From Nepenthes gracilis (Eukaryota; Streptophyta; Magnoliopsida; Caryophyllales; Nepenthaceae): a DNA stretch of 64,000 nucleotides. The number at the start of each line of letters is the position of its first letter. Positions within the stretch are counted from its first letter, which is position 1. The notes beneath the pieces were generated by a model. That model did no database searches. It was not told where the DNA came from and was given only the letters and a program-made list of their open reading frames with translations. Made by a program: the position numbers and the translations under genes. This document shows positions 1 to 64,000 of this stretch, one piece after another. The DNA lies in the NCBI GenBank assembly GCA_033239525.1, contig BSYO01000011.1, positions 6,477,973 through 6,541,972 on the forward strand. The letters are read 5' to 3'.

Positions 1-668
1 ACATTAGCTCCCTCCGTCGCTCGGCACTCACACCCATTAGGTCAAGGAGTCACAGTTGCTTGGTCCGGACTCATCCTCGAGCATAGAGATTTTGGGCCGG
101 GCCTGGGTGTGGGTGTCCGAAAGCCTTTTTGCTCTGGCCTCGGACTTGAACAAAACTTGATCAAAGTAGTTGGCTGGTTCCTAACTTTGAAGTGCCTTGC
201 CAACAGTAGCATTGACCTCCGTTCCATCTTCTCTCTGTCAATATGGTCATGCGAAAAGCGGACAACCTCCTACTCCAGAGGGTAGACATTTTCTTCCAAA
301 CTGCGAAGCACCCCTTATGGCAACCAAAGAAAGGAATCGGTCCATTAGGCGAAAGAGCCACAAAGAAGCATGATCGTAGAAGGTGAAAATCCATAAAATC
401 TTATCTCACAATCAAGAGGATGAAAATATCCGATGGACTCAAGGCCAGGAGGCCCCATTAGGACCTCTTGATGCTCCGAAGCCCAAGCAGTTAGGCGGAA
501 CTTAGCACCATTGACAATGGTGCTCTTTGAAAAGGTAGACTCCATCTCCTCCAATGATTGGTTATTGTCACTACTCCCCTCTGTGGAAGGCACAAAGGTA
601 GAGGAGGGTGACACCTCCGACAAGGATGCAACGAGAATAAGGGTGCCTGCAATATCATGGTGATCCAT
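1..668 (-). pseudogene. decayed retroelement gag-like reading frame
   Basis: Reading leftwards from an ATG at 668 there is a 107-codon open frame. After a stop near 345, pieces continue in other frames to about position 42. The peptide is Ser-rich at the start and contains PLDCEIRFYGFSPS. I cannot assign a protein family with certainty. The arrangement, a TATA-like GGCTATATAAGC about 115-130 bp upstream followed by a pyrimidine-rich leader and then the ATG, resembles the layout at 61.35-61.45 kb, so I infer the 5' part of a non-autonomous LTR element. Several stops and frame changes make it a pseudogene. Confidence 0.35.
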
Positions 669-1380
669 CTAAGAAAGTGCCAAGAAGACGATAGAATAAT
701 GCTAAATGGAGTGCCTCGAGAGAAAGAAGTAAAGGCACACACCAAGCAAAAGGAACGATGAATAGAAGAGATTGACATAGCGCTTATATAGCCAGTCCAC
801 AAGGAGCCGAAGGGCCTTGTCGCCATAATGGCAGCAACATGTTCCTCACCCTAGTGCGCCACAATGCGTCCTTTCTCATGTATAATTTTGAGCCATTATG
901 GCGGCTGTCACATCGCCTTTGCAATCGAAGCACTCAGACGCAATGATTGACGCGACAGCTATGCAACCCCCAAAGACGGCTCCTAGACACGCCAATCTCA
1001 ACTCACCGACCAATAGGTAACAGTTCTCAAAGGCATAATCGAGAAAACGCCATGTGACGATGGCCTACGAAACACATGACTTTGAACATGGGCCCACCGG
1101 CGCCTCCCTGGCCAGGCGCCGAGGGCTACATTAGGATCAAGGCGTCCAAAGCTCCTTTCATCATAATAGCTGAAGCAAGAATCACAGAAAATGGAAGAAT
1201 GAAGTATTCTTGCCAGCCAGCGGCAGTGCATGAGCTGCCCAATAGGGGTGGTCCCGAACCTTCCCGGCACGAAGACCTGGAGCCTACCAAAAGGTTACTT
1301 TCCAGCAGAGACCGATGTGAAGAGCCGCACGTTGACCGAAACTCGACTCTTGATTTTTCCCAGAAGGTTGTCGAGTGTAA
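669..1380 (-). promoter_or_regulatory. LTR-like promoter/leader of the minus-strand remnant
   Basis: No gene is visible. On the minus strand, GGCTATATAAGC lies at about 780-795 and a CT-rich leader runs to the ATG at 668. The rest (800-1380) is a GC-richer, non-coding stretch of LTR character. The short open frames here (for example 1076-1441 on the plus strand) show no recognisable protein. The promoter role is inferred from layout only. Confidence 0.3.
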
Positions 1381-1790
1381 CCCTAGTGAGCTATTGATCG
1401 CATGTAGCCAGAAAGGAGCTCAGTCCTCCTATGCTTTCTAAGCCGCCCCCTATTGGGCGCTCAACAGGAGCCAGTCTTCCTCTCATGTCCCCCATTAATA
1501 TGTAATTCTGTATTATTTAGTATTCTCCTTACATCTTTCTATCTCTTGATAAAAATTTCTAATTTGAGCGTTGAAAGATAAATTGAAGAGTAAGTCCTAT
1601 AAATCCTTTGATCTTTTGTTTGTAATTTGTGATACGCAGGTCCAGGTTAATAGCGACGAAGACCAGACCCACTCCAATTTAACTTGTAGTGAAAGATCGA
1701 GTAGTCTCCTAATCTGTAATACAACCTATAAACCAGGAACGCATCAATATATATATATATATATAAGAGCAGGTTCATCCTAACCGATAA
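1380..1790 (+). repeat. LTR-like family, copy 1
   Basis: The segment from about 1440 aligns by eye with 22515-22835 and in part with 28250-28410. Shared landmarks in order are a C(A/C)TCCC-ATGTAATT block, ACATCTTTCTATCT, TTGAAAGATAAA(T/C)TGAA, a block ending in GATCGAGTAGT, and (A/G)GGAACGCAT or GGGACGCAT. In copy 2 the block is followed by GACGCTATCTGTGAAAAA, which resembles the sequence that follows the 5' LTR in many plant gypsy elements, so this is probably an LTR 3' end. A TA dinucleotide run of about 20 bp (1746-1765) follows. Confidence 0.55.
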
Positions 1791-4440
1791 TAAAACGTTA
1801 GAATAATTGATTGGAGTCATATTTGCTATCTGTTATTCAAAGATTATACTTTTATAATACTTTTTGATTCTTTGAATTAGTCTAGCTTGGTTATGTAATA
1901 TTAGTTTCAAAGGACTTATTGGTACAATTTAATTCTCGACTTTACTAAATTGAAAAATCTCACAAAAAATATTGAGATATTACGATAATTCCTTTTCAAA
2001 AGATTTTTTTTCTCAAAATATGTATTTTAATCCTCACATAATTACTGATATTTTTACATTTTTTCTTTTCTAAGTTGCCCTATCATTATTTTTGCATATT
2101 GATGATTTTCTTACACCTTCACCATTGAATGTTTCTACATCGCAAAGATTTCTCCTCATGGTCTAAATACATATAGACAAACATTGCATTTAATTCTATC
2201 AAAATTGAAGAGCACATCAATCTCAACATTGCATTTAATACTTGTGTAACTTTACGCACAATTAAACTTAATCTACTAATCTACTTTAATAGAATCTCGA
2301 TACATGAACCTTTGTTGGGCACACTCAAACTCAAAATCATATCATCACCTCTATGGAATATCCATTCCAAACCCACCATTGAATATACGACATTGATCCC
2401 TAATGTTAGCATCCAAAATTCATGTTCTACTATGATCTATGTATGCCCTTTACCCTCCTATATATGTTGGCTTGATGCTTAATCTATAAGTCATCCTTAA
2501 TCATTACCAATGCCTACATTCTAACCGGCCCTCCTGCATCCTTGACGTGGGTCTATAAGTATAGTTCACTATAAGGTACAGTTATCTAAAATTTTATTAG
2601 GACTACTAAATTCATCACTTTCTTACCCTTCATTATTGAATTCCTATGTTATCAATCCATTAATCAATCCTTACTGCCATGGGCCTGATGCTAATAAATT
2701 CATCATTTTCTTACCCTTTATTATTGAATTCCTATATTATCAATTAATTGATCAATTCTTATTGCCATGGGCCTGATGTCAATGCTCCCTAATAGTATAT
2801 CCTAAACCTTTCAGTTTCCAAAGTCACAATTTTCACTATCCCCAAAAGATACGACTCAGAGATAACAAGAGCCTAGTGTCAAATATCATAACAATTCTTA
2901 AAATCATTTAGTGGATAACATGGTTTCTCAGTCTAAGTGTTGACTGCCACCTAAATTCTATCGGTGGATTCCAACCTTACAATCCTATATTTTCCTTAAT
3001 AGTTTTTATTCATCTTTCTGAGTTAGATTATGTTCTTCCTGAAATAATTACCCATAAAAAATAACTTTCTATCCTTCCAAATATTGAGGCCCAAAGACCC
3101 TAGGGCAATCACAGTGATAGATAATCCAAGTCACAATTTAATTACAAAATTCATTCAATCTAATTAATTGAATTCACAAATTTAATTTTTTCTCAAAATA
3201 ATAGTCTAGTGTATTCTGATAGTCATAAATACTGAATATTGCCTCTTTTTTTTTTTTCATTCCAAAATTAACGACAAAGATCCACACCATCCTAACCTCA
3301 GGCTATGTCGTCTCTATCCTAATCAGTAACTGCTTCGACTATTGATAAATTTACAGCTACGCTTTCTTCTCAATTGAAATCATTTAGACATATTGTCTCC
3401 TCCACTCAAAAAATTGCACCATAGAGTTGATCACACAAGTATCTTTCAGTATTAACAATGACCGTATTTACAGAATTAATATTTATATAAAAAAATCATC
3501 ATTGAGGAAACAAGAAGAATTTTAGACATTTTAATTATCCAAATACTATCAACCCACTGGTCAATGATAGCCTACTAAACTCCATGACTCTAAACAATGT
3601 CACTAAACACTCAAATCCACTATTAGACCCAAATTAACTTTGTTTCTCTAACACTTGAGTATCTTGCTTGCATATGGCTAGATATTTTGGGATACCTAGA
3701 TTTTTACCCTAATAAAATTTATTATTATGATTTACTAATATTATTTTTAAGACTATACAATATTTAATTATTCACTAACTTATCACTACCAAACGAAAGC
3801 CAGATGAAACCACCTTTTATTTAAATTCTATCTTGACCAATCACTCAATATCCCAATCAAAACAGTTATAATCATTAACTTTTTCCTCAAAACTTATAAT
3901 ATGAATTGCATCTTCCTCCATCATCATGAAGAAATATATCTTCCTATATAAGCATATAAATATGCACATGCCTACGACATTCGCCCCATAATTATATACA
4001 TTTACCTACCATATAAGTATACATATATATAAATATATCTCCATACACATGTTTCACATACTTTTAATTATATTAAATCTCCAGTTGTATATATAAATAT
4101 ATTTAGATACATACACTCCCATCTATATTTACATTAATCTGCTAATACATGCACACATACACACATTGCCATGGTAATAGTCTGCCATTCACTTACTCAC
4201 AGCCATTGCCGTACACTTACGCACATACCGCTATATATAAATTCATATATATATACGATCTACATTATCTATTTACATATATATGTATATACATATACTC
4301 ATAACTATATAAGTAAGTGTATGTTCAAAATTTGTATATGCATACTAACATAATAATATATATATATATATATGTACACACAATTACACCTACATACATA
4401 TACACATTTTGCACAAGCCGCTCCCAATTTATTTCTTACC
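1791..4440. other. AT-rich, G-poor stretch without genes
   Basis: No coding region, RNA gene or complete element is supported. The plus strand is clearly poor in G over most of this 2.6 kb, with long A/T/C tracts, and becomes TA/CA-simple near 4150-4420 (TATATA, ACACAT). The composition fits an old retroelement interior or LTR read on its complementary strand, but no protein motif remains to prove it. Confidence 0.5.
2607..2782 (+). repeat. 88-bp tandem duplication
   Basis: Two adjacent 88-bp units (2607-2694, 2695-2782) share TAAATTCATCA, CTTACCCTT, ATTATTGAATTCCTAT and TGCCATGGGCCTGATG, with about ten substitutions between them. There is no open frame. Confidence 0.75.
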
Positions 4441-4448
4441 ATTTAAAC

Positions 4449-5020
4449 TGTTAGAAATATATCTCACATGACGTATTATATAAATTATTGAATTGATTAA
4501 ATTAATACGATTCTATTGGTTTATATATATTAAAGAAAATTTTTTAAAAAATATACCCGTTTCAAGACGTATCATTTGATAAAAAAGATATACTATTTTT
4601 TAATAGATATATCTTTTAATAAATAGATATATCTTTTTAAGACATACCTTTTGAGTAAAAAGATATTACTTCTCAATGATTATATATATTCAAGACATAT
4701 CTCTTAAGCGAAAGGAGTGATATTTTAGTAATTTAGGAATGGTTCTCTCTCATTCTATAAAAGGACGTCCTAAGGTATCATTTTTGAGATGTACAAAATT
4801 TATATAAAGTCTTACAAATTTTAAGAAAAAAAAAGAGAAATCATCTCATAATTCTTCAAGATAAGAATATATTACGATGTTACACAAATGCTTAATAATT
4901 ATTAATTTAGGTACGTACATTTACTTTATACATGAATAATTAGTAAAGAATTATAATAATAAAAGTATTAAAAATTAAAATTTTTATCTCATTAGAGCTT
5001 ATTATATGTGGTATCACAAC
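4449..5020 (+). mobile_element. possible solo LTR of copia type
   Basis: The segment begins TGTTAGAAATATATCTCACAT, a start seen in many plant Ty1/copia LTRs. It carries CTATAAAAGG as a TATA box near 4756 and ends near TGGTATCACAACA, which resembles the initiator-Met primer-binding motif TGGTATCAGAGC. No second copy and no target-site duplication are seen, so the borders are uncertain. It could also be only a chance AT-rich match. Confidence 0.3.
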
Positions 5021-5498
5021 AATAAGTTTTAATTATCGTATTTTCTTCTAATTGTATTATTATCATGATGTATATAATGCTAATTCAAAAATTTTATGTA
5101 TTCTGGTTTTCGAATAATAGAAATCGGATGACGGTGGTGGCGGTGAATTGCAATGATACCAAGCCACAATTGGCGTCGAATGGCTACCACCGTCTGCCAA
5201 CAATTTCTATCGTCTATCTTCTCATCTGCTTTCCGCTGAGCCTGTTGATTGGTCACCTAAGGTACGGCGATGGTCATGGCATAATATTTTAAAAAAAACA
5301 ATAGCGGATTGCAAGTTTAATGGGAAAAAAGTTGTTTTCCCACCCGCTATTCTTGTTTACTGCGATCTACAATTTTTTTCCTTCGAATGCACCGTCAACT
5401 GCCCAAAATCTTGCTGTTCATTGCTCGCCGATGTAAATAGTTGCTGGATTTTACACCAAAATTTGACGCGAAAGCCTTGCCGGTCACCAACAGTTAAA
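5021..5498. other. target region left of E1, no gene
   Basis: This is the left half of the sequence into which E1 inserted; the right half resumes at 11155. A 75-codon open frame at 5065-5292 has no recognisable features and I do not call it a gene. Confidence 0.5.
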
Positions 5499-5503
5499 AT
5501 CGG
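5499..5503 (+). repeat. E1 target-site duplication ATCGG (left)
   Basis: ATCGG directly precedes the LTR start and recurs at 11150-11154 directly after the far LTR. A 5-bp duplication is typical of Ty3/gypsy integration. Confidence 0.9.
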
Positions 5504-6011
5504 TGATACGATCACTTACTGATCGATAGCCGATTGTGTCGATTTCAGCTCTGGACGTGGTGGAATTGAACGGAAGGGGAGATCTGACAGAGGGGGAGAA
5601 AGGAGGGAAGAGCAGGAGTAGACGAAGGGGGGAAGGGAAAACAGACAGACAGAGGAGGTTAGAAGAAGAGAAGGAAGAAATGAGTAAGTAAGATAATTCC
5701 TATTTCTTCTGTTAATGTGCAGTACAGTATTTAACAAACAAAATCAGCAAGCAAGAAACATAACAAACTGAAGAACAAATAACAAACAGAGAAGAAACGG
5801 AGAAGGGCAGTGGTAGTTTGCGTTAGAGCAAGAGCAAGAGCTGCACGTGTACAGCTTCACATGGGCTGTTGCAAAATTAAACCAGCAGACACAGCCATTA
5901 ACAAAACACCCGAGTCAGTCCCGGATATAATCCCGTAATCGCATCGGTGCGTGAGTAATTCGAGTACTCTTCCGTGTCACCAAAGTATCCCCGTTAATCA
6001 AACCGGTAACA
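5504..6011 (-). repeat. E1 3' LTR
   Basis: This 508-bp copy of the LTR starts TGATACGATC and ends GGTAACA on the plus strand. The last ~97 nt of the element's pol reading frame (stop at 5915) lie inside it. Confidence 0.92.
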
Positions 6012-6406
6012 TTGCCATCGCCAAAAAAAATGACCTTGTCCTCAAGGTTAAATTCTGAAAAATCCTGCATGAAGTCAACTGCTGTTTCCCAGGTAGCCTC
6101 ACTTGGGGATTGGGCTTGCCATTGTACCAAAAATTGGGGAATGAAGTGACCCTGGACGAGTATTTTTCTAAAGCCCAGCAATGCAGCAGGATGGAGGAGC
6201 GGTTGGGAGTCGTGGGCCTCCTGCGGCAGATCCATTGAAGTAGTGGGAAGATCACCCTTGAAGTGTTTTAGGAGAGAGACATGAAAAACATTGTGGATCT
6301 TGGAGCGTCGGGTAATTGCACTCGGTATGCCACCGATCCGATGCGGTCGAGAATTCGAAAGGGTCCATAGAATCGCTAGCCAATTTGTTGGATTGACGTC
6401 ATGCAA
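5915..6406 (-). pseudogene. E1 integrase C-terminus with chromodomain-like tail
   Basis: This 163-codon stretch contains a strand pattern typical of the end of chromoviral integrases. FHVSLLKHF is the common integrase C-terminal motif, FLVQWQAQSPSEATWE is the chromodomain-like core, and NLEDKV follows. It is out of frame with the integrase core at 6437-7069. The frame runs through the internal/LTR border and stops in the 3' LTR. Chromodomain tails of this class are thought to help target insertion. The clade name cannot be settled without a tree. Confidence 0.8.
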
Positions 6407-6436
6407 AGGGATTGTCGGTAGGGGTCTGTAATTTTA

Positions 6437-7360
6437 TCAAAACCCGCCGCACTTGATACACCTTCTTGGTTGGTGAGCATCCGCCTTTGCTTCATATCTT
6501 TGTTGGGCCCTCCGCAGATTGAATCGGAGAGTGGTGATGAGATTGGTTCGATTCGTGAGGAGTTCATCGATGGCTGCCACAGCAGAAGTGCCTTGTGTAT
6601 AGTCTAACAAGGAAGGAGGCGATCGGCCATAAACCGCCTCAATGGGGCTCATTTTGATCGAAGAATGCCATGAGGTATTATAATTCCATTCAGCCCAGGG
6701 AAGATATTGAATCCAGGAAGCAGGGTGATCCGCCACAAAGCAGCGTAAGTAATCCTCTAAACAACGATTCACAACCTCCATTTGCCCGTCGGTCTGTGGA
6801 TGATACGCGCTGCTGGTGGCCAATTTGGTCCCATGGAGTTTAAACAACTCACGCCAAAAGTGACTCATGAAAAGTGGATCTCTATCGGTTACCAACTCCA
6901 TAGGGAAGCCATGTAAGCGGCACACGTCTTGAACAAAGACGTTGGCAAGTTCTTGAGCTGTAAACTGGGTATGTAATAGGAAAAAATGGGAATACTTTGA
7001 AAGGCGATCCACCACCACTAAAATCACTGTTTTTCCATGGGAAGGAGGCAAGTGAGTTATGAAATCCATGGAAATGGATTCCCAAATTTTCCTTGGGATG
7101 GGGAGAGGCTGTAGTAAGCCTTGCGGTGCGGTCGTGAATGGCTTGACCTGTTGGCAGAAGGCGCACTGCTAGATAAACTCCTGAATTTCCTGGCGCATTT
7201 GGGGCCAATAGAAGACGTGAGCAATGCGAGTGAAAGTGCGCTGGAACCCGCCGTGTCCCCCAGTAGGCGAGTTGTGGTACTCTTGCATAATAAGATGTTG
7301 CAATGCGGATTCGGGAGGTACTAGAATTTTGGCTCGGTAGAAGATGAGTCCATCTTTCAC
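6437..7360 (-). pseudogene. E1 integrase (HHCC and catalytic core)
   Basis: Two frames together cover an integrase. Positions 7360-7169 encode the zinc-binding N-terminus with the H-x-H part (EYHNSPTGGHGG, FYWPQM). A stop follows EIQEF. The rest (CAFCQQ...) then leads into the core at 7069-6437, with MDFITHLPPSHGK, VVVDRLSKYSHF, TDRDPLF and the SSAYHPQTDGQMEVVNRCLE block. The catalytic Asp residues and the Glu of the DDE triad are visible. A stop and a frame change inactivate the whole. Confidence 0.85.
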
Positions 7361-7483
7361 CGAATAATCAGCATGGGCGCCTGGCTGGTTCTGTATGGCA
7401 TTGATGAGATCGCTAGAGGTGGGGTTATGCCGGGTGAAAGTGTCAAAGGTGCCTCTAGGCTAATACACGGGTTTGGAAATAAC

Positions 7484-8164
7484 CTATAGAGCATGGTAAG
7501 ATGGATCGTGGCGGCGAGACTGGGCATCCGCCGGTCCATTCTCCTTCCCTGGCCGGTATATGATATCGAAATCATAGCCTAAGAGCTTGGAAATCCAGCG
7601 TTGCTGGTCCAGAGTGTGAATCGTTTGTGCTAACAGGGCTTTAAGGGGTTGGTGATCTATTTGTATGACACATTTGGACCCCAAAATGTAAGTGCGCCAC
7701 TTATGAACCGCCTTTATAATTGCGCAAAGCTCTCTGACATAAGTGGAAGAGTTCTGCATCCTGACTGATAATTGTTTGCTATAGAATGCAATTGGATGGC
7801 CGGATTGTGTTAGAACGGCGCCTATACCAGTGCCGGAGGCATCAGTGTGAATGGTGAAGGGCTGGGTAAAATCTGGTAGCGTTAAAACTGGGGTAGTAGT
7901 GAGGGCTTTTTTGAGAGCTTGAAATGCTACCTCTGTTGCTGAGTTCCAGACAAAGGCTGATTTCCGCAGCAATTGAGTGAGAGGGGCAAAAATTTGAGCA
8001 TAGCTGGCCACAAATCGACGGTAATAGCCAGCCAGTCCAAGGAAACCACGAAGCTGTTTGACATTTTCTGGTGGTGGCCATTTCTGTACTACCGCAATCT
8101 TCAAAGGATCCACCATGACTCCTTGGTCAGTGACTATATGGCCCTGTATGCTATAGAAGAACAT
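7484..8164 (-). pseudogene. E1 RT thumb/connection and RNase H
   Basis: The frame begins near GHIVTDQGV, runs through the conserved LRGFLGLAGYYRRF block and enters RNase H at TDASGTGIGAVL, where the Asp is catalytic. It continues through ELCAI and VHKWRTYILG to the QRWISKLLGYDF and KENGPADAQSRR blocks at its end. The normal sequence of the last block is usually NxxADALSR, so the Q is a change. It joins the upstream RT only through frameshifts around 8160-8290. Confidence 0.85.
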
Positions 8165-8694
8165 CCAAACTCACATTTCGAGGGCTTGGGAAGGGTAGGA
8201 GTTATTCCAGCCGCGTTTGTAAGGCCGAATGGAGATGTTGAAGATGATGCTCCCTGTGATGGACTATAGACTAGGATATCATCGAAGAACACTAGGATGA
8301 ACTTTCGGAGGGCTGGTCTGAATATGTTGTTCATCTCGGCCTGGAATGTTGAGGGAGCATTAGAAAGTTCGAATGGCATGACTAAGAATTCATAGTGGCC
8401 TTCGTGAGTCCGAAACGCCGTTTTATGGATGTCGTCCTGATCCACTCTCATCTGGTGGTATCCTGCCCTCAAATCCAGTTTGGAGAAGAATTTCGCACCA
8501 TGAAGCTCATCCAGTAATTCATCGACAATTGGGAGGGGAAATCTGTCCTTGATGGTAATGGCATTTAGGGCTCGGTAATCCACACAGAAACGCCAGATGC
8601 CATCTTTCTTCTTTACCAGCAGAACAGGGGAGGAGAAGGGACTGGTGCTAGGTTGGATTATGCCTCGCCCAAACATGTCTCGGCGGTTTCTCAC
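8134..8694 (-). pseudogene. E1 reverse transcriptase palm
   Basis: The order of RT motifs is clear: [39 protein letters not shown] and FFDDILVYS with the catalytic Asp pair. The frame then loses register after VYS (residues [10 protein letters not shown] are a shifted translation) and returns at PSKCEFG. At the 5' side a stop/frameshift between 8734 and 8694 separates it from protease. Confidence 0.88.
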
Positions 8695-8733
8695 CCCGGC
8701 TTTCGGAAATAGGGGTAGCGGTATGGCCGCACA

Positions 8734-9843
8734 TTAAGCTGAGGCGTAATTTGGTTGGAGAGGTATGCGGTGGTCTGCCGCCCGGTGGGGAGAGGCACCA
8801 TGTGGGGTAGAGAACACATCTATGAAGGATAAGAGGAGAGTGTGAAGGATTTTAGCCTGTTCTGTGGACAGTTGTTCGTGGAGCTTAAATTGAGGAACGT
8901 TGTCTTTCGAATCATTGGGCAACACTTCTCCAGTAGTCATCTGTACGGTGAGTTGGAAACATGTGGCAATCGACTGAGTAACTTCTCCTCTTCGTAATTG
9001 GCCGAGTGTCATGGTGGCCATGGTTGCTCTCGGTAGTCCATGCAATGTGATTGAGTCTCCTTCATGTTGAAAGCGCATCCATAGTGCCTTATAATCACAG
9101 AGCACCGGTCCAATGGAAGCTAACCACTGAACTCCAAACACAAGGTCAGCTCCATATATAGGAAGCAGGTAGAGTTCCACATTGAACTTGGATTCTCCCA
9201 CGGTGGTAAGGACATGGGTGCACAATCCCTCACAGTGAAGAGAAGCACCATTCCCCACTGTGACGTTGAGGTGTTGGGATGGCTCGATTGAGACTCCCAA
9301 ATGTCTGGCCAGGCGTGTTTGAAGAAAGTTGTGGGTGGAGCCACTGTCCACCAAGATAATGACAGGATGGCCTCTGATAGATCCTTGCAGCCGCAAGGTA
9401 GAAGGAACAAAGTGGCCCTCTAGTGCGTGCAGTGAAATAGTGGGCGCATGATCAGAGGCTGGCCATAGTGATTCAGCTTCTATGCTTGAATCTGTGGGAT
9501 TGTCCTCTTCTGCCATCAGATTCTTTGTTGTAGTTGCTGACAGTCCATTCGAGCTGCTTTCCTCCACCAGCATACATAGAAACTGGGGAGGTTTACACCT
9601 GTGGCCCGGTATAAATCTTTCATCACAATTAAAGCATAGGCCCTTTTCCCTTCTAGCTGCCATCTCTACTGGTGTGAGACGTTTGATGGGTAATCTGTTG
9701 GTTGTATTAGTTGGCGGTAACGGCTTTGGGAGTGAATGAGGGGCACTGAGTTGCGGTTTGGTAACTGGAGCACGAGAGTGTAGTGAGCAGTTGTTATCGA
9801 AGTTTCTCCTCCACCAATTTGGCCATACCAATAGCCTCGACAA
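8734..9843 (-). pseudogene. E1 gag zinc knuckle and aspartic protease
   Basis: A 369-codon open frame contains the retroviral-type zinc knuckle CFNCDERFIPGHRC, an acidic linker, and an aspartic protease with VDSGSTHNF as its active site and the downstream LVFGVQWLASIG block. It is the longest open frame left in E1. The upstream end is out of frame with the remaining gag; the downstream end stops just before RT. Confidence 0.87.
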
Positions 9844-10609
9844 CGCCTCGTGGCTTCAACAAGAAGAAACTCTCGACGGATGTCATCCCTCAATCCAGAG
9901 ATAAAACAGATTCGGAGGTTATTAGCAGAGCAGCCCAAAGAGTGCGTGTAGAGATGGCTTCAAATTCAGTCATGTATGCCGACACCGTAGTGACTTGACG
10001 AAGCTTATACAAGGTAGCTTCATGATTTATATAAGAAGAAGGTCCAAATCTCAATTCGAGATCTCGAGAGAATACCTCCCAGGAGGATAGCTGGCGGGTG
10101 GCATGCATCCAGTGGAACCATTGAAGGGCAGGTCCGGCCATATAAAATGCTGCAATGGTCAATTTCTGGTCTGCTGGAGTGTAATGATACAAGAAGAAAC
10201 GCTCCATTTGAAATAGCCAACCCACCACATTATCGCCAGCGAAGAATGGAACCTCTAATTTGGGCAATCGAACCGATGGTGTGTGAAGAACGTCTGGCGG
10301 TGGAAGTGAAAGTTGAGGTAGGTTAACAAATTGGGAGGTAGACATGAAAGAACTCGAGGGAGGATGAGGAATTGAAGTAGGAGTCGGTAATAATGGTGGA
10401 TTGGGGGAGGGAATCAAATGGCGCTCGAGATGATTTAGGGATTGCCGAATATCACTGAAAGATTGTTGAAAATCATGGAGAGTTTGCTAAATCTGTTCGT
10501 TCGTCGTCATTTGGAGGTTGAATCGCTCTGAATGATCCTTGACTTCTTGGGCAACGCTGGCGATGGTGTCCTCCAGAGCTTTGCACCGGGTGGTCATTCC
10601 CTCTGCCAT
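9844..10609 (-). pseudogene. E1 gag, broken
   Basis: The gag start is the ATG at 10609, just inside the 5' LTR, beginning MAEGMTTRCK, as in E2 (MAEGMQTRYR). An in-frame TAG lies at 10487-10489 after 40 codons; the frame then stays open through PSPNPPLLPTPTS and the capsid-like part (PKLEVPFFAGDNVVGWLFQM, ALQWFHWMHA, FGPSSY) to 9890. At least two frameshifts follow between 9840 and 9940, where ISGLRDDIRREFLL and VEA-IGMAKLVEEK continue in other frames. Confidence 0.82.
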
Positions 10610-10634
10610 TGCGTCTCAATGAGAGCACCAAATA
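10610..10634 (-). promoter_or_regulatory. E1 leader and presumed primer-binding site
   Basis: On the minus strand, the 5' LTR end (...GTATCA) is followed by TATTTGGTGCTCTCATTGAG and then the gag ATG. TGGTGCTCTCATT begins with TGG as a tRNA 3' CCA complement would, but it is not the usual initiator-Met site. E2 has the same sequence with one change and E3 a diverged one. The matching tRNA was not identified. Confidence 0.55.
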
Positions 10635-11149
10635 TGATACGATCACTTACTGATCGATAGCCGATTGTGTCGATTTCAACTCTGGACGTGGTGGAATCGA
10701 ACGGAAGGGGAGATCTGACAGAGGGGGAGAAAGGAGGGAAGAGCAGGGAGTAGAGGAGGGGGGAAGGGAAAACAGACAGACAGAGGAGGTTAGAAGAAGA
10801 GAAGGAAGAAATGAGTAAGTAAGATAATTCCTATTTCTTCTCGTTAATGTGCAAGACAAAGATTTAACAAACAAAATCAGCAAGCAAGACACATAACAAA
10901 TCAAGAACAAATAACAAAAGAGAGAAGAAACGGAGAAGGGCAAGTGGTAGTTTGCGTTAGAGCAAGAGCAAGAGCTGCACGTGTACAGCCTTCACATGGG
11001 TACATTGCAAAAATTAAACCAAACAGAGACAGCCATTAACAAAACACCCGAGCCGGGCCCCGATATAATCTCGTAATCACATCGGTGCGTGAGTGATCCG
11101 AGTACTCTTCCGTGTCACCGAAGTATCCCCGTTAATCAAACCGGTAACA
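10635..11149 (-). repeat. E1 5' LTR
   Basis: This 515-bp LTR, the transcription-start copy of this minus-strand element, matches 5504-6011 over its full length. A purine-rich tract (GGGAAGGGAAAACAGACAGA) and a direct run of GAGCAAGAGCAAGAGC are visible in both copies. Confidence 0.92.
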
Positions 11150-11154
11150 ATCGG
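11150..11154 (+). repeat. E1 target-site duplication ATCGG (right)
   Basis: Matches 5499-5503 exactly. Confidence 0.9.
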
Positions 11155-11383
11155 TCAATTATCTGTGTAGTTGGAAACGATGGTATCAGTGGATGGATAT
11201 GGCTGAACGGTGGCGGCCGCACCTCTTTGGTATTGGGCGGCGGCTATGGCGCCAATTGTCGGCACTGTTAGGCGGCAGTGGGGGAAAGGAAAAGGAAAGA
11301 GAGACAGAGGCGAGAAGATGAACACGGCAGAAGATAAAGGAAAAGAAAACAGGAGAAGTAAAGGAAATGAAAAAGGAAATTAA

Positions 11384-11421
<38 letters not shown>

Positions 11422-11499
11422 ATGCATTTTTTATCTAAATTTTGAATAGGTTTCGGTTAAGCTGTCCGTTGGATTTTGTTCTCCGTTTGTCAAGTCTAA
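11155..11499. other. target region right of E1 with TA microsatellite
   Basis: Continuation of the pre-insertion sequence: a GGCGGC-rich part, then a purine-rich part (AAAGGAAAAGGAAAGAGAGA) and a TA run of about 30 bp at 11390-11419. No gene is seen. Confidence 0.6.
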
Positions 11500-13290
11500 G
11501 ATCCTGTACATCACAACTTAAAATAAAAGGTCAGGTGACGGTGAATTTGATCCCACTGAAAACACTCCAACGCTCAAATCAGTATAGAGCATTCTGAGGA
11601 CGATAAGGTAATAAGTAGTGAATGCAAAGATGGATACTTGGAGTGTGGTTGGAAACGTTGGTAGAAGGTGCACTCGTGGAGAGAGTGGCTCGAGTTAAGG
11701 ATGCTTATAGGAAGTAATTTTTCCTCAGTACTCAGTTTTTAGGGAACCAGTAGTTGAGAAAAAGGGACAAGCGTTAGAAAGTTTGAGTTCGTAGAGAGTT
11801 TCTATAAGCCTTAGTTTGCTAGATGGCATTTTATAGGCAAGAGAGAGTATGTCTGTGAAGTGAATTTCTATAACCTTTTATAGTCATAGTCCTCCGCTGC
11901 CTTCCTTACGTAGCGAGGCAGGATGCTCGCATTCTGTTGGGATCATTGCCTTTCTTATGTGGATGCAAGCGCCATTCTTGGCTGCAATGGTTAAGAATGT
12001 AGATCCCTTTCCTTCTGCGTATGATAACCGTTAGGATTTTTTGCACTGATTCATGTGCCTTCCTCCAAAAATGTGCTTTGATTCTAGGAGGTTATTGTTA
12101 TAGTAAAGATTTCTTTTCTTGGAGATGCAAAGAATTTGCGCAGATGACTGTTGAGGTCTAGGAAGGTGTGCGTGGGCCGATTTAGACATGGACAGCGTTC
12201 ATCCTGGGCCACGACCGGCCTTTTTGCTACTTCTCTGATCAACAGTAGCGTTGACCATTCCAAGCACAGATGGGCTATCGTTGATCTTGGGTCACTTACT
12301 CCTTTTGGGCCGACCCGCTGCTGACGTCCCCATTACTAACTCCCCATGCTGGTGGCCTGGGATTCCGACCTCTGGCATATTCACGATGGAATGCATCTGG
12401 TTGTATAATTTGTAAAGAGGAAATTTAACGAGAAAACTTGCTGTTGGTTTTAGTCTTCATCTCTCGTCTCTGTGCATTTTTTTATCTTTGGCTCCGAGTC
12501 TGTTAACCACGTTGCTTGAATCTATTGGTCATCGTACTTGAATTCGATGGACGGAGTAGAAAAAGATGTTGACCGGATTCGTTGACCGCACTGTTAGAAT
12601 CCGGAGAACTGAGTTGAAGAAAGTATTAACCGAATTCGTTGATCGCAATGTTAGAATCCGAAAAACTGAGCGGGAAGAATGTTGAAAAGATTCGTTAATT
12701 GCACTGTTAGAATCTGAAGAACTAAGTTGAAGAAAACATTGACTAGATTCGTTGACCGCAATGTTAGAATCCGGAGAACTGAGTTGAAGAAGCGTTGACC
12801 GGATTCGTTAACGACGACGTTAGAATCTAGAGAATTGAGCGGGAAGAATGTTGACCGGATTTGTTGACCGCGCCGTTAGAATCCGGAGAACTGAGTTGAA
12901 GAAAGTATTGATCGAATTCGTTGACTGTTGTACTAGAATCCGGAGAATGGTGTGGGTTGAGATTGACACGTTATTCCGTTATGCTGCTAGACGGGCAGTC
13001 GAGGGGCTGTAGAGTCGTTTTAGGACTCTGAGTGGCCCGCTGCTCTCTGCCACGTGCTATCATACAGTGAACTTGTAATCATTACAATTAATTTGCTAGA
13101 GGATTTGATTTGAAAGCGCCCTCTTTGGAATTGACACATGTCCGTTATAATTGCCGTGCCTTTTCGATGCGCTGCTTCACTTCGACAGCGGTGAACTTTA
13201 TAAAAACCACGTATCAGTTCAAAATTTTCACACCTTTCTTCCCAAAAATTTCAAAATTAAACATAATTTAAGTGGGGAAGAAAATGTTGA
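11500..13290 (+). mobile_element. LTR-like region, related to the 56.3-57.5 kb region
   Basis: Its beginning (TCCCACTGAAAACACTCCAA then CGCTCAA(A/G)T) parallels 56305-56335, where CCCACCGAAAACAATCCGAC is followed by GCTCAAGTTAG. Motifs like 'CCGACGCTCAAGT' occur in long LTRs of several plants. The later part holds TTGAC repeats, then GTGAACTTTATAAAAACCAC at about 13191-13210 as a TATA-like element and a leader rich in TTTC/CAAAA. No protein is encoded. I infer a long LTR or LARD remnant; its ends are not defined. Confidence 0.45.
12567..12955 (+). repeat. 57-bp tandem array, about 6.5 copies, with TTGAC cores
   Basis: The word GTTAGAAT recurs at 12593, 12650, 12706, 12763, 12819 and 12875, with a diverged copy at about 12933, giving spacings of 56-58 bp. 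Units contain (A/G)ATTCGTTGACCGC, GTTAGAATCCGGAGAACTGA and either GTTGAAGAAAG or GCGGGAAGAA. The array contains six TTGACC and two TTGACT words on the plus strand, the core recognised by WRKY factors (W-box). Confidence 0.9.
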
Positions 13291-14299
13291 CAACGAGGCT
13301 TAGGATGCAGCAAAATTGGATGATTTTTCAGATGAAGTTGATGCCAAGCAAATCAGTTGTACACGATCATGATTTGCTGGTGTGTTGGGGGCCGAAAAAG
13401 TGTGGTGAGGAGGAAGCTTTAGCAGAATCAGCACTGATGAGTTGAAGACAAAACTGTACTGTTGGAGGAAATGGTATGCAGAATCAGAAACTACGGCTCG
13501 AAGAAGGTACGCTTAAGAGGGAGGAGGTATCGTCGCTCGAAAAGAATGAGTCTGACAAGCGAACTAGGTCCATTGATGGTAGCTGGCCAATGGAATGGCA
13601 GATTTAATGGCCAAGGATTATAGGTTATCTCACCAGGGTGGGCTCAGAGAAGCTTGGGATTGGCGAGTGGAGGGCAGACCTGGAGCACGATTCAGATTCT
13701 GGGACAAAGGGTGAAGGCCAATGTGGAAAGTATCGAGTCACCGACTCAGATAGCAAACGGAAATGAACTTGCGGAAAGGTGACTGAGGATCTCACCCAAT
13801 CAATTTAACAAGGAGGACACAAACTGGGCTCAAACACCTCGTAAAGAGGCAATCAGGAAGACTATAGTGTCGAGGCCACTAACACCACCCTCTGTGGGTT
13901 CCACAAACTTTTTTGAACCTCGTAGAATGAAATAAGCTTTGCCAACCTACTGCTTCTGAGATTGATAGAAAGTCCCAGATTGCGATCCCATGAAATGAGG
14001 TTCTCTCATCTCATTGGAAAATGTTAGGGAGAGAAGAAAAGAAGAGGTATAGCCGTGGGTAGAGAAGGGCACAAAAGGCCCCAAACATTTCAAAAGTTAC
14101 AAAATTTTTTAATAATGAATTTCAAAATAGCTGTAATAAACAACTAAAAAGAAAATCATACCTCACAAATATGAAGCATATAATGAAATCACTATTTTGT
14201 TGTGATAATACGATGAATATAATTATCACGAGCTCAGATAACTTATCATAGAAAGCAATTATCCAAATCATAGAAAGTAAGCAAGGTTATCAAGGTTTT
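13291..14299. other. non-coding stretch, no gene recognised
   Basis: The part up to about 13,790 follows the LTR-like region and may be its element's interior (GATGAAGTTGATGCC, purine-rich), but no protein motif survives. The remainder becomes AT-rich after 14090. Nothing further is supported. Confidence 0.4.
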
Positions 14300-15200
14300 T
14301 TTTTTTTTTTGATAAGTAACAAAATTGTAAAGCTGCTACTTCATTGCATACGTGTCTCAAATTGAAAATTATCCAATAAAAGTTTATCTCAGTAGAATAT
14401 TGCATCATTAATCACATTAACCCCTAAGAAAATGCTCCAATTATAACAATTTTACTTTGTTACAAACAGCCGCAACAGTTTAATCACATTAACTCCTAAC
14501 AAAAGGTTTCAACGGCAGCCTTTGAAGAGGAACATGCCCAAGAAGAGTCTGAATATGGATCTGGTCCTTCAGGTGGATCAAACGTGATTCCATGAGCCAT
14601 GCACCACTGCATGATCAAGTTCATAAGAGCTCGATTCTGAACCAAATGCAAATGAGTGTCTGCCCTGTTTTTGGACATGTGCAATGCCCCACATTGATCC
14701 ATCTTGATATTGAAGCATGATCATAAGCCTGCCCCGTCGATATAATTACTGGGTCTCGCATAAAATCTCAAGATATTTGGGCAGCAAAAATCCTTGGGAA
14801 TTGTGGTAAAAGTATCCAAAATCTCGTGTCATCAAACCTTTCTTTGGCTTCTTATGATTCCAAAATCCCATTTCCATCCCATCATCCTCAAAACCAAATA
14901 ATGCAAACCAGCAATATCGAGTCAATGCAACAAAACCAATCAGAATAGAAGCCGCTGCATCAGCATCTCAACTGCCTCAGCATCTCATCCTGCTTATCGA
15001 CATACAATTTGGCCCATCTCAGTTGCCTTTGCACCAATTGAATGTGCTCCCTAACATCTTTGGTTAAATTAAGATCTTCCAACAGTAGAACATCCACAAG
15101 AGTTGATATCTCTTGATTAAGATCATGAAAATGTCCAGAAATCGTTTGATCTTCTCAGAGCAACCAAAATTTACTTGATTGTAAACAATAATCGAGCAAC
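14300..15200 (-). pseudogene. PUB45/PUB6-like U-box E3 ligase retrocopy fragment
   Basis: On the minus strand, in order: a UND-type N-terminal part from about 15180 to 14985 (LDIFHDLNQEIST, REHIQLVQRQLRWAKL, DKQDE); the linker at about 14945-14840 (GFVALTRYCWFALFGFEDD, KKPKKGL); the U-box at about 14825-14640 (IPKDFCCPN, FMRDPVIISTGQAYD, a WI-x-GHCTCPKTGQTL part in another frame); and the end NRALMNLIMQWCMAHGITF plus FDPPEGPDP with SSSKAA. U-box ligases transfer ubiquitin to substrates. Here frameshifts, stops and the loss of the piece between DKQDE and the linker make it dead. It is followed on its own strand by about 165 bp of 3' sequence and then TTACTTATC with a long A run (14300-14329). 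No intron is visible. Confidence 0.78.
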
Positions 15201-16755
15201 ATTTTTTTATCTATACAATAGTAAATAAAGCTTTTTAGTGCATACAGTGGTAGTATAGGACAAACTCAGCACTGTTTCCTTCAAAAATTGTGACAGAACA
15301 GCTTCTTAATCTGTCATTAACTTAATTCTTATAATTAATTAACTGTTAGACGTGATCTAACAAATGCATATCAACGTATACAGGATCCACAACACAATGC
15401 CACGACATCGTGGCTCGACAATGAACCAAAACCTATTACCTGCCAAATCTAAATCGAAAAGATGCCTGCAAATACCTTCAGACCTGCGGAAGCATTTTCA
15501 TAATCCAGATACACTAGGTTTCAACCAAAACATAAACCAACCTTTCTAATTACATAATAATACATACATCCAAACCTTGCAACAGATCTAAGAATAACTA
15601 ATGTATCAGAAATACAAAAGATGGTATCTAAATACATCCTAGGACATCCACAAGCTATAAAACTAAGAACTGAACTTCACTCCTATTTGTTGGGTATAAA
15701 ATCATGCAGATCATCAAAAGAGTTAGCAAAAATAGTAAGGAAGTGAGCCAAATGCTCAACAAGGCACGTATATATCAAAGAATATATATACTTTATACTT
15801 AAAATATCACGGTATATATCAGAAGGGATAGAAATAAATGAATAATCATAAAATATGATCAGAAAATACTTTTATAATATAATCCAAATTCTTTGTCTTG
15901 TTTTTTTATTATCTTACTCATCAAATTGTGCTGAAAACTTACTTTTTTTGGGGATCAAGGCCAGTAGACCTTATTAGTTAAAGGAGCAGTGGATCGAACT
16001 TGAATTGTATTTGGTTCTATACAATCAAAAGTCTTCTCCTCCTATTCTCAACCCAGAGGTAGGCCGTCTACATTTATATACCTTATAGACGGGGCCATAA
16101 ATTATAAATAGTTTCCCTAGTAGATAACGATTTCCCACTATAATATACTAAGGCATGCCAAAATATACTATTTGTCGAACATTCCTTAGTCCAGTTTCTT
16201 AACTTCATAGGGAATTCTATAGTTGACTTCATACATTCTACTTACGAAAAAAAAAGATTTCATACATTCTTGATCCTCACTCTTTTGGAGAACAGTTGAT
16301 GATTTTTTAACATAATTGTAAAATATTTTCATAATTCTTTTTCATAAAGCTTACATATTTTACGATGACAAATTTCTTAGTCATAAAAATTTATCAATAA
16401 TGCACATAAGATAAAATTTTAAAAAAATTCAGTATAGTGAGGAACATGCTGTATAAAATTAAATATACAGTATATTTTAAACATACATAAATAATGTGAA
16501 ATAATTTAAAATTCATAAACTTGAAGCACAATTATGTGAAAATTATTTTTAGGCTTCTAAATATGGTGAGAAAATTTTCATAATATGTATATTTGAGATA
16601 CAAGCAAATAAATGGGAGTTTTTGACAAATCTTGCTATAAAAGTATGGTAAATCAACAAATATGCACATTTTTCATGTTTTTACTTTAGAATATTAACTA
16701 GAATGAGAATTAGAATAATAATACTTAAGATAAACGGGAATAAACAATAACAATT
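15201..16755. other. AT-rich spacer, no gene
   Basis: Long AT-rich sequence. The 61-codon frame at 15364-15549 shows no known motif. No repeat, RNA gene or element with defined ends was found. Confidence 0.5.
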
Positions 16756-16759
16756 GAAA

Positions 16760-17200
16760 AAGGAAGTTTAGGGTGTACTTATCTCGACCCGATCTACTAG
16801 TTTTCTTACTTGGATCGTCTAGATTCAAACATTTGGAGCCTCTCCTTCACTTTCTCTCTATTTTCTTCCCTTCTCCTTCGCCTTTCTCCCTCTCTCCTCT
16901 GCAAGAAATCGCACAACAATGAAGGTGAAGGAGAAGGCATCGCTCGGGTGTGGGCATGCTGGAAATCGTGCTCGAGCGTGCATCGAGCGCCTATCGGGCA
17001 TGAGGGTTCTGAAAAGTCAACTTCAAGTGCAGCTCAAGCATTGGTCGGGGCACAGGGGTTCTAGAAAATTGCACCTACTTTGCGCCTCAGGCGCTCCACT
17101 GGCTTGCACTAGGTCGAGTTGTCCAGGTCCAAATTTTTGAATCTTTCGACCCAAATTTTCACATCCATTATCCTTAATATCAATTATATTGATTTAGTAA
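16760..17200 (+). repeat. GCTCGAG-rich dispersed repeat, copy A
   Basis: A pyrimidine-rich leader (CTCTCCTTCACTTTCTCTC) is followed by a GC-rich part with CGTGCTCGAGCGTGCATCGA, GAGCGCC, AGCTCAAGCATTGGTCGGG and TAGAAAATTGCACC. The same order of motifs is found in reverse orientation at 47960-48430. The 84- and 73-codon frames through it have no recognisable motif. Confidence 0.45.
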
Positions 17201-18128
17201 ATCACGATTTATGAAATCTTAAAACTTGAACCTTACAAAAGCTCCAACAGGAGGAGGAGGAGGAAAACCTCAACCCTTCTAACTAAAGACTTTGAATTTT
17301 TAACCTGAAATTGCAATATCTGTTTGAAAACGATTCGACTAGTTCTTTTGCCACCGATGACAACACGCGAATGAGTTCACCATCAGTGAGGTCAATGGGA
17401 GCAATTGAGCCCCATAGCTACCGAAGCCATTATCAAAAATTTTGGGGCTTTAAGGACCCAAAACTCTCAATCCAATCACACAAATCAAAACCCTACCTGC
17501 AAATCCTTAGACGATTCTTGAAAAATTTCTCCCTAACTAGAATTCAATCTAGATAGATGATAAAGAAATTTAAAAAAAAAAAAAAGCAAAACAAATCCTT
17601 TCGAGGAAGTATTTGACAATATTTGACAAATTAGTATCTAAAAACACACGATTAATCTCTTACCAGAATCCACTCCTTTTTACCCTTCAGACCGCGTTCA
17701 GGAAAGCAACACAAAGCAAAATGTGTGGCTTTCCCATGAACTTCTCCTGTATTTTGCTTCCTGCTTTTCTCAATTGGAATTTCCTGGCAACCCAACTAAA
17801 ATGACAACCCTTTCTTTCCCAAGCTTTGGTGTATCCCCAATATCCAGCTTCTTGGCCATTCATTTTCCTCAGTGTCATCCTTTCTGATACGGTTCCGGGG
17901 CTCCTCAACAGTTCCTCGAACTGACACCGACAACAATTTGCAACAACACGGCAGAGCACTTGACTATCCAACTATCACCGCAACGGAAGTTATGCGACTA
18001 TATTTAATTTATGAACTGATTAAATGTGGTCCCTTATTCTACACGTGCACTTTCGGTTATTGTGTTGATATGTTTGTTTTCTTTCCTGCGCGTACACGTG
18101 CACTACACGTGTTGATGAGTTTGTTAGG
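17201..18128. other. spacer left of E2, no gene
   Basis: No convincing coding region. It includes a poly(A) run near 17570 and becomes GC-richer after 17870. It is the left part of the site into which E2 inserted; the right part resumes at 22113. Confidence 0.45.
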
Positions 18129-18133
18129 CAGAT
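18129..18133 (+). repeat. E2 target-site duplication CAGAT (left)
   Basis: CAGAT here and at 22108-22112, directly flanking the LTR ends. Confidence 0.9.
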
Positions 18134-18411
18134 TGTTGCAATCGAGCCGATCTCGGACCGATTACCGGCAGATGCACCGATTTCTTGTGGAAGCAAAACG
18201 GGGAAGGGGAGTCCTGGGGCGAGGGATGAAGATGATGACAGTAGGGGAGGGGAAGGTTCGAGAGAGAGAGAGAGAGGGAGAGAGGGGGAGAGAAATAGAG
18301 AGAGAGAGCTGAGACTGAATTTTCCTTTCTTTCTCATTAGGCGTAGCCTTACAATTATAGGGGAACGGGAAAACGGGAAACTGAATACGGGGAACGGGTA
18401 CGGGCGTAACA
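18134..18411 (-). repeat. E2 3' LTR
   Basis: 278 bp, starting TGTTGCAATC and ending GGGCGTAACA on the plus strand. It contains a GA-rich simple repeat at about 18259-18307. Confidence 0.93.
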
Positions 18412-18512
18412 TTGCCCTGTCCATCAAAAGAACCTTGTCCTCAAGGTTAGACACGAAGATAAAATTCTAAAGCATTAGGATCCAGCGTAACTCAATATTT
18501 TCCCGAGTCCCA
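18412..18512 (-). pseudogene. E2 relic of the pol 3' end
   Basis: On the minus strand the frame 18454-18412 reads SNLEDKVLLMD just before the 3' LTR, corresponding to the NLEDKV end of pol in E1 and NLKDKV in E3. The DNA AACCTTGAGGACAAGGTT is a short imperfect hairpin. It marks the junction where captured sequence meets native element sequence. Confidence 0.7.
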
Positions 18513-19556
18513 TTATCTTCTGCATTTGTCGTAGCTCCCCAGATAGTTTCCAAAACTTTGTTCAACTAACTTCTTAGCATCTTCCAAAGTTCTTCCTGTT
18601 CGTGAAACCTTAAAATCATTTGCTTTATTTAATCTCCTTGTTACTTTAGCATCCGCAAGAAGATTAAGAACCATTCCATATGAAGCAGTGAACGGGGAAA
18701 CAAGAGGTTCAATTCCAGAAAAGAGAAACTTGCAACACTCTTCACGACCTTCGGTGGGAGTCTGAACAAACACTACATGACCTCTTTCGTCAATGCCTCT
18801 ACGTCCAGCACGTCCAGCCATCTGAAGCAGTTCATTTGTTCTTAGCTGGACACGTCCACCATCAGTTCTCTTGCTGAGGGAAGCAACAATAGCTGCCCTA
18901 GCAGGCATGTTAATCCCAGCAGCCACACCATTGTTCAAAGCTGAGTAACAATGAGCCCTTTGCAAATGTATAATGCCATTGTCAACCCTACCGGGAAAAT
19001 TTTCTTCCAACAGCAGATAACACTTCAATGCAGATTCATAATGCTGAAGACTTATAAATGATTTTGCCACTGCAGTAATAAGGTTGATGTAATCCTCACC
19101 CTCCCGTTGCAAGGGACTGAAACAAATCTCAGCCTCCTGAAGAGACAGATCCGAGTTATACTGCTCCTGCAAGGAACTATCTGCACCTTCAGAACCAGAA
19201 CCAATGGCTTTAGCATTGCACTGCCAAAACGTTCCAGATGGATCTGTATAGTATAGACTTTGTCCGTGTTCATCATGACCAGCAATGAGAAGGGATACCC
19301 CAAAAGGTCGAGACATGGATTCTTCATCCCCTTCACCAAATCGGAGAGCCAGATTGCATAAAGCTTGTGTGGTAGACTCAACAGTCATCGGCTCACCATA
19401 TGAAAATCTATGATTCTGGGTCTCCACCCGTGCATGCTCAACTAGTGTATGGGCATCAGCAATCAATCCACTCATGGCACATCCAATATGCTCATCAATT
19501 TCCATAATTTTTTTCAACACTGCTGGGCTCCTCGGGAAACCAAGTTGTTGCACCAT
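18513..19556 (-). CDS. E2 chimeric ORF1: proteasome alpha5 / TFIIIC TPR / ISE2 helicase fragments
   Basis: A 347-codon frame without stops. Residues ~13-143 match the middle of plant 20S proteasome subunit alpha5 ([52 protein letters not shown]). Residues ~148-208 match the TPR region of plant TFIIIC subunit 3 ([25 protein letters not shown]). Residues ~211-346 match chloroplast RNA helicase ISE2/DExH15 (AAGINMPAR, motif [39 protein letters not shown]). The PAE piece lacks the N-terminal Thr-pore-facing part and C-terminus, and the helicase piece lacks the ATP-binding motifs, so no parental activity is expected. The joins are gene to gene without introns. Whether the frame is translated is unknown; it may be a pseudogene-like mosaic. 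Confidence 0.85.
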
Positions 19557-19577
19557 TGGATAGGTGAGGATAGCAAT

Positions 19578-21296
19578 CTATATCATCCTGAATGGCCATG
19601 AAAATTCCTTCCAAAATTGATATAGGATTTTCTTCATCAAACCTTTGTGGACTTGCTGTCCCCCATCCTCAGCATTATAGGAAATAAAAAATGGAGTTAC
19701 TGAGTTACTTTTCTTAAAATCCTCCAATGCCATTATCTGCTCTCCAACCATGGATGGAGTTGCTAGTCTTGTTCGGTCAACATATGCAAAATCTTGGATC
19801 TCCACGTACCCAAATGGTGCAGTTAATTCTTCCTTCCAGCAGATAGTAGGGTCATACATTGGAAGGCAGTTCAAGGTTGCTGCAACGTTCATAGCCACTC
19901 TCACTTCTTTCACCGAGTCATCAGCTGGACCCTTGTCGGTAGACTGTTCAGTTGGCTTGTTGAATTGCCTTACAACAACTGCCATATGGCTGTGACCTTT
20001 CAGGAATTCATTCAAGATATCATACAATGGCATGGTTTCTGGCACTCTCGGGATCCTGCGGATGGTGACACTCTTTACAGGTACTTCATCTTCTGGATGA
20101 ACGGTCAACAAATTTTTCACAAGAACTAGCCCAATTATATTCGTAGGCTCTTCATAATAAACCGACAATCTACTGTGCCCATTCCCCAAAATTGAGTTCA
20201 TTAAATCCCTGTCAAGCTGGGCATTGATATCCCAAGCAAACCCAATATTGTTTGTTGTCTCCATTTTATCCCCATTCAGAAGTGTGTTCACGGCAGTCCG
20301 ATAATCCCAGGTGCCGCCCACAACAAATCCAGCAACATCAGTTTCAACCCAGGTCTGATAGTAACAGACAACATGTTGATGTTGCAAATGAAAAAGGGTT
20401 GACACTTCCTGCAATTTTCGATCATCATAAGCAGGGGAGTAAATTGCTCCCACCAGAGTTGCATCGCCTGCATGGTAAGTTGAAAAATCACAGAAAAGCT
20501 GCCTTGCTATAAATGTAGGAAAATGAGCAGACACCAGTACAAGCAATATGGCGCTAAAGGACGTGCTCTCTCCCTCTACTAGATTTATGACACAGCCCCC
20601 ATATGTAACAAAGGCACCAGAAACTGAGTCGTAAGGCTCATCTGCAGTAAGTTGCTCCATCACTGCTGCAGTTGTGTGTCCAATTCCATTTGACAATGAA
20701 GCGATAATATCAACCGAAAGTCCACCCGTAAATGAACCACCAGTTGGAGGCCCATGACCCTCAGTTCCACTCCTGCTTCTTTCATTTTTGAAGTGAAAAG
20801 GGGTTATAATGACAGAGCCGTTCAACAGTTTAGGGGTGAGAAGACCGCAATTATGCACAAGAGGAGCAAGGTGTCTGCACTGAGATTTGGGCGTGATCAC
20901 CAGTTGGCCATGAAGGACCTCCTGGTTGGACTGACAACCCATGGAATTTGCAATTTCTCTCAAACGTTGGGTGTTAGAAATACCCACCATTGTGATGAGT
21001 GTGTGTTCATCGTCCAAACGGGGAAGAGGCCGATGCTCTATTTTTGGAAACGAATCTGTTGGAAATTCGTCCTCATTGGAGCCCGCTTCTGTAAGTGGAA
21101 GGAGACTCTGACCACCGTCACCCTCCAAATCCAGGTCGATCGGGTTTAATTTCTTGAGTGGGAGAAGGCAATTTGGCCGATGTGTGACTGGTCGAACGGG
21201 TGGAGGAGAAGTAGAAGAAATCACTGAAGGTGAAGAGGTCACTGACCTTTTAGTGTTGCGCTCGAGTCGGTGGAGTGACGGTACAGCCGTTTGCAA
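19578..21296 (-). CDS. E2 chimeric ORF2: GCN2 / DUF21-CBS fragments and unassigned parts
   Basis: A 572-codon frame without stops, 21 nt upstream of ORF1 on the same strand. Residues ~286-346 match plant eIF2-alpha kinase GCN2 (KLQEVSTLFHLQHQHVVCYY, QTWVET), a piece of the kinase N-lobe without the catalytic loop. Residues ~355-466 match plant DUF21/CNNM-type CBS proteins (LDRDLMNSIL, GHSRLSVYYEEPTNIIGLVL, VTIRRIPRVPETMPLYDIL, GHSHMAVVVRQ). Residues 1-100 are Pro/Ser-rich and acidic. Residues ~187-275 (MEQLTADEPYDSVSGAFV) and 467-572 (SMVGEQIMALEDF) also look like real protein but I could not name their parents. The first Met is the longest-frame choice; no upstream gag fusion in frame is seen. 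Confidence 0.8.
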   Translation of the reverse strand: MQTAVPSLHRLERNTKRSVTSSPSVISSTSPPPVRPVTHRPNCLLPLKKLNPIDLDLEGDGGQSLLPLTEAGSNEDEFPTDSFPKIEHRPLPRLDDEHTLITMVGISNTQRLREIANSMGCQSNQEVLHGQLVITPKSQCRHLAPLVHNCGLLTPKLLNGSVIITPFHFKNERSRSGTEGHGPPTGGSFTGGLSVDIIASLSNGIGHTTAAVMEQLTADEPYDSVSGAFVTYGGCVINLVEGESTSFSAILLVLVSAHFPTFIARQLFCDFSTYHAGDATLVGAIYSPAYDDRKLQEVSTLFHLQHQHVVCYYQTWVETDVAGFVVGGTWDYRTAVNTLLNGDKMETTNNIGFAWDINAQLDRDLMNSILGNGHSRLSVYYEEPTNIIGLVLVKNLLTVHPEDEVPVKSVTIRRIPRVPETMPLYDILNEFLKGHSHMAVVVRQFNKPTEQSTDKGPADDSVKEVRVAMNVAATLNCLPMYDPTICWKEELTAPFGYVEIQDFAYVDRTRLATPSMVGEQIMALEDFKKSNSVTPFFISYNAEDGGQQVHKGLMKKILYQFWKEFSWPFRMI

Positions 21297-21806
21297 CTCG
21301 TGGAACTCCTTCGTCTTTTCTGGTAAGCTAGGGATTGAACAGAATTGTGAGATTTCGATGGAAGGCCGACGAAGATGAGAAAACGGGATGAAAATCGAAG
21401 CGGAATTTGTAGACGACCGGAAATGGTGGTCGCTTCATTGTTGTTCGATTCCGGCCAAGGTCGGCCAACTCTCAGCGAGGGATGGGAGAATTAGTTTAGT
21501 GGTGTTGGTAGGTGCGGTTAATAGAGCAAGGTTTTGCGAGTTTGGCGTGGTCACCGAAGGAAGTGAAAAAGGGGATGGAGTAGTTAATAGAGGTGGATTT
21601 GGAGAAGGTGAAGTCTGGCGTTCGAGGCGAACCAGAACTTGGCGTATCTCCGAGCGTATCTCTGAGATGGACTGCTACATTTCACCGCACATCTGTGGGA
21701 GATGTTCAAGGGACGACAGGCGTTCTGCATGTTCTCGCAACTCCTGCCTGATACTGGCGATGGACTCCTCGTGAGCCCTGTACCTCGTCTGCATCCCTTC
21801 CGCCAT
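21297..21806 (-). pseudogene. E2 gag remnant
   Basis: Starts at the ATG at 21806 with MAEGMQTRYR and a helical, charged stretch (SIRQELREHAERL) like the E1 gag start. An in-frame TAG lies at 21675-21677 after 43 codons. Reading on gives a QSISEIR...LVRLER segment comparable to E1 and E3, after which no gag capsid or zinc knuckle can be found before ORF2. Confidence 0.7.
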
Positions 21807-21829
21807 TTGTCTAAATGAGAGCACCAATA
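21807..21829 (-). promoter_or_regulatory. E2 leader and presumed primer-binding site
   Basis: Minus strand TATTGGTGCTCTCATTTAGA lies between the 5' LTR and the gag ATG, nearly identical to E1. The priming tRNA was not identified. Confidence 0.55.
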
Positions 21830-22107
21830 TGTTGCAATCGAGCCGATCTCGGACCTATTACCGGCAGATGCACCGATTTCTTGTGGAAGCAAAACGGGGA
21901 AGGGGAGTCCTGGGGCGAGGGATGAAGACGATGACAGTAGGGGAGGGGAAGGTTCGAGAGACAGAGAGAGAGGGAGAGAGGGGGAGAGAAATAGAGAGAG
22001 AGAGTTGAGACTGAATTTTTCTTTCTTTCTCATTAGGCGTAGCCTTACAATTATAGGGGAACGGAAAAACGGGAAACTGAATACGGGGAACGGGTACGGG
22101 CGTAACA
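21830..22107 (-). repeat. E2 5' LTR
   Basis: 278 bp, the same length as the 3' LTR, with only about six substitutions between them. Confidence 0.93.
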
Positions 22108-22112
22108 CAGAT
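22108..22112 (+). repeat. E2 target-site duplication CAGAT (right)
   Basis: Matches 18129-18133. Confidence 0.9.
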
Positions 22113-22835
22113 ACTTGTTTAGTGGCCAAGGTGTATAAATGGGTGAAGTGTTGGCAGAGAAAGGAATAGAGAAGAATTAACCTTCGCGTATTGTCTCTTC
22201 CCTCCCTTTTCCTCACCTCCTCCCTTGTGTTTCTCTCTCTCTCCCTCTCTCTCTACAATTCTTTCCCTTCTTCTCTGCCAGAACTCCCCTTCCCCTTCAA
22301 TTCATCGTCGATCCTCAACGAGCAGCCATAGAGCACGCATCAAATGATGCTTTCATTTGATTACAGCTTTTGACCCCCAGGAGTGTAAAGGGAGAATGAA
22401 GCTCTCCCTCAAATACAGCTTCTCCCCTCTCTATCCATAGTGAGCCACTCCACAAGTGTACCATTAGTGAGCCACCGACCACGTGCATCAAATAGGAGCC
22501 CAAACCTCTATCTCTCTAAGCCACCTCCCATCGGGTGCATTACATGAGCCTAGTCTTCCTCTTACATCCCCTGCATACATGTAATTTTACATTCTCTCAC
22601 ATCTTTCTTACATCTTTCTATCTATTAGAAAAGATTTTTGATTTGAATATTGAAAGATAAACTGAAAAGTGAGTTCCATCATTCATCTGATCTCTTACTT
22701 ATAGTTTGTGGTACGCAAATTTCAGGTTAGTAGAGATAAAAATCGAATCTATTCCAATTTGACCCATAGTAGAAGATCGAGTAGTTCTCAAATCCATACT
22801 ACAATCCAGACACTAGGGACGCATTATTGACGCTA
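22113..22835 (+). repeat. LTR-like family, copy 2
   Basis: From about 22515 the sequence matches copy 1 (1440-1790) and copy 3 (28250-28410). It ends ...AGGGACGCATTATTG followed by GACGCTATCTGTGAAAAA, which resembles the sequence following the 5' LTR of many plant gypsy elements. The 22190-22270 part is CT-rich (CTCTCTCTCTCCCTCTCTCT). E2 sits directly to its left, so E2 probably interrupted this older LTR. Confidence 0.55.
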
Positions 22836-25077
22836 TCTGTGAAAAAGACTAAAAGTCCGACCACCAGTCACTAACTAAACAAGTATGGCTAATGCCAATA
22901 CTACAATGCACACTTCAACTAAAAACGACAAATCCTCTGGCAACGACCACTATGGGTAGCCAATGAGACGTATATCTTGCACCTAGCGTGCTTATGGCCG
23001 AGGGGGTCCTTTTGCCCCCACAAGATGCTCGCACTTAGAGGACTGAATATAAAGAAAGCGTGGCTGGCTTGGAGGTCTAGTTTGCCTCTGAAGCACCGAA
23101 ATAGAGCCAAGGAAAGATCTACACCGTCTGCACTCATAGAGGAGATTCGGTCTCGGGCGCGCCACGACCGATGACCCACAAGTATAGTGGGGGCTCCAAC
23201 CCGAGAAGGCCTTGATTAGCTCTTGGGGCTTGCGACATTTGACCTAAGCTTCCCACAAGAGGATGGTTTTATCACCTCCAACCAGGCTGATCCACACCGA
23301 AGCTTAGTGATGAAGTGTCCCCTTTGAGGAGAAGACCATCTTCAGGGTCCGAAAAGAGGAGTTTTTAAGGGTGAAACCCATTAAGTGAAGGTGGGAGGTT
23401 GCAACTACCATCGGTCTTTTGGCCATGACACCGAAGACAAAAGAGGAATTTAGAAAAGGGAGGAAACGACTTTGAAGATTAAGGGAACCAGGATGATGTT
23501 GCTAAAGACTCCATAAACATGGAAAGTCCATCCGCACATCCCTAACCAGAGATGAGGGATTCCCGGTCGACTAGGATGCACATTGGACCATCAACAATGG
23601 GCCTCACGAGCATTGAATATGACCCATGGAGCCGACCTACTCCGGAGGAAAGGGGGCTCCAGACACCCGATCAATCTCCCCCTCAAAAGCAAGAAGACCA
23701 TTTCGAGCCTACGAGATGACATTAGCTGCCTTGGGGATTAGTCCAAAAGACACCAAGTGCCACCAACATCAGAGGTCACCACCCACTTCCATGTGTGTTA
23801 AGCTCAGGTAAGCTTAACATGCATCACCCATGCTGACACTGTTTGAATTAATAAAATAGGAGACATGCGAATGTTTGCAGTTTGAAATCACCTCCAAGTC
23901 GGGCAAGTTGTGGCTGGCACGTAAAACCGACCTACAACAGGTCAAAGAAACCCAACTTGAGCAGTCAAACAACCCAAAAGTGATGATTTTGTGTCCATCA
24001 AAACCTTTTGAAGGCGACTCCTAACCTCAACCAACCATGGAAGGACTCTTTGATGAACATCTTCTAGAGGGTCCGAAAAGAGGAGTTTTTGAAGTGGCTG
24101 AAACCCATTAAGAACTTGAAGGTGGGAGACATGAGAGGGCCAATCAAGAAGTAGTAGTTGCAGATGACCATCGGCCTACCTACCCCATTTTGGGCCATGA
24201 CACGATTCAAAGGAAGGCCACTCGAAGAGCTCCCCTTAAAAGAGATTAAAAGACTAAGGATTAGAAAAGGCATTTTCAGCAAAGGTGGATGGAGCCATTA
24301 ATATGAAGGATTACGTACATAGCAGAAGATATATGGGCAAGCCTAGAATCTTTTTAGGCAATGCTTAACTTAAGAGGGTGAAAAGGCAAGAGTAAGGGAA
24401 CCATGGGAATATTTGAACCAGGAAGTCTCTCCCATGCTATAGCCTCGGCATGGGTGGCTAGTAAGTCCAATAATACCATGGATTGACTTGGCTTTAGAAT
24501 CAAAAGACTTCCATCCACTCGGGAAGGAGATCCCTCAACCATCGAGATGTCTCAAGGGATTCCCTAGGTGATGCGACTAGGATGCACATTGGACCATCAA
24601 CAATGGGCCTCACAAAGTTGTGACCGAAGAGGCAATCAGATCATACATTTGCGGCCCGAGCAATGCTCTGCGCCACTGACGCCGAGAGAGACCACACCTT
24701 CATATCGAAACAAGGAAAGGAGAGACAACCAATAACGAGACCACTTGTCATGGAAGCGCAAGCCTCCCCCTCAAAAAAGCAAGAAGGGGCAACATCAAAG
24801 AGCACTACTCATCTCAAGGTCCTCTTCGGCCCGGGAAAAATCCCCCCGAGATGACACGTAAGAGCTACAAGTGCACCTTTAGTGATCCAGCGATTAGTCC
24901 AAAAGACACCAAGTGCCACCAACATCGAGGTCACCACGTTATATCTTCCCATGGGAAAAATTTTTGTGTTAAGCTCAAAGGATAAATTGAGAAACATGCA
25001 TCACCAAGCATTTGTAATTTATAATGTGTGTCATGTTTGAATTAATAAAATAGGTGTTGTATTCATCACGAGCATGT
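22836..25077 (+). mobile_element. decayed gypsy leader/gag region, internally rearranged
   Basis: An ATG-like AAGTATGGCTAATGCC at 22881 follows the LTR-like copy 2, as a gag start would, but no frame survives more than about 65 codons. Segments recur within the region: 23569-23607 equals 24575-24613 (39 nt), 23736-23782 nearly equals 24892-24937, and 23841-23860 equals 25035-25054. Other blocks match 27.9-28.2 kb. No product can be assigned; the pieces look like copies of one old element that were cut and re-joined. Confidence 0.5.
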
Positions 25078-25583
25078 ATTATCCATACTAGAGTGCCATG
25101 TTTAGCATTGATTCTCTTCCCTTGATAGTTTAATTTTATACTTGAAAATCAATTATTTTCAATAATAAACTTAATTAAATATGATAACATATATCATATT
25201 TTAGCACTCAGATGCTACGCTTCCGAGGTCAATGGGTGGTAGGATGAATCTAAACACGTAGCTGCGTGGCCCCTTTTGTTTATCACTCTGTGTAGGTGAT
25301 TCTGTAGAGGACTTATTGTGCCAATTTCCAAGGTTGACATTAGAGTGTCTCATCAGCATTGGACATGACAATCAAATGATTTTTCGGTTAGCTACTACTA
25401 CTTTTTCTTCTTCTTAAAAGAAAAATAAAAACTAGGAATACGGTGGGCTCATTTGTTTTTGAGGCTGTCTAGAAATTCTGTGTGTTTGGCTGGCTGGTCA
25501 AACAACCCAAAAGTGATCAAAATCACACTTTAGATCAATATTATATTACAATGGGGGATTAAAACTAATTGGTTGAAGTGATG
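25078..25583 (+). repeat. direct repeat R, copy 1 (shortened)
   Basis: Matches 28836-29437 almost exactly over long blocks (for example AGCACTCAGATGCTACGCTT, TAGGATGAATCTAAACACGT), but is about 96 bp shorter because several AT-rich segments are missing or replaced. The pair could be degenerate LTRs of the copia-like interior between them, though clear TG...CA ends are not visible. Confidence 0.8.
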
Positions 25584-27410
25584 GCGCTTCGCCCAAGCCA
25601 CCCCCATCAAGAGGCCATCAAAACCTTAGGCCCCCAAGTATGCATGTGGCGACTCCTAACGGGACAAGAACTATCAACCAACCATGGCCGGTTGAGGCTA
25701 GGGTTGAGGTGGGTGACGCATAAATTGAGTAATGATGTCCTCCGAATAGAATAAAGCGCCAAAGTGGTAGCACGCGGCAACGACCTACGACTCCATCGAG
25801 CTTCGATTTTAAATTCCATGGTGGTTAAAACCCATAATTATCTTACCCTAAGCGATGCTCACCCATTGTTGTGTTTTACGACTCTCCAATCAAAAAAGGA
25901 TGAGCACGAGAGGGCCAAGGCGCTCAAGGAAAAAATAAAGGAGGCAAAAATTACCCCAAGAAGTAGTAGTGCTAGCAGAGATGACCACCTCGGCCTACCT
26001 ACCCCATTGTAAGTCGAGCACATGCAAGATGGCCCGCCCTTCTAAGATGAAGAAGCCACTTGCCGATTCAAAGGAAGGCCACCCATCTGTAGCAATCAGA
26101 AATTAAAAATCGGCCGACGGGTTTGAACCGGGACGCGGAGGAAGGAAGGAGCGGCAGTTGCAGCTGCAGGAGCTGCGCCCATTTCAAAACATAGACGATC
26201 TTTTGTAAATATATATATATTATATATATACGTATATATTTCCTTATATTCGATATATAATTATATCATTATATATAAAGGGAAGGATGATCCAAGGTAT
26301 ATAATTGTATATATATATAAATAATGGAGATTAAAATAATTTTGAGAATTCCCTAATTAAAATAATTTAATTAATTGAAATTAGCGCACAATTACCTTAA
26401 TTAATAAATTATTTTATTTTATTTTATCAGTATGGTATAAAGACATAAAGGTAATTATTTGGATGGAGCCATTTTAATATGAAGGATTACGATAAAATAT
26501 CAAAGACGAGGATTAAGAAAGGAATAGAAGATAGTTTTATCATATTAGGCCCGAGGGCTACCTAGAATTTTTTTGTCTTTTAGGCAAAAACATAACTTAG
26601 ATGATTTTGGATGTTTACATTTGAAAAGAAGCAAGAATGTGAAACCGAACTAAAAGGGGAAAGCCTCAAAAGGAAGTGTCATGGAAAGGAGCATGCAAAT
26701 CGCCTCGGTTTAATGTTCATAAAGACTAAAATTCTATTTGGTATTCGAGAGACATCCCATCAGTGCTTGGATTTCTTGCACATATAGGGAATTTGTGATT
26801 TCGGATAAACAAGCACCCTAATAATGAAGTTTTCATCTATTAGGCTCGGCGTTAAGGGCATGGGTGGCATAATGCAAAGAGTCCAATAAAACCACCCTTC
26901 ATGGTGCATTACACCCAACCTCGGGCCTTTTAAAATCTTATAACACATTGTGACAAGAGACTTAGAAGGAAGGCTGGAACGAACAAAGTCTTCATCGCAA
27001 AAAGGAAGGAAGGTCAAGACGCAAGCCAAGTCAAAGGGAAGGGAGATCGATTCGACTCAATCCAAACGTATCAAAATTGGCTTGAAAAGAAAGGTAATCC
27101 ATCAAGATAAAGCCTAACACAGGAGGCATATTTCTAATGGGCCAAAAAAGGATAAGTGTCAATGGCTAAAACAAGAACGACAGCAATTTAATTTTAGATG
27201 GACTCTTGAAAAGACCTTTTATATTCCAAATTCTCTAGAAAGATTTATTCTAGACTTGTACCATTTGGATATTCCTTTATATTTTCGGACTCATTATTGG
27301 CCATCTTATAAACCGATAGAGCAATGGTCTTTATTGTTTGAATTTGTAAAGATCATACATTTATGAATGAATGTTCCTCGATGTTGTGGCATAGGAGATG
27401 GAACATATCT
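25584..27410 (+). other. decayed retroelement sequence, no intact gene
   Basis: Contains blocks shared with 23.9-24.4 kb (for example CGACTCCTAAC, AACCAACCATGG, GGCCTACCTACCCCATT, ATATGAAGGATTACG) and a very AT-rich part at 26200-26440 with TATATA runs. No frame with a recognisable motif. It may be the leader/gag part of the copia relic that follows. Confidence 0.4.
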
Positions 27411-27414
27411 CCGT

Positions 27415-27770
27415 TGTAGAATCAAAAGATTGGTAAATGATGGAGTACTTAGTACTCTAGATTTTACGACTTTGAGACTTGTGTGGAGCCTTAAAGGAAA
27501 GCACCAACAAGACTAAGAAAAATGCTAAGAGGAGTTCGGACGTATTAGAGATCCGAGATAGGGGAACCACACAGAGCCTAAAATATTTCATCACCTTTAT
27601 TGATGATTTCTCACGATATATGTATCTTTACTTGCTTCATAATAAATATGAAGTCTTGGATGCTTTTAAATTGTTTAAAGCGTAGAGAAATAAACCGAAA
27701 AAAATATCAAAATTGTGAGATCGAATACGAGGTGGTAGTATTATGGTAGATAATGCCCAAATGGCCAACA
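27415..27770 (+). pseudogene. copia integrase fragment
   Basis: Reads RIKRLVNDGVLSTLDF at the pre-integrase side, then KYFITFIDDFSRYMYLYLLH and DAFKLFKA, the well-known Ty1/copia integrase core start, with the first catalytic Asp in IDDFSR. Stops and a frame change surround it and the zinc-binding part is reduced. The rest of the integrase is missing. Confidence 0.8.
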
Positions 27771-28190
27771 ATCCCTTCAAGAAAATAGACACTTGTCATG
27801 GACCGAGAAAGAAGAAACCAAACATTTGGACATGGTAAGGAGCGCCAAATCCTTCCCCAGTAAAGCTCTTAAATAATACAAATACCCCTTATCACTACAA
27901 GTCAAGGGGCTTCTTGCTTGGGCAACATCAAAGAGCACTACTTAAGTGGGCATTTCTCAAGGTCCTCTTCTAAGGGATCAGATTTTACTATCCATCTCAA
28001 AAGCCTTCGATCGAAATGCAAAATTTGGGGATGTAAAGTGGGAGAACCAAGATTTCTGACCCTCTTCATATGATAGGTTGATTGATGTACAACTTCTTCA
28101 ACCAATCTGTCATTCCACAAAAGTTGATTGAGCCACTCTGGATTTATCATGAAAAGTGCACCTTTAGTGATCTACCAGACCACGTGTATC
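27771..28190 (+). repeat. mosaic block shared with 24.7-24.9 kb
   Basis: Shares ACTTGTCATGG, GGGCAACATCAAAGAGCACT (27920 versus 24787), TCTCAAGGTCCTCTTC (27955 versus 24812) and AAGTGCACCTTTAGTGATC (28154 versus 24869) in the same order with different spacers. No gene. Confidence 0.65.
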
Positions 28191-28420
28191 CAAGTCGACT
28201 ACAAGGAGCCGAAAATGATCTGAAAACGTTTTCCATATCTTTGAAAGAAGCCTCCTCCTATCGGGCGCATTATAGGAACTTAGTCCTCCTTTTACATCCC
28301 CTATATATGTGCAACTCTACATTCTTTCATATCCTCATTATATCTTCCTATCTATTGGGAAAGATTTTTGATACGAACATCAAAGGATAAATTGAGAAAT
28401 GAGTTTTACCAATCTTCTAA
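28191..28420 (+). repeat. LTR-like family, copy 3 (partial)
   Basis: CCTCCTCCTATCGGGCGCAT to AAGGATAAATTGAGAAATGA parallels copies 1 and 2. It sits inside a copia relic, so it was moved or recombined here rather than forming part of an intact element. Confidence 0.55.
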
Positions 28421-28835
28421 TCTCTTTATTTGCTTTGAAGAGAATATTTTGGATCAATGTATATACTAGGAAGGTCGATGGGAGTAAGACTTGTTTCCTT
28501 GTCTTATATGTGGATGATAGTATCCAATGATAAAGGGTTGTTGTATGAGAGATTTCTCTCGAAATATGGGTGATGCATCTTATGTCATTGGCATAAAGAT
28601 ACATCGAGATAAAGACCAGCGTTGTGTACAGGTTCCACCCGACTCCCTATATCAATAAGGTTTTAGAGACCTTATCAATAAGGTTTTAGAGATTTCGGAA
28701 AATCGAAGGGTGATAAGCTCAATTTGAGCCAATGCCGAAAAATGGTTCATTCCATATCTTCCGTTGTTGGAAGTTTGAACTTCAGTATGTACAAGACCAA
28801 GAAACTCGAACAAAGATTTTATGGACGCATCAATT
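28421..28835 (+). pseudogene. copia reverse transcriptase fragment
   Basis: Different frames give DGSKTCFLVLYVDD (the catalytic YVDD of copia RT), KGLLYERFLSKYG, TPYINKVLE and a stretch corresponding to KGDKLNLSQCPKN. These are consecutive conserved blocks of the copia RT C-terminal half, with internal deletions and a short duplication of AATAAGGTTTTAGAGA near 28656 and 28677. Confidence 0.75.
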
Positions 28836-29437
28836 ATTATCCATGCTAGAGTGCCACTCATGCGCGGTTTAGCCATTGATTCTCTTCCCTTGATAGTTTA
28901 ATTTTATACTTGAATATAAAATTATTTTCAATAATAAACTTAATTAAATTAATTATGATAACATATATCATATTTTAGCACTCAGATGCTACGCTTCCGA
29001 GGTCAATGGGTGGTAGGATGAATCTAAACACGTAGCTGCGTGGCTCCTTTTGTTTATCACATTTTGTAATTTTAGGTGATTCTGTAGAGGACTTATTGTG
29101 CCAATTTCCAAGGTACATTAATTAATTTGAGAATATCATTGTTACATTAGAGTGTCTCATCAGCATTGGACATGACAATCAAATGATTTTTCGGTTAGCT
29201 ACTACTACTTTTTCTTCTTCTTAAAAGAAAAATAAAAACTAGGAATACGGTGGGCTCATTTGTTTTTGAGGCTGTCTAGAAATTCTGTGTGTTTGGCTGG
29301 CTGGTCAACACTACTCTCATTTGTCTTATTTTGAAGGTCTCAGCTCCATCTAGAATCACAAACTTTAGATCAATATTGTATTGCAATGTAATTTATAAGA
29401 TTATTTTAAAGATTAAAACTAATTGGTTGAAGTGATG
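28836..29437 (+). repeat. direct repeat R, copy 2 (longer)
   Basis: 602-bp partner of 25078-25583. It follows the copia RT fragment directly, the position of a 3' LTR, but lacks obvious TG...CA borders and a TATA box. Confidence 0.8.
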
Positions 29438-29589
29438 CCTCCTGGGATTAATAAGTAATTCATATACGGCCTTCATCTAGGGGTAAAGTATCAGAGATAA
29501 TACTATGCTTGTCTAAGAACTTTTTCAACTACAATCGTTTGAATAGAGACCCAGCTCATTGTATTGTAAAGATTGGCATTCTAAAAATC

Positions 29590-30720
29590 TATGATATATT
29601 GGAATGAGATTTCATTCATGTAGCCTTACGTGCCATCGGGTTTCCATTGTGCTTTGTGTAGTGGTTGGGCATTGTACTATCTCCACTTCGTTCTCTAACA
29701 TTGTTAAAGAAGAGTGGGCCATTTTTTCAAAGGACTTAAGGTCTGTAATATGATGATCCTCTTTCATTATATCTCTAGTATTGTCTTTGAGATTATGCAT
29801 GGATTATCTCTTCCAAGATTAAGGCATTTCATAATTTTATGTATCACTAGAAATGTAAAAGTATGAAGAATACGATATTCGTTTTTTCAGATGATTTGTT
29901 ATTGTCATTTACTGTAGATTTTGAGTCTATATGCATCTTACAAGACAACCTTTTCCTCTTCGGATCTCTTGGGTCTTTGGTTTGACCCATGGAAGAGCGA
30001 AATCTTCTGCTATGTGTGCGTGAATGATGTTTCCGAAGCTATCTCAAGGGGCTCTTAACTTTTAGATTGGTTCATTGTTGGTTTGGTTGTTGGGTGTGTA
30101 TCCTACTTCCTCAAGATTGAGAATTTGCTATTGTAAGCTATCATGGATTGGATATCTCAATGGACCTTCGCTAGAGGAACAAATTTGCCTCTTTCACTAG
30201 GTCGCTTTAGCTTACGAGGCCTATTTTATCCACCGGTCACATCTTCTGGATGTATGTCTTTATTCTTCTATCAAGTATTCTTAAACTTTTATCAAAGCTA
30301 TCCTGCATAATTTCCTTCGGAGTGTAGGTAGAGAGGGTTAGTATGTGGTTAAAGTTGCTTGAAACAACGTGTGTAAGCCTTAGAAGGAGCGTGGTCTCAA
30401 AATAGTTAATCTCAAGGCTTGGAACAAGGGCATCCTTGCTCAATAACTTCAGAAAATTCTTTTGGTGGGGGAATCTATATAAGTTAATTTGTTTCAACCA
30501 TAAAAGTTAAATAATATGTGTATTTGGACAATCAAAATCCCTCATAATGAGTCAATGAGTTTGAGAAAGATTATGTGATTATAGAATGATATTAGAACAT
30601 TTATTTCATATGCTATTTGGTAGTGGCAAGTTGGCTCGATTTTAGATTGAACTTTGGTACCCTTTGAGGATTTTCAGTCCTACTTTTCAATGTTTTTTAA
30701 TTCTCTAGTAAATACTTTAT
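29590..30720 (+). pseudogene. LINE (L1-type) reverse transcriptase relic
   Basis: Across several frames on the plus strand the conserved order of plant L1 RT is readable: ALRAIGFPLCFV, the DPLS-x-YL block, FSDDLLLSF (the F-x-DD active site), ESICILQDNLFLFGSLGSL, TRPILSTGHIFWMYVFIL, ERGLKIVNLKAW-like, KFFWWGN and IPHNESMSLRKIM. Stops are frequent. Neither the endonuclease domain nor the 3' tail is present, so it is a truncated old copy. Confidence 0.75.
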
Positions 30721-31380
30721 TTTATTACTCGTAGCCTTTTATAAGTTAAGAACGCGATATTCAGTGGTGATCTAAAATAAAAAAATAAAATATATTGTTA
30801 ATTGTATTTTAGATTTATACTGTTAGCGTCAATTTATTTCATCTAACGAAAAAAAAATATTGATTTTCAATGGTAAAGTCATTCTAGACCCCTTGTATGT
30901 GGTGAACTCTATCTTTCATTGTGTTTGAGATAATATCTCCATATGGGTGCTCTTGGTCAATGACCAATCTAGAACCATCCTATGGGAGGTTTGGTTTAGG
31001 CTTCTTTGAAATGTAGAGAACTTAGAAAGGCATTGTTTTTGGTTTTTTGTGTTCCTTTAACGGGGCTTAGATTGTTCGTCCTAATAGTTTAATATTTGAA
31101 ATATGTATATGTTAAACTATATGCGTTATCTTTTATTTTAATTATTTATAATTTATGTATTTACTATTTTTAAATATATGTAATGATTTTATATTATTTT
31201 TATATTTATTTAGACCTATTATTTATTTAGAAAATTTATTTATAATATATTTTGATATTTTTTATTTTTTTAAAATTATAATAGATTTAAAATGTAAAAT
31301 ACAAAATATGAATAGATTATAAATAAATATAAAATTAGTATTTTTTTATCTCATATATCCTGGATATTTTTCTTATTTCA
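30721..31380. other. AT-rich spacer upstream of PP2A
   Basis: Very AT-rich (31090-31380 nearly all A/T). No gene, no clear TATA box at a fixed distance from the PP2A start. The PP2A promoter must lie here or just downstream. Confidence 0.5.
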
Positions 31381-31599
31381 GATTTTATTTTTAAGAAAAG
31401 GAGTGGCGATCGATTGAAGCCAAGGTTTCCTAACTGGCACCTTCACCAACACCACTGTCCCACCTCTCCGTCATCTTGCTCTCTCTCTCTCCTCCATTTT
31501 TCTCTCCCATTCTCTCAAAAACAATGACGCGACGGTGACGGAAAAGGAAGAGGGAAATCTAGGGTTTGGAGTGATCTAGTGTTGGCCGAGAATTCAAAG
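31381..31599 (+). promoter_or_regulatory. PP2A proximal promoter / 5' UTR with CT tract
   Basis: CTTGCTCTCTCTCTCTCC at about 31468-31485 is a pyrimidine patch typical near plant core promoters. It is followed by TCTAGGGTTTGG, common in 5' leaders. The transcription start is not determinable from sequence. A short upstream ORF is present (separate entry). Confidence 0.5.
31524..31538 (+). CDS. upstream ORF of 4 codons in PP2A leader
   Basis: ATGACGCGACGGTGA encodes Met-Thr-Arg-Arg-stop, 61 bp before the main start codon. The ATG is preceded by AAACA, a fair plant initiation context. If the transcript starts upstream of it, ribosomes would have to reinitiate or scan past it. Confidence 0.4.
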   Translation: MTRR

Positions 31600-34500
31600 A
31601 TGAGCTTCGATCCAGTGCCTTCGAATTCTCATCAAAGCCTTGATGAACAGATCTCGCAGCTCATGAATTGCAAGCCCCTTTCCGAACAAGAGGTTCGATT
31701 TCGCTCCCTTTAATGTTGCATTTCCTTACTTCCTCTTTAATTTATCCATTGATTCGCAATTCTTCTGTTAATAGGACGGAAATTTCACGGATCGGTTCGT
31801 TTTGCTCCGGTTTGTTTTTAAAAGATTGTGTTAATCTGAGTGCATTTTTGCTGTTTTTCCTGGTTATGATATTATTTCTCAGTTGCGCTATTGTATTATA
31901 TGTTTGTCTCAGATATAGAATTGTAAGTTCAAGAGGTAGCCCATGTTTGTTATGGGGACTTGATCGGATCGGCTGGCGCTAGCTGATTTTATTGATTTGT
32001 GACTAGCCTGGAACGTGAAAATTTTCCGTCCTATATTAACAAATCACTGCCAAAAACTGCCATCAATTTCATCTGTCTGCAGAGTTTGGGGTTTCGTCTT
32101 GAAAATTAGGGGTGGGGTTGAGCAGATTGAACTTGGCAAGATTTTTCGTAGGTTCGTTTGGCTTAGTAATAGGGTCTGGATGGTCCGTAGAAAGTATTTT
32201 CCCCCTTTTCCAGTGGGATTGAGAGTGTTGATTTGGAAGCACGTTGCCTCAATAGGTTGAGATATGATGTGGCTCTGTGGAGTGGTTCCTTGCCTTAAGT
32301 AACTTACCGTGGAGATACTGGGTACCCCAATTAACAAAAAGCCAAACGTGTGTCAACTCCATCTTCAAAGGATTTGCCCGTGGAATGGTCAAAATGGAAC
32401 TACTGGAGGGAGCCAAAGGCACCGAGGAATATGCACAGGGCCTTAATAATCTTCTAGGCTCAGAAAGGGATCAGGGTGGAGATTGCAGGCCTTGGGGTGT
32501 ATGCAGTGTTGGTAGTTTTTTCAACTCTTCACATGAAGCAAGCCTTGTGAAGGATTAGTTTTTATTTGAGACTTCTTTGATGCTAAAAGAAGAATGACCA
32601 ATACGGAGGGATTTATTTGTTTCTGAGGTCTTTACGGTCTTCAGATCTTCCTTATCTTTATCTAAATATTAATTATGATGGAATCATTTTATCCACATAG
32701 GAAATGTTGTACAAAAGTAACTAATTAGTATTATTATATATAGATAAGGCTACAAACTTTCATCTTTCAGGATTATGGAATGAATATCAAGGATGGAGAG
32801 ATGAATACTTCTTTTGTATTTTAGGCTTCCCCAAGGGGAAAATATATAGTAGGGTTTGTGTGCTTTTTTTGTTACCAGGAATAATTTGCCAAGTGGAATA
32901 TCATGAATAAAAACTATGTATGAGTCACCCTCATTCTCTTTTGTAAGATTTTCATTGGTTATTAATAGGAGAGCTATAAACAGAGATTTTGTAATTATCC
33001 TAGTTCGTTTGGGTGCTTCTTAGTCTGTCATCTTACAAATTTTGGGCATTTGCATTTTAGTTTGTTTTTTCTGCTTTTTGGAGATGTTTTTTCATTTAGC
33101 CATTTGAGTTAACAGCATAATATGTTTTGTTAAATTTTCCTGATTTTTTTTTTTCATGGTGCAGGTCAGGTTGTTATGTGAGAAGGCCAAGGAGATATTG
33201 ATGGAAGAGAGCAATGTTCAGGTGTGTTGCTCCCTTTACCCCTATAAAACCATTTTTTTTCCCCACTGGCGAGCTGCATAATGGTATTGATTCACACTTG
33301 CCTTGCTACTGTTTGACCTTTATCCTCATCATTTACTTATGTGTCATGTTTTAGCGATTTGACTTTGAGTCACTGATGCGTGGAGGTTTCTTTTGTTATG
33401 CATATATTGTCGATTTCTTTGGACTCTTGAAATTAAAAATATATGCGGCCGGCTCTGCAAAGCCTTATGTTTATTTGAGGGCGACATCTCACAGAGGCAG
33501 AAACTATATTGGATTATAATTGGCAGCCTCTCGTTCACTCCCTTCCTCTCTTCCAGATATGCTCATCTCAGTTTGGGAATTGAGATTGTTGGTAAAAAAT
33601 TGATATTTTATTGTTCAGCTGCATCAATTCTGTAGCAATGGTTCTTCAGAGTCCAAAAATATGGAATTTTTATCATTTTGAATGTCTCTTACTCTCTTAG
33701 TCTTGTTGTTACTCCAAAAATATTTGTTGTTACTGAGGATAGGATATGTGAATGGAAACTGTATTCTATACATTCTAGAAGGCTGTATCTATTATTACTG
33801 TAGTCAAGGAAAACCTAGGTTATCCCTGATAGGAACTCCTGGGTTGCCACTGATTGGAACTCTAGGTTATTTATGATAAAGGCTCTTATATGGTACAAAT
33901 ATCCGTTGTTTCATGCCTAAGTTGTTTATTCTGATCTATTGCATTTGGGGCTTAAATGTAAGGCATCTGCTGCTTACTGCCAGCCTGGCCATGCATCCCC
34001 TTCTTATGGTGTGAGATGGAGGTAGTTCTTGTGTGTTCCAAATCTTTCATTCTGCCATGTTTGTATAATTTCGTTTTTAAGGTTCTTTTCTGCTGTCTTG
34101 CACTGATGCCTTTTTTTGATCTGGCAGCACAGCCCAAATGCCCGTGTGAATGATATTTGCATGGTGCTTATCCTATTTTTCTCTTTGTTTTCTTACTGCA
34201 GCCAGTGAAAGGTCCTGTAACAATATGTGGTGACATTCATGGGCAATTCCATGATCTTGCAGAACTGTTTCGAATTGGGGGAAAGGTATCTATTTTGACC
34301 GAGGCAATTTTCTTCCTTCGTCCAGTGACTAGTAGTAGAGTCTATGCAAGTCCTAGCAGGAATTAATAGATGAATCCAGTATTGAAATGATAGCAAAGTT
34401 TATACTTCTAATTTGGTCTTAGGAAGAACTTGAGCATTAATAATGCTTTTGTTATATTTTACTGATATTGTTGAATGCTATTGTCCATCCGTGTCATCTT

Positions 34501-34600
34501 TTCTTTGGCTTCTAGTGTCCAGATACAAATTATTTGTTCATGGGCGACTATGTGGACAGAGGATATTATTCAGTTGAAACCGTAACGGTATGAGATGCCC

Positions 34601-34642
<42 letters not shown>

Positions 34643-37600
34643 TGCTTCTTGAACTTATTTGAGCAGGATATCAGGGTCTGTTTTGGGATTTTATTTCTGT
34701 TATCCTTATTTCTGAGTGCTTTATTTCTGAACATTTTATTTTTGAAGCACTTAATTTCTAGTGCTTAAGAGCAACTCATGCTCGTACAAGATATGCTTGA
34801 AGAGTTGCAGAGCTCCATATATGTCATGGTGTTATTTTTTGTTTACACAAAAGTCATCTAATGATGCCTAGCAGTTCATGTGACACTTATTTTTCCAACA
34901 CCATCCGCCTTTTTAGAAATGGAAATGTGATGCGGATACCCGAGATGAAGATTTGCTTTGATTTGCCTTCCAAATTAGATTTGATTTTATTTCCATAGCA
35001 ACTTTGATTATTAATTAGATTAGATTAGATTTTTTATTTAGTAGTGATTTGATTTTATTTTTCTTTAATTCTATTTCCCAATTAGGAGTTATTTGGTGAT
35101 GATTTTATTTTTAATTTTCTTAGGTATCGTGTTCTCTATATAAGAACCCCTACTTCTATTGTTTAAAGATATTGATGAATATTTTGAGATATTGAATTTG
35201 ATCAAGTTTTTGTGACCTTATTCCCCTTCTCTCCCTTGGTTTCTTTTCTTTCTTATCTCTACCCCTCTAATATCTCTTTCTTGTCTGTACCCCGCTCCTT
35301 TCTCTCTGGCTCTCTTCCATACTTTCCCCTTCATACATCAAATTGGTATCAAAGATAAAATTCGAACTCCACTGCTCCACTGTACACTGTCCACCCTACA
35401 ACGTTCATCTCGTGCAACCACATCCCCTTCCGTAACTTCATCACCTTCCCGTGCAATCAGCAACACCACCACATCCCTACCTATAATGTCCCACCGACCC
35501 GTAGCATACAGTTGCATCTTTTGCAGCAAGCAAAATCTCAATCAGTTCTGCCTTCTTTTGTTCTATACTACCAAAAAAAAAAACAAAAAAAATTGTTGAA
35601 AAAAAAAGGAGAGAAAAGAGAGAAAAAAAGATAGAGAAAAAAAAAGAGTAGAGGAAAAAAATATAGCAGATAAAATTCAGTTAGTTGTAGATCCTCTCCA
35701 AGGTAGTCTTAACAAGCGGGTTAGATTATCTCTAGGTGTGTTTGTTTTATTTTATTTTTGGGCAGTATATTTTGTTTATCTTTAATAGTATTTAGTTTTA
35801 TCTGCGTGTGTTATTTTATTGCCCCCCCAAAAAAAGAAAAATTCTTTCACGTCCTCTCACTACTTTATATTTGATACACCATTATTACAATTGATTCTTG
35901 TTTTATAATTTTAATAGATTTGTAATACTAGTTTGCATGATCTGAACCATACAAAATCTTACAAAAAAAAAAAATAAAAATAAAAATTGATTAACTTGGA
36001 TTGTCTCAATTGTTTATTGATCTCAACTCCGTTAATTATATTGGTATTATATGCACTTGCAAAGTGGTCGAATTATTTCTCATAATACCCCCGACTTAAT
36101 CATGGACTCTAACCAATTTGAAACTTTGAGTCAACAATTAGCCCAACTAATTCTCCACCAACTACAATTGTAAGATCACCTGATGGCCATTCAAATTGAC
36201 TTGGCTACAACTTGTCAAACCAATTTGGATATCACAAATCAAGTTGCCACTTTGGAAATAGGGCTTTACTCATCGGATGTTAACAACTTCGACGCATCCC
36301 ATAATAAGGCTAACCGATGTAGACAAGGTAGTCAAGCCCCTTGTAGACGCAATTATAGACTCCAACACTCGATCCAACAGCTGGACCCGGATAATCACCT
36401 TTTTAAAAATATTAAATTGGATGTCCATACTTTTGATGGCTGCTTGGACTCTTGAGTTTTCACTCAATGGGTCCGGGATATGGATCGTTTTTTTAAATAG
36501 TATGGTGTTTCAGAAGACAGAAGAGTTCAATTCGCTAGCCTTAAGTTGACTAGAAATGCTCAATTATATTGGAAAAGTGTTGAGGACCTCCTTATCAGGC
36601 TACCCCTGTTTGGAGTTGTGCTTAAATGAAACGACGCCTTCAAGAGAAGTATTTACCCTATTCTTACAGTAACAATTTATTCGACCAATGGAATGCCCTT
36701 CGACAGGATAATCGGTCTGTAAATGAATATGTGACTCAATTCGATAATTTTCAAGTGAGATGTCACATAATTGAGGACGAGGTCATGACGTTGAGTAAGT
36801 TCCAGTAAGGACTACACGAGGATCTTAGGAAAGAACTTGTCCTTCGTGGAGTTACAATTTTTGACTATGTATATAATTTGGTTCGAGACTTTTAGTTAGT
36901 TATCAGGATATCATATCGTCAATCTACATCATACACTCCTGCTACAAATTCTAAGTCTGTCTTAGGAACCTTTCCTTCTACCGTTGCCCCTACAAGGGAA
37001 ACTCGAGGAAAGGATGTTGAAGCCCCGAAAAGAAATTATCAATTACAGTGTTTTAACTGTAAAGATTTTGGGCATATTTCTTCCAAATGTCCGACTAAAG
37101 CTTTATTAATTGACGGACAAAATGAAATAAATGAGGAACCCCTTGAAGAATAAGTATATGAACCCAAGTTAAAAGAGTTTGATGACTTGAATGATGATGA
37201 CATTGACACATTTGTGAGCTGCATTTGGCTTATTTCTTCCAGCCTAGACTCTAGTTCTTCCTTTCTTGATACACCACTTTTGGGCGTTGTGTGATGCACA
37301 TTGGCACAATCTAAAGAGGTTGATGATTGGCGTCGTCACGCTATTTTTCATACTTATATCAAAGTGAATGAGAAGGCTTGCAAGATAATTGTTGATAGTG
37401 GTAGTTGTATCAATGCGGTCTTCGCTAACATTATTTCTCATTTGGGATTAAAGGAGATCCCACACTTTAATCCATACGTCTCTTTGATTGACACGTCTTC
37501 TATATCCGTTAAAGAACGTTGTCTTGTATCCATGCAATTTTTAGAATACAAAGATAACATTTGGTATGACATTATACCAATGGACGTGGGTCATGTCATT

Positions 37601-40600
37601 CTCGGGTGTCCTTGGCTCTATGACTTGGATGTGACAATCCAAGGCTGTTCTAATCCCTACTTCTTTGTTCACAAGGGAAAGAAGATTCGCCTCCACCTCC
37701 TACTCCCTACCCCTATCCCTAAAACCGTTGACTCCCAACAAAAAAAGGACTGTGGTAGTGGCCAAAAGATTACACATTATTAGTCTCATAGCATTTGAAT
37801 GGGCCGCTATTAGTGAGTCAGTTGTGTTTGCCATTATCGCCCTCGAAGCCCTTTCAAACTCTTCCATACCAATTCCTAATGAGGTTCGTCAAATTCTCCA
37901 AAACTTTCAAGATGTCTTCCCTGAAGACCTCCCTAATCACTTATCACCTTTACGCTAAATTCAACATGCCATTGATTTCGTTCCAGGTGCGTCACTCCCA
38001 AACCTCCCTTATTATAGGATGAATCCTACCGAACATGCTGAACTCTAGAGGCAAGTTGAAGAACTCCTTCGCAAGAGATTTGTTTGAGAAAGTATGAGTT
38101 TCTGTGCAGTACCCGCTCTCTTAACACTTAAGATGGATGGGTCTTGGAGAATGTGTGTTGATAGTAGAGTAATCAACAAAATCATCGTAAATGTCGTTTT
38201 TCCATTCATAGACTTGATAATATGTTAGATATGATGGATGGTGCCACAATCTTTTCTAAAATTGATTTAAAAAGTGGTTATCACCAAATCAGAATTCATT
38301 CAGGGGATTAGTGAAAAGCAACTTTCAAGACAAAGGACGGCCTCTGAGTGGTTGGTCATGCATTTTGGGCTTTCTAACGCACCAAGTACTTTCATGTGGG
38401 TTATGACGCAGGCTTTATTGCCTTTCATGGCATAGTTCCTAGTGGTCTATTTTGATGATATCCTCATTTACAGTAAGATCAATGAGCAACATTTAGAATA
38501 TCTCACACAGGTTTACCTTACTCTTAGAAAAAAAGCTTGTTTGCTAGCCCTAAGAAATGTTCCTCATTCTCAGATAAAGTGGCTTTTTTGGGCTTTATTG
38601 TTTCTTCTGACGTTTTTGCTGACCTTACAAAGATTCAGGCAATCATAAATTTGATGGAACCCAAATCCATCCATGAAGTTTGGAGTTTTCACGGTTTGGC
38701 TACATTCTATCGCCGGTTCATCAAGGGCTTTAGTACAATCATGGCTCCCCTTATTGAGTGCACGAAGAAGGGTGACTTCACTTAGTCTCCCAATGCTGCC
38801 AAAGCTTTCAAACTCATTAAAGAAAGGATGACAACAGCTCCCGTTATGCGACTTCCTGATTTCTCAAAAGTGTTTAAAGTAAAGTGTGATGTATCAGGTG
38901 TAGGAATAGGAGTTCTTAATCAAGAATGCCACCCAATTGCCTACTTTAGCGAAAAGTTGAATGATGCCACGCGGTGATACTCTACTTATGATAAGGAGTT
39001 GTATGCCGTCATATAAGCCTTACGCTATTGGCGCCATTACTTGCTATCTCAAGAGTTTGTCATCTATTTGGATCATGAAGCTCTTCGGTTCCTTAACTCT
39101 CAGAAGAAAGTAAATTATAGGCACGGTCGATTGATCGAGTATTTACAAGCCTATTCTTTTGTCTTGAAGCATAAGAAAGGAGTTGAGAACCAAGTGGCCG
39201 ATGCCTTGAGCAGTCGTTTGACCTTACTATCTGTTATTCAAGTTAAAATTATTGGCTTTGAAAGACTTAAGAAAGAATATGAGTCCTGCCCTGATTTTAG
39301 CAAAATCTTCCTTGCTTTACAGTGTGGGCACTTGGACACTATGGATGGATTTTGTCTTCAGGATGGATACTTATTTCGAGTTAATAAACTTTGCATCCTG
39401 AAAACATTTGTTTAATACTTCATAGTTTGGGAAGCTCATGCCGAAGGTTTATCTGGCTATTTTGGACGTAATAAGACAATTGAGGAGGTTGAACGATAAT
39501 TTTATTGGCCGAGTTTGAAGAAAGATGTGGCCAAGATCGTCAGTACTTGTCGAATATGCCAGCTAGGCAAACACACAAAGCAAAACACTGGCCTCTACAC
39601 GCCACTATTTGTATCTAACGGTCTATGGCAGGACGTAAGTATGGACTTTGTGTTAGGATTTTCACGTATCCCTAAGAAGTATGATTTTATTTTTGTCGTT
39701 GTGGATCGTTTTTCTAAAATGACCAACTTTATTTCTCGTAGCAAGGCTGCTGATGCTTCTTGAATTGCTCGCCTTTACTTCGCTGAGATTGTCAAGCTAT
39801 ATGGTCTTCCAAAAACTATTATTTTTGATAGGGATGTTCGTTTTACCAGCCATTTTTGAAGGACCATGTAGCACATGGTTGGTACCAAACTAAAAGTTTT
39901 CACTACATATCACCCTCAAACAGATGGTCACACTAAAGTCGTCAATCGGAGTTTAGATAACTTATTAATGTGTGGGGCCCAGGACCATATTAGGAATTGG
40001 GACTTGATCATTCCCACTGCCCAACTTGCATATAGTAGCTCTTTCAATAGATTACTAAGTATGAGTTAATTTGAAGTTGTGTATGGTTACAAATCTCGAA
40101 AACCATTTGATCTTATCCCGATGTCTCCACATGTTAGTGTGTCCATGATAGCCGAAGCTTTTGCATAGCACCTTCATGACTTACATATCGAGATCAATAA
40201 ACAATTAGAGGCAAGCAATGCTTCATACAAACTTCACGCTGATTCACATAAAAGACATGCTGAATTTCATGTAGGAGATTATGTTTTCATTTGAATTAGA
40301 CCAGAGTGGCGCCTACCTGGGCACATCTCTAAATTACATGCTTGTAGTGCTGGTCCATTTAAAATTTTATCGCGCATTGGATCAAATGCTTATATTGTTG
40401 ACATTCCATCTCATTTTAGTTTTCATCATACTTTCAATGTGGAAGATTTAATTGCTTATGAAGGCGACTTTTTTTCACTTGTTGATCCCTTTGCCACCTA
40501 CCCAAGTGTGCCACTTATTGACTGTCCATCCATTTCCGCGCCACTTCCCTCCCTCCCGGCACACCACGATAAAATTGATGTTATTTTAGATGAACAGATT

Positions 40601-43600
40601 ATATTTACCCGGGATGGAGCTGTTCAATGCTTCCTTGTACGTTGGGTTGGCCGACTAGAGTCCGAGAATGCTTGGATCTCTCAAGAGGCACTACAACAGT
40701 TTGACCCAGATCTTTTAAAGTTCTATCAGAGTTAGTAGAATTGCACTTTTTCAAGCCCCAATCCAATTCCTTCCGGATATATCGGTCGCTCCGTCAGCTT
40801 TTGGCCCCCTTTACACGAGTCTATCACCATCGCCGATGGGTTATATAGCCGCTCAGGTTGTAGTTGGGGGATTGATTACAGAAGTTTAATTCAGCGGGGT
40901 CGAGTTCCAGTGACCCGGGAAAAATTGATGCGAACATCCAAGACAAAGATTTGCTTTGATTTGCCTTCCAAATTATATTTGATTTTATTTTCATAACAGC
41001 TTTGATTATTAAATTGATTTGATTTGATTTTTTATTTAGTAGTGATTTGATTTTTTTTCTCTTTAATTCTATTTCCCAATGAGAAGTTATTTTGGTGGTG
41101 ATTTTATTTTTAATTTTCTTAGGCATCGGGTTCTCTATGTAAGAATCCCTACTTCTATTGTTTAAGGACATTAATAAATATTTTGAGATATTGAATGCGA
41201 TCAAGTGTTTGTGACCTCCTTCCCTTTCTCTCCATTGGTTTCTTCTCATTCTTGTCTCTACCCCTCTAATCTGTCTTTCTTGTCTCTATCCCTCTCCTTT
41301 CTCTCTGTCTCTCTTCCCTACTTTCTCCTCCCTACATCAAAATAGAGCATTTAAACTATTAAATACTATAGATATGATCTGTTACTCCTAGACCTGCCCA
41401 CAGCTGGGGCTGCTGCTTTTATCAGAAAAAGGCAAGCTAAAATGTTGAACTTGCAATTTGATCTGACCTGGCCTGGCCTTGTGAGAGGCAGGATGGGATT
41501 AATCAGTAAGTATTATGAAGCTGTGTGAACAACGTATAAAAATCCTTGCTTGTTGGCAGAGTATGGATGGGGCCTGGACAGGCCAGGTGCTTCTTACTAA
41601 TAACTGTGACCTAATTGATGCATCCCACTTTCAGGCAGTTATTGTTGTTTGCTCGCTCACCTTAAACATCAGAGGAAAAGGGAAAAAAAGGCAAAAAGCT
41701 ATTTTTATACATTTTGTGGATATCTTTAGATGTTATCCCACAGCATTTTTAATTGGATAATATGGTTACTTCAAAAGGAATCATTTTCTGTCAGTGGAAT
41801 GAGCTTTTTTTCCGCTGGTGGAGTTTGTTTATACTACATACAGAAAATATGTTCACAGGTGCTAGCTGGCTCCCTTACATGCAGGTCAAGTCAGCCCATT
41901 TGGGGTTCATCATTATTGTTGTCATGTAATACATGACTGCATATGTGTCTATGATCCTTGCATTTTCATGTTTGTTGAAATCTCCTAGATTGGAAGGTCC
42001 CAAAGTTCCCCCATAAGATGGTATCTTCCTACTAGGAGTTGATATAGATGTTTACTGTATTGGTCTCTTGGCATCTGGGAATTTTATGAGGTGATGCTAT
42101 TTTTTCTTTTCCAGCTACTTGTGGCACTTAAAGTTCGTTATCCTCAAAGAATCACCATTCTAAGGGGAAACCATGAAAGCCGTCAGGTATACCCTTTTGT
42201 TTTGTTGCATTATTGCTGTCCAGAGTTTGGGCTAGTTCTTGGTCAATATATTCATGAAGATCATACCTCCTGCATGAATATTTTGAGCTGGTGAAGTGCA
42301 GCATAATTATTTGCGGTTCTTTCTTGATTTATGTACATATGGCAGTTTTAATGGATATGGTCCTTGAAATTTTTGTGATGCCAAATTGTTGATCACTTCA
42401 ATTTGAGTTCTGGATTTTTCTTTGTTTTTATTTGCAGATTACTCAAGTTTATGGGTTTTATGATGAATGCCTGCGAAAGTGAGTTTCTTAGCACCCATTC
42501 TCCGCGTGTCCAAATAGTTGAAAGTAGTATTGGATATCAATAGTGGTTTATTGGTGTATCAGAAATCTGAGCTTTGAATTGCACCTTTTAAAATCATAAA
42601 TTTTGGCATGTTCTAGTTCTATATTAGTATCATAACCTGGAAGGATGAGATATATGTTTTCAATGTCCTGAACATTCCTTGCTAATATGTTTTTTTTATG
42701 GGTTTCTTGCAAGCTATATGTTTCAATGTCATGCCGAGTCTTTTTCTTGAAATTCATTATTTATTAGTCCTCTTTCACAGAACTTTTTTTTTGAAAATGA
42801 GTTACTATAATCATGTTATGAAAATTTTAATTGGTATAGTTATATTTGCTTATCCTTTTCAGACAGCTGTCCTCTACTTTGTTACATCTCTCTTCTCGTT
42901 TTACTCTGGTTTGAAGCGTTTGTAAGTCTCCTTTGCTCTTTCCCATGACCTGGCCTCGTTTTTTTACTAGTATTGAGTGCTTTTATTAGGAAAATCAGCA
43001 TTCTGTTAACCCAATATATGCAAAAGTTATATAAGTCACATGTCCGCTGTCAGTTAATTTTGGTTCTTAATTAGGCTTGTTTGAATTGACCGTTCTTGCA
43101 TGAATGACCAAGTTATTACCTTCTATACTTCCACGTTTTGTTTATGACACTATTTTTGCGTGAACTTTTCAAACTTCCTAAGAAATTTTAAGTTCATGGC
43201 ATAGTTGTTTATCATTTCCATTGTTAAAATTGATGCATTAGTAGGATTTGATGTTATTTTCTGAAGGTTTTGATAACTTTTAATGGAATGAGGATTACCC
43301 TTGACAAAAAGTGGTTTTCTTATGGAGCATGGATACTCAGTTAATACTTTGGAGGCTGCCAAAAGGATGTTTCTCTAATTGGCAGTTTGAGAATACTTCA
43401 GTCATGTAATTTTGTGGATGCAGAGTACTAAGTTTATATGATGTTTGTGGTGTGGATATGCAGGTATGGAAATGCTAATGTTTGGAAGATCTTCACGGAT
43501 TTGTTTGACTATTTTCCACTAACTGCATTGGTGAGAAGTTATTTATTGGGTTTGTAATTCAAGAGCACAATTTGCTGTTGTCAGAGCAGATTTTGTTGTT

Positions 43601-45393
43601 TTAGAGCTTATCTAATGGATGGAAATAGTATTCCCCTTGTATTATTTTTATGTTCTGTACTGGCAAACATTGATTCTGTCTTGTCAATTTATTGTCACGA
43701 GTGATGTGCTCAGCTGAAATGCTTTGCTGTTTCCATGGTTCCTGAGGGTATATTTGGCCATAGAGAAGTTTAAAGGAAATAAAATAATGATGAAAAAAAT
43801 AGATAAACGAAAGAAAATGAAAGGGAAATCAGTTTCCTCAAATTTGAATATATTGAATTTTTTTCTTGCAATATTCCATGAGATCCAAACGTGAGAAAAT
43901 ATATTCCTTCAATTTCTATCCTTTCCTTTGAACTTTTCTAGAACCAGAGAAATCCTATATTGATATAGGGATTAAAATTTCATTTTGGTGTGATATTGAG
44001 TTATTAAAGATTATTTTTCGTTCTATTGTGAAGGTTGAGTCGGAAATATTTTGCCTGCATGGTGGATTGTCACCATCCATTGAAACCCTTGATAACATAC
44101 GTAACTTTGACCGGGTTCAAGAAGTTCCTCACGAGGGTCCTATGTGTGATCTTTTGTGGTCTGATCCAGATGATCGCTGTGGTTGGGGAATATCACCCAG
44201 GGGTGCTGGATACACTTTCGGACAAGTATATTTTTGAATCTCTTTTGCAGCCCTGGAGGGTGTTTTTTTCCTCTTTTTATTTGGTATATTGGAAAAGTTA
44301 ATTGGTCTTAGTCACTCTAAATTGTTTTTTCTATGTTCTCTAGGACATATCTGAACAATTTAACCATACCAACAACTTGAAGCTGATTGCCAGAGCTCAC
44401 CAGCTGGTAATGGAGGGATACAACTGGGGTCATGTATGTACTACTAAAATTTAGCCTCTTGTGTGTGTTGGCTTTCATTTAGCAGAATTTAGCTGATTCT
44501 CCGTAAGTGTTAAATGCCTTTTTGCAGGATCAAAAGGTGGTGACCATATTTAGTGCTCCTAACTATTGTTATCGTTGTGGAAATATGGCCTCCATCCTCG
44601 AGGTGGATGACTGCAAAGGCCACACATTTATTCAGGTATACCACACACTCTCTCAGATTGTCATTCTACACTCTCTCAGATGGTCATTCTACAAGTTGAC
44701 GCAATGTTGTGTATCCCTGCAATGATAACAAATTAATTGATTAAGCTGCTTCTTAGTGGAAAATCTAATTCCATTGCCGAGGATAAGAGGCGACCATGTT
44801 ATTGTGGTGTGCCACATACCACCCTTTTGATGGCCATACTGCCCAATTTGTGAATTGCTGAATATGCATGCAATAAAAGAAAATACTTTTGGTTGGAAAA
44901 TCTGAATTTGTTGAAGATAGAAGAAACCATGTCAATGCTTGGGTTTTGATGCCATGAACTGGCCTAAGCCAGTTTGATGATGAGATTTTATTATTGAGAA
45001 TCAAGTAAACAGTTTGAAATGAGGGAGGGTGGAGAAAGGAAGAAAATTGAGGGGGAAGACTCAGAGACGGTTCAGAGGGAGGAAGGCATTTTTTTGGTTT
45101 GATAACTCTGAAGCAGCCACAAGTGATTATTTTATTTTTCACACCTTTCAATTTTCATACCTTTCATAGGGCCACTAGTGACTTCAACCTATGTAATAAC
45201 TCCATGCTTAGCTGTTGAAAAAGGGAAGAAAATTCTGCCACATTGTGCTATATATAGTTGTAAACCGTAAAATTGGACTTGCTAAATTTTTATGGGAAGC
45301 TTGAAAGGAAAATTTTTTGTCTTTCAGTTTGAGCCTGCTCCAAGGAGGGGAGAGCCAGACGTGACTCGGAGGACACCGGATTATTTCCTGTGA
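31600..45393 (+). CDS. PP2A: serine/threonine protein phosphatase 2A catalytic subunit, PP2A-3/PP2A-4 class
   Basis: Eleven exons encode 313 aa: 31600-31692, 33165-33221, 34202-34285, 34516-34587, 42115-42186, 42438-42478, 43464-43530, 44034-44225, 44344-44433, 44528-44635, 45328-45393. All introns are GT-AG and exon phases close exactly. Metal-binding and catalytic motifs are intact: GDIHG (60-64), GDYVDRG (88-94), GNHE (120-123), HGG with His171, and His245, equivalent to human D57, H59, D85, N117, H167, H241. The tail TPDYFL ends in Leu313, methylated in PP2A, and Tyr311. The N-terminus [10 protein letters not shown] and the NRN-type segment ([12 protein letters not shown]) place it with plant PP2A-3/4 rather than PP2A-1/2/5. 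It is the C subunit of the PP2A holoenzyme (with A scaffold and B regulators), cytosolic and nuclear, dephosphorylating Ser/Thr. Intron 1 has a weak donor (GTTCGA). Intron 4 is 7.5 kb because of E4. Confidence 0.97.
34588..34927 (+). other. PP2A intron 4, part left of E4, with TTA microsatellite
   Basis: The intron starts GTATGAG and contains a TTA trinucleotide run of about 38 bp (34605-34642). The last bases GGAAATG are the left target site of E4 (34923-34927 AAATG). Confidence 0.85.
34928..35340 (+). repeat. E4 5' LTR
   Basis: 413 bp, TG...CA. CTCTATATAAGAACCCC at about 35134-35150 is a TATA box followed by a pyrimidine-rich end (CCTCTAATATCTCTTTCTTG). Aligns over full length with 40926-41339. 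Confidence 0.92.
35344..35354 (+). promoter_or_regulatory. E4 primer-binding site (initiator Met type)
   Basis: TGGTATCAAAG lies 3 bp after the LTR end and matches the plant initiator-Met primer site TGGTATCAGAGC with one mismatch in the first 11 bases. Confidence 0.75.
35355..36100 (+). other. E4 untranslated leader
   Basis: No protein is visible between the primer site and gag. An A-rich/purine tract runs at 35570-35670. Sequence is compatible with a long retroelement leader. Confidence 0.6.
36110..37150 (+). pseudogene. E4 gag with zinc knuckle
   Basis: Frames together give a gag: [21 protein letters not shown]-like stretches, then [20 protein letters not shown] and [16 protein letters not shown], ending with the zinc knuckle [14 protein letters not shown] at 37049-37090. 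Several stops and frame changes. Confidence 0.75.
37290..37960 (+). pseudogene. E4 aspartic protease
   Basis: The 160-codon frame 37301-37783 has the active site [12 protein letters not shown], then [14 protein letters not shown], typical of Ty3/gypsy proteases. The downstream linker to RT ([17 protein letters not shown]) is in another frame. Confidence 0.82.
37961..38790 (+). pseudogene. E4 reverse transcriptase
   Basis: Reads across frames: [39 protein letters not shown], the [12 protein letters not shown] block, then [12 protein letters not shown] with the catalytic Asp pair at about 38446-38470, and [19 protein letters not shown] with [15 protein letters not shown]. Stops replace Gln/Trp codons in several places. 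Confidence 0.82.
38791..39415 (+). pseudogene. E4 RNase H
   Basis: [20 protein letters not shown] contains the first catalytic Asp, followed by [40 protein letters not shown], and [17 protein letters not shown] (the ADALSR motif at the end). A linker to integrase follows. Several stops. Confidence 0.8.
39416..40440 (+). pseudogene. E4 integrase
   Basis: The zinc-binding N-terminus ([12 protein letters not shown], then CRICQLGKH) precedes the core with [25 protein letters not shown], the [14 protein letters not shown] block and [18 protein letters not shown] with the DDE residues visible. The C-terminal part ends with [12 protein letters not shown]. Broken by stops. Confidence 0.83.
40540..40735 (+). 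pseudogene. E4 chromodomain
   Basis: [20 protein letters not shown], preceded by [13 protein letters not shown], is a chromodomain-like tail at the end of pol and ends at the TAG at 40733-40735. This supports assignment of E4 to the chromoviruses. Confidence 0.75.
40926..41339 (+). repeat. E4 3' LTR
   Basis: 414 bp. The bases just before it (GGGAAAAAT, 40917-40925) are the likely polypurine tract. Confidence 0.92.
41345..42114 (+). other. PP2A intron 4, part right of E4
   Basis: Ordinary intronic sequence ending TTTTTTCTTTTCCAG, a good acceptor. The original intron without E4 would be about 1.1 kb. No further element is recognised. Confidence 0.8.
44646..44691 (+). repeat. 23-bp tandem duplication in PP2A intron 10
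   Basis: CACTCTCTCAGATTGTCATT and CACTCTCTCAGATGGTCATT start at 44646 and 44669 with one difference. It sits 10 bp after the exon 10 donor. Confidence 0.8.
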
Positions 45394-46573
45394 TTCAATT
45401 GCCTAAACGGTACTGATTTCTGGCAGCAGGAGCCTCCTAGCTGTTCCGTGAGTGTTATTCAGATTGCGTGGTTGTTTTAGGCGTCGGGGTTGCCCCATTA
45501 AAATGGGCTGATAAATCTTCCTTTTGAAGTTGATGCTTCTTGAAACTGTGCTGAGCATCCCAAACTGGAGGCAACTGAGCTTGTAGCAGCCTAGTGTAAC
45601 AAATCCCAGCAGACTGTGGTATTTTACTACCATATTTTGCCCCTTTTTGTTTCTCTTTTGTCTTCTTTTCCCTTTATTTTTTCCCCTCTTTGGGGAGGGT
45701 ATTCTTATTTACTGTAGATGGGATGATGGATTAGTGGATTGGGGGTGGGCAGATGGGCGATTTGTAGAGAGTTGATGAGTTAAACTTCCAATTTCATGCG
45801 GGTGCATGCCTTTCAATTCCTTTTTCCCCTTAGTCTGGGCCTTTATTTTCTTTCTTTTTCTTGTCCCACATGCTTCATTAGATTTGAAGGGCAGCGGATA
45901 AATTACTTGGTATCCTCGGTAAAGCAGAACGCACTAGCATCCACCTATCCTGCACTGGGGACATGTACTGCTTCACTGGCACGTGGTGATCGGTAGCTGA
46001 ACCGCTAATATGCTTTCAAAGTTACATTGGCTCTCTAAGATATTCACCTACTTAACCAGTCTTGTGAAAATATCTTGAATCATTAAAGGTTTCATTTGTT
46101 ATTGAAATTGCACCAGTGCATATTTTGAAAGTAGAGGTGGCACCATCAGATTTGCCTGACATGGAAACCCTCAACATTCAAATATAGATTTGGCTGTTAC
46201 GTTCCTAGAATTAGAATGTAATGAGGCATCAAATTGTTGTTTCTTCTTGCTCTTCTCTTCATCTCATCTTTCTAATAACAAAGAACTTCAATTGCCAAGG
46301 GGTAGTTTGCCTTAAAAGAATTGGAAAGTGCCAGGTTTGTAATCCAATGGGAAAAATCAGTCAGTCAGTCTGATTGAAATGAGGACATACCGAAAACATT
46401 GCTGGAGGAGGGAGCATCATTTTGTACGCACAGGAATGCTGATTGTTACTTGAAACGACGACGATATGCTATTTCTCGCTGACAATAATAAGATCTTGGT
46501 GGGGCCTATATTTCTATCGAACATATCAATTACGAGGCAAATGTAAAAACAGTGAGAGTTGAAGGCGCAGCAA
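45394..46573 (+). other. PP2A 3' UTR and downstream spacer
   Basis: The sequence after the stop at 45391-45393 is non-coding with T-rich tracts (TTTGTTTCTCTTTTGTCTTC) that fit a plant 3' UTR and poly(A) region. The exact cleavage site is not determinable. The frame at 45796-45996 has no recognisable motif and is not called. Confidence 0.5.
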
Positions 46574-46646
46574 GCGTCAGTAGTCCAACGGTTAGGATAA
46601 TTGCCTTCCAAGCAATAGACCCAGGTTTGACTCCGGGGCTGACGCA
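46574..46646 (+). tRNA. tRNA-Gly(TCC)-like sequence, probably a pseudogene
   Basis: Acceptor arms GCGTCAG and CTGACGC pair fully with discriminator A. The anticodon stem ATTGC/GCAAT encloses CTTCCAA, giving anticodon TCC. The A box region TAGTCCAACGGTTAGG is good. The T-arm is CCAGG-TTTGACT-CCGGG with an A-G mismatch, one extra G before the acceptor strand, and T in place of the invariant C56, so the B box reads GGTTTGACTCC instead of GGTTCGA. Overall length is 73 without CCA. It is recognisable but likely not functional. Confidence 0.7.
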
Positions 46647-47959
46647 ATGCTGCTAAAGAGAGATAACTGACCAGTTGGTATAATTTGGGTCAATCTAATC
46701 TTATCTATCACGAGTGCTTACAAGATGTGCAGTGAATTATATAAGAAGTTATTCTCAACATTCAGCCCTCTGGCTACTAAATTATGAAAAGTCCGAGTAC
46801 AAAAGAACAGATACATGCCTGATGTGGCCTATTTAATTACAACTGTGGGTCACGCAAATCTTTAAACAAAATGTTGATTTGTGGGTGTTGACTGCCGGTC
46901 CTTGATGACATTTAAACCCATAAATATTTCACGTATTTTTCTTCCAAAATATATATTAACAATTCGTAGAAAATTCTAGTTATCAAACTGAATGCTTAAA
47001 ATTAGTGAAAGGCAGAAGTTAGCTTGGTAAGATTTTTTTTTTTTTCTATAATTCTTCTTTATCTACTTGTGTTTCTTTGAGTTAATTTTAGTTGGTTAAT
47101 TGTGTTAGTTAAGTGTTTATTAGTATTTGTTAGCTCAGTCATTTTAGATTGAAAAGAAGTTTAGAAGCGTCCAAGTTTAATTTTTTAGTCGGCATACTAT
47201 AGTTTAATTAGGTATTGCTTATTAGAGTTTACATTTGTAATTGGGAAGATTTTTTTAGTTTAAGTTCTTAAAATTTCTTGCTTCATATTTTTATTGTGGA
47301 AACCGATTGAAGATTTCACAACCTTCCTTGGCTAATTTAATGTTATATTGATACCAAAGTATTTAACTATCCTATAGAGATTAATATTTTTTTTTAGTTA
47401 GCCAAATATCCGGGAGCAACATCTTCGTATTTTCATGTAATTTAATTTTGTTGATTTGCAATTTAATTTTCACTTCCTCACTTAATTCCTATTTTTTGTG
47501 AACGACATTTCATCGTTTGATTATCGACTTTGCATCCTCTATCATTTTACTATTTATACAGCTTAGATTCTTCTTATTTTATCTTTATGGTCAACATTAT
47601 GCTGCCTAGCCTTATGATGGTCATTGCATCACCTTATCCTATGGTTGGTATTATACCACCTAATCTTATTTAGGTTATGTAGATTGATTTACTATCATCT
47701 TTCTTATTGGCGGCATTTCATTCTATTTTTATAATTTACTTTTTAATAATTTAATTTCTATATATTTTTTATTCTATTGTTGGCACTGTGTTATCAACAT
47801 TTTTACATATTTTGACATCCTAATTCTTAACTCTTATTGATCGTTATTTTTTCTTTTTTTCAAATCTCGGGTTACATAATTAATCACGATCTTTACAAGG
47901 CCTCAGTTTCTACCACAATATTAGTAATGATTAATTAAACTAATATAATCAAAATGAGA
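46647..47959. other. AT-rich intergenic sequence, no gene
   Basis: No coding motif, RNA gene or element with defined ends. There is a T run at about 47034-47045. Confidence 0.5.
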
Positions 47960-48430
47960 TCAAGAGATGTGACAAATTGGGTCAAATAGTCAAATTTAAA
48001 CCTATATGGCTCGTGTGCCAGACATAGGCTTGAGGTGCACCCGTGATGCCAAAAATAGAATCTATATGCCTGAAGCATACTCAAATGACGCTTGAGCTCG
48101 AATTTCAGAAAATTTTTGCCCGAGAGGTGTTCGAGGTATGCTCGAATACAAATTCCAAAAGGGTTGCACTCGAGTAGCACCCGAATGGAGCTCAAGCACC
48201 AATTTTCAAATCGCAGTGCTCGATGCACTCTCAGCCTGCTCTCAAGCGCGAGCTAGATATAAAATCATGCTAGGGTTGGGCTTCGACATTTCTGAATGAA
48301 AGAGAGAGAGCATGATGGAAGAAAAGAGAGAGAAAATCAAGGAGAAGAGAGAGGAGAAGGAAAAGGCTCGGATAGTTCAAATCAGGTTGATTAAATTGAA
48401 GATTTGGGTAAATCAGACTAAGACAATTGT
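47960..48430 (-). repeat. GCTCGAG-rich dispersed repeat, copy B
   Basis: On the minus strand a CT-rich leader (TTCTCCTCTCTCTTCTCCTT) is followed by GCGCTTGAGAGCAGG, TGCATCGAGCACTGCGA, TTGGTGCTTGAGCTCCA and CTACTCGAGTGCAACCC, the same order as 16760-17200 on the plus strand. Between about 48090 and 48240 three imperfect units of roughly 49 bp begin GCTCGAA, GCTCGAA and GCTCAAG. The 97-codon minus-strand frame is a by-product. Confidence 0.45.
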
Positions 48431-50124
48431 ACCATAAGTTTTCTTTTTCTGTTGTTGATTTTTGCTGATTATTTCGAGTATTCTTATTCTAATACTTGTC
48501 CTCACTATGATTCTAAAGTTAATATTATATATATGTTGATTTCTCATGACTTTATAAAAAAATTTTATGTCTAAATATCTATATCATGTCACATGTGATG
48601 TATTTTAATTTTTGAATTCTTTTTTATATCTAAAAATATAATATTTTATTCTTAACTGTCTGGACTTCAAACCCAATACCTATGTATGTTTATAAATTAT
48701 TGATTTTAAGTTATTACCTGTAAAATTATATATTATATGTTTTAAAATTCTGTAAAATATCTTGAATATTTGTTCAATGTGTATTAAGTGTTCTAATTTT
48801 CTCTCTGTATGAGCCGTTGCTAATTTTACAAGGTTTTATTGAACTTTGTCAAAATTTATCAAAGAAAAGAAAAGAAAATAAAATAAAGAATTTAAAAAAA
48901 AAAACTCTACAATTAAATTAAGAATTGATGAATCACTCTCCAAAAAGGTAAGAGTTAAAAATTAATAAATAAAGTATAGGATTTTTTCTAAGTTAAATAT
49001 TGGACTAAGGTATTAATTCAATGGGTAGTATATTATGTCATGTATTAATATATTATGATAAAAATCGATATCTGAACCTATAAAACTATAGTTAAGAAGT
49101 GATATCTGATCCCATCTATAGGGTTATATGTAGACAACTCATCTCTGGATCTTGAATATGAGTATATGGCAATTGATTGTGTAAAAACATATATAATTCA
49201 GGTCTCGATTGATTGTTTCTTTTGTTGGTAAGAGCTAATATCCTTAATCTCTAAAGAAAATAAGATTTAAGTATGTTTTGATCGCTAAGACTATAAGATT
49301 AGAAATTCAAAAATACATCACAAAGTTTTTCCTACCATGTTTTATGTCATTATATCCTATTATGATTCATATTTCCTCCGATATATTTCTAAGTATAGAG
49401 TACACATATTATTTAATATATATTATACCTTACTGAGTATTTAACCTACTCATTATTATTTTACTAATATTCTCGGATGGGTTGCATGAATTCTTACCAA
49501 ATAAATAGGACTAAAGATTGAAGTGATTAGTTATACTTTTATTGGTACTCTATATTGATCTATATTTTCAAACAATATTTAGGGTATTTAAAAGCTATAA
49601 CTTAGTTTAATATAAATTGTGAATGAAGGATTATGAGTTGTAAGATATTGTAAACTTTTAGACTGTATTTTGATATCTAAAATGATGTTTTGTGACTTTT
49701 GGTATTAGCAGATTGTGTTGGATGTTTATTGCTTCTACATGTTGTTAGATAATTGATGGCATTTGAACATGTATCTTTTCTTAATAAGGTCCAATGTCAT
49801 ATGATTTTTGGTTCAGTGTCAGAGTCATAGATGACGTTGCAATGTGTTTGGATCTTGTGTATAATATTGTATTTTTATGTAAATTTGATCATGTTATCGA
49901 TGTAAAAAATTCACGTCTGGTTAGTTAATTGATTAATTTATCAATCAAATTGGTAATTAAAAGATAATTAATTATGATTATGATTAATAATAAATTTTAG
50001 GACATATTCCATTACAATCTTAGGCTACATAGAAGTATAATATTTTATGAATACGATATTAATTTAATGAGTAAGATTATACTGCACCATCATACATTTA
50101 TGTAGTTAGATGCATACCATTTGA
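48431..50124. other. AT-rich intergenic sequence, no gene
   Basis: No coding frame of note, no motif. A-rich tract near 48895. The left target site of E3 (GGTAG) is at 50125-50129. Confidence 0.5.
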
Positions 50125-50129
50125 GGTAG
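50125..50129 (+). repeat. E3 target-site duplication GGTAG (left)
   Basis: GGTAG here and at 55997-56001. Confidence 0.9.
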
Positions 50130-50704
50130 TGATGCGTGTCGCTTGCTGTGAATAGTAAGTCCTCAGTCTTTTGGAAAGCAAAGCAAAAAGTTTGAGGACT
50201 TTTTGGAAAAAAATGGAGTAGTGGACCACGGTAGTTTTGGAGAAAAATTGGCTGTGTCCGTTTTGTCGAAAAATGGACCGCGGATGTTTGGGCAGAGAGG
50301 GCTAGTGGATCGCGAATGTTTGGAAAAAATAGAAGGAGAATTGGAAAAGTTCTGATAGAGGCAAGGGAAATTAAGAATGAAATAGGGGAAGGAGAAAGCA
50401 GAGAAGGGAAAAGATAGAAGCTAGAGAATAGTAGGTAGATAGAAAATACAATTCATTTCATAGCCTCCTACTGAATACAACGATTGATATATATAGACGC
50501 AACAGAATATTTTCCTAACCAACCAATCATAAAACAGAAAATATACCTACCAACCAAATAGAATATATTCCTAACTGACTATATTCCTAACTAATTATAT
50601 AGTAATTATACTAAATGTAATCCTGAAATCTAGCTAACCTTCGGGTTGCATGTGCATTTCGTCGAGCGTGTGGAGGACCTGGTGGTAACATCGAAGACGT
50701 AACA
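50130..50704 (-). repeat. E3 3' LTR
   Basis: 575 bp, begins TGATGCGTGT and ends GACGTAACA on the plus strand. Confidence 0.92.
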
Positions 50705-51106
50705 TTGCCATCTTCATCAAAACAAACCTTGTCCTTAAGGTTGAAGATGAAACAATCTTGAATGAGGTCTATAATTGGTTCCCATGTAGCCTCCTAGGGT
50801 GTTTGGAAATTTTAGTGAACAAGGAGCTGGGGAATAAATTTCCCGTGCTGGAGCACCTTGTGGAACCCCAGCAACTGAACAAGAGTTAATATGGGATGGG
50901 AATCCATAGCTTCAGGTGACAGTTCATGGTGTTGCTGATGTAGAGGATCTCCGTAACATTTCTTGAGCAAAGAAACGTGGAAAACATTGTGAATTCTGAA
51001 ACAATTGGGCAGGCGAAGGCAATACGCCACAAGACCTATTTTGTCCAGGATATAGAATCGGCCCATAATAGTGTTTAGCTAACTTATGGGATTGTTGATG
51101 AGCCAA
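50705..51106 (-). pseudogene. E3 integrase C-terminus
   Basis: Contains IHNVFHVSLLKKCYGD and LGFHKVLQHGKFIPQLLVH, corresponding to the E1 C-terminal part. The chromodomain-like core is reduced by frame changes. The last codons near 50740-50715 read FNLKDKVCFDEDGNV. Confidence 0.75.
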
Positions 51107-51150
51107 AGAAGTCTAACGGTAGGGCTGCAGCTTGATGTAAACCTAACCTC

Positions 51151-51990
51151 CTACTTGGAACTCTCTATCCGAATGGTGGGCATCCCTTTGGTTCCTACTT
51201 GGAACTCTCTGTCGGAATGGCGGGCATCCCTTTGGTTCTTCATATGCAATTGGGCACGTTGAAGGTTGGCTTTTAAAGTGGTGAGAACCTTTGAGTGTTC
51301 AGTTAGTAACTCATCTAGAGAGGCCAAAAGAGTAGATCCCTGGACATAGTCGGTTAGAGAGGGTGGTGGAACGCTATAAATTGCTTTGAAGGGGGTCATT
51401 TTGAAGGAAGAATACCAAGCCGTGTTGTAACTCCATTCAGCCCATGATAAATACTGAACCCATCTGGATGGGTGGTTGGCAACAAAGTATCACAGATAAT
51501 CCTCTAAATAGCGGTTAATGATCTCTATTTGTCCGTTCGACTGTGGATGATATGAGCTGCTCATGGATAGTTTAGTTCTTTGAGATTTGAACAACTCCTT
51601 CTAGAAATTGCTCAAAAAATAGGGTCCCGATCTGAAATAATATCTGTTGGGAACCAATGCAACCAACATATATCCTTGACAAACACCTCTGCAAGACTGG
51701 TAGCTGTAAAATGGGTACCCAGTGGGGAGAAATAAGCGTATTTAGACAAGTGATCTGCTACGACAAATATCACCATTTTTCCTTCCAAAGGTGGTAAGTG
51801 GGTAATAAAACCCATGGAGAGGGAAGTCTACACTTTACCAGGGATGGGAAGCGGTTAGAGTAGTCTCGGGGAAGCTGAATTGAGGGGTTTCACCTATTGA
51901 CAAACGACACACTTAGCCACAAAGTCACGCACATCTCTACTCATATTCAACTAGTAGAAGGTAGCAGAGAGTCTGGTCAGGGTGCGTTGG
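51151..51990 (-). pseudogene. E3 integrase core
   Basis: MGFITHLPPLEGK, FVVADHLSKYAYF, DRDPIF (51815-51612) and MTPFKAIYSVPPPSL (51399 onwards) are all clear counterparts of E1 integrase. Frameshift near 51610 separates the core from its downstream part. A 49-bp near-duplication with TACTTGGAACTCTCT lies at about 51150-51240. Confidence 0.78.
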
Positions 51991-52319
51991 CACCCAGCGT
52001 ACCCCCCTAGGGGAGATTCATAAAATTTCTACAAGAGTAATTCTTGTAATGCAGAATTGATGGGCACCACGATGCAGTTTTTTTAAAAAAAATTAATCTA
52101 TCACACCAAGAATAATGCTTGAATTCTCATGGACATTCTTGCAGGGAAGTGATAAATTCAATTGATGTTGGATTACAAGAGTGGAACTTGTGCAAAGCCT
52201 CTAGCATTGCCATTACAGGTTTGGTCACTGCATGGAAAGTAGAGCACTGGGGGGCAGAATTAGTTTCCCTCGGTAGTTGTGATAGAGCATCAGCAGGGAT
52301 ATTATCCCTTTAGGCCGGT

Positions 52320-52905
52320 AGACAATGTTAAAGTCATACCCCATTAGTTTGGTGATCCATTTTTACTGTTATGAAGTATGGATGGATTGATTCAACAACT
52401 CATTTAGAGGTTGGTGATCGGTCTAGAAGGTAAATTTGTCAACCAAAAGATATTGGCGCCATTTCTTCACGGCATCCGTAATGGCTATACGTTCACGAAG
52501 GTAGGTGGAAGAAGCTTGCAGTTGTGGGCTAAGTTGTTTGCTGAAGAATGCAATCAGATGACCAGCTTGTAGTAGTACAGCGCCCACTTCGTTACCGGAC
52601 GCATCAGCCTAGATAGCGAACAGCTGGGAGAAGTCTGGAAGGGCCAGAACAAGGGCAGTCGTTAGGGCCGTCTTAAGTGAGTTGAATGCTGCTTCTGCCT
52701 CTTTAGTCCACGCAAAAGTATTCTTCCTCAATAACTTTGTAAGGGGTGCGGAAAGCTGCGCATAGTGAGCCACAAATTGTCAGTAATATCCAGCTAGCCT
52801 GAGGAATCTCCTTAATGATATTGCTCGGTGTAGGCCACTGTTGCACGCCCTCTATCTTGGAGGGGTCAACAGCAACACCTTGACATGAGACTATGTGGCC
52901 CAAGT
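52320..52905 (-). pseudogene. E3 RNase H and RT connection
   Basis: The frame starting at 52903 reads GHIVSCQGVAVDPSKIEGVQ and then loses register before the usual GFLGL block. Further RNase H blocks are readable only in other frames. No complete domain. Confidence 0.7.
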
Positions 52906-53420
52906 AGGCGACGGAAGAGTATCCGAAGACACACTTCGTTTATTTGGTGTAGAAGTAATTGTTCCACAGAATTTGTAGGACGTTGGTGATGTGCTGAAAG
53001 TGTTGTTCCTAGGTTGAGCTGTACATTAATATATCATCAAAGAATACCAAAACAAACTTACGTAGTACCGGTCAAAAAATTCTATTCATCTTGGATTGGA
53101 GAGAGGAAGGGGCATTCGACAACCCAAAGGGTATCACTAGAAACTCATAGTGACCATCATGAGTCCGGAATGCCATTTTGTACACGTCATCAGCATGCAT
53201 TTGGAGCTGATGGTAACCAGCACGCAAGTCCAGCTTTGAAAAAATTTGGGCACCATGCAATTCATCTAATAATTTATCTACTATTGGAATAGGAAATTGA
53301 TCCTTAACAGCGATTGCTTTAAGGGCTTGATAGTCAATATAAAACCGTCAACTACCATCCTTCTTCTTAACTAACAAGACCGGGGAGGTGAAGGGGTTGG
53401 TGCTAGGTCGAATGATGCTA
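52906..53420 (-). pseudogene. E3 reverse transcriptase
   Basis: 53260-53072 reads [40 protein letters not shown] and [12 protein letters not shown], matching E1 RT. The catalytic FDD region (53045 downwards, [18 protein letters not shown]) is present on the minus strand but in another frame. Confidence 0.78.
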
Positions 53421-53542
53421 TTAGCAAGCATTTCTTGGACCAGCTTTTTTATTTCTGTCTTTTGAAAATGAGGGTAGTGATAGGGCTTAACGTTCGCTGG
53501 AGGTGCATCAGGCTTGAGGAGTATGCGGTGATCGGTGGTGTG

Positions 53543-54168
53543 CTAGGGAGGCCGCTCGTGGGGAATGGAGAAAACATCCACAAACAAGGAGAGGATATCA
53601 CGCAATGTGGCCATCCTTGTGGAATCCGTCTCCTCAGGTAAGTGGGAAGAAGCCAAGGAGACAGTGGAATTGGTACATGAGGAGGGTTCCACAACAGCGG
53701 TAATGGTTAATTGGAAGTATGTGGAAGTGGAATTAGTGTACTCACTCTGCCTCAATTGTCTTAGGGTTATAGTGGCAATGACAGCTTTTTGCAATCCATG
53801 TAGAGTGATTTGAGTCCCCTCATGTGTAAAACTCATCCAGAGAACCCCGTAATCGAATAACACTGGCCGATAGTGGCCAACCATTGTACTCCAAGAACCA
53901 TATCAGCTCCATAAACAGGCAATAAATACAGGTCCACTTGAAATTTAGAGGAGCTTAGCGTAATTCCCACATTAGAGCACAATCCTTCACAATGGAGAGA
54001 GTCCCCGTTGCCCATTGTAACCTTAAGATGTTGGGAAGGTTCTATAGGAAGACCCGGATGCTTAGCCAACCGAGTCTGTAGACAGTTGTGGGTGAACCAC
54101 TGTCCACAAGTACCACAACAACATGCCCGTTTAGTGAACCTTGTAACTGCAAAGTAGAAGGGGCGCAA
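53543..54168 (-). pseudogene. E3 aspartic protease
   Basis: The protease active-site region is scrambled by a frameshift (WFTHNCLQTRLAKHPGL replaces SGSTHNF...), then GADMVLGVQWLATIG and the LFDYGVLWMSFTHEG part follow in the next frame. The equivalent E1 block is intact. Confidence 0.75.
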
Positions 54169-54290
54169 TGGCCTTCCAGTTCATGTAATGAAATTGTTGG
54201 GGGAGGTTATGTATGGGAAAGTACATTGGCATTTTCATCTTGTGCAGTTCTCACCGATGGTTCAAAGAATGCCGGGAAGTGGTCTTTTGG

Positions 54291-55347
54291 CTAAACAGTA
54301 TCATCATTCTTGGTTATCATACATAAGAATTGGGGAGGCATACATCGATGGTCAAATGTGAAACGCTCATCACAATTAAAGCATAACCCTTTCTCACGTT
54401 GTGCGGCCATCTCCGTAGGTGTCAATTTCTTTATGGGTAATTTGGGTGGAGGATTTTGTGGCGGGTACGGTTTCAGTGTCTGTGATGAGGGATGTGGCTT
54501 GGGCTTTGGCGTTGGGGGTAAGTGAAAGGACAACCGTCTTGCCTCAAATTTCTCCTCCACGAGTTTGGCCATACCAATAGCATCCGGTAGAGAAGTGGGT
54601 TTCAACAAGAGCAGTTCACACCGAATATCATCACAGAGCCCAAAAATGAAGCAATTGAGGAGATTACATGCCGTTAAACCTGGAGTGCGAGTGGAGAGTG
54701 CCTCAAAGTTAGCCATATAGGTTACCATGGTGGTATTCTGGTGAAGCTTGTACAAAGTGGCCTCATAGTTGAGGTATGAAGATGGTTCGAACGGAAGCTC
54801 CAAGTCTTGTGCGAATAACTCCAAGGTGGAGAGCTGTCACGTGGCATGCATCCACTGATACCACTGGAGCGTCGGGTCGGTCATGTAAAATGCGGCGATG
54901 GTAAGTTTTTGCTCAAGTGGCTTGTTATGGTACAAAAAGAATTGTCCAATTTGGAACAACCATCAAATCACGTCTTTCTCTGCGAAAAATGAAATTTCAA
55001 GTTTGGGTAACTGTGGTTGTGCCGAAATAGACCCATCCGGTGATGGAGAAAGTGAAATGGGTAGGGTTTGTGCCGGTGGGTTGAGGATAAACAATGGGTG
55101 ATACCATAAATGAAGAAGGTGTGGGTAGCAAGGGAGGGCTTGCTGTTGGGAAAGATTGCCGCTCGAAATGGTTTAGGGATTGAAGAATTTTGGTTAGGAA
55201 TTGTTGGAGCTACTTCGTGGTAGTGGTATTTACAGCAAGAACATCGGCATGATGTTGTACGGACGCCGCTATCTCCCTTAGTTCTTGTGACAATCTAGCA
55301 ATCGATTCTTCCAGGGCCTTGAATCTGGTATTCTTGCCGTCTGCTAT
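54291..55347 (-). pseudogene. E3 gag with zinc knuckle
   Basis: The 177-codon frame 54824-54291 contains FISGLCDDIR-like (FGLCDDIRCELLLLKP), IGMAKLVEEKFEA, and the zinc knuckle CFNCDERFTFDHRC, where the usual GH is DH. Upstream, the N-terminal part is in frame from 55347 (ATA in place of ATG) with an in-frame TAG at 55210-55212 after 45 codons. Capsid blocks between are fragmentary. Confidence 0.75.
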
Positions 55348-55368
55348 GTCTCAATGAAAGTACCAAAA
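55348..55368 (-). promoter_or_regulatory. E3 leader / presumed primer-binding site
   Basis: Minus strand TTTTGGTACTTTCATTGAGA follows the 5' LTR end, a diverged version of the E1/E2 leader. The priming tRNA is not identified. Confidence 0.5.
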
Positions 55369-55996
55369 TGATGCATATCGCCTGCCATGAATAGTAAGTC
55401 CTTGGTCTTTTGGAAAGCGAAGCAAAAAGTCTGCGGACTTTTTGGGAAAAATGGAGTGGTGGACCGCGGTAGTTTTGGGAAAAAATGTACCGCAGCCATT
55501 TTGCGGAAAAATGGACCGCGGACATTTGGGCAAAGAGAGGTAGTGGACCACGGACGTTTGGGGAAAATAGAAGGAGAATGGAAAAAGTTCTAACAGAGGC
55601 AAGGAAACTTAAGAGGGAAATAGGGAAATGGAAAAGTAGGAAAGGGAAAAGAGAAGAGAAAAGAGAGAAGTTAGAGAATAGTAGGTAAGCAGAAAATAGA
55701 ATTTACTTTATAACCTCCTATTGAAAAAGACTAATATATATAGACGCAACAGAATACTTTCTTAACCAACCAATTATAAAACAAAAAATATTCTTAACCA
55801 ACCAAATAGAATATATTCCTAACCAACCCAACCAATAGAATATATTCCTAACTGACTACATTCCTAACTAATTATATAGTAATTAGACTAAATGTAATCC
55901 TGAAATCTAGCTAGCCTTCGAGTTGCACGTGCACTTCATCGAGCGTGTGGAGGATCTGGCGGTAATGTCGAAGATGAGTCAATTTGACCCGTAACA
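55369..55996 (-). repeat. E3 5' LTR with short insertion
   Basis: 628 bp against 575 bp in the other copy. Near the outer end, about 6 bp in, it holds an extra stretch containing GAGTCAATTTGACC. GTCAA-T-TTGAC is an inverted repeat. The terminal GTAACA is retained. Confidence 0.9.
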
Positions 55997-56001
55997 GGTA
56001 G
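55997..56001 (+). repeat. E3 target-site duplication GGTAG (right)
   Basis: Matches 50125-50129. Confidence 0.9.
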
Positions 56002-56269
56002 ACACTTGAACGTACGTTACAGCCAAAGGCCTAACTCAACCAAAACAAAAATAAAAAAAATTATTAATTAGAAAAATACAAAAAAAAAAATTGAAATAAT
56101 AAAAAGATTTGCTTTGTTTAGATAATTAATTAATTTTTAAAAAAAATTGCCCAAAAAATTCCGAACAAACTTTTTGATGCGTACCTGGATCCGACTTCGA
56201 ACGAATTCGGATTCTTGGATGAGCTGATCCGGCTTCGTTCACCGAGTGCGAACCCTGCACACCACTAAA
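56002..56269. other. spacer right of E3, no gene
   Basis: A-rich then mixed sequence. Nothing recognised. Confidence 0.5.
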
Positions 56270-57490
56270 GCAAACAAGAGGTCAGCGTTCACGGCGGGAA
56301 TTAATCCCACCGAAAACAATCCGACGCTCAAGTTAGTAAACAGCCTTCAATGGAAGGAACTGAAAGATAGAAAGAGCAATGAGAGAAGAGAGAAAAGTGT
56401 TTAGTTCCAGATGTCAGTAAGGAGCAGGTCCTTCCTCGTATCAGGATGGTGGGAAGGCAGAGAACGCGTGTAGCGACCCGTTCGTTGCCTTGAAACTCGA
56501 TCGTGCCTGAGAACTCGGCTGCTGGGAACCAGAGCTCATGCAGTTCGGGGAGTTTACTCAAAGGGAAGCAGATCAATGCGATTTGTCTTTTTAGTTCTTG
56601 ATTCAAAGAGAAGTGAAGAGTGTAAGATACTTGGAAAGATCTCAGAAGGCCCCCCTTTGCTCTGTGGGGCGTGAGGGTTCTTATACGCCTCACCATGTTT
56701 GATCCTTGGGCACCAAGGTGGTCGCTGCTTGGGCCACTGCGCCGCTGGTCACTATCGTGGACCACCGGTCACGCCGGCTGCCCAGTTGCCGTGATCGGCA
56801 CGTTGCTGGGTGTCGTTTGTCATGCCTGACTCTTCCCTTTGCGGGGAGTGGTTGGCCACCTGCAGACAGAAGCAGGTGGCGTTGGTGTTGTGTCAGCCAT
56901 GCCCCTGGTGGCTAGCCTTTTCGCCTCTTTTGCGTGTCTCTGGCGACCGCATTAAATGCGTTGCAGGTTTCCGTTGCCCTCCTCCATCGTGGGTCTATGC
57001 CCTAGAACTCTTGGGCTGGGCTGAGCGTGCGCATTGGTTGTCCTCACGAAAGGCGTCCGTTGGTGGCCTTCATTTGGACTATGGGCCTGAAGCGAGTCAG
57101 GCTCATTTCTGTAGAATGGCCTATTTTAGGGCCCAGTACGTAAGAAGCGGACGGTCAACGTCTGAGTTGACCGTCAGGGTGTCGGCCGCCCTCGTGGAGA
57201 GCGGCGGGCGACCACCGATGGGCCGTGGGCCATAATGGAACAGGCCCATCACTGTTGCAAAGCCTCTGAAGGCCCAACAAACTGGTCAACGCCGAGTTGA
57301 CCGTTTTTGAGCCGCTTGATTGGCCGACGGTCAACGCCAACGTTGACCGTCCTTGGGCCTTTCAGTTCAGTTCTGGGCCTATTTCCTTAGTGGGCCGTCA
57401 GGAACGTTGACTGGCCTTCCTGGGCTTCCGTTGACCTCTCCTTGGGCCAGCCCATTTTTGGTGTGCCCATCACTCTTTTATTTTGTTTAG
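56270..57490 (+). mobile_element. LTR-like region related to 11.5-12.4 kb
   Basis: The start GGAATTAATCCCACCGAAAA parallels the start of the 11.5-kb region. GC-rich and non-coding, with frequent TGGGCC words (for example CTTGGGCC, CTGGGCC, GTGGGCC) and a cluster of TTGACC/GGTCAA (57152-57436). The open frames at 56328-57235 show no recognisable family. I infer a long LTR or its remnant. Confidence 0.4.
57151..57436. promoter_or_regulatory. cluster of palindromic W-box pairs
   Basis: GGTCAA/TTGACC and TTGACT words occur eight times. Three pairs form inverted repeats: ACGGTCAAC-6 nt-GTTGACCGT (57151-57174), GGTCAAC-5 nt-GTTGACC (57284-57302) and ACGGTCAACG-4 nt-CGTTGACCGT (57327-57350). A regulatory role is inferred from the WRKY binding core only. 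Confidence 0.45.
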
Positions 57491-59049
57491 CGGGGTTAGA
57501 TCTCTTTTGTTTCTTTTACTTAGATTTGTATGATTTTTATTATATTTAATTTCTTTAAATTTATTACTTTTTTTAGTCTGAATACCATCACCTATTTTTA
57601 CTAAAACACATTTCTCCTTGTGCACTCTATTGGGGAATATAGCAATAACAAAAATCCCATCATGGGACTGCAAATGACTATTCTATTGAGATACAATGAG
57701 AATTTATAAAAGGAATTATTATACTGTGCATAGAATGCAAGCAGTGCAAGATCAAATCATAAGTTTTTCACAAACACATATGAAACTTTTTACCAATGTT
57801 GAGAAAAATCTAAAGATATTAATACTTGTCCACATCATGGTTTTGAAATTTGGCACATCATAGGCTTTTTTTAGTGATTATTTATCGTCTTAGATACGTT
57901 AATTTGAATAGATAATGTGTAATGGAGGGTTTTTAAAGGAGAGCTCCAATGTGGCTTTTGAATATTTTGATATACTCTTATCAATGACACCCAGACCTGG
58001 GACACCACACATCCACTAAACGGCAAGCTTAGTACAGCGAAGTGTAGTGGCATATTTCATCTTAGAAAATCAGAAAATATACAAGTAAAACTTGCCACTT
58101 TGTCTATGAAGTTGGGAGGCTCTTAAAATGAATAAGGCTAGTGGTGTGTCCAGTGAAGCACTGAAAGTTTATAGTGTCTATAAAAATAAGTCGCATAGAA
58201 TTGATGATTAAAGAAATCCTCCATGAACCAGCTAGCTTGTATATGGTTTTAGGAAACCGTATCAGAGTCTTTCCCAGGTGGGAAATCCCAGCTCTAGATC
58301 TATGTTTATGTATCACCTCTCCCACTATAGATCCACCAACTCCCCAAAAAAAGTCTCTTGAGAACATTTTGTAGAACTTTATATAACATCAAATTGGAAT
58401 AAACTCAGTATCATGCTAATGTCAATGCCCAACACACGAAGGGCATTAGACGATATAAAGAAATAGTCTCACCTAATTAATCCAAGTTCTTAGTGTCCAA
58501 GACGAGAAAATTTTATAGGTAGTTGAAACCCAAACCCCATGGTCAAGTGCATTTAGGTGAGGGATCATGGTCAAGCACATTTAGGTGAGGGATCAGCTAC
58601 GAGGCAAAGCAAAGAGAAAATCCAAGCAATCATTATACTAAGGAGCGGATGAGACATACATATACCCACGTACTTGAAAACTGTAAAGTCAATTAAAGTT
58701 GAAAACTCCTAGTACACTTAAAACATAGGTAGAAAACACAACCAAAATTAAGGAAAAACAATTGTGAGGGTTGTGTCTAGTTTTTCTGAGGGTAAGGAAA
58801 GACTCCAGGTGTTAAATGGGCCATGTTATATTGATAGTTGGGATATTTTTATTATAAAAGTGATGTGTCCCTAAATTCGGATTGTTGCTTAGATTTGGGA
58901 GCTGTTTAATTATTTCCCGTGGGTTGAATTGAAAGGGGTCTAATCTTCATTTCTGATAATTTGGATCTTAAAAATCATAATATACAAATAAGAGGTTAGA
59001 TGGCGGCAAGATTTAATATTTGGTATATCATTCAACGTTTAAATTAGAA
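57491..59049. other. AT-rich spacer, no gene
   Basis: No motif-bearing frame. A 28-bp tandem duplication (CATGGTCAAG(T/C)(G/A)CATTTAGGTG) lies at 58538-58593. The 87-codon minus-strand frame at 58104-58367 has no recognisable features. Confidence 0.5.
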
Positions 59050-60200
59050 ATCTTTCTTAGTAGGGTAGAAAGATATAAGGATACAAGGAATATGTGGATG
59101 AGTGATAGAAATGGGAGATTGAGTGTGCCGTGGAGGACTAAGGTCCAAGAGTTGCACTCGGTGAGAGAGTGGCTTTGGAGGTAGTAGGCACTTGTAGGCA
59201 AAGTGGCTTGAGAGAGAGATTGTGCACTTGTAGGCTAAGTGGCCTATGATGCACTTGAGTGCAGAATGGCTTGAAAAGATACAATTTAATGCTTTAGAGA
59301 TGCTTGAAGGTAGGAAATTTTCATCTCCCTTTCCCCGTAGTAAAGAAGAGGGATTTGTAGAATTGGAGTCAGTCTAATCTTCCTTTGGCCTCACGGTTGA
59401 CGTTAGTTGCTCCTGGAGGATCAACTGAGCTCTTTTTTCAAGCGTGCTGCGGGGAAAGAATGGCAATCATGGCTTTTTGTTGGAAATATTGGGGGCTGCA
59501 TTTGCCATCCTAGAGTGATACCCTCTGTGGATAGATGCTTTGCGGATATACATTCAGATGTCAAGACAGTCGTTGTGGTCGCATGCTGCAAGATCTCATT
59601 ACACGCGTATGCTGTACTGTCAGGGTGATAGATGGCCACGAGAGGTGGGGTAATCATGAGCGTTGCACTACACACAATCCTAATCACCCACTTAGGGCTA
59701 CGTGGCTCTAGTCTACCCATGTGGATCACCCACACCATTGCCTAGGCCTTCGTCTTGACAGATCCCGTGATGGGCCGCATGTGATTTGGGCTTTCCTCTT
59801 GCTGACACAACGGTTCCCAAGATTTGGTCTCAAGCGGGCATCTACTGGGTCATTGCCTCCTCTTCAGGCCACGTTTTGGGACAGCTCAAGATTTATTAGA
59901 CCTATCACTAGCCACCCATACCAGGAGGCTTGACTCGTTGACTCCCGATATGTTCATAGATGGGACACCAGCTGCAGGCTTGTAAATGTGCTCATTCCCT
60001 AGGCGTTTTTGCTGATTCATTGCTCTAGGCAGCAGGATTTGATTCACTATCTCCGGCATGATTTGGGGTGATTCTTGGAACCTAGTGACTTTTTGACGTC
60101 AGTGTTATCTTCTTTGTTTAATGTTGGTCGATCCCCTTTCAGCTATAAATTGAGGGGGTCCCTATACCTTGCCTCACAAATCGTCTTCACTAGTCAAGCG
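59050..60200 (+). mobile_element. LTR-like region of a large non-autonomous retroelement
   Basis: GTTGCACTCGGTGAGAGAGT resembles GGTGCACTCGTGGAGAGAGT in the 11.6-kb LTR-like region. A short repeat GGCACTTGTAGGCAAAGTGG / GCACTTGTAGGCTAAGTGGC lies at about 59188-59250. CAGCTATAAATTGAGGGGGT at about 60139-60158 is a TATA-like element. Non-coding. The element interior appears to follow. Confidence 0.4.
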
Positions 60201-61444
60201 ATGTGAGAGTTTGATGCTGGCATGGAGCTTACGCAGCCATTGGTCGGAGTCAGAGGGGATTCTTTCTCAATGTTTGAAGTTGAGGATATCCTTGAAGTCT
60301 GCCTTAATTCTCCTCTTTTAAATAGGCTGCCACCTTGGTTCCCATCTTTTGCATTTGGCCTAAGCCTAAACTTGCATTGAACGAGTGAAGGCCTGGGTTC
60401 AAGCGGTTGCTTACACTAGGTAGTCCTCTCTAGTACCGATTTGAAGGAGAGGTGTCTTAGGCCCCGGAAGGGAGATGCAGGATCCCTAGCCTATTTCAAG
60501 GAGATACCATTCTTCCACAGCTCTTGGGAGGACTGTTCGATGGTTGGCAGCTTGTGATGGGAGCCTTTTCTTCTTTGCATCCACATTGAGCCTGAGTCGT
60601 TGTCATCGCCTTGGAGACTTTGACGTGTTTTGGTGGCGGCTTTGAGGAGGTCGACCCCTAGGTGAGGGCTTTGTTTGTTCCTAGTCAGAACAGTAGGGGT
60701 CTCTTGTATGTTCCAACCACAGTTTCATCCTCTCGGCGGGGCGATCAATAAGGAGGCCTATCTCTGGCAATCACCCATCTTGAAGACTGGTAGGAGGGTC
60801 GTAGTCAGGTCACTACCCCATGTATTTTTATTTTTCCTTTTGTGTTGTACGTTCACTGTTAAAAATATGCACTTTGTAAAAGGAATTAATAAATGAAACT
60901 ACTCAAGCATGACTTATCCTTACATAGTGTGGCTCTAATATTCTTTTTTGTTTCAAATAGTTGGTGTGCTTGACTATTGTTTCTCGTTGCATGATTCCTG
61001 ATGAACCATCAGTTTGAAATGCTAATAATTCAATCTGACATGATCTGTCCTGAGCACTCATCTGGGATGCATGTCATTTCGATGGGCCCTGGGGTAGTTG
61101 AGGTCGCTAGTTTGCCGTTTCCAAGGAGACAAAGTGTTAGGGTATCATTACCTATGTAGCACCACCGGCCTTCTTATGCAAGTGCATGGGCTGCCCGCCG
61201 TCTATGGGTTACATAGGGAGGCATCACATTAGGCATCACAATTGACCTGGTGGACTGATGTGTCACAGCATTTTGCGGCGCAAGCATGTGTTGTGGTTGT
61301 CATGGGGATGCGTCTCTTGGATTCCTTATGTTACGCCGTCTCAAGGTTAGGGTTTTGGCTATTTAAGCCCTATCCCCATGTCATTTCTATACTTTTTCAC
61401 TCATCAAATGCCCCAATCCATCTTTTCTTTTCCTCTTGTTTTCA
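60201..61444 (+). other. leader of the non-autonomous retroelement
   Basis: No protein with a recognised family. GGCTATTTAAGCCC at about 61357-61370 resembles the TATA-like sequence on the minus strand near 785, and a CT-rich leader leads to the ATG at 61445. Confidence 0.4.
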
Positions 61445-63720
61445 TGGCTTCTAGGGGTGTCACTACAATTTCGTCTGTCCTGACCAGCAGGGATGTGGAG
61501 TCTTTATGTAAGAGGTATAACATCCTTGACAGCATTCCTTATATTCTCCCTGAGGTCAATGACATGGCTTAGGATCCTCCCTTAGGATTTGTCACCATTT
61601 ATGAGGAACACTTGAAGGCCGGTCTTTGCATTCCATTTGCGAAGGAGCTGTGTGTGATTTTGAGGGTGCTAGAGATTCTCATGACTTGCTCCCATCCCAA
61701 TGCTCTTTGATACCTTGTCTCTTTGTGTTTTTTTTTTGCACCAAGGGACGTTCTCTAGATGGTCGGGGCGTGGAAGTGATCTTCTACCTCAATCAAGATT
61801 GTGACTGGATCTCCTTCATCCCCACCCTGGGTACAAAATAAGCAGGGGGAACCCTGATTCGGTGAAGAATTGGAAGGACCGATTCTTCTATTTGGCAATC
61901 GGCTCTGAGTGGTGCATCTTGAATAGGTGGAGGAAAGCTGTGTCTACACCAGTGGCATTCTGAAGGAAAGAGAAAGGATCGCTGTTGGGTTGGTGAAGCT
62001 GGTCGAGGACAATGCCGCCAACTTGTGCTGCATTGGCGACTGGCTCACCAGAGAGGCATTTGAGAGAGTTGAGTGGGAGGCAAGCGTGGAAGGAGACGAT
62101 GAAGAGGTCCCTAAAATGCCTTTTTGCTGCAACAAAAGAAGGTGAAAAGATCTAGTCACCGTGACTCTCCTAACGGGTTATTCAGTGGGGCCAAGCCGTC
62201 CTCTCCCCTTCTACCCATTTTAGGGGAAGTTAGGAAAATTAAGGCCATCTACGCGAAGGTGTCTCGCTAGCCTGTGGGAGAATTTTCATGTCAAGTAGTT
62301 GCTGATGAGTCGGGTTCGTCCGCTATGGAGAGCCTCCATCTATCCCTATTGGGGATATCAATAATCCCGCACAGGGTGAACCGCTTGAGCCAATCAACAC
62401 CTTGGCGGTAGCTGAGCATGATGTCCTAATCTCCATCCCCTCATCGCCTAAGGACTACATCCCTAGGCCTCCCGTTGTTTTTGTTGGGCAGGCAGTGCCA
62501 AGTGGATGGGCCATGGAGGAGATGACTGAGCGAGCTAGAGGCTGAGGCTGTCGGGAACATCATGCCGGGGAATGGTGAGTTTCTTGCGAGACCAGACCCC
62601 ATCCCTTCTTCATTGCCCTTCTTGGACATAGTAGAGCTTCATGCCACTTTTTCTATAGGAGTGGATGACGTCGAGGTTGGCGATCTAGGTAAACCCGCAA
62701 GGGCTCCAACCTTACTCAAGTATGGCATCCCTTTAGATAGTGTGGAGCCGAGTGCCATCCGAGCAGCCAAAGTGCATGTTGAGAGTTATCCTGAGGACAG
62801 CATTGCGGAGGCGTTTGCAGCCTTAGAGAACTAGGTGCTTCGCCTTTGGCTTCACTTCCTGCGACTCCTTTGGAACCACTTGTGGAGGAGTGGTCTTTTA
62901 CTGAGGTACAGATCTTGCTGTCTCTCTTTCCTCACTCTTGTTGTTGTCTTCATCTGATCACCTGTTTTTCGCTTGTAGTCACAAGAGGGGCTCCGCTGCA
63001 CTAGTGGGACGCTGAGATCTTGTGCTTGTCGCAGGCATGCATTATTTGACTGCGCTTAGAGAGATGGAAGAGTAGGTAGCTCGCCTCAACCTTGAACTAT
63101 CCAAACTTAAGGTGAGATCCCAAGAGCTCATAGAGGAGAAGTCTCAGGCCCTGGATCCAATTGCCTTTCTCGAGGATGAGCTCTATGTGGTCGAGCATCG
63201 CCTTGCTAAACTTTGGGGCTAGTGCATGCATCTTGTGGACAAGCTAAGGGCCCAAATTAGCCGAGGAGAGGTTAGACCACTGCTGACTGGCAGGTTTCGG
63301 GACCGTGTTTCCCTCTACAGGCGGATTGTGTCTCTAGTCGATCCTAACTTTCCCTTGGGGTTCCTTGACCCCAGGAATGTCGAAGCGCTGTGTAGGTCTG
63401 ATTTGACAAATTTCTCAGGGTCAATCACAGAGCTTCCACCACATCCATCGAGGGGCTCCACCTTTTAGGAAAATGACTATACAAAGGTAGGTTGTTGTGC
63501 TTGATCGCTGGTTGACAGGCCTTCTTTGTACATATCAACACTTTAATAAACAGCTCGATCATTTCTTGGCCATTGTTTTGGATGTCTTTGGTTATATGCT
63601 GATCTGTTATCATCCCATCACTGGTTTTGTTTGCCGACTAAGAATTATTGCTATCGTCACCAGGCTTGGTGAGGATCGAGGTTCTGATTTTGCTCATTCC
63701 TATGAGAGGAAGTTGTAGCA
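61445..63720 (+). pseudogene. gag-like 'putative gypsy-type transposase' reading frame, broken
   Basis: From ATG 61445 the frame reads MASRGVTTISSVLTSRDVES, then ILDSIPYILPEVND-MA before a TAG at 61571. The continuation gives PLGFVTIYEEHLKAGLCIPF and HPNAL, which fits the plant 'putative transposase, gypsy type' domain (usual order: a basic N-part, AGLRLPL, HPN-W, a tail). Later parts (61860-61950) contain a W-K-RFF-like block. A charged coiled-coil-like part lies at about 63040-63200 (ARLNLELSKLKVRSQELIEE). Stops and frameshifts are common. These frames are typical of large non-autonomous LTR elements. Function is unknown. Confidence 0.5.
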
Positions 63721-64000
63721 CCTTGAATTTATGGGGCAATGCTCTTTCCTGTGAGTGGACGTCATCACACCTCTGTTGGTGAGCCTCACTAGGGCCAACT
63801 GGGTTTCTTTGCTGTAGTTGTCTAACTTTGGTAAAATTGAGGTCGTCATTCATACAAAACCTCTAGTGCTCGGTCTCACTGGGGGAACATTGTCGCTTTT
63901 GCGCTTTTGATTCTAATTCACCAATCATTAATGGTACTTATTTCTATCGGAGGAAGTTGTTGCACGCATACTGATAAATTTCCCTAGTGTTTGTTATGGC
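63721..64000. other. end of window, no gene recognised
   Basis: Continuation of the retroelement interior. No motif visible. Confidence 0.4.

Follow-up and report, generated by a model that had tools for sequence, protein, structure and literature searches.

A Ty3-type LTR element of Nepenthes gracilis carrying a chain of host-gene fragments

Overview

The element E2 occupies positions 18134-22107, on the minus strand, of the window (the whole 64-kb stretch of Nepenthes gracilis DNA that was analyzed), and includes the region 18513-21296. As judged from its sequence, E2 is an LTR retrotransposon of the Ty3 type (chromovirus-like) and is non-autonomous. Between its LTRs stand fragments with six confirmed parents which are, in the sense order of the element, BEACH-C2, GCN2, DUF21-CBS, fatty acid amide hydrolase (FAAH), proteasome alpha5, and ISE2/DExH15. 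All six are in the sense orientation of E2. The explanation that we consider probable is that E2 gained these pieces by serial capture of host mRNAs through template switching of reverse transcriptase.

Architecture and age of the element

The two LTRs of E2 (18134-18411 and 21830-22107) are 278 bp each, align without gaps, and have the termini TGTTGC...CGTAACA, i.e. TG...CA ends. A 5-bp target-site duplication, CAGAT, flanks the element on either side, so that E2 displays the paired LTRs, the TG...CA ends, and the short target duplication of LTR retrotransposons. The LTRs mismatch at 6 of 278 positions, i.e. 2.2% (4 transitions and 2 transversions; K2P 0.0219), close to the figure of about 2% read earlier from the sequence. 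Substitution rates of other plants lie between 7e-9 and 1.3e-8 per site and year. With these rates, the LTR divergence dates the last insertion of E2 to about 0.8-1.6 million years ago and, on this molecular estimate, the insertion is young. The captures are probably older than this last insertion because the protein P0002, described below, appears to be a second copy that has diverged but has joins in common with E2.

The features of E2 are given below in element sense order; P0002-P0006 and P0127 are related N. gracilis proteins.

22108-22112, unstranded: target-site duplication CAGAT, right copy, read from the sequence
21830-22107, minus: 5' LTR (element sense), 278 bp, TG...CA, 6/278 mismatches with the other LTR
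21543-21806, minus: Ty3-type gag start, whose homologues in the window lie at 10421-10609 and 55084-55347; interrupted by a stop at 21675-21677
20730-21542, minus: leader in the gag frame, with one stop at 21435-21437 and open afterwards; no database parent matched
20571-20729, minus: piece of BEACH-domain protein C2, some 53 codons long; Sarracenia BEACH C2 is 54% identical over 61 aa, E 3e-14
20427-20570, minus: 48-codon piece common to P0002, P0003, P0004, P0127, and partly P0006, from the comparison of relatives
20283-20426, minus: GCN2 (eIF2-alpha kinase) fragment; 69% over 32 aa, E 4e-9
20241-20282, minus: short spacer, about 14 codons, separating GCN2 from DUF21; also present in P0002 and P0006
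19896-20240, minus: DUF21-CBS (CNNM/CorC-like) fragment; PDB E 1e-10, 74% over 116 aa to the Striga protein P0008
19530-19883, minus: FAAH fragment, end approximate; E 2.1e-8, 6.3e-14, and 2.4e-9
19128-19529, minus: 20S proteasome alpha5 fragment, start approximate; PF00227 E 2.2e-37, spinach PDB chain E 2.1e-77
18927-19127, minus: 67-codon TPR-like piece, "TFIIIC" in the earlier note; TPR_1 E 0.089, below cut-off; same join in P0002
18534-18926, minus: ISE2/DExH15 helicase fragment; 92% over 131 aa to N. gracilis Nepgr_003500, no gap
18412-18533, minus: 3' tail, a few codons and then non-coding up to the 3' LTR
18134-18411, minus: 3' LTR (element sense), from the LTR pair comparison
18129-18133, unstranded: target-site duplication CAGAT, left copy, read from the sequence

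Gag start and neighboring elements

The homology behind the Ty3 affiliation of E2 covers the gag start, which matches that of the element at 5.5-11.1 kb (43% over 67 aa, E 9e-9) and that of an element near 55 kb (36% over 88 aa, E 5e-11). The gag of a neighboring element matches PF03732, and the stretch 3' of the E2 5' LTR resembles its counterpart in the 5.5-11.1 kb element. The domain search reports no pol domain in ORF1 or ORF2 and E2 shows no reverse transcriptase-RNase H-integrase order of its own; it is because of this missing pol that E2 is filed only as a non-autonomous relative.

The neighboring element at 5504-11149, minus strand, is a decayed Ty3-type element with LTRs about 93% identical, and exhibits the Ty3 order gag, protease, reverse transcriptase, RNase H, integrase, and chromodomain, the last being weak (E 5.2e-5, below cut-off). 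An element of this kind is a possible helper for E2. The gag start at 55084-55347 adjoins LTR-like repeats at about 50.1-50.7 and 55.4-56.0 kb. Two more LTR-like direct-repeat pairs span 25168-29308 and 34923-41341, the latter with a weak protease match at 37295-37783, and a 158-nt repeat at 12508-12947 occurs as three neighboring copies, of which two are 62% and 75% identical to the reference copy. Within the window, no other copy of E2 was found, only short matches beside LTRs.

Host-gene pieces and their parents

The matches listed above bear out four parents that had been named from the sequence alone, namely proteasome alpha5, DUF21-CBS, ISE2, and GCN2. The alpha5 fragment is 84% over 148 aa, with the last residues beyond the join, and about 130 aa of it are free of gaps. 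For ISE2, the search with residues 285-925 of the read-through reports 784 proteins and, among the best 120 of the 784, Nepgr_003500 is the only one named from N. gracilis. The fifth named parent could not be confirmed: the 67-codon piece first taken for a TFIIIC TPR segment returns no PDB match, and its sole Pfam signal is the sub-threshold TPR_1. A DUF7164 match (E 0.033, below cut-off) was dropped, and the stretch between ORF2 and ORF1 was ruled out as a further gene in view of the FAAH match there.

Three segments of ORF2 had been left without a named parent. Residues 467-572 are mostly FAAH and can now be named, while residues 187-275 comprise the BEACH-C2 fragment and a further piece with no assigned parent. 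The 48-codon piece between BEACH and GCN2 returned no PDB match with the P0002 version as the query. Residues 1-190 likewise have no assigned parent. The leader part tested, residues 1-185 of ORF2, returned no Pfam and no PDB match, and the alignment of a Zizania BEACH protein extends weakly into the leader end, up to 20888 (35% identity). The earlier note also described the pieces as joined directly. This stands for the FAAH-alpha5, alpha5-TFIIIC, and TFIIIC-ISE2 joins but not for BEACH and GCN2, which are separated by the 48-codon piece, nor for GCN2 and DUF21, which are separated by the spacer of about 14 codons.

Reading frame and phase of the joins

The open frames of 572 and 347 codons were recovered as first described, ORF2 at 19578-21296 and ORF1 at 18513-19556, both on the minus strand. 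The 572 codons of ORF2 assume a TTG start; the frame has 618 codons from stop to stop and 470 from the first ATG. The 618 codons form the longest stretch without stops between the LTRs of E2, as compared with a maximum of 221 and a mean of 115 in 1000 dinucleotide shuffles, an excess that is expected because the sequence is derived from coding sequence.

All confirmed pieces read in element frame 2, which is the gag frame, except for the FAAH end and the first alpha5 codons, which read in frame 1. Reading of the sequence together with the alignments places the entry into frame 1 at a one-base shift of host phase within the FAAH fragment and the exit near the start of the alpha5 fragment, where the phase shifts back. 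Each is a single base, both lie in homopolymer runs, and they cancel each other. ORF1 and ORF2 therefore seem to be parts of a single frame in host phase that these two shifts interrupt. According to passages of PMC12244726, the N. gracilis assembly was built from Nanopore reads, so that a sequencing error could lie behind either of them.

The parents share the same phase at the FAAH-alpha5 join. More generally, wherever the host phase is confirmed on each side of a join, the join is in phase; there are five such joins (BEACH-GCN2, GCN2-DUF21, DUF21-FAAH, FAAH-alpha5, and alpha5-ISE2), the first and the last of these spanning an intervening piece without a matched parent. The chance of five in-phase joins is (1/3)^5 = 0.004, or 0.0014 with the gag-BEACH relation, a statistic that loses force because it was for the long frames that E2 had been picked out.

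Relatives in N. gracilis

The search with ORF2 residues 1-300 reports six proteins, the P0001 of the window itself and five N. gracilis proteins. The search with P0003 reports 13, which are P0003, two of the earlier five, P0127, five BEACH-type or unnamed proteins, and four GCN2 proteins. Altogether, six N. gracilis proteins on other contigs (P0002-P0006 and P0127) carry the BEACH part of E2; these are gene models that may be cut short or spliced artificially. The closest parallel is P0002 (Nepgr_022229), which repeats the succession of BEACH, 48-codon piece, and GCN2 (94% over 142 aa) as well as the alpha5-TFIIIC-ISE2 joins (98% over 159 aa). A further copy with several of the joins of E2, which the earlier note had proposed to look for, is thus found on another contig. 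The P0002 gene model also comprises DUF21 sequence absent from E2, and has no FAAH. P0003, P0004, and P0127 possess longer BEACH or GCN2 pieces, and these gene models, which can be cut short, returned no match to the later pieces of E2. P0005 holds kinesin and RRM pieces. P0006 holds a DUF3741 piece, and a 26-aa piece of it matches the FAAH segment of E2.

When the BEACH-GCN2 core was placed in a FastTree protein tree with host BEACH and GCN2 proteins as the root, E2, P0002, P0005, and P0006 formed one clade with a support of 1.000, and a three-residue deletion is common to all four. P0127, P0003, and P0004 branch earlier, outside this clade. Within it, E2 and P0002 group with a support of 0.900, and P0005 and P0006 with only 0.296; the long branch of E2 includes leader sequence that does not align. 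We infer that the relatives and E2 belong to one mobile family.

Two of these models have an unusual context. P0003 (Nepgr_026467) is peptidase S28-like and P0127 (Nepgr_012048) is importin-like, each with a BEACH-GCN2 chimera as its tail. Both are probably gene models running into a neighboring insertion.

Conserved-site decay and probable stepwise growth

A site counted as conserved when conservation across the retrieved homologues was at least 95% (85 homologues for ISE2, 32 for alpha5, 4 for GCN2, and 3 for DUF21). At these sites, E2 has changed 7 of 77 in ISE2 and 5 of 120 in alpha5; the counts for DUF21 (8 of 76) and GCN2 (6 of 24) rest on few homologues. The seven ISE2 changes include one join residue and two that are common to the N. 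gracilis parent. At the same 77 sites, this parent has 2 changes; among the homologues, the median is 0 and the maximum 4. Conserved-site changes are commoner in GCN2 than in alpha5 (Fisher p 0.003). As counted, GCN2 does not differ significantly from ISE2 (p 0.07); removal of the join residue and of the two parent-shared changes leaves 4 of 74 for ISE2 and a p of 0.013, a correction that is impossible for GCN2.

Capture apparently took place in more than one step because the relatives carry different subsets of pieces and because GCN2 lost more conserved residues than alpha5. The data suggest that the chain grew piece by piece, and the subsets of the relatives, the tree, and the decay pattern would fit serial capture followed by trimming.

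Origin of the chain

LTR elements are described, in passages of PMC5408686 and PMC13317346, as packaging host mRNAs and switching templates at short similarities, or microsimilarity. E2 has kept its LTRs and gag start, and the chain of host pieces takes the place of pol. In the mechanism that we favor, an autonomous relative would most likely supply the enzymes that package and copy the RNA of E2 in trans. While copying, the reverse transcriptase may jump to co-packaged host mRNAs and then back, each round of jumps adding sense-strand pieces that would be already spliced. The enlarged element would then transpose and capture anew, and copies that stay open were possibly selected. At the FAAH-alpha5 join, the FAAH and alpha5 parents both read SVE (S-V-E), which may be a lead for similarity guiding the switch. 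The earlier note had proposed the capture of several mRNAs in successive template switches. Its first part stands, as there are several unrelated sense captures, apparently made in more than one step in view of the differing relatives and the GCN2 decay; as to the mechanism, template switching on mRNA is the likeliest but is not proven.

The best of the alternatives, which we nevertheless regard as unlikely, is that the chimera was first built at the DNA level, by a Helitron, a Pack-MULE, or a genomic rearrangement, and was then taken over once as a single transcript. The P0003 and P0127 models would agree with it, since their BEACH-GCN2 pieces stand behind long host genes and chimeras may thus exist outside LTR elements, and, without the correction, GCN2 stands out only weakly from ISE2 in its decay. 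However, the six confirmed pieces are all in sense and in one phase, and a single takeover yields neither relatives with different added genes nor a GCN2 piece more decayed than alpha5.

A still weaker proposal, already raised in the earlier note, is that the fusion is expressed as a gene and that selection maintains its protein. The long open frames, as compared with the shuffles, and the annotation of P0002 and other N. gracilis relatives as proteins speak for it, yet it is very improbable. Residues that are near-invariant in the plant homologues fetched are changed, the frame is shifted twice, and translation from the gag ATG runs into a stop at codon 44, with another one ahead of the open frame. 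Given the altered residues and the end of the gag-start translation at codon 44, retention as a working protein is unsupported. The openness of the frame is itself unsurprising. About 29 missense changes were counted (10 in ISE2 against its parent, the join residue excluded, and, at conserved sites, 5 in alpha5, 8 in DUF21, and 6 in GCN2) and, with a nonsense/missense opportunity ratio of 0.054-0.060, these predict fewer than 2 stops, so that zero stops is not significant and the absence of stops was rejected as proof of selection. The encoded protein was probably not kept. Lastly, that an assembly artefact joined unrelated sequences is hardly credible, for although the Nanopore reads named in PMC12244726 and the position of both shifts in homopolymer runs could account for the two shifts, they do not account for the joins, which recur in P0002 on another contig, while the LTRs and target-site duplication are intact.

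Serial template switching thus remains the preferred origin. A bolder extension of it, which we put forward tentatively and consider somewhat doubtful, is that Nepenthes hosts a non-autonomous Ty3 family acting as serial mRNA traps, whose copies are favored only if the added piece keeps the frame open, for instance by escaping nonsense-mediated decay; the frame would be kept but not the protein. If this were true, the family would hold a growing and branching record of captures.

Comparison with known systems

Pack-MULEs possess terminal inverted repeats and a longer target duplication, while Helitrons have ends of their own and no duplication; both capture genomic DNA. In contrast, E2 has LTR ends and a 5-bp target duplication, and no inverted repeat of at least 80 bp was found anywhere in the 64-kb window. 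What these elements share with E2, following the passages of PMC13317346, is that they are mobile elements with host gene fragments.

A literature search of titles and abstract openings, with most subscription papers outside its reach, did not return any description of E2. Passages of PMC3726574 and PMC7264820 report that the LTR elements of rice and sorghum have captured host genes, with many cases in each genome; E2 likewise has host genes in an LTR element, but a chain of at least six different genes per element is not described in those passages. The nearest known system is maize Bs1, an LTR element that took up parts of three host genes and gave rise to a new chimeric gene, according to passages of PMC13317346; the title of the 2001 Bs1 paper, as given in the reference list of that article, speaks of a hybrid open reading frame. 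In the reviews compared, as far as their passages go, Bs1 with its three genes is the leading plant example of LTR capture. E2 and Bs1 are alike in bearing host-gene pieces inside one LTR element and, in E2, several unrelated host genes in sense form such a hybrid frame. They differ in that E2 has six confirmed parents instead of three and, from the same passages, none of these is among the three of Bs1. E2 also has related chimeras with different subsets on other contigs, a comparison drawn from the E2 side. With a six-gene chain and relatives whose subsets are earlier or otherwise different, one could read the order of capture, the rules of the junctions, and the role of the open frame directly from sequence, and some annotated Nepenthes proteins may be retroelement chimeras. 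Within the passages compared, E2 is therefore of a known kind and carries more captured genes than the other cases.
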